A stretch of DNA of 26,725 nucleotides from a virus, in the IMG/VR virus record IMGVR_UViG_3300037847_004773, positions 1-26,725 of that record. The stretch is one strand, 5' to 3'. Below, piece by piece: positions 1 through 26,725 of the stretch. Position numbers and translations under genes: made by a program. Numbering within the stretch: the stretch's first letter is position 1; every line of letters starts with the position of its first letter. Under the pieces are notes generated by a model. It did no database searches. It worked only from the letters and a program-made list of their open reading frames with translations, and was not told the DNA's origin.

Positions 1-1
1 A

Positions 2-1366
2 TTATTAAGATCAGTTGAAGTTTTGTATGATGGTGCTTTAATACTAGGTACTGATAAACTTATAAAGTGGCAAATGTGTAAAAACATGATAAGACCTAAA
101 AGTGATTACACTAAAGTTAAAATGAATTATAGTATAGTAGCTCCACGCATGTACAACGGATCTATAGAGTCTTTAGTTAGTCGTATCACTGGTTTTGCAG
201 ACATGATACAGCTTACACACTTAAAACTACAACAAGTTATGTCACGTATGATACCTGATGGTATTTATCTTGACGCTGATGGTTTAGCTGAAATAGATTT
301 AGGTAACGGTACAAATTATAATCCACAAGAAGCTTTAAACATGTTCTTCCAAACAGGTAGTGTTATTGGTAGATCAATGAACGAGCTAGGCGAAGGTAAT
401 CCAGCTAGAGTACCAATACAAGAGATCGCTAGCGGTAGTGGTGGTAACAAGATGCAAGCATTAATAACAAATTATAATTACTACTTGCAAATGATACGTG
501 ATGTAACCGGACTAAACGAAGCTCGTGATGGTAGCACACCTGATAGACAAGCTTTGGTTGGTGTACAAAAACTTGCCGCTGCAAATAGTAACACTGCTAC
601 AAGACATATACTTCAAGCTGGTTTATATCTAACAGCTGAGACAGCTGAAAAGTTATCACTTAGAATATCTGATATAATAGAGTATTCGCCAACTAAAAAC
701 GCTTTTATACAGTCGTTAGGCGCTCATAATGTAGCTACGTTAAGTGAAATGAGTGATTTACATTTGTATGACTTTGGTATACTTATAGACCTTTCGCCAG
801 ATGAAGAAGAAAAGCAAATGCTTGAAAATAATATACAAGTAGCCTTAGCTAATAAGCTTATTGATTTAGAAGACGCTATTGATATAAGAACTATACAAAA
901 TGTAAAGCTAGCTAATCAAGTATTAAAAGTTAGAAGAAAAAAGAAAGCTAAGCGTGATCAACTAATGCAGCAACAAAATATACAAGCACAGGCTTCGGCT
1001 AATGCTCAAGCTGCTCAAGCTGCAGCACAAGCTGAAACTCAAAAGCAACAAGCGCTTACAGCTTCTCAATTAGAGTTAGAGCAAGGTAAAGTAGAGCTTA
1101 AAATACAATATATGGCTGCAGAAGCAGAGATGAAAAAGAAAATGGCAGAGCACCAGTATACTATGGACTACTCATTAAAAAAGCTAGAGATTCAAGGATT
1201 AACAGATCGTGAAGCTGCTAGAGAAGATAGAAAAGATGAGAGAACAAAGATACAAGCTACGCAACAGTCTGAGATGATAGATCAAAGACAAAAAAACAAA
1301 CCACCTAAAAACTTTCAACAAACGAGTGATGGTAATATGAGTGAGTTTGACTTATTTAATGTTTAA
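2..1366 (+). CDS. Portal protein (3' part; 5' end outside window)
   Basis: Likely the portal: the dodecameric ring at the capsid vertex through which DNA is packaged and ejected. The reading frame is open to the left edge (codons from base 2), so the TTG at 23 is not a real start and the N-terminus is missing. Numbering from that TTG, residues about 50-230 have the alpha/beta pattern seen in portals of Bacteroidetes and marine podoviruses, including a stretch around 'RDVTGLNEARDGSTPDRQ', which resembles the conserved 'TGxNexRdgs' portal motif. Residues about 300-420 are a long Gln/Ala/Glu/Lys-rich helix, probably coiled coil, like the extended C-termini of crAss-like portals. The position directly upstream of scaffold-like and capsid genes supports the call. 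Assigned from remembered family features, not from a search. Confidence 0.8.
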   Translation, partial: LLRSVEVLYDGALILGTDKLIKWQMCKNMIRPKSDYTKVKMNYSIVAPRMYNGSIESLVSRITGFADMIQLTHLKLQQVMSRMIPDGIYLDADGLAEIDLGNGTNYNPQEALNMFFQTGSVIGRSMNELGEGNPARVPIQEIASGSGGNKMQALITNYNYYLQMIRDVTGLNEARDGSTPDRQALVGVQKLAAANSNTATRHILQAGLYLTAETAEKLSLRISDIIEYSPTKNAFIQSLGAHNVATLSEMSDLHLYDFGILIDLSPDEEEKQMLENNIQVALANKLIDLEDAIDIRTIQNVKLANQVLKVRRKKKAKRDQLMQQQNIQAQASANAQAAQAAAQAETQKQQALTASQLELEQGKVELKIQYMAAEAEMKKKMAEHQYTMDYSLKKLEIQGLTDREAAREDRKDERTKIQATQQSEMIDQRQKNKPPKNFQQTSDGNMSEFDLFNV

Positions 1367-1380
1367 TTATATAATATTTT

Positions 1381-2517
1381 ATGGAACAAGAAGAAAAAAC
1401 ACAAGAGGTGGCAAATGACAACGTTACTAAAGTTGATCTTTCAAATTTTAAATCGAAAGACGATCCAAGTGTAATAAAAGTTGATTTAACTAAACCACCA
1501 GTAAAAGAAGAAGATAATGCCGTTCGAGAGCAAAGCACAGATGAGGTACCTGTACGCGACGAATCCGAAGCTAGCGAAGAAGTTCAAGCAGAAAACGTCG
1601 AGACAACAAATGAACAACCTGCCCGAGAAGAAATCACCGAGCAAGTTCAAGATGAGGCCCCACCCGCTAAAGCGAACAATTTAGAACTACCTAAAAACGT
1701 TGATAAGTTAATAAACTTTATGAACGAAACAGGAGGAGATATAAATGACTACGTTAAACTAAATACAAATGTTGACGAGTTGGATAATATGAGTGCTCTT
1801 CAACAATACTACAAGCAAACTAAACCTCATCTTAATGATGAAGAGATAACGTTTATGCTTGATGATCAGTTTTCTTATGAAGAAGACATTGATGAAGAAA
1901 CAGATATTAAACGAAAGAAATTAGCTTTGAAAGAGCAAGTTGCCGAAGCTAAAGCCTACTTAGACGGGCAAAAGTCTAAATATTACGATGAGATTAAAGC
2001 TAGACCAGCGCCTAATGATGAGTATCAAAAAGCTATGGACTTCTTTAATCGATATAACAAAGAGTCTCAAGAACAAGATGAGCAACAGAAGAAACAAACT
2101 GAGAACTTCATGCAAAAAACTAATGAAGTTTTTAACGACAAATTCGAAGGTTTCGATTTTAAAGTCGGTGATAGAAGTTTAAGGTTTAAAGTAAACGATG
2201 CTGAAAAGATTAAGACAACTCAAAGCGACATCAATAATTTTGTAGGGAAGTTCCTAGATGAAAATGAAGCGATGTCAGATGCGGAAGGTTATCATAAGTC
2301 TTTATTTACAGCTATGAACGCTGATGCTATTGCAAATCATTTTTATGAGCAAGGCAAAGCTGACGCGCTAAAAAACAGTGTTGCTAAAAGTAAAAACATT
2401 GATATGTCGCCAAGACAGTCTCACGGTGAGGTTGAAGTAGGTGGCGTTAAATATAGAGTTTTACCTGGAGATAGTTCAAGAGATTTTAAAGTTAAAATTA
2501 AAAAAGGAAGAAAATAA
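1381..2517 (+). CDS. Putative capsid scaffolding protein
   Basis: Probably the scaffold that guides capsid assembly and is then removed. The 378-residue protein has a very acidic, low-complexity N-terminal third (about residues 1-105, rich in Glu, Asp, Val, Thr). A mainly helical Lys/Glu/Gln-rich middle follows (about 110-330). The end is short and strongly basic, finishing KVKIKKGRK. A basic C-terminus that binds the capsid protein is the known arrangement in P22-type scaffolds. The gene lies between portal and major capsid genes, the classic scaffold position. The ATG at 1381 follows an A/T-only leader 14 bases after the portal stop, with no Shine-Dalgarno sequence. No protease motif is seen. 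Function is inferred from composition and position; sequence identity to known scaffolds would be low. Confidence 0.6.
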   Translation: MEQEEKTQEVANDNVTKVDLSNFKSKDDPSVIKVDLTKPPVKEEDNAVREQSTDEVPVRDESEASEEVQAENVETTNEQPAREEITEQVQDEAPPAKANNLELPKNVDKLINFMNETGGDINDYVKLNTNVDELDNMSALQQYYKQTKPHLNDEEITFMLDDQFSYEEDIDEETDIKRKKLALKEQVAEAKAYLDGQKSKYYDEIKARPAPNDEYQKAMDFFNRYNKESQEQDEQQKKQTENFMQKTNEVFNDKFEGFDFKVGDRSLRFKVNDAEKIKTTQSDINNFVGKFLDENEAMSDAEGYHKSLFTAMNADAIANHFYEQGKADALKNSVAKSKNIDMSPRQSHGEVEVGGVKYRVLPGDSSRDFKVKIKKGRK

Positions 2518-2546
2518 ATTATTAACCCATTTAAAACTAATTAAAA

Positions 2547-3992
2547 ATGGCAATTTCAAGTTATGGAAGTGGCACTATTGCTGCCGCTCCAATTCAGGCA
2601 ACTTTAAGTACTAACTACATTGACTTCGCGTCAGGTAGTGGTGTTGATTGGAGCCAACAATACTTACCAGATCTTATTGAGCAAGAGTCTGAGATCTTTG
2701 GTAATAGAACAATTTCAGGATTCTTGTCGCAAGTAGGAGCTGAAGAGTCAATGACTGCTGACCAAGTTATTTGGTCTGAGCAAGGTCGTCTTCACTTAGC
2801 TTACACAGGTGTTATAGCTGGTACTGCATCAAACGGTGAGATTACTGTTCAAAACGATGTTGACGGTAATTCAATTGGAGCTAATCACGGTATTCGTCCA
2901 GGCGATACTGTACTATTGGCTAAAGCTGGTACTACTATTAGAGGTTTTGTTAAAACTGCAGGGGCAGATTCAAACACTATTGATGTTATACCTTACGGTG
3001 CTGCTGATTTATCTACATATTTTGGAAACACAGATGCTGTACGTATTTTAGTATTTGGTTCTGAACACGCTAAAGGTTCTCTAGGAAAAGGTAGAGCTAA
3101 CAAGCCACAGTTTAAATCTCACACTAACAAGCCAGTTATCATTAAAGATTTGTATGAAGTATCAGGATCTGATGCATCTCAAATTGGTTGGGTTGAAGTT
3201 TCTGGTGAAGAAGGACAATCTGGTTACTTATGGTACTTAAAAGCTGAAGGTGATACTAGAGCTCGTTTCTCTGATTATTTAGAGATGACGTTAATGGAAG
3301 CTGAAAAAGTAGCTGATGCTTCTTTAGTTGAAAACGAATTATCTGGAACTGGTGGTGATGAAGCTGGTACTGAAGGTTTATTCTCAGCTATCGAAACTAG
3401 AGGTCACGTAGCTACAGGTGTTACTGGTGTTAACGCTGCTACTGATTTAGCTGAGTTTGACGCTATGTTAGCTAAGTTTGACGAAAACGGTGCTATTGAA
3501 GAAAACATGTTATTTATTGACAGAGCTACGTCTCTTGCCTTTGATGATATGTTAGCTTCTATGAACTCTTACGGTGCTGGCGGTACATCTTACGGTGTGT
3601 TTGACAACTCTGAGGATATGGCATTAAACTTAGGCTTTTCTGGTTTCCGTAGAGGATCTTATGATTTCTATAAATCAGACTTTAAATATCTTAACGATAA
3701 AGGTACTCGTGGATTTATTAACGGTATAGATACTACAACTGGTATTCGTGGTGTTATTATTCCTGCAGGTGTATCAACAGTTTATGATCAAGCATTAGGT
3801 AGAAACTTAAAGCGTCCGTTCTTACACGTACGTTATAGAGCTTCTCAAATGGAAGATCGTAGATTAAAAACTTGGATCACTGGATCTGTTGGCGGAAACG
3901 TTACTTCTGATCTTGATGCAATGCAAGTAAACTATTTATCTGAAAGATGTTTAGTTGTACAAGGTGCTAACAACTTCATGTTATTGAAGTAA
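2547..3992 (+). CDS. Major capsid protein (HK97 fold expected)
   Basis: Forms the icosahedral shell. The 481-residue protein begins with an extended N-arm (MAISSYGSGTIAAAPIQAT) and then 'YLPDLIEQESEIFGNRTISG', typical of capsid proteins of marine and Bacteroidetes podoviruses. Residues about 90-175 look like a small beta-barrel insertion (RPGDTVLLAKAGTTIRGFVK). A long helix near 'SDYLEMTLMEAEKVADAS' would be the P-domain spine helix. Usage favours frequent Gly, Ala and Asp codons with more C and G than neighbouring genes, as expected for a highly expressed gene. Its leader ends 'aactaattaaaa' before ATG, an A-rich Bacteroidetes-like start. A strong terminator hairpin follows the stop at once, consistent with high separate expression. 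There is no sign of an N-terminal prohead-protease domain. Confidence 0.85.
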   Translation: MAISSYGSGTIAAAPIQATLSTNYIDFASGSGVDWSQQYLPDLIEQESEIFGNRTISGFLSQVGAEESMTADQVIWSEQGRLHLAYTGVIAGTASNGEITVQNDVDGNSIGANHGIRPGDTVLLAKAGTTIRGFVKTAGADSNTIDVIPYGAADLSTYFGNTDAVRILVFGSEHAKGSLGKGRANKPQFKSHTNKPVIIKDLYEVSGSDASQIGWVEVSGEEGQSGYLWYLKAEGDTRARFSDYLEMTLMEAEKVADASLVENELSGTGGDEAGTEGLFSAIETRGHVATGVTGVNAATDLAEFDAMLAKFDENGAIEENMLFIDRATSLAFDDMLASMNSYGAGGTSYGVFDNSEDMALNLGFSGFRRGSYDFYKSDFKYLNDKGTRGFINGIDTTTGIRGVIIPAGVSTVYDQALGRNLKRPFLHVRYRASQMEDRRLKTWITGSVGGNVTSDLDAMQVNYLSERCLVVQGANNFMLLK

Positions 3993-4005
3993 GCATAAAT
4001 ATTTA

Positions 4006-4035
4006 GTCAAGGGCTTCGGCCCTTGGCTTTTTTTT
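4006..4035 (+). terminator. Intrinsic terminator after the capsid gene
   Basis: A 9-base-pair stem runs from GTCAAGGGC (4006-4014) to GCCCTTGGC (4019-4027), with one G-T wobble. The loop is TTCG, giving the extra-stable C(UUCG)G tetraloop. Eight T residues follow directly (4028-4035). This is a textbook Rho-independent terminator 13 bases after the capsid stop codon. Downstream genes therefore depend on read-through or on a promoter in the A/T-rich stretch 4036-4055, where I cannot identify one with confidence. Confidence 0.93.
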
Positions 4036-4055
4036 AATTTTTATTATATTATATC

Positions 4056-4880
4056 ATGGCAAAAAAACAAACAAAAAAAGCTGAAGTAGCTCAGCCAGAA
4101 ATCAAAGCTACAAATGAAATGGTAGAAGTGGTTATTGAAAAGCCACAGCCTAAAAAGCCTGATTGGGAAATAAAAGATAGACATTATTATCTCAAAGGTA
4201 GAAAAGCTCCTTTAACATACACTATAAAAGGATCAAATATATTTTGGTTTGACGAAGAAAAAGGTTATGAAAGAGAGTTAAAATATACAACTAATCAGAG
4301 AACACCTTTTGTTGACGAGATGGTTGGCGATCAAAGATTAGCTCACGTGGTTTTTCAAAACGGTGCTTTACATGTTCCAAAAGAAAAAACGGTTTTACAA
4401 AAGTTTTTAGAGTTACATCCTAGCAATGGCGTATTATTTGTAGAGCACAAACCTGTTGAGAAAGCAGCTAACGAAGTTGATATGCTAGAGTTTGAAGCTA
4501 AAGCGCTACAGGTAGCATTAGACTTAGACGTGCAAATGACTGAAGCTGTATTAAGAGCAGAAATAGGCTCTAAAGTTACAGAGATGAGTTCTAGTGAACT
4601 TAGAAGAGATTTGCTTATGTTTGCTAAAAGAAACCCAATGTTGTTCTTAGAATTAGTTACTGATGAAAATATTCAGCTTAGAAACTTTGCTATTAAAGCG
4701 GTTGAATATGGTTTGTTAAGTATATCACAAGATCAACGTACAGTTTCTTGGGCTAGTACTGGTCAAAAAATAATGAATATTCCATTTGGTGATCACGCTT
4801 ACTCATCTTTAGCTGCTTGGTTCAAGACAGATGAAGGTATGGAAGTGTACAATAACATAGAAAAGCGACTGAATATGTAA
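4056..4880 (+). CDS. Conserved phage hypothetical, head-associated by position
   Basis: A 274-residue protein of unknown function. It starts with a Lys-rich segment (MAKKQTKKAEV). Residues about 40-125 look beta-rich and start near 'DWEIKDRHYYLKGRKAPLTY', with a conserved-looking 'TPFVDEMVGDQRLAHVVF' stretch. Residues about 130-274 look helical, with charged and hydrophobic heptads. I recognise the general pattern from uncharacterised proteins encoded next to capsid genes in marine phages, but know no assigned role. It has no signal peptide or membrane segment. It sits between the capsid terminator and the neck genes, so a head decoration, maturation or completion role is possible but unproven. 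The start is the first ATG after an A/T-only leader. Confidence 0.75.
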   Translation: MAKKQTKKAEVAQPEIKATNEMVEVVIEKPQPKKPDWEIKDRHYYLKGRKAPLTYTIKGSNIFWFDEEKGYERELKYTTNQRTPFVDEMVGDQRLAHVVFQNGALHVPKEKTVLQKFLELHPSNGVLFVEHKPVEKAANEVDMLEFEAKALQVALDLDVQMTEAVLRAEIGSKVTEMSSSELRRDLLMFAKRNPMLFLELVTDENIQLRNFAIKAVEYGLLSISQDQRTVSWASTGQKIMNIPFGDHAYSSLAAWFKTDEGMEVYNNIEKRLNM

Positions 4881-4941
4881 TTACTTATAGAAGAGTAGCC
4901 ACTCTTTTTAGGGTGGTTACTCAACTATAAAAAAGTAATTA
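4878..4941 (+). promoter_or_regulatory. Long RNA hairpin filling the intergenic gap
   Basis: The core is 4893-4902 (GAGTAGCCAC) pairing with 4913-4922 (GTGGTTACTC), with one G-T wobble. It extends inward by three pairs to a TTTT loop (4906-4909). Outside a 2-by-2 A loop, 4887-4890 pairs with 4925-4928. Outside that, TAATTACTT (4878-4886) pairs perfectly with AAGTAATTA (4933-4941), leaving four bulged A residues. The outer arm starts at the upstream TAA stop and ends on the A of the next ATG. There is no T-run after the core stem, so it is not an ordinary + strand terminator. A translation-control or RNA-processing role is inferred. Confidence 0.75.
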
Positions 4942-5669
4942 TGGCTATAAACGTAGACACAGTATATCAAAGAGTATTAGCGGTTGCAAATAAAGAGCAA
5001 AGAGGTTTTATAACACCTTTAGAATTTAATTTATTAGCTAATCAAGCTCAGATGGAAATATTTGAGCAATATTTTTATGACTTAAAGCAGTTTGGTGAGC
5101 AACATGGTAATGATACTGTTCACGCTGACATGCTTAACGTGCTTCAAGAAAAAATAGCAGAGTTTGAGGTTCATAACACCGCGGTAACATCTGGAACTAC
5201 CTTACCTACAAATTTATACAGAATATCTAGTGTTTATCACGTTGATAGTAGTAATCAATATATAGCTGATAGACTAACTAGAAAAGAGCTTGAAGAATAT
5301 AGACATTCACCTCTTCCAATGGTAACTGTTGAAAGACCTATATATATACTTGAAAGTGGCAATATAGAGGTTTATACTAGTATAGGAGCTGGAACACTTA
5401 CAAACTTAACTAGTAATGTCTATGTTAACTATATTAAGCAACCTACCACAGCTTATTGGGGTTATGTTATAGTTCCAAGTACACAAAACGGAAATGAATA
5501 TCCACTTTGGAACTCTGCTACTTCAACCGACTTTGAGTTACATCCATCTGAAGAGACTAAACTAGTTTACAAGATACTAGAATTAGCTGGGTTTATGATG
5601 AAAGCTCCAGACTTAGCACAAGCTGCTAATGTAAAACAATCACAAACAATACAACAACAAAAGCAATAG
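4941..5669 (+). CDS. Neck / virion structural protein, ring-type
   Basis: A 242-residue protein starting MAINVDTVYQRVLAVANKEQ, followed by 'RGFITPLEFNLLANQAQME' and 'FEQYFYDLKQF'. I recall this N-terminal pattern (xVYxxVLaiANKeQRGyiTPxEFNlfAnqAQ) in uncharacterised structural proteins of crAss-like and marine podoviruses, usually just before the head-tail adaptor gene. The first 80 residues look helical, the middle (about 85-190) beta-rich, and the C-terminus ends in a Gln-rich tail (QTIQQQKQ). A role as a neck-ring or connector component is inferred from position and pattern. Its start codon lies in the outer arm of the preceding hairpin, so translation may be gated. The gap to the next gene is 3 bases. 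Confidence 0.7.
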   Translation: MAINVDTVYQRVLAVANKEQRGFITPLEFNLLANQAQMEIFEQYFYDLKQFGEQHGNDTVHADMLNVLQEKIAEFEVHNTAVTSGTTLPTNLYRISSVYHVDSSNQYIADRLTRKELEEYRHSPLPMVTVERPIYILESGNIEVYTSIGAGTLTNLTSNVYVNYIKQPTTAYWGYVIVPSTQNGNEYPLWNSATSTDFELHPSEETKLVYKILELAGFMMKAPDLAQAANVKQSQTIQQQKQ

Positions 5670-5672
5670 TAA

Positions 5673-6584
5673 ATGGCATATCCAATAACAACTACAGATT
5701 CAGCTTATTATAGTGGTACAGATCTTGGTAACTATCAGTTTACTTCTCTAGATGAAGTTATAACTCAATTTATTATAGCTTATGTTGGTGAAGATAAAAT
5801 AATAAGTAAAATAAAAAGAACAGATGTAGCTTTTCACGCTGCAAGAGGTCTGCAAGAATTAAGCTTTGACACGTTTAAATCTGTAAAAGCTTTTGAGCTA
5901 ACCGTGCCATCAACTTTAATATTGCCACTTCCAAAAGATTACGTTAATTATGTTAAAGTTGTTTCTGTAGACAGCGCTGGTATTGAGCATATAATATATC
6001 CTGCTATTAAAACAAGTAATCCTCAAGCACCTAATCAAAACGCTGATGGTACTTTTGACTTTGATCACAATAATGACGGTGATACAGACGATGCTGGTGA
6101 AGACACTTTACAGTTTGCTGCAAACTCTACAACTTGGGATAATTTTTCTACTAACACACCTGCAGAGTTACAGCAAAACGATTTTGACTATGACGATGAA
6201 ATATTTGACGATAATCAAGGTCAAAGATACGGTATTGATCCACAGCACGCGCAAGTAAACGGATCTTACTACATCGATGAACTAAACGGTAATTTACATT
6301 TTAGCTCTAATCTAAACGGTAAAAAAATAATACTTAAGTACATAAGCGATAGCTTAGGCTCTACATCAGAGATGAAAGTTCATAAGTTTGCTGAAGAAGC
6401 AATGTATAAATATATAGCTCACGCAATTTTAGCAACAAGAGCAAATACACCTGAGTATTTAGTTCAAAGATTTAAAAGAGAAGCGTTTGCTGCAAAAAGA
6501 CAAGCAAAGCTTAGATTGTCAAATATCAAGCTAGAAGAAATAACACAAATATTAAGAGGTAAATCAAAACACATAAAACACTAG
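5673..6584 (+). CDS. Head-tail adaptor / tail tubular A-like protein
   Basis: Likely a connector between portal and tail. Residues about 20-75 (DEVITQFIIAYVGEDKIISK, then 'DVAFHAARGLQELSFDT') resemble the helical N-terminus of P22 gp4-like and T7 gp11-like adaptors. The C-terminal helices (about 235-300, including 'KFAEEAMYKYIAHAILATRA') fit the same fold. Between them is an acidic insertion. Residues 129-144 hold a Ca-binding-like loop (D131-x-N133-x-D135-G136-D137-x-D139), and 170-185 hold a second Asp-rich cluster. Such loops recall EF-hand or thrombospondin-type calcium sites and may stabilise the neck; that is inference. The gene starts 3 bases after the previous stop and ends 3 bases before the next start, so coupled translation is likely. 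Confidence 0.7.
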   Translation: MAYPITTTDSAYYSGTDLGNYQFTSLDEVITQFIIAYVGEDKIISKIKRTDVAFHAARGLQELSFDTFKSVKAFELTVPSTLILPLPKDYVNYVKVVSVDSAGIEHIIYPAIKTSNPQAPNQNADGTFDFDHNNDGDTDDAGEDTLQFAANSTTWDNFSTNTPAELQQNDFDYDDEIFDDNQGQRYGIDPQHAQVNGSYYIDELNGNLHFSSNLNGKKIILKYISDSLGSTSEMKVHKFAEEAMYKYIAHAILATRANTPEYLVQRFKREAFAAKRQAKLRLSNIKLEEITQILRGKSKHIKH

Positions 6585-6587
6585 AGC

Positions 6588-9500
6588 ATGCCAGAGTTAA
6601 GTAGAAATTTTCTAAAAGGTCGTATGAATAAAGACCTTGATGAAAGAGTGGTACCTGCTGGAGAATATAGGGACGCTCTTAATATCGAAATAAGTACTTC
6701 TGACACTGACGACGTTGGTGCAGTAGAAAATTTATCAGGCAACTACAGAAGTGATAGGATAAAGTTTGTAAAGCCTGACTATGATACCGCAGAGACAGTT
6801 TCAGGTGGAGATCGATTTAGATTTAGAAATATAGCTGATTTATCCTCTACAGCAGAAACCGTAGGCGTAGTTGCAGATCCTACTACAGATAAAATATATA
6901 ACTTTGTAGCTAATGCTTCTGATATTGACACTTCAGGTAGTTGGCCTCACACAGGTATTAAGTCGGACGCAATAATTGAATGTGAAACGCTTGATAGAGG
7001 TAGTGGTTTAAGAGGTTTTAGACAGGTTGTTTTATGCGACGTGTACCAAGTTCAGCATGCTTGTCTCAACTCTAGTGATAGTTCTACTAATAAGATTATA
7101 ATAAATTCTGATTCTATAAGTGGTTTCAAAGAAAATCTTATTGGTATTGAGTTTGGCATGGAGGTAGATTTAATAGACGCTGATGGTGTGTCGCGTTTAA
7201 GTCTAGTTAATCCAGGAGCTGATCTTCCAACTGTCAAAACTTTTGATTTTGGCACAAGTGTTGATCCTTCGATAAATATAGAGATTAGCCACAATATTGA
7301 AAATGTAGCTTTAGCTATATCTACGTTTGGTACTTTAGTGTGGAAGTTTACAAAGCCTAGATTTTTAAATTTTAATTCAAGCACGCAGCTACCTACTACA
7401 AACGGAGGTTCTGACAACACAGCCACGCCTATCGATAATGCTATATACGGCATTGATGTTTTTGATGGGTTTTTATTTTTTACTGATGATAAAAATGAGC
7501 CTAAAAAAATAAATATAGAAAGATTTAAAAAAGGTGGTATTCTTGGTACAAAAGAAACTCATAGCATATTTTATACGACTAGACTACTAAGACCTTTAGA
7601 CTCTAGCCAAACTATATTTGCAGCTGGAAATAACAACGGTAATTTTAGCAGTCCTTTTACTACTATTGCTCAACATCATAGTAATAGACCAGTATTAGTT
7701 GAAGAAGAGCACATAACAGTAATAAAAAGACAACCTACAAGACCACCAACTGTTGAAGCTTTTGCTACGCCTCAAGCAGGTGGTACTTCTACTTTGTATA
7801 CCAATGTAGATGTTACTAGCATTAACTTAAGTAGCTATGTTGAAGGTGATGCTGTTACTATACAAATGCCAGCTACTACGCTTTTTAACCCTGGAGATTT
7901 AATATCTTTAATTGGAGTTTCTGGCAATACCGATGCCGCTATACAGTTGATTGTTAACGCGGTTCCGCCAAACACTTTAACAGCTACAAGTTTTGATTGC
8001 ACTGTTTTTAGAACAGATTTAGACGGTAGTGATTTAACGGCTGGAACTACGCCGGGAGAGCAAGTTATAGCAGACGCTAGCACAACTTGGCACGCGACTT
8101 TAGGTAATAGGCCCGGAACTGTTAATACTCAAGCTATATATGTAGATAAATTTCCTAGATTTGCTTACAGATGGAAATATGTAGATGGTGAATATTCTAC
8201 TATATCGCCTTTTACAAAACCTATATTTATTCCTGGAACATATAATTTTAATACTAGTACTGACGGAGACAACGATGCAGAAGCTTATAACACTGGTATG
8301 GAAAATACTATTCAAACTATAAGGCTTAAAGATTTTCTACCTGCAGAAGCACCAAAAGACGTTGTAGAAGTTGAGTTGCTACAAGCTTTATCAAACTCTA
8401 ATTCTATATATTCTATCAAAAACTTTAAAGTAACAGATTTTTATTTAGAAAATTCACAAGCTTTTACTCCAGTTAGAATTAGATCTGAACATGCTGGTAC
8501 TGGAAGTTTTGGGCATCAAGGAAGTGGTCAAATTGGTACACATCAGAATCCTGGCGCATTAAACAACATAGGTGTTTTTGATATAACTGAAGATTTATTT
8601 GGAAGTGTGATAGAAGAAAATCAACTTTTAAGAAACTTTGACAATGTACCTAGAGTTGCAAGAGCTCAAGCTGTATCTGCCAATAGAATAATATATGGAA
8701 ATTATTTACAAAGCTACAATATAGAAACTACTAATAGAAGATCTATAGACGTACAAATAGATTTAGCTTTAAAATATTTACCCACGGAAACAGTTCCAAC
8801 TGCATTTCCTCTTGGTACTACAGAGTCTTTAAAAAGTAATAGAACATACGAAGTAGGTGTTGTATTTAAAGATAAATTTGGTAGAGAAACACCAGTTTTA
8901 ACAAGTAAAGACTCTTCTATAGCTGTACCTAACGTTTACGCTCCAGCTACTATAAAGCTAGAGGCTTCTATGAGAAACGTTTTACCTACTTGGGTAGATT
9001 CATACAAGTTTTACATAAAAGAAACATCTAACGAATATTATAACTTAGCTTTGTATAAAGCATACAACGCTTCAGAACATCAAACAAATGGTGAGGCTTG
9101 GTTGTTATTTAACTCTGCAGACTCAAGTAAAGTTCAAGAAGGTGATACTTTAATACTTAAAAAAGATCACAGTGGTGTTTCTTACGGAGACTCTGTCAAT
9201 GGATTTGCTCCAGCAGAGTATAGAGTTTTAGCTAAAAGTTCTACGGCACCAACGCTTGCTAAACAAATAAACGGTGCGGATGCAGACACTAATGGATCAA
9301 TAAGTGCGGCTGACAGAGACGGTAAGTTTTTTGTAAAAGTTACCAACGACACTACGTTACAAGCTAGATTACTTACTGATTTTTCTGGAGATAATGATAA
9401 AATAGGATCAAGCACAACTCCAGCTATATTTGAAACTAAGCCAGATCCAGACTTAAACTTAAATATTTGGTATGAAGCGTCTAGATCTTACCCTGCTAAA

Positions 9501-12500
9501 CTAACAGCTGAAAACATAATGTCAGCAATAGCTATCGGTGATTTTGTACAAATATACGATTATGTTGCTGGCGCTGCTGGTTCTGTAGCTTTAACTGCTA
9601 CTGATCAGTTTGGCAACAATAACGATCCTGCAGACGCAGCTGGAATACAAACACCTTTAACGCTTACTAAAGTAGAAGGTCCTGATTTACTAGGTTATTA
9701 TAAAGCAACGCTTTCTGGGGCTATAGCTTTTCATACAAATTCGTATTTAGGTACTATACACTTTATAAAGCCTGATGGATCAGCTATAGCTTTATCAGTG
9801 GCTTTTCCAAATGGTACAGGTAATTATAATAGTGTTACTGGCGCAGATAGTGATGGTGGTGATCTATTAAATACTCAAGTTTTATTTCACTGTAATACGA
9901 CTAATAATCAAGAAGGTTTAAATCCTAGTAGTGGTTTTGTAAGATTAGACTGGTATAATTGTTTTAACTTTGGTAACGGTGTTGAGTCAGATAGAATTAG
10001 AGACGACTTTAACGAAGTTCAATTAAATAATGGCGTTAGAGCATCTTCGACTTTTGATGACTATAGAGAAGATAGAAGAAGCCACGGTTTAATATTTTCT
10101 GGTTTATATAACTCTAACAGCTCTGTAAACGAGCTTAATCAATTTATACAAGCTTTACCTATTACTAAAGATATAAATCCTGAAAACGGTAGTATTCAAA
10201 AAATATTTTCAAGAAACACTGACATATTAGTATTTGCAGAAGATAAAGTATTGAAGATATTAGCAAATAAAGATGCTTTATTTAACGCTGGTGGTAACGC
10301 TAACTTAACTTCGTCAAGTTCTGTTCTTGGTCAAGCAATACCTTTTGCTGGAGATTATGGAATATCTCAAGATCCTTTGTCTTTTGCTTCAGATGAGTAT
10401 AGATGTTATTTTGCAGATAGACAGAGAGGTACTGTTATAAGATTATCAAGAGACGGTATAACGCCTATAAGTGCTATAGGTATGTCAGATTATTTTACAG
10501 ATACACTTTCTTTAACTTCTGCTTTAGTAGGATCTTATGACGATAGAAAACAAGAATATAATTTAACCATTCACTCAGGAGCAGAGTTGCTTTCAAGTCA
10601 ATCAAGATTTAAAGATGTTACAACTGTAAGCTATAGTGAAAACTCTAAAGGTTGGTCTAGTTTTAAAAGCTTTATACCTGAAAGAGGTATTAGCTTAAAT
10701 AATAACTACTATACATTTAGAAATGGTAGAATGTATATACATCATTACGATCAGCGCAGCAACGTTATTGCAGACAATAATCCTGATGGTACCGCTTTAA
10801 AATGTAATTTGTTTTACGGTGAGCAGTTTACTTCTTCTATAACACCCGTATTCAACGATGTGCCTAGTGCTGTTAAAAGCTTTACTACTTTAAATTACGG
10901 AGGTACTCAAGCTAGAGTTTTACCTGACATAACAGGTACACTTGCTGTTATAACAGGCGTTGACGTTAATCTTAGAACTTTACAATTTACAACAGCTTTT
11001 GACGTGCCTTTTGGTGCTACAATAAGTGGTACTAATATACCAGCTGGAACTACAGTTGTAACTACAGACAACGTAGCTACTGACGGCAACGAATATAATT
11101 TACAAGTTGGTATGTCTGCTGACGCTACTTCAAATATAGCGGCTGGTACTGTCATAACTTTTTACGATGAAGAGTGGTATAACAATATGCCAGCTCAAGT
11201 TAGTGGCGGTAGACCTGGTTGGTATGTAGAATCTATAAGTACAGATCTTCAAGATGGTCAAATAGCAGACTTCAGAAGAAAAGAAAGTAAATGGTTTAAC
11301 TTTATAAGAGGTACTAAAACAACTTGGACAAACGCTGTTGAAGTTAATAATACAATACATGCAGACGCTATTGGTAATATAGACTCGCAAGAGTTTTCTT
11401 TTCAAGGATTAGGAATGATGAACACTAGCAACGGTGATAGCGCTTCTTTAACTTCTGGATCTATTGATTCAACTTTTAGTGTTCAAGTGTCAGACACTAG
11501 CGATGTAGATACTCCTGGCGGAGTAAATCTATATAGTACAGATGTAGCTTTAATAACTGGTCTTTCTGGAACAGTGAGTACTACAGGTTTTATAACAATA
11601 ACGCCTGATTTAGGAGTATTTTTACAAGCTTCAGACTTTACAATTAGCGGTGGTACAGCTAATTCTGAAGGTAATTTTGTTAACGGTCAAAACGGAGTTA
11701 CACTGCCTAGCCAAATATCAAAAGTGACTTTTACTAATACAGCCACAGCGGATCAACTAGCACAAAGCTTTACTGGCAATACTATTAAGGCTACATTTAC
11801 TTTTTCAGGATTTACTATATCTGCAGATCAAGTTTTAACTATAGATATAGATTTAACAGAAGGCAGCGTATCTCAAACGGTTGGTATTCCAGTGATACAT
11901 AGGCAAGGCTTTAAAAACTCTCAGTATATTAATCAAAATCATACAATAACTTATGATACTTCTGCGCAGCCAAACATGACGCCTTCTACAAACATTACAG
12001 GCACGCCTAGATTTAGCTTCAACTCATCTACTAAAGTATTAAGTCATGCCGCGGGTCATGAGCAAGCGACGGCTAATTCAGCTGGATCGGTAACAGGTAC
12101 TACTCATGTTTTAACTTCAGACATAGCGTCTAGCTTGTTAGCTGGTAGTAACATAACTGATTCTCACAGTGCGTACTTTAATGGAGGAGGATTTATTGGT
12201 TTTGTTGACTCAGTTACAGATTTAGGATCTACTACTCAAGTACAGTTTGGAGCAAGTGTTACAGTACCTCAAAACAGTGTTATAGATTTTATAGATGGAA
12301 TATTGAACAACGCAGGTAATCCTCAAATAGGTACTTACAACGGGAGCATACAAATAGTACCAGGTGAAGCTACAGAATTTAAAAAGTTTGTTATAACTTG
12401 CGATAGTGGTTTTAAAATTACTAATTTTACTGTTTCACTAGACTCACAAGGATCAGATGTAACTAATAGTATGCTTAGTTTTACAACTGATGACACTGTA

Positions 12501-12629
12501 GATGGTAGTGGTAATGTGACAGCTAGAACCGCAACAGTTTTTATAAACATACCTGTTGACTCACCTTTATTGCAGTCAAACGGCTTAGGTGTTCACTTAT
12601 TTTACAGTTTAACAATAAACCCAATATAA
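6588..12629 (+). CDS. Giant tail protein: tube/propeller front, adhesin-like back
   Basis: A 2013-residue tail protein. The N-terminus (ELSRNFLKGRMNKDLDERVV, then PAGEYRDALNIEIS) is a signature I recall from tail tube or 'muzzle' proteins of marine and crAss-like podoviruses. Blade-like motifs follow: 'FLFFTDDKNEPKKIN' at 295-309, 'NFDNVPRVARAQ' at 683-694 with 'NRIIYGNYLQ' at 699-708, 'YEVGVVFKDKFGRETPVLTS', and 'SKGWSSFKSFIPE' at 1353-1365. Residues 898-909 form an EF-hand-like loop (D898, D900, N902, G903, I905, D909). From about 1390 the composition becomes Thr/Ser/Gly-rich and beta-repetitive to the end, like host-binding adhesins. So one chain probably serves both tail structure and receptor contact. 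There is no signal peptide and no frameshift. Domain assignment is from remembered patterns. Confidence 0.75.
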   Translation: MPELSRNFLKGRMNKDLDERVVPAGEYRDALNIEISTSDTDDVGAVENLSGNYRSDRIKFVKPDYDTAETVSGGDRFRFRNIADLSSTAETVGVVADPTTDKIYNFVANASDIDTSGSWPHTGIKSDAIIECETLDRGSGLRGFRQVVLCDVYQVQHACLNSSDSSTNKIIINSDSISGFKENLIGIEFGMEVDLIDADGVSRLSLVNPGADLPTVKTFDFGTSVDPSINIEISHNIENVALAISTFGTLVWKFTKPRFLNFNSSTQLPTTNGGSDNTATPIDNAIYGIDVFDGFLFFTDDKNEPKKINIERFKKGGILGTKETHSIFYTTRLLRPLDSSQTIFAAGNNNGNFSSPFTTIAQHHSNRPVLVEEEHITVIKRQPTRPPTVEAFATPQAGGTSTLYTNVDVTSINLSSYVEGDAVTIQMPATTLFNPGDLISLIGVSGNTDAAIQLIVNAVPPNTLTATSFDCTVFRTDLDGSDLTAGTTPGEQVIADASTTWHATLGNRPGTVNTQAIYVDKFPRFAYRWKYVDGEYSTISPFTKPIFIPGTYNFNTSTDGDNDAEAYNTGMENTIQTIRLKDFLPAEAPKDVVEVELLQALSNSNSIYSIKNFKVTDFYLENSQAFTPVRIRSEHAGTGSFGHQGSGQIGTHQNPGALNNIGVFDITEDLFGSVIEENQLLRNFDNVPRVARAQAVSANRIIYGNYLQSYNIETTNRRSIDVQIDLALKYLPTETVPTAFPLGTTESLKSNRTYEVGVVFKDKFGRETPVLTSKDSSIAVPNVYAPATIKLEASMRNVLPTWVDSYKFYIKETSNEYYNLALYKAYNASEHQTNGEAWLLFNSADSSKVQEGDTLILKKDHSGVSYGDSVNGFAPAEYRVLAKSSTAPTLAKQINGADADTNGSISAADRDGKFFVKVTNDTTLQARLLTDFSGDNDKIGSSTTPAIFETKPDPDLNLNIWYEASRSYPAKLTAENIMSAIAIGDFVQIYDYVAGAAGSVALTATDQFGNNNDPADAAGIQTPLTLTKVEGPDLLGYYKATLSGAIAFHTNSYLGTIHFIKPDGSAIALSVAFPNGTGNYNSVTGADSDGGDLLNTQVLFHCNTTNNQEGLNPSSGFVRLDWYNCFNFGNGVESDRIRDDFNEVQLNNGVRASSTFDDYREDRRSHGLIFSGLYNSNSSVNELNQFIQALPITKDINPENGSIQKIFSRNTDILVFAEDKVLKILANKDALFNAGGNANLTSSSSVLGQAIPFAGDYGISQDPLSFASDEYRCYFADRQRGTVIRLSRDGITPISAIGMSDYFTDTLSLTSALVGSYDDRKQEYNLTIHSGAELLSSQSRFKDVTTVSYSENSKGWSSFKSFIPERGISLNNNYYTFRNGRMYIHHYDQRSNVIADNNPDGTALKCNLFYGEQFTSSITPVFNDVPSAVKSFTTLNYGGTQARVLPDITGTLAVITGVDVNLRTLQFTTAFDVPFGATISGTNIPAGTTVVTTDNVATDGNEYNLQVGMSADATSNIAAGTVITFYDEEWYNNMPAQVSGGRPGWYVESISTDLQDGQIADFRRKESKWFNFIRGTKTTWTNAVEVNNTIHADAIGNIDSQEFSFQGLGMMNTSNGDSASLTSGSIDSTFSVQVSDTSDVDTPGGVNLYSTDVALITGLSGTVSTTGFITITPDLGVFLQASDFTISGGTANSEGNFVNGQNGVTLPSQISKVTFTNTATADQLAQSFTGNTIKATFTFSGFTISADQVLTIDIDLTEGSVSQTVGIPVIHRQGFKNSQYINQNHTITYDTSAQPNMTPSTNITGTPRFSFNSSTKVLSHAAGHEQATANSAGSVTGTTHVLTSDIASSLLAGSNITDSHSAYFNGGGFIGFVDSVTDLGSTTQVQFGASVTVPQNSVIDFIDGILNNAGNPQIGTYNGSIQIVPGEATEFKKFVITCDSGFKITNFTVSLDSQGSDVTNSMLSFTTDDTVDGSGNVTARTATVFINIPVDSPLLQSNGLGVHLFYSLTINPI

Positions 12630-12630
12630 C

Positions 12631-13002
12631 ATGGCATTAGGACAACTAACATTAACATTACAATTTGTTGCTAACGTTTCAGTTCAGCCTGGCGACATTA
12701 TGTATTATTCAGATACATCAACAATAGGTAATGATACCCACGTATTAAGCGCTAACGATATATACATGATGGGTGAAATATTAACTATAACAAGAAACGC
12801 CACTAACACAGTTTTTACTTTGGACTACGACTTGAGTGTGCCGCTGCCAACTACAGGCGCTTTCTTTTCATTTTCAAAAGACAACTTAGCAAACTGTTCG
12901 TCGCTATTAGGTTATTATATGGAAGTTAAATTTGTTAACAACTCTACTAAAAAAGCTGAGTTGTTTTCAGCAGGCACAGAGATGAGCGTAAGCAGTAAAT
13001 AG
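12631..13002 (+). CDS. Small conserved virion-associated hypothetical
   Basis: A 123-residue beta-rich protein. It starts MALGQLTLTLQFVANVSVQP and ends 'GYYMEVKFVNNSTKKAELF' plus 'SAGTEMSVSSK'. I recall the ending (Y-x-EV-x-x-x-N-x-S-x-x-KAELF, then a Ser-Ser-Lys terminus) from small uncharacterised proteins that accompany this type of tail gene in marine phages. It starts one base after the 2013-residue tail gene's stop, so it is almost certainly co-translated with it. A role as a small tail or head accessory protein is inferred from position. No signal peptide, membrane segment or catalytic motif is visible. Confidence 0.75.
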   Translation: MALGQLTLTLQFVANVSVQPGDIMYYSDTSTIGNDTHVLSANDIYMMGEILTITRNATNTVFTLDYDLSVPLPTTGAFFSFSKDNLANCSSLLGYYMEVKFVNNSTKKAELFSAGTEMSVSSK

Positions 13003-13039
13003 ACATGTATAAGTGTAATTATATTAAGATCAGAATATT

Positions 13040-13666
13040 ATGGCAAAAAAGACACCAATAAAATTTATAGACGGCATCGTCCAAATGGGCGTAGCTTTAT
13101 ACAATAAGAAAGCATTAAAAGCCGCTCAAAAAGAAGCAAGAGATAATCTAAGAGAAGAAATGGATGCTTTTAGATCATTAGATACTAGTAATCCATACGC
13201 TGATTTAGAAAATGCTTACGAAGACTTGACAGTTAACACTCAAGAAGCAGAGTTTCAAAGAGACACCGCTCAGCAAAGTCAAGCAAATATATTAGCTAGT
13301 TTAAGAGGAGCGGCTGGATCTAGTGGTATTGGAAGTTTAGCACAAACGCTAGCTAATCAAGCAAGCATAGATGCTAGAAGATCTTCTGCTAGTATAGGTG
13401 CTCAAGAAGCTCAAAACCAAAGGTTAGCAGCTCAAGGTGCAGCTAGTGTTCAAAGTCAAAAAGCTTACGGTCAATATTTATCTCAACAAATGGAAATAGA
13501 CAAACAGTCTACACTAACTGGTATTGCTCAAACTGAAATGCAACAAGCAAACGCTAATAGACAGGCTAATCAAGAAATGTTCATGGAAGGTCTTGGGACT
13601 GTTGCTAATGCGGCTATTGGTATGCCTTACAAAGGTGGCGTTGGTAAACCAAAGAAAAAATTATAA
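13040..13666 (+). CDS. Putative internal virion / ejection protein
   Basis: A 208-residue protein, mostly helical and rich in Ala, Gln and Ser (about residues 15-185), with a charged coiled-coil pattern and a basic end (GKPKKKL). Two weakly hydrophobic stretches flank the helix: residues about 8-21 (KFIDGIVQMGVALYN) and about 178-197 (MFMEGLGTVANAAIGMPYKG). This size and composition match small internal core or ejection proteins such as T7 gp14 or P22 gp7, which form part of the channel for DNA entry. The position just before two large putative cargo proteins agrees. Sequence similarity to those proteins is not claimed; this is compositional and positional inference. A 37-base A/T-rich gap precedes it, with no clear promoter. 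Confidence 0.6.
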   Translation: MAKKTPIKFIDGIVQMGVALYNKKALKAAQKEARDNLREEMDAFRSLDTSNPYADLENAYEDLTVNTQEAEFQRDTAQQSQANILASLRGAAGSSGIGSLAQTLANQASIDARRSSASIGAQEAQNQRLAAQGAASVQSQKAYGQYLSQQMEIDKQSTLTGIAQTEMQQANANRQANQEMFMEGLGTVANAAIGMPYKGGVGKPKKKL

Positions 13667-13668
13667 GT

Positions 13669-15441
13669 ATGAAAGAATCACCAAATAAACAAAGTAATAG
13701 TATACTTATAAAAGGCGCGGCTACTGGAGGTAGAAAAGGATCTGCTAGTAGAACTGTACCTTTAGGTGGGGCTGAAGCTGTAGACGCTTTTAAAAAAGCT
13801 TTTAATAGAGGCTCAGGTAGAGGCACAACGGCTAAAACAAACAACACCACTAAAAGTAATAAATCTCAACCACAAGCCAAAAGTAGTGGTAGAAGAAAAT
13901 TTAGAGACACTAAAATAGGTCAACTTTTTACTAGAAACAAAAACAAAGTTGATACAGGTGTTAGTGCAGGTAGTGCGGATAAAAGTGATTTAAAGTTAAT
14001 TCCTGTTACAGGTATAACGACAGAAGAAAGCCGCGATCTTTACAATGCTACTATAGCTTACAGAGATAAGCTAGCTAAAGACGGCGTGCTAAATAGTAAA
14101 GAGCGAAGAATAGCAATTAGAAGATATGCTAATAAACTTAGAGAAGAGCTTAATAAAAGTAAAGCTGATAAAAAAGCTCAATACATAAAAGATAACAATT
14201 TAAATGTTTCAGAGTCTCCTTCAAAGATGAGATCACCAATGAAACAAGATGAAAACTTAATAAAAGGCGCTGCTACTAATGTAGGAAGAAGAGCTGACGG
14301 AACATATTTTATAGGTGGTAGTAGAAGCGGTCAATTTAGTAAAGATCTAGCTCTTGGGCCAGATTCTGTTAGAGCTTTTACAAAAGCTTTTAATAGTGAA
14401 AAAGAAAGAAAAAAGAGAGTAGAAAAAGAAATAAAAAACTTTGATCCTGTAGCTAACAAGCAAGGTTTAAATAGTTTTAAAAACGGAAGCATGCAATGCG
14501 CTGACTTCTCTATGAACAATAAAGAAAAAATGTTTATAGCTCAAAACAGGCAAGGAAGAAATAAATCTTTTATGGGGCTTGGAGCATTTAAATCACCCTT
14601 TACTCAAAAAGAAGACACTGTTTTAAAGCCTGATAAAGCAAAAAGTTTTAAGCAAGAAAAAGAAGAAATAAATGGTAGAATGAAAAGACTTGCTAGTGAA
14701 GTTAGAAACTTGCAAGGCGAAAAAGAAATGTGGATTGAGCTTTCAGGTGGTGATACAGAAGGAAGATCTTATTACTCTGCAGGATCTAATAGACATTACA
14801 AAGCAGCGCTAGATGATGTTATGACGAAATCAGCTGATACTAAAGTTAAAAAAGATGGTAGTGTTGTTTTTCAAATAGAAGTTGAAGATGCTAGTGTTTT
14901 TCCAGAAAATTTAAGATATGGCGCTAATAAAATAGAGGCTAGCGTAGATGACTTAAACGAGAAAGTATATTTAGAAGACAGTAAAGGATTTTTAGATTTT
15001 AGTAGATTTAAAAAAGATGCATTAATGAAAACTTCTCAAGGCATGCAGTTTGACGAACAAGGTGTAAGAGGTGTAGTTAATAATTTATTAGGCGATAGAA
15101 TAAACTTTTCAGAGCCTAAACTAATGTCTTGGGCTACTGACGATGCTAATAGAGATGGTAGTTCGTTTATGGCTGATTATTTAGAAGTTTTTCCAAATCA
15201 AAAGTTTTTATTTGATGGTAGCTTTGACTTGCAAACTGTTGTAGAAACTGATGAAAAAGTTACAACTGTAGGTGATCTTTTAAGACAAGAAATAGTAGAA
15301 TACAACGTAGAAAAACTAAGACGTAATCATAATGCAATAGCTCAATCAAAAGAGTTAAACAACATAAGTAGACCAAGATATACATTTGACAATGTTGTGT
15401 CTGGAGAAAAAGCAAATATGATCACTGGTTACGAATCATAA
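13669..15441 (+). CDS. Basic virion protein with duplicated LIKGAAT segment
   Basis: A 590-residue protein of unknown function. The N-terminal half is basic, Ser/Lys/Arg/Gly-rich and probably disordered. It contains two copies of a segment beginning LIKGAAT and ending AFxKAFN: residues 13-46 and 197-242. Each copy follows an SPxK tetrapeptide (SPNK at 4-7; SPSK at 183-186 and SPMK at 189-192). The C-terminal half (about 310-590) looks folded. It has a coiled-coil stretch (KSFKQEKEEINGRMKRLASE) and a segment 'DGSSFMADYLEVFPNQKF' that I recall from uncharacterised marine phage proteins. The gene sits between an ejection-like protein and the giant protein, 2 bases after the former's stop, so internal virion cargo or DNA binding is plausible. 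No enzyme motif was found. Confidence 0.65.
   Translation: MKESPNKQSNSILIKGAATGGRKGSASRTVPLGGAEAVDAFKKAFNRGSGRGTTAKTNNTTKSNKSQPQAKSSGRRKFRDTKIGQLFTRNKNKVDTGVSAGSADKSDLKLIPVTGITTEESRDLYNATIAYRDKLAKDGVLNSKERRIAIRRYANKLREELNKSKADKKAQYIKDNNLNVSESPSKMRSPMKQDENLIKGAATNVGRRADGTYFIGGSRSGQFSKDLALGPDSVRAFTKAFNSEKERKKRVEKEIKNFDPVANKQGLNSFKNGSMQCADFSMNNKEKMFIAQNRQGRNKSFMGLGAFKSPFTQKEDTVLKPDKAKSFKQEKEEINGRMKRLASEVRNLQGEKEMWIELSGGDTEGRSYYSAGSNRHYKAALDDVMTKSADTKVKKDGSVVFQIEVEDASVFPENLRYGANKIEASVDDLNEKVYLEDSKGFLDFSRFKKDALMKTSQGMQFDEQGVRGVVNNLLGDRINFSEPKLMSWATDDANRDGSSFMADYLEVFPNQKFLFDGSFDLQTVVETDEKVTTVGDLLRQEIVEYNVEKLRRNHNAIAQSKELNNISRPRYTFDNVVSGEKANMITGYES
13705..13806 (+). repeat. Internal protein repeat, copy 1 (LIKGAAT...AFN)
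   Basis: This encodes residues 13-46 of the 590-residue protein. It shares LIKGAAT, a Gly-Arg pair, a Gly-rich centre and the closing V-x-A-F-x-K-A-F-N with copy 2. Confidence 0.75.
14257..14394 (+). repeat. Internal protein repeat, copy 2 (LIKGAAT...AFN)
   Basis: This encodes residues 197-242 of the 590-residue protein. It is longer than copy 1 by 12 residues in the Gly-rich centre. At DNA level the start is close to copy 1 (ataaaaggcgc-gctact), while the rest has diverged, indicating an old duplication. Confidence 0.75.
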
Positions 15442-15452
15442 AATAAAATTAT

Positions 15453-18400
15453 ATGCCAATTTACAGACTTTCAGACGGAAGAGAGGCTAATGTAGGCCCA
15501 GAAAATGAATCTAGATTTTTAGAAGACTTCGCTGACTTTAATCCAGAAGTAATAGAAGAAGATGTTGCTACTGACGTAGATGTTGAAGAAGTAACTGTTG
15601 AAGACGAAAAAAAAGATCCAGCCATTACCCCAATGGGTGCAGGTGTAGTGGCACCAGACGATATGGCATCCAACTTGGAAGAAGTTTCTTTGGATTTACC
15701 AGAAGTTGAAGAAGATAAAATAGAAGATACAGATATATTTTCATATTCTACTGTAGAAAACAAAGTTATATCAGCTGAAAATAATTCTAATAGAGAAAAA
15801 GAAAAACAAAAGTTTTTAGACGAAACGCAAGACATCGATATTGATGATGACGAAAAAGATGCTCTGTATGATCAAATGGAGCATCAAAACTTTATAGACG
15901 ACGAAGAAGCATTTAAACAAAAGTCGCAAAATAGAGTTGATAGATTTTTTCAAAACGCTGATGAGTATTTAAGAAAAGCTTTAATTAAATCAGGTAACGC
16001 AAACTCATACCTATCTATAAAACAAGCTCTTGACGCTAAAATATTACCTTACGTTGATCCATTTATAGCTTATGAAACAGAAGATGGAGAAATATTTATC
16101 TCTGCTGCAACTACCACAAAAATAGGGCCTGACGAATATTTTACTAGACCTGAAGAAGATCAAGCTAGATTTATATCAATATATGATTATGCTAAGAAAA
16201 TGGCAACTACGTTTTCTGACATGATAAATTATGCGAGTAATGCTTGGGACGACGCCGCTACTTTTCAAGGTGGTTTAACCTTGAGAGATGAAGGTGATGA
16301 AATGAGTCAAGAAGATTTTGAAAAATATAAAAAAGCAATAGAAGAGGCTGAAAATAATCCTCTTCCGCCAAGTGTTTTAAGATTTCAAGCTGTTATTGAA
16401 AGTGAAGAAAACAGTTTTAAAGGTTTTTTTAAGGCCTTGATAGATCAACCTACCGCAGCCGCTCCTTATGTAGCTAATTTATTAACTTTATTAGGCGGTG
16501 CTTATTTGCAAAGCGAAGACATAGCAGGACCTGTAACCGGCGCTGCTGCCGCTGAATATACTCGTGGATTTGTTTCAACCCCTGGAGATGTTAGAGTTAA
16601 ATTGTTAGCTGGTATACCTTACGGTGTTAGAGGTGGTATGGCTACGTTGTCTAGTAAAGTTGCTGGAGCTTCTAAGTTTAACGAGATATTAAGATCAGAG
16701 TTTGCTCCAGGCGGACTGATGGAAGGTCAAGACTTTAACTTTCAAAACGTAATGTCTCTTGTAGAAAGCGAAGACTGGTTGAAAAGAGCTCGTGTAAAAT
16801 CTAAAACCTACGGATTAAGTATAGGTGCTGTGGATTATTTTACCGGTGGTCTTACAGGTAAAGTTGTTAAAAAATATAGTGCTGCTGGTAAAATTAAAAC
16901 AGCTACTATAGCAGGTTCTGCAGTTGAAGGTACTGGTGGTGCTTTTGGTGAGCTTTTAGGTCAAGTGCTTGAAGGATCTATTGGTTATGATGAAGAGCTT
17001 GGAGTTTATACGCAAGACGGTCACCCACTACACGTAAACGAGATTGGGGAAATGGGTTATCTAGTATATGATGAGCCTAATTATCTAGATGAAGGACAAA
17101 CACCTTATATTGAAGTTGGTATAAAGATACCAAACACTTTCGGTGTGTTTGGTGATAATTTAAGGTTTAGACCTGCAGATGGTCTAAAAAATATAAATGG
17201 AGGAGAAATAGCTATGGAGTTGGTGTTTGGCCCTGCTGCTGGTGCACCAAACGTAGCTGCAGCTTTAGTTAGTAAGCATGGCTTTACATATAAAGGCAAA
17301 ACATACAACGCTGCTCAAATACCAGAGTTAATAAAAACTTTAAAGTCTTCAGAAGCTATGGACATGGCTTACAATATGGAATTTACTAGTAAGATGCCTG
17401 CTTCATGGGCAAACAATATTCGAAAGCAATTATATATAAAGGGCATAGAAGGTGGCGTTAGTAGTAAAATAACTAATCCTGAAACTAGAAAACAAGTTGC
17501 TAAAGTTGAATTTGAAATACAAAAATTAAGACAAAAAGTAAAGCAAGATGGTTTAGAGTCTGATAAAATAGAGTTAAAAGAAAAAGAAAATGAGCTTGTT
17601 AATTTATATCAAGAAGGAGTACAAGGCGCAGACAGAGTAATATCACCTAAAGTAGAGGCAGAATTAGAAGAAGAAAGACTAGCTGTTGATAGAGTTATTA
17701 CTAAAAATCGAGTTGATAGATCTATTGAGTTTGCTAAAAACTCTGGTTTAAAACCAGCTGAAAATGTTATTGTTTTACCTGGAAATGAAGCTATCGACGC
17801 GATAGCTGAAGCTATAGCTGAAACAAAAGGTATTACCAAGCAAAAAGCTATGGCCGAAGCTGAAAAAACAGTAGGCCAAGTTTTTGGTGATAAAATGATA
17901 ATAAACTATGATAAAGCTGTTGAAGATAAAGCTATAACTATAGGTGAGCATGAGGTTGGTCACTGGGTGTTAGATGAAATCGGTATTGATGACACACGTA
18001 TGAAAAGTATTGTGAAAAAATTTAAAAGCGTGTTGTCACAATCTGCTTTACGAAAATTAGAGGCAGAGTATAATTCTAGATATGCTAAAGACGGCGATAC
18101 AGTGTCTGCGCAAGAGTGGTTTACTGTTTTTATTGATCTAGTTGGTCAAGGTAAAATAGATCTTGACGATGCTAATCCTAGTGATTGGCAAACTATAGCT
18201 AACGAAGATATAGGTCAAATATTTACAGAGACTGGTTTAAAAGGCTATAGATTTGACACAGGTAATCAAGCTTATGAGTTTATAGCTGCATATTGGAAAA
18301 AAGCACAAACAGGTAGATTAAGAGAAGGAAAATTTTCATCTAAGCTAGGTTTATTTAAGCCTAGAGCAAAAGTGCAGTCTACAGATAAAGAAAAGAAGTT

Positions 18401-21400
18401 TAGATCAGACGGAAGATCTAAAAATCAAATAGAGGAAGATGTAAACGATTTAGTATTTGGTTTAGATCAAGAAACCTACTTCGAAGAGTTTGACGCTATA
18501 TACCAAACTATAATTGAAAGAGGTGATTTTGACAATTTAATATCTGCCAACGATAACATAAGCAAAACCCAAGCTCAAAAAGAACAGTTCATAAAAGATG
18601 TATTAGCTAACATGACTAGCTACATTAGAAACTTTGATCCTACAACTAATGACAACTTTTTTGCTTATATAAATTCTCAAATAAAAAACAGGTCTGCTTT
18701 AATAGCTAATAGAAGGTTAAAAGAAATAGAAACAGAGCAACAGTCTGTAAGTCTTGACGATGAAGCTACTTTTGTTAGAGAAATAGCTGATGAGCCAACT
18801 ACTACAACAACAGTAGAGGCTGATGAGGCGCCATCTCTGTTAGATAAATTACCAGTAAATGCAAATATAAGGCTTGCTTTAAAAAACTCTGTTAAAAGCG
18901 CTCTAAATAAAATTGGTGTAAACTTTGGCGAAGGTAAAAAAATAACTAGAACTGTATCGCCGTTTATATCTTTATTTAAAAAAGAGCTTGGCGATGCTCC
19001 TCGTGGTAAAAAAGGTATAAGCAATTTTGCAGCTGAAATAAGAAACGATATAAAGAAAGACTACGAAGGCTATCTAACTACTAACATGAATAGGATATTA
19101 AAAAACGCGCCGCTTGATTGGTTAGCTAATAATTTTCCTAGTATGGTAGAAAAACAAGTTAACGGTGTATTTACCGCTGACTGGAAAGGTAAAAAAATAG
19201 ATAGAGAAAAATCAGCTGAAACAGGTAACACTGCAGGCCCTCAAATAAAAAGAAGAAGAAAAGGTGTTACTGTTGATCTTGAAACTTTCTTAAATCATTA
19301 TTTAAATGCTAGAGACGCTAAAGGTAAAAGAAAGCCTAAGCAAATGCGAGTTGAAAGCTTAGTTAAAATGCTTGCTCAAGAGTTTGGATTAGAATATTTA
19401 TCTGCAGAGCTTAACAAGCCTAACAGTGAGCTTTCAAAACAAGTAGATCAAATAGCTAATCTTAGAGACGTTGTATTAGCTGAAAACTTTGCGGCAGAAC
19501 TAAAGCGTGATCTTGAACGTGGTAGTGTTAAAAAGTATAGATCTGCAGGAAAAGATTTTGGACAAATACTACTATACGCGCCTGAAATAACTCAGTCTGC
19601 TATTAAAAACGGATATAGATCACCTAAGTTTGACGATGAACTTAGAAACTTAGACATTGATCCAGACTCACCAACTTTAGAAAAAATAATGTCTTGGTTA
19701 GGTTGGTTTGATGATGGTCAAGCTTTTAAAAAGCCAATATTAGAAGCTTACGAAAACGGTAAGTTTAAATTTTTTAACAAACAGCTTAAAAAATATTTTG
19801 ATAATACAATATCAAGTGACAAAGCAAAGGATCAATTAGCAAGTTTTTGTTTAAAGTTATTAAAAAAATATCCATCTAGTTTATTAAAAACATTAAACTC
19901 TGTTAAAGATATTTTTAATTTAAAAAGCTCAAGCAGGCTTTTAGACGGAAGGCCAGGTGGTAGAAAAAAAGACGCTGATCTTAGAAGTGAAGTTGATAGA
20001 AGAAAAGATGGTAGCTTTGGAGATAATATTGAGCTTGATTTTGATATAACTAAAATTAGATTAGTTAACGCTGGTAAGGGTATTGCTAATAAAATAGAAA
20101 AATTTTTAGAGCAAGATTTTAATTCTAAAGAAGAAAAAATAAAAGCTTTTAACGAAAAGTTTAAGCAAGAAATAGAAGATTTAAACGCTAATAACCATGG
20201 GTTTATAGAGTTTAATGTAATAGAAATGATTGAGCTAGTTGTTCAAAATGAAGATAACTTAGTTGGAGTTTTAAGACATTTAGAAGCTTCTAGTGGTAAT
20301 ACTAGTGGTTTTTTAAGAGCTTACAGTAAAATATCTTTAGTTGAAATATTTGCTAAAAATCAAAAAGCTGATAAAAATCACCCGCTATATAATGAAGCTG
20401 TCAAGTTTATTAAAAAATATAATCCTGAAATTACAGATCCAAAAGATATAGAAGTTGCAGCGGAAAAACTATTAAAGCAAAAAGGTGAACATGTTATGGC
20501 TACTTCGAATCTTGCTAGAGGTATAGCAGAGCTTATAATGAACTCATCTCAGCTAATAATAGAAAATCCTAGCGAAAAGCAAAACATATTAAACAATGTT
20601 AAAGCTGATCTTGCTGACTTAATGTACAACTACGATCAAGTTTTAGGATCTAAAGTAATGTTTGATATAATAGACAAAAGACCTAGAGGCTCTACTGATC
20701 CAGCTGAATATGTTAGATTTGATGATGTAAAAGATAACTTACCTAATTATTATAATCCAACAACAGGACAAGATGGTGTTCAAACACAAAGACAACGCAT
20801 TGATTCAAAAGTTGATCTAGCGCTTGCAGAAATAAAAGACAGAGTAGAATATCAAAAGAAATTTAGAGCTGCTAAAGACAGTAACGACGGCGGCGCTACT
20901 ATATTTGACTTTGACGACACTGTAGCTACAAGTAATTCTCAAGTCATTGTAATAAAAAAAGACGGTACTCAATATACTATAACGCCTGCAGAGTTTGCTA
21001 AAAAAGGCGAACAATTAGGGCTTGAAGGTAACATATTTGATTTTAGTCAATTTAATGATGTTATTGATGGTAAGCCCGGGCCTTTCTTTGAAAAGCTTAA
21101 AAAGCGTGTGGAAAAATATGGTAATGAAAACGTGTATATACTTACCGCTAGACCAGAACAGTCACAGCTAGCTATATTCTATTGGTTGAAAAGTAACGGT
21201 ATACATTTAAAACTAGAAAATATAACAGGATTAGGTAACTCGACAGCTCTAGCTAAAGCAGAGTTTGTAGTTGATCTTGTTCAAGAAAAAGGTTTTACTA
21301 ACGTTCACTTTGCTGACGATGCTGTTAATAATGTTGAGACTATGGATATTTTACTTGGTCAAATCGAAGGCTTAAAATCTACATCTACACTAGTTGTTGA

Positions 21401-23516
21401 ATCTAAAAAATACAGATCTAAAAAAGCTAATCAAATACTAGAAGCTACTACAGGCATTAGAGAAGAGATGACGTTTTCTGAAGTTGTTGGTAGACAAAAA
21501 GGTAAAGAAAAAGATAAGTTTAGGTTTTTACCGTACTCAGCTGAAGATTTTAAAGGTTTAATATATCAGCTTTGTGGAAGAGATGAGCAAGGAGTTAAAG
21601 ATTTTGAATTTTTTAAACGCGAGTTGTTAGATCCGTTTGCTAAGGGTATAAATTTAATTAACTCAGAAAAGCAGGCTATAATGAACGATTATAGAGCTCT
21701 TAGAAAAGCAATGCCTACGGTTCGTAAAAAGCTAGGTAAAAAAATACCTAACACTGAGTTTACATTTGGTATGGCCATAAGAGTTTATCTGTCAGACAAA
21801 GCTGGATTTGATGTGCCTGGAATATCTAAAAGAGACTTAAATAAAATTAAGTCTGTTGTTAAAAACGATCCTGAGTTATTAAAATTTGCTAACACGCTTG
21901 GCTTAATATCAAGAAAAGAACAAGGCTACATAGAGTTAAAGCAAGACTGGCTTGGCGGTAGTATATCTAGCGATTTAAGTGATATATCTGTAAAAATAAA
22001 TAGAAAAGAGTTTTTAAAAGATTTTATAACTGCTAAAGATGAAATATTTACAGATCAATTTAAAGCTAAACTAAGAGCTGCCTATGGTAACAAATACGTT
22101 GAAGCGTTAGAAGATTTATTATACCGTATGGAAACTGGTGCTAGACGAAACTTTGGTAGCAATAGAATAGTTAACGCTTGGACAAACTGGGTTAACAATT
22201 CTGTCGGCGCTATAATGTTCTTTAACGCTAGATCTGCCGTACTACAAACTTTATCTACAGTTAACTTTATAAATTGGAGCGACAACAATTTATTTAAAGC
22301 TGCTAAAGCTTTTGCTAATCAAAAGCAATACTGGAAAGACTTTGCGTTTTTATTTAATTCAGATTATTTAAAGCAAAGAAGAAGTGGCTTAAAATCAGAC
22401 GTAAACGGAGCTGAGCTTGCAAGCGCTGCTATGGGCGCGCCTAACAAGGCTAAAGCAGCTTTAGCGTATTTACTTAAAAAAGGATTTTTACCTACGCAGT
22501 TTGCCGATAGTTTTGCCATCGCTACTGGAGGCGCCACATATTATAGAAATAAAATAATCAAGTATGTTAAAGAAGGTATGAGTCAAGCTGAAGCTGAGAA
22601 ACAAGCTTTTATTGATTTTCAAGAAATAGCTGAAGAAACACAACAGTCTTCTAGACCTGATAAAATATCACCTCAACAAGCGTCTGCGTTAGGTCGTTGG
22701 ATATTAGCTTTCCAAAATACACCAATGCAATACACTAGATTAATATATAGAGCTGGGCAAGACTTAGCTAACAATAGAGGTAGTAAGATAGAAAACATAT
22801 CCAAAATATTATACTATGGTGCTATACAAAACCTTATATTCGCTTCACTTCAATCAGCATTATTTGCGTTTGCATTTGATGATGAGATAGATGAAGATGA
22901 GCAAGCTAGACTTGAACAAAAGCAGGTTAGAATAGTAAACAATATGATAGACTCTATTTTAAGAGGTACTGGTATAACTGGTGCCGCTATAGCAACTATC
23001 AAAAATACTATAATGGAGTTTTACAAGCAAGAGCAAAAAAAGTTTAACAACGATCATGCTCAAACATTAATACAGTTTGCTAATCTTGCTCCACCAGTTG
23101 GTATTAAATTTAGAAAAGTATATAGCGGTATACAAAGCTATACATATAATAAAGATATTGTTGGTGAAATGAGTTATTTAGATCCACAAAACCCAGGTGT
23201 GCAAGCTATAGCTAATGTAATATCAGGCGCAACAAACTTTCCAACAGATAGAATAGTAAATAAAACAAATAATCTTGTTGAGGTTTTAAACTCTGATAAT
23301 GAAAACTGGCAAAGACTTGCGCTAACTTTAGGTTGGAACACTTGGGACGTTGGAGTTGAACAAACTAGAAGAGATGAAGCTAAGCTAGAAGTTAAAAGAA
23401 AGAAGAAAGAAGAGAAAAAGAAAAACCAGCAAAGATGTACTCAGATAAAATCTGATGGCGAAAGATGTAAGATGATGGTTGACAAACCTAAAAAGAAATG
23501 TCATTATCACGATTAA
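15453..23516 (+). CDS. Giant large-polyvalent-type virion protein
   Basis: A 2687-residue multidomain protein, probably packaged and injected. In order: acidic N-terminus (1-165); Gly/Ala-rich, partly hydrophobic region (about 335-512) that could contact membranes; coiled coil (about 670-780); zinc metallopeptidase motif HEVGH at 833-837, with E942 in 'YEFIAAY' a possible third ligand; a stretch at 1057-1103 (FDP, then FFAYINSQIKNR, then SLDD) resembling sigma-70 region 2; and a HAD-type domain with D1819-x-D1821-x-T1823, 'ILTAR' at 1896-1900, 'ENITGLGNST' and D1955-D1956. A module of unknown function follows ('GAIMFFNARSAVLQ' 2252-2265, 'GRWILAFQNTPMQYTR' 2414-2429, hydrophobic 2453-2475). 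The end is a Lys-rich linker and a zinc-knuckle-like tail (C2662, C2672, C2683, H2686). This fits the known 'large polyvalent protein' architecture of phages. It is one uninterrupted frame. Activities are predicted from motifs only. Confidence 0.8.
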   Translation: MPIYRLSDGREANVGPENESRFLEDFADFNPEVIEEDVATDVDVEEVTVEDEKKDPAITPMGAGVVAPDDMASNLEEVSLDLPEVEEDKIEDTDIFSYSTVENKVISAENNSNREKEKQKFLDETQDIDIDDDEKDALYDQMEHQNFIDDEEAFKQKSQNRVDRFFQNADEYLRKALIKSGNANSYLSIKQALDAKILPYVDPFIAYETEDGEIFISAATTTKIGPDEYFTRPEEDQARFISIYDYAKKMATTFSDMINYASNAWDDAATFQGGLTLRDEGDEMSQEDFEKYKKAIEEAENNPLPPSVLRFQAVIESEENSFKGFFKALIDQPTAAAPYVANLLTLLGGAYLQSEDIAGPVTGAAAAEYTRGFVSTPGDVRVKLLAGIPYGVRGGMATLSSKVAGASKFNEILRSEFAPGGLMEGQDFNFQNVMSLVESEDWLKRARVKSKTYGLSIGAVDYFTGGLTGKVVKKYSAAGKIKTATIAGSAVEGTGGAFGELLGQVLEGSIGYDEELGVYTQDGHPLHVNEIGEMGYLVYDEPNYLDEGQTPYIEVGIKIPNTFGVFGDNLRFRPADGLKNINGGEIAMELVFGPAAGAPNVAAALVSKHGFTYKGKTYNAAQIPELIKTLKSSEAMDMAYNMEFTSKMPASWANNIRKQLYIKGIEGGVSSKITNPETRKQVAKVEFEIQKLRQKVKQDGLESDKIELKEKENELVNLYQEGVQGADRVISPKVEAELEEERLAVDRVITKNRVDRSIEFAKNSGLKPAENVIVLPGNEAIDAIAEAIAETKGITKQKAMAEAEKTVGQVFGDKMIINYDKAVEDKAITIGEHEVGHWVLDEIGIDDTRMKSIVKKFKSVLSQSALRKLEAEYNSRYAKDGDTVSAQEWFTVFIDLVGQGKIDLDDANPSDWQTIANEDIGQIFTETGLKGYRFDTGNQAYEFIAAYWKKAQTGRLREGKFSSKLGLFKPRAKVQSTDKEKKFRSDGRSKNQIEEDVNDLVFGLDQETYFEEFDAIYQTIIERGDFDNLISANDNISKTQAQKEQFIKDVLANMTSYIRNFDPTTNDNFFAYINSQIKNRSALIANRRLKEIETEQQSVSLDDEATFVREIADEPTTTTTVEADEAPSLLDKLPVNANIRLALKNSVKSALNKIGVNFGEGKKITRTVSPFISLFKKELGDAPRGKKGISNFAAEIRNDIKKDYEGYLTTNMNRILKNAPLDWLANNFPSMVEKQVNGVFTADWKGKKIDREKSAETGNTAGPQIKRRRKGVTVDLETFLNHYLNARDAKGKRKPKQMRVESLVKMLAQEFGLEYLSAELNKPNSELSKQVDQIANLRDVVLAENFAAELKRDLERGSVKKYRSAGKDFGQILLYAPEITQSAIKNGYRSPKFDDELRNLDIDPDSPTLEKIMSWLGWFDDGQAFKKPILEAYENGKFKFFNKQLKKYFDNTISSDKAKDQLASFCLKLLKKYPSSLLKTLNSVKDIFNLKSSSRLLDGRPGGRKKDADLRSEVDRRKDGSFGDNIELDFDITKIRLVNAGKGIANKIEKFLEQDFNSKEEKIKAFNEKFKQEIEDLNANNHGFIEFNVIEMIELVVQNEDNLVGVLRHLEASSGNTSGFLRAYSKISLVEIFAKNQKADKNHPLYNEAVKFIKKYNPEITDPKDIEVAAEKLLKQKGEHVMATSNLARGIAELIMNSSQLIIENPSEKQNILNNVKADLADLMYNYDQVLGSKVMFDIIDKRPRGSTDPAEYVRFDDVKDNLPNYYNPTTGQDGVQTQRQRIDSKVDLALAEIKDRVEYQKKFRAAKDSNDGGATIFDFDDTVATSNSQVIVIKKDGTQYTITPAEFAKKGEQLGLEGNIFDFSQFNDVIDGKPGPFFEKLKKRVEKYGNENVYILTARPEQSQLAIFYWLKSNGIHLKLENITGLGNSTALAKAEFVVDLVQEKGFTNVHFADDAVNNVETMDILLGQIEGLKSTSTLVVESKKYRSKKANQILEATTGIREEMTFSEVVGRQKGKEKDKFRFLPYSAEDFKGLIYQLCGRDEQGVKDFEFFKRELLDPFAKGINLINSEKQAIMNDYRALRKAMPTVRKKLGKKIPNTEFTFGMAIRVYLSDKAGFDVPGISKRDLNKIKSVVKNDPELLKFANTLGLISRKEQGYIELKQDWLGGSISSDLSDISVKINRKEFLKDFITAKDEIFTDQFKAKLRAAYGNKYVEALEDLLYRMETGARRNFGSNRIVNAWTNWVNNSVGAIMFFNARSAVLQTLSTVNFINWSDNNLFKAAKAFANQKQYWKDFAFLFNSDYLKQRRSGLKSDVNGAELASAAMGAPNKAKAALAYLLKKGFLPTQFADSFAIATGGATYYRNKIIKYVKEGMSQAEAEKQAFIDFQEIAEETQQSSRPDKISPQQASALGRWILAFQNTPMQYTRLIYRAGQDLANNRGSKIENISKILYYGAIQNLIFASLQSALFAFAFDDEIDEDEQARLEQKQVRIVNNMIDSILRGTGITGAAIATIKNTIMEFYKQEQKKFNNDHAQTLIQFANLAPPVGIKFRKVYSGIQSYTYNKDIVGEMSYLDPQNPGVQAIANVISGATNFPTDRIVNKTNNLVEVLNSDNENWQRLALTLGWNTWDVGVEQTRRDEAKLEVKRKKKEEKKKNQQRCTQIKSDGERCKMMVDKPKKKCHYHD

Positions 23517-23533
23517 TATGTAATAATTTACTT

Positions 23534-24577
23534 ATGAAGTATATATTTTTAATACTAGTTTTTTTAATGTCTTGTGCGGCACCTAAAAAATGCTGCTCAC
23601 AAATTAAAAAAGCATTTAAGTTTTCTACGTTCTATGTAGCAACAAACGGTGGTACATCATTGTCTGATCAAGATGTATACTCTGTTGATGGTAGCATGCT
23701 AGATTACGATACTATATTAACGCCTTACGACTACTCATTAACAATGGGTATACGTAAAATACAAAGATTTCAATATGAAGGTAGTACGCCGTTTAAAGAT
23801 GGTACCGAAACATCGTTCTCAGACGCCGCAAACGTTGGACGATCTCCGTTTGAGTATTTGTTTGAAGTTGATTACAAAAGACAAGAAGGTGTAGAGTATT
23901 TTGATCAACATCATTTTTTAAGATATGTTAAGCCAAAGTGGTTTACAAAAGTAGAATATATTAAAGATGGTTTTGCAGACATAGAGTATTTTGAAAGCAC
24001 GCAAAGACTACGATTACTTGGTAATAAGAAGTTATCGTTTAACATCGGTGCTGTTCAAAGACTTGCCGAGCCTTATGGCTATGATCCGCTTGAAGAGTGG
24101 ACTATGGCTACAGGCGATATACATTACACGCAGTTAGCGATACAAGAGGGTTACAATATAGATGTATATAATAACGAATACAAAGATCCAGACGGCAATA
24201 TAGTAGCCACAAGCTCTGACGTTTGGAATCAAGTAGCAATACCTACTGTATTAGAAAACTATGTAAATAAAAAACGTAACGAATTAGAAAATCAATGGCA
24301 GCATAGCTTTGTTGTTGGGTTTGACTTTTATCATTACAAGAAAAACTTTTGGTTACACTCTTGGGGTAACATAATGCCTTATCATTATAATGATGGTGGA
24401 CAATTTACATATCATAGCTTTAATGATGATGAGCAATGGTATGATTATTCTGGTGGTTTAATATTTGGTTATAAGCTAAATAAGAACTTAGGTTTGTTTG
24501 TTGAAGGTAAATATAACAAGTACTGGACCAAAGAGTGGTATGACTTTAAGTGTGGTATTAACTATGTAATCTTTTAA
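23534..24577 (+). CDS. Phage lipoprotein, outer-membrane-barrel-like
   Basis: I choose ATG 23534 (MKYIFLILVFLMSC) over an upstream in-frame ATG at 23498, because it avoids overlap with the preceding gene and puts a signal peptide at the N-terminus. Residues 2-3 flank a hydrophobic core (4-12), and L11-M12-S13-C14 is a lipobox for signal peptidase II. Met at -2 is unusual but tolerated. The mature part is rich in Tyr, Phe and Asp and forms alternating beta-strand patterns. It ends in amphipathic strands closing with Phe (GINYVIF), the C-terminal signature of outer-membrane barrels. The residues after Cys14 are AAPKKCC, with no acidic surface-export signal, so periplasmic facing is more likely. 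I recall uncharacterised homologues in marine phages. Receptor masking, superinfection exclusion or a lysis-related role are possibilities, none proven. Confidence 0.7.
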   Translation: MKYIFLILVFLMSCAAPKKCCSQIKKAFKFSTFYVATNGGTSLSDQDVYSVDGSMLDYDTILTPYDYSLTMGIRKIQRFQYEGSTPFKDGTETSFSDAANVGRSPFEYLFEVDYKRQEGVEYFDQHHFLRYVKPKWFTKVEYIKDGFADIEYFESTQRLRLLGNKKLSFNIGAVQRLAEPYGYDPLEEWTMATGDIHYTQLAIQEGYNIDVYNNEYKDPDGNIVATSSDVWNQVAIPTVLENYVNKKRNELENQWQHSFVVGFDFYHYKKNFWLHSWGNIMPYHYNDGGQFTYHSFNDDEQWYDYSGGLIFGYKLNKNLGLFVEGKYNKYWTKEWYDFKCGINYVIF

Positions 24578-24578
24578 A

Positions 24579-24977
24579 ATGAGTTTATTAACATTAATAG
24601 ATCAAGTTCCTTTATATTCTACAATAGAAGAAGCTTTAATATGGGGAACACAATATAATATAACAGGTTATCATACTCACGTTTATAACGGAGTTACTGG
24701 ATATATGCCTGGCGAAAATCATGAAGAAATTACAAGCGCTTTAGCTGGTGGTATTATAAATTTTCTAACACCACAACAGTTAGCTCAAGGACAGTTTGTA
24801 GTTACACCTGAAGCTGCTCAACAATATTTAAGTCAGCAAGGCGTTGTTTTACCAGAAAATACAGTACAGCAACCAGCAATAACACCTCAACCACAAGTAA
24901 TACCACAACCAATAGTAATTGACACACCTACAACTAGCACTTCTACAACTGGTGGTGGTGGTGGAAGTGGATATTAA
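24579..24977 (+). CDS. Small hypothetical with low-complexity tail
   Basis: A 132-residue protein of unknown function. Residues 1-90 look folded, with a His-rich patch 'GYHTHVYNGVTGYMPGENH' near residues 30-48 that could bind metal. Residues about 93-118 are Pro/Gln-rich. The end is Thr/Ser-rich followed by GGGGGSGY. I recall the H-T-H patch with 'GYM' from small uncharacterised proteins in marine phages. The gene starts one base after the lipoprotein stop, so translation is probably coupled. There is no signal peptide or membrane helix, so it is not an obvious holin. The flexible tail may act as a linker or adhesive end. Confidence 0.65.
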   Translation: MSLLTLIDQVPLYSTIEEALIWGTQYNITGYHTHVYNGVTGYMPGENHEEITSALAGGIINFLTPQQLAQGQFVVTPEAAQQYLSQQGVVLPENTVQQPAITPQPQVIPQPIVIDTPTTSTSTTGGGGGSGY

Positions 24978-24986
24978 ATATAGAAT

Positions 24987-25454
24987 ATGAAGTTAAAAGT
25001 ATTAAGATTTAGCTCTGAAAAAGATTCTACGCACGGATTATTATTTGAAGAAAGTAGTATGGGCAATAGATTTCTTTGTTATACGTTAGAAGACGAACAT
25101 AGAGTTTTAAAAGTAAGAGGAGAAACAAGAGTGCCTGCTGGCATATATAATGTTAAGCTCAGAAAAGAAGGTGGGTTTCATGAAAGATATACTAAAAAAT
25201 ACCCTGGTGTACATCGTGGTATGCTTCACGTCGTTGACGTTCCTAACTTTGAGTATATTCTTATACACACTGGAAACACTGACGAGCATACTGCTGGCTG
25301 CCTGCTTGTGGGTGACAGCCAAGAAAATAACCAATTGTTACCTGATGGTTTCATTGGTAAAAGCGTTAACGCGTATAAAAGAATTTATCCTGCTATTGCA
25401 AAAGCGATAGAGCAAGGCGAAGAAGTAACAATAGAATATATAGATTTTGATTAA
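24987..25454 (+). CDS. DUF5675-like protein, possible cell-wall lysis enzyme
   Basis: A 155-residue protein matching the DUF5675 pattern as I remember it. It has an N-terminal beta region (LKVLRFSSEKDSTHGLLF), 'CYTLEDEHR' near 31-39, 'RVPAGIYNVKLR' near 48-59, then the conserved core 'YILIHTGNTDEHTAGCLLVG' at 90-109. In that core H94, G96, H101, G104 and C105 are arranged like the catalytic HxGxx...GC motif of YkuD-type L,D-transpeptidases, so a peptidoglycan-acting cysteine enzyme is plausible. There is no signal peptide; as with phage endolysins, export would need a holin or another route. It sits between small late genes, a common site for lysis genes. The family's biochemical role is not established to my knowledge, so endolysin function is inference. 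Confidence 0.75.
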   Translation: MKLKVLRFSSEKDSTHGLLFEESSMGNRFLCYTLEDEHRVLKVRGETRVPAGIYNVKLRKEGGFHERYTKKYPGVHRGMLHVVDVPNFEYILIHTGNTDEHTAGCLLVGDSQENNQLLPDGFIGKSVNAYKRIYPAIAKAIEQGEEVTIEYIDFD

Positions 25455-25456
25455 CT

Positions 25457-25867
25457 ATGGCAACAACAACAGCAACAATAACATTAGCTAGTACAGACTT
25501 AATATCTGACGAACTAAACTTAACTACGTCTGCTACGCTTACAAAAGCTGGAACATCTACTGGATTAGTATCAACAGGTGGTTTAGGTAGAAAAACTACA
25601 GAATCAACTGGTGAATACACTCTTTTTACAGCTGCTAATTTTACAGACGACGGTGCTAATAAAGTATACCTCAAAAACACATCGTCAACAGCTTCAGAAT
25701 ATTTCCTTGTAAAGCTAGGCGATATAGAAATGGGTAGGCTTTATGCTGGTGACTGGGCATTTTTTCCTTGGAACGCAGACACAGGTACTACGCCAGACGC
25801 AGATGTAAAGATTACTCCTAGTGTTTCAACAGCTATAACACTAGAATACATGTTACTAAACGAATAA
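25457..25867 (+). CDS. Small beta-rich repeat-family protein, paralogue 1
   Basis: A 136-residue protein of unknown function and first of three tandem paralogues. The N-terminus is MATTTATITLASTDLISDEL. Shared elements are 'LTKAGTS' near 29, 'KVYLKN' at 69-74, and 'GRLYAGDW' at 93-100 followed by an aromatic-Pro-Trp segment. It looks all-beta, with no signal peptide and few charged residues. I recall similar small proteins ('GRLYGGDWxxxPW') near tail and lysis genes of marine phages, without assigned function. A virion surface or fibre component is a reasonable guess. It starts 2 bases after the DUF5675-like stop. Confidence 0.75.
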   Translation: MATTTATITLASTDLISDELNLTTSATLTKAGTSTGLVSTGGLGRKTTESTGEYTLFTAANFTDDGANKVYLKNTSSTASEYFLVKLGDIEMGRLYAGDWAFFPWNADTGTTPDADVKITPSVSTAITLEYMLLNE

Positions 25868-25888
25868 TTAATAATAAATAAATAAAAA

Positions 25889-26308
25889 ATGGCAACAACA
25901 ACAGCTAACTGCACGATAAACAGCGATTTGCTTCAGCCTAATTTAAACGCAAGTAAAACGTCTACATTAATGAAAGGCGGCACTTCATCTGACGGTCTAG
26001 AGTTTATGGACATGGGCTATATTGAAGTTGCCACAGGTACTAACTTTGACTTATTAAACGCAGATAATGCTTTAAACAAAGACAAAGCTAATAAAGTTTA
26101 TATTAGTAATGAGTCTACTGATGAAACTTATTACGTAATAATAACTATAGACGCTACTGTAATTGGTAGACTTTACGCGGGTGATTGGATGTTTATTCCA
26201 TGGGGAGCAGAAGATGCTAACGCAGATATTGAAATACAAGCATACACAGGGACTAACAAAATAACTTATGCTTATTTTCACGAAAACAGAACTTTAACTT
26301 CAGCTTAA
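25889..26308 (+). CDS. Small beta-rich repeat-family protein, paralogue 2
   Basis: A 139-residue paralogue of the preceding protein. 'KVYISN' (69-74) and 'GRLYAGDW' (93-100) lie at the same residue numbers as in paralogue 1, so the cores align without gaps. 'LMKGGTSS' replaces 'LTKAGTS'. It carries a 9-residue extension (NRTLTSA and flanking residues) at the C-terminus. The leader is A/T only (taataaataaataaaaa), typical of the starts here. Function is unknown. Confidence 0.75.
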   Translation: MATTTANCTINSDLLQPNLNASKTSTLMKGGTSSDGLEFMDMGYIEVATGTNFDLLNADNALNKDKANKVYISNESTDETYYVIITIDATVIGRLYAGDWMFIPWGAEDANADIEIQAYTGTNKITYAYFHENRTLTSA

Positions 26309-26317
26309 TTTAGAATT

Positions 26318-26725
26318 ATGGCAACAACAGCAACATTTAATATATTTTCAGAAATAAGCCCAGCGTTTTCAGGTATAACTAAAACTATGACGCTTACTAA
26401 AGCTGGAACACTAAACGATATAACAGAAACTACTGGTTACTCTAGACGTAAACTAGCTTCTACTTCTGCAGTAGATTTAATAACAATGGCTAACGAGCTT
26501 GTAGAGCCGGCTGACAACACAGCCGCTAAAGTATTTATTGCCAACGTAGGAAGTCCTTCTAGTGGTATTGATAAAACAACTTATGTTACGATTAGCATAG
26601 GTGATACTGGTGGAACTACTCAAGAGGTTGGAAGACTATACGGTGGTGATTGGCTTATGATGCCTGTAACAGTAGTTGATGATATGGATATTGTAGCTAC
26701 GCCATCTACTGATGATGTAGTAGTC
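26318..26725 (+). CDS. Small beta-rich repeat-family protein, paralogue 3 (3' end outside window)
   Basis: The frame opens with ATG 26318 and stays open for 136 codons to the right edge. It starts MATTATFNIFSEISP and shows the same family elements: 'LTKAGT' near 26-31, 'KVFIAN' at 71-76, and 'GRLYGGDW' at 105-112. About a dozen extra residues lie between the last two motifs, including a Gly-Thr-rich turn, so this copy is more diverged than copies 1 and 2. It begins 9 bases after the previous stop. The true length is unknown. Confidence 0.75.
   Translation, partial: MATTATFNIFSEISPAFSGITKTMTLTKAGTLNDITETTGYSRRKLASTSAVDLITMANELVEPADNTAAKVFIANVGSPSSGIDKTTYVTISIGDTGGTTQEVGRLYGGDWLMMPVTVVDDMDIVATPSTDDVVV

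Follow-up and report, generated by a model that had tools for sequence, protein, structure and literature searches.

The giant protein and its family

The window examined here is the whole 26,725-nucleotide stretch of IMG/VR record IMGVR_UViG_3300037847_004773, a 26.7 kb record that is probably a fragment of a virus genome. Its source phage is uncultured and is kin to viruses of marine Bacteroidota. The plus strand encodes a giant, putatively polyvalent protein of 2687 aa (15453..23516), with an ATG at 15453 and a stop at 23516. A sequence-only reading had described this as a single 2687-residue frame, and it was found to be open and intact.

Relatives of the giant are encoded on at least 155 IMG/VR contigs, and the best 80 of these loci were used for the family comparisons. 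Long, apparently complete members measure 2252-4518 aa. The last ~650 residues of the giant are kept at ~40-50% identity in nearly all members and the N-terminal parts vary strongly. The helical C-terminus is thus the constant part of the family, and the enzymes that precede it are exchangeable. No match to the giant, or to two divergent zincin-sigma segments of the family, was obtained by tblastn among 50,697 named phage records, and phmmer against PDB sequences returned nothing meaningful for the giant. It was noted that the giants of L055, L065, and L068 carry a zeta-toxin-type kinase (PF06414, E 1e-11 to 1e-13) inside the frame as another swappable payload. In the closest relative, L002, the giant is present as two frames (10001-17949) broken near residues 2345/2376 of the window protein, reflecting either a real split or an assembly error.

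Gene cluster and probable virion location

The gene order of the locus comprises the portal, capsid genes, an SU10-adaptor-like gene, the muzzle, proteins of 123, 208, and 590 aa, and finally the giant. The muzzle/tail-nozzle-type protein (2013 aa; 6588..12629, +) matched a PHROG virion structural protein at E 2.3e-117, and its match to the crassvirus muzzle C-terminal domain was just under the family cut-off (E 1.4e-5). By gene order, the 123-aa protein (12631..13002, +) occupies the slot of Cellulophaga phage phi40:1 gp98. The helical, Ala/Gln-rich 208-aa protein (13040..13666, +) is of the small ejection type and is a homolog of phi38:1/phi40:1 gp99 (profile E 3.4e-11 with phi38:1 gp99). 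By synteny, the 590-aa medium ejection-type protein (13669..15441, +) takes the slot of phi40:1 gp100, a counterpart annotated from MS/MS. The giant closes an ejection-type cluster of muzzle, small, medium, and giant proteins, which lies on one strand in relatives. Of the 80 loci, 67 have the 208-aa gene upstream of the giant and in the same orientation, and 12 of the other 13 have less than 2 kb of upstream DNA.

Identical gene order was observed in Cellulophaga phages phi38:1 and phi40:1 and in the elemo phages, and a similar order in Panino and ctfjg026. Proteins gp97 to gp101 of phi40:1 are marked 'experimental MS/MS proteomics analysis' in the phage's record, and gp101 is the giant of the same slot. 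Flavobacterium phage elemo gp18 matches phi40:1 gp101 (E 8e-7); this match, together with the zincin match of our giant to elemo and the segment B match to ctfjg026 described below, indicates that the slot holds a family of domain-exchanging giants. Because gp101 lacks the HExxH and HAD motifs, the MS evidence covers the slot and not the architecture of the giant. The giant is probably packaged in the virion, as judged from its counterpart gp101 and its position. The virion location suggested by the sequence-only reading is backed indirectly, by way of that counterpart and of the zincin shared with the elemo giant of the slot (E 1.7e-8).

Zincin-like domain

A zincin-like metallopeptidase domain is predicted at aa 808-962 (17874..18338, +). 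It contains an HExxH motif that is conserved in the family (HEVGH, aa 833-837; 17949..17963, +) and a candidate third zinc ligand, E888 (18114..18116, +). H833, E834, and H837 were invariant in all 52 covering aligned rows and E888 in 56 of 56, in a region whose rows, L002 excepted, are otherwise just 13-27% identical to the giant. The HExxH motif is present in 68 of the 70 long family members, compared to 0.8% expected from shuffled copies. The AF2 model shows the elements expected of zincins: a strand hairpin, a helix with HExxH, and another helix that bears the Glu. The alignment and the predicted fold agree on this full zincin-like set, with the strands ahead of the HExxH helix and the Glu downstream of it. 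Held-out profiles, which were trained without the cultured phages and compared with shuffled sequences, placed the zincin as homologous to residues 1535-1660 of elemo gp18 (E 1.7e-8; best shuffle 0.038). It was noted that the L086 giant (ctfjg026), a protein of 3859 aa, contains HExxH twice, at 1615 and at 2500.

A conserved zincin in mid-chain raises the question of whether the giant is a polyprotein that its own zincin cuts before packaging, with just a fragment reaching the virion. Such processing is reported for phage P1 DdrB (PMC5512222), and the C-terminal part of the L002 giant forms a separate frame. However, N4 vRNAP goes into the virion uncut although it too has an HExxH domain (PMC5512222). 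We regard cleavage before packaging as a minority reading with some life in it, and continue with packaging of the giant itself as the preferred one.

Sigma region 2-like domain

Directly after the zincin, a helical domain resembling sigma region 2 is predicted at aa 976-1100 (18378..18752, +). A late sigma factor profile of PHROG matched residues 1043-1078 (E 8.9e-5). At the corresponding position, L041 matched phrog_351 (E 1.1e-5) and L067 matched both phrog_1740 and Pfam Sigma70_r2 (both E ~0.004-0.005), and a genome search with Sigma70_r2 (PF04542) found the L067 giant at E 1.3e-4. In VIA-align, sigma subunits made up 50 of the 50 chains listed for model residues 189-313, which correspond to aa 976-1100. 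The top match was the ECF sigma H (Z 8.1 over 80 residues), and the tool itself rates Z values up to 8.1 as middling when the fold is helical. The best Foldseek match of the model in the PDB (E 0.22) was not significant alone. The sequence profiles and the model thus suggest a sigma region 2 fold at moderate scores, with complete agreement in the identity of the matches.

The profile of this domain was found in 35 family ORFs, comprising about half of the long members. Its motif in the giant is F-D-P-x5-F-x2-Y-x4-I, which we take to lie in the register of sigma region 2. A Trp pair is typical of region 2.3 in group-1 sigma factors, and this pair is absent from the family motif. Pfam gave no match to sigma region 4 in the giant or 20 relatives, a search that also misses region 2 in most members; since no region 4 was found, the domain is probably not a complete sigma factor. 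Descent of the domain from the phages' own separate sigma gene was considered and is unsupported (hhalign probability 0.4%).

The missing Trp pair, the middling VIA scores, and the Foldseek value would all suit a helical bundle that has converged on a sigma-like shape, having neither descent nor function in common with sigma factors. This reading must also account for three divergent members that each match a different sigma profile in the same position, for PF04542 picking out the L067 giant, and for a VIA list consisting of sigma subunits throughout. We consider convergence unlikely on this balance, and treat the domain as sigma-like in what follows.

HAD-type domain

Further along the chain, a HAD-superfamily phosphatase-type domain is predicted at aa 1814-1971 (20892..21365, +), with a full set of catalytic residues. 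The motif DFDDTV begins at 1819, and D1819, D1821, and T1823 were each kept in 52 of 52 aligned rows. K1935, D1955, and D1956 were each present in 53 of 53 rows, and T1898 in 52 of 53. The predicted domain aligned with HAD hydrolases in VIA at Z 10.0 (rmsd 2.7 over 107 residues). The DxDxT string alone was rejected as evidence since it occurs in 49% of shuffled proteins, and the call is therefore carried by the aligned conservation and the fold. In the alignment and the model, the DxD nucleophile, the motif II Thr/Ser, the motif III Lys, the motif IV DD, and a Rossmann-like fold all appear to be in place. An unnamed domain just upstream contains a near-invariant pair in the family alignment, E1679-H1680 (20487..20492, +). 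The Panino giant was also considered as a HAD carrier and set aside, its profile match being weak (E 0.0075) and without a DxDxT motif.

Among the 80 loci, the HAD domain is absent from L059, L075, L077, and L078. Because the sigma-like and HAD domains are each missing in some members, both are dispensable to the family.

Such losses of whole modules, and the cultured phi40:1 giant without HExxH and HAD motifs, could be taken to mean that the giant is mainly a structural ejection or core protein whose zincin, sigma-like, and HAD folds are inert leftovers. Decay would not keep catalytic residues, which argues against this explanation, given that those of the zincin and HAD domains are invariant or nearly so although the zincin region is mostly only ~13-27% identical. 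Inert folds are accordingly improbable, and we return to the preferred reading of a protein with working enzyme domains.

Other segments and the C-terminal module

Toward the N-terminus, segment B (aa 264-508; 16242..16976, +) is a Gly/Ala-rich hydrophobic helical stretch common to the ctfjg026 giant, with residues 514-695 of which it matched by held-out profile (E 4.2e-12; best shuffle 0.0029). It may represent a putative membrane or conduit segment. In mid-chain, E1 (aa 1167-1364; 18951..19544, +) is a conserved domain of no assigned function that is found in a subset of the family, with profile matches in 10 proteins.

The conserved all-helical C-terminal module (aa 1993-2644; 21429..23384, +) was kept in 80 of 80 loci (the best 80 of at least 155), and was modelled as a helical module in a model of mean pLDDT 80. 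When the HAD and C-terminal module model was compared with a viral structure library (BFVD), it matched polyvalent, PolyVal ADP-ribosyltransferase, and MuF-C proteins (E 1e-9 to 1e-5), as well as the elemoC_14-1A structural protein (E 9e-5). Judged by these models, the module is of the same fold family as the C-terminal parts of other phage polyvalent proteins. Foldseek of the same model against the PDB gave no significant E, and no known fold was listed for the C-terminal module, which is not evidence of a novel fold. Neither hhalign nor profile search matched the C-terminal and HAD parts to the phi38:1, elemo, ctfjg026, Panino, and phi13:2 giants or to N4 gp50, apart from the weak Panino match noted above.

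At the very end of the protein lies a zinc-knuckle-like motif, C-x7-C-x10-C-x2-H (aa 2662-2686; 23436..23510, +), which was detected by profile in 20 family ORFs, often in two copies. The protease-, sigma-, HAD-, and zinc-like modules named in the sequence-only reading, and its conserved module of no assigned function, were thus each borne out, with the segment-wise structure prediction and profile searches that it had called for recovering zincin, HAD, and sigma-like folds.

Host and transcription

Apart from one unassigned record, every relative of the portal and muzzle proteins belonged to a phage of Flavobacterium, Cellulophaga, Tenacibaculum, or Maribacter. The C-terminal module was also found on MAG contigs. 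The long ones fell into Bacteroidota bins, except for a single contig of 42 kb that was binned as archaeal, and the short ones in unrelated bins are probably misbinned.

No multi-subunit RNA polymerase was detected in 13 relative records, and all 14 of 14 control genomes were matched by the same search. Separate sigma-type genes of ~255 aa were found in 8 of those 13 records, and in further records via phrog_351. It was noted that the separate sigma factor of L106-L113 (~255 aa) has a region 2 of the DLIQ type and apparently ends in a helix-turn-helix. From the combination of separate sigma genes and no multi-subunit polymerase, these phages probably use the host RNA polymerase with phage sigma factors, and the sigma-like domain of the giant would be a second, early sigma-like element. 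A single-subunit RNA polymerase domain had no match in the giant, in a search where the PF00940 control was also without a match.

Relation to known systems

Phage polyvalent proteins resemble the giant in that a single very long chain unites several unrelated domains, of which the zincin is the most frequent, with injection alongside the phage DNA having been predicted (Iyer et al. 2017, PMC5512222). The C-terminal fold of the giant is likewise common to proteins named polyvalent. As predicted from sequence and models, zincin, sigma-like, and HAD domains are joined in one chain, which would place at least two disparate activities in a single polypeptide and agrees with the 'large polyvalent protein' concept invoked by the earlier reading. 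No Pfam polyvalent domain was over threshold in the giant, and the Pfam MPTase-PolyVal domain (PF18818) had no match in 20 records, nor in the control genomes. By text search, neither a sigma factor nor a HAD phosphatase appears in the main text of the polyvalent survey (PMC5512222), and a literature search, with subscription papers outside its scope, found no report of sigma region 2 in a polyvalent protein. Because neither source gave a precedent, the sigma-like piece looks new to a kind of protein that is itself already known.

Of the cultured giants, phi40:1/phi38:1 gp101 (Pervagoviridae) shares the slot after the muzzle, gp98, gp99, and gp100 and is a virion protein by MS/MS annotation. 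However, it is 1691 aa long, has neither the HExxH nor the HAD motif, and gives no direct sequence match. Elemo gp18, a 3694-aa structural protein, occupies the same slot and has the homologous zincin with HEIFH, but it contains a DUF3293 domain and has no HAD motif and no sigma-like match.

The layout is comparable to that of N4 vRNAP, where a membrane-type N-terminus is combined with an enzyme, an HExxH subdomain, and a large C-terminal part that is helical and of no known fold (PMC12633501), and N4 similarly runs from the portal to small, medium, and giant genes (gp52-gp51-gp50). N4 gp50 carries an RNA polymerase, whereas the giant instead has the sigma-like domain. Comparison with N4 gp50 gave no significant sequence relation, with E 8e-4 for segment B against a best shuffle of 0.002, and no match for the C-terminal module. 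T7 has a similar order of nozzle, small protein, gp14, gp15, and gp16, with comparable sizes for the smaller proteins, but T7 gp16 has 1318 aa and a lysozyme-type domain. The 208-aa protein had no detectable profile match to T7 gp14 or N4 gp52. In phi-crAss001, the cargo genes gp45-gp50 with their giants follow the muzzle gp44, and their products are packaged and proposed to be ejected (PMC10172136). Those giants are RNA polymerase subunits, whereas none were found in the 13 relative records.

Proposed role at entry

With good though not full confidence, we propose that the giant is a virion-packaged polyvalent ejection protein, the largest of an internal ejection set, with packaging argued from its counterpart and ejection from the analogies above. 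The giant would be packaged with the 208-aa and 590-aa proteins, be ejected through the muzzle, and enter the host ahead of or with the DNA, where it would refold and work like N4 vRNAP or T7 gp16. The C-terminal helical module would be the constant part, probably serving packaging and ejection, segment B may touch the membrane or conduit, and the middle would be the variable payload. Within this payload, the most likely task of the zincin is to process the chain into working units or to act on host proteins as a protease, self-cutting having been proposed for zincins of polyvalent proteins (PMC5512222). The HAD domain might remove phosphate from a host or defence molecule. The sigma-like domain would most likely dock on the host RNA polymerase at the sigma region 2 site, and there either dislodge the host sigma factor or direct early transcription.

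A more specific and tentative version, possible but not one that we would favour, is a virion-delivered sigma mimic. The protease could free the region 2 domain, which would capture the host polymerase at entry, and the separate sigma gene, which is complete, would come into play later. If true, the host RNA polymerase would be captured before any phage gene is read. That the giant instead acts unpackaged in the cell late in infection is very improbable: packaging is argued from position and counterpart only, but the giant ends a virion module whose synteny is kept in relatives and whose five phi40:1 counterparts are annotated from MS/MS.

Short-tailed phages of marine Bacteroidota are common, and a packaged ejection protein of this kind would bear on how they take over transcription on entry. 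N4 and the crassviruses bring a polymerase; in the family of the giant, which seems to be without one of the multi-subunit type, a sigma-like domain may be delivered instead. A constant C-terminus combined with swappable enzymes, zeta-toxin-type kinases included, offers a route to new phage effectors, and the family architecture allows a direct test of the role of the constant C-terminal module.

Genes downstream of the giant

A 359-aa gene (23498-24577) directly follows the giant. Its product opens with a signal-like stretch that closes in a lipobox-like LMSC, and has a terminal aromatic residue like that of an outer-membrane barrel. The gene, which is without a family name, also follows the giant in many relatives, and its product reaches 89% identity with the L008 copy, compared to ~50% for the giants. 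The window closes with three tandem paralogs at 25457-26725 (~136-139 aa; 33-37% mutual identity), the last of which runs off its end.
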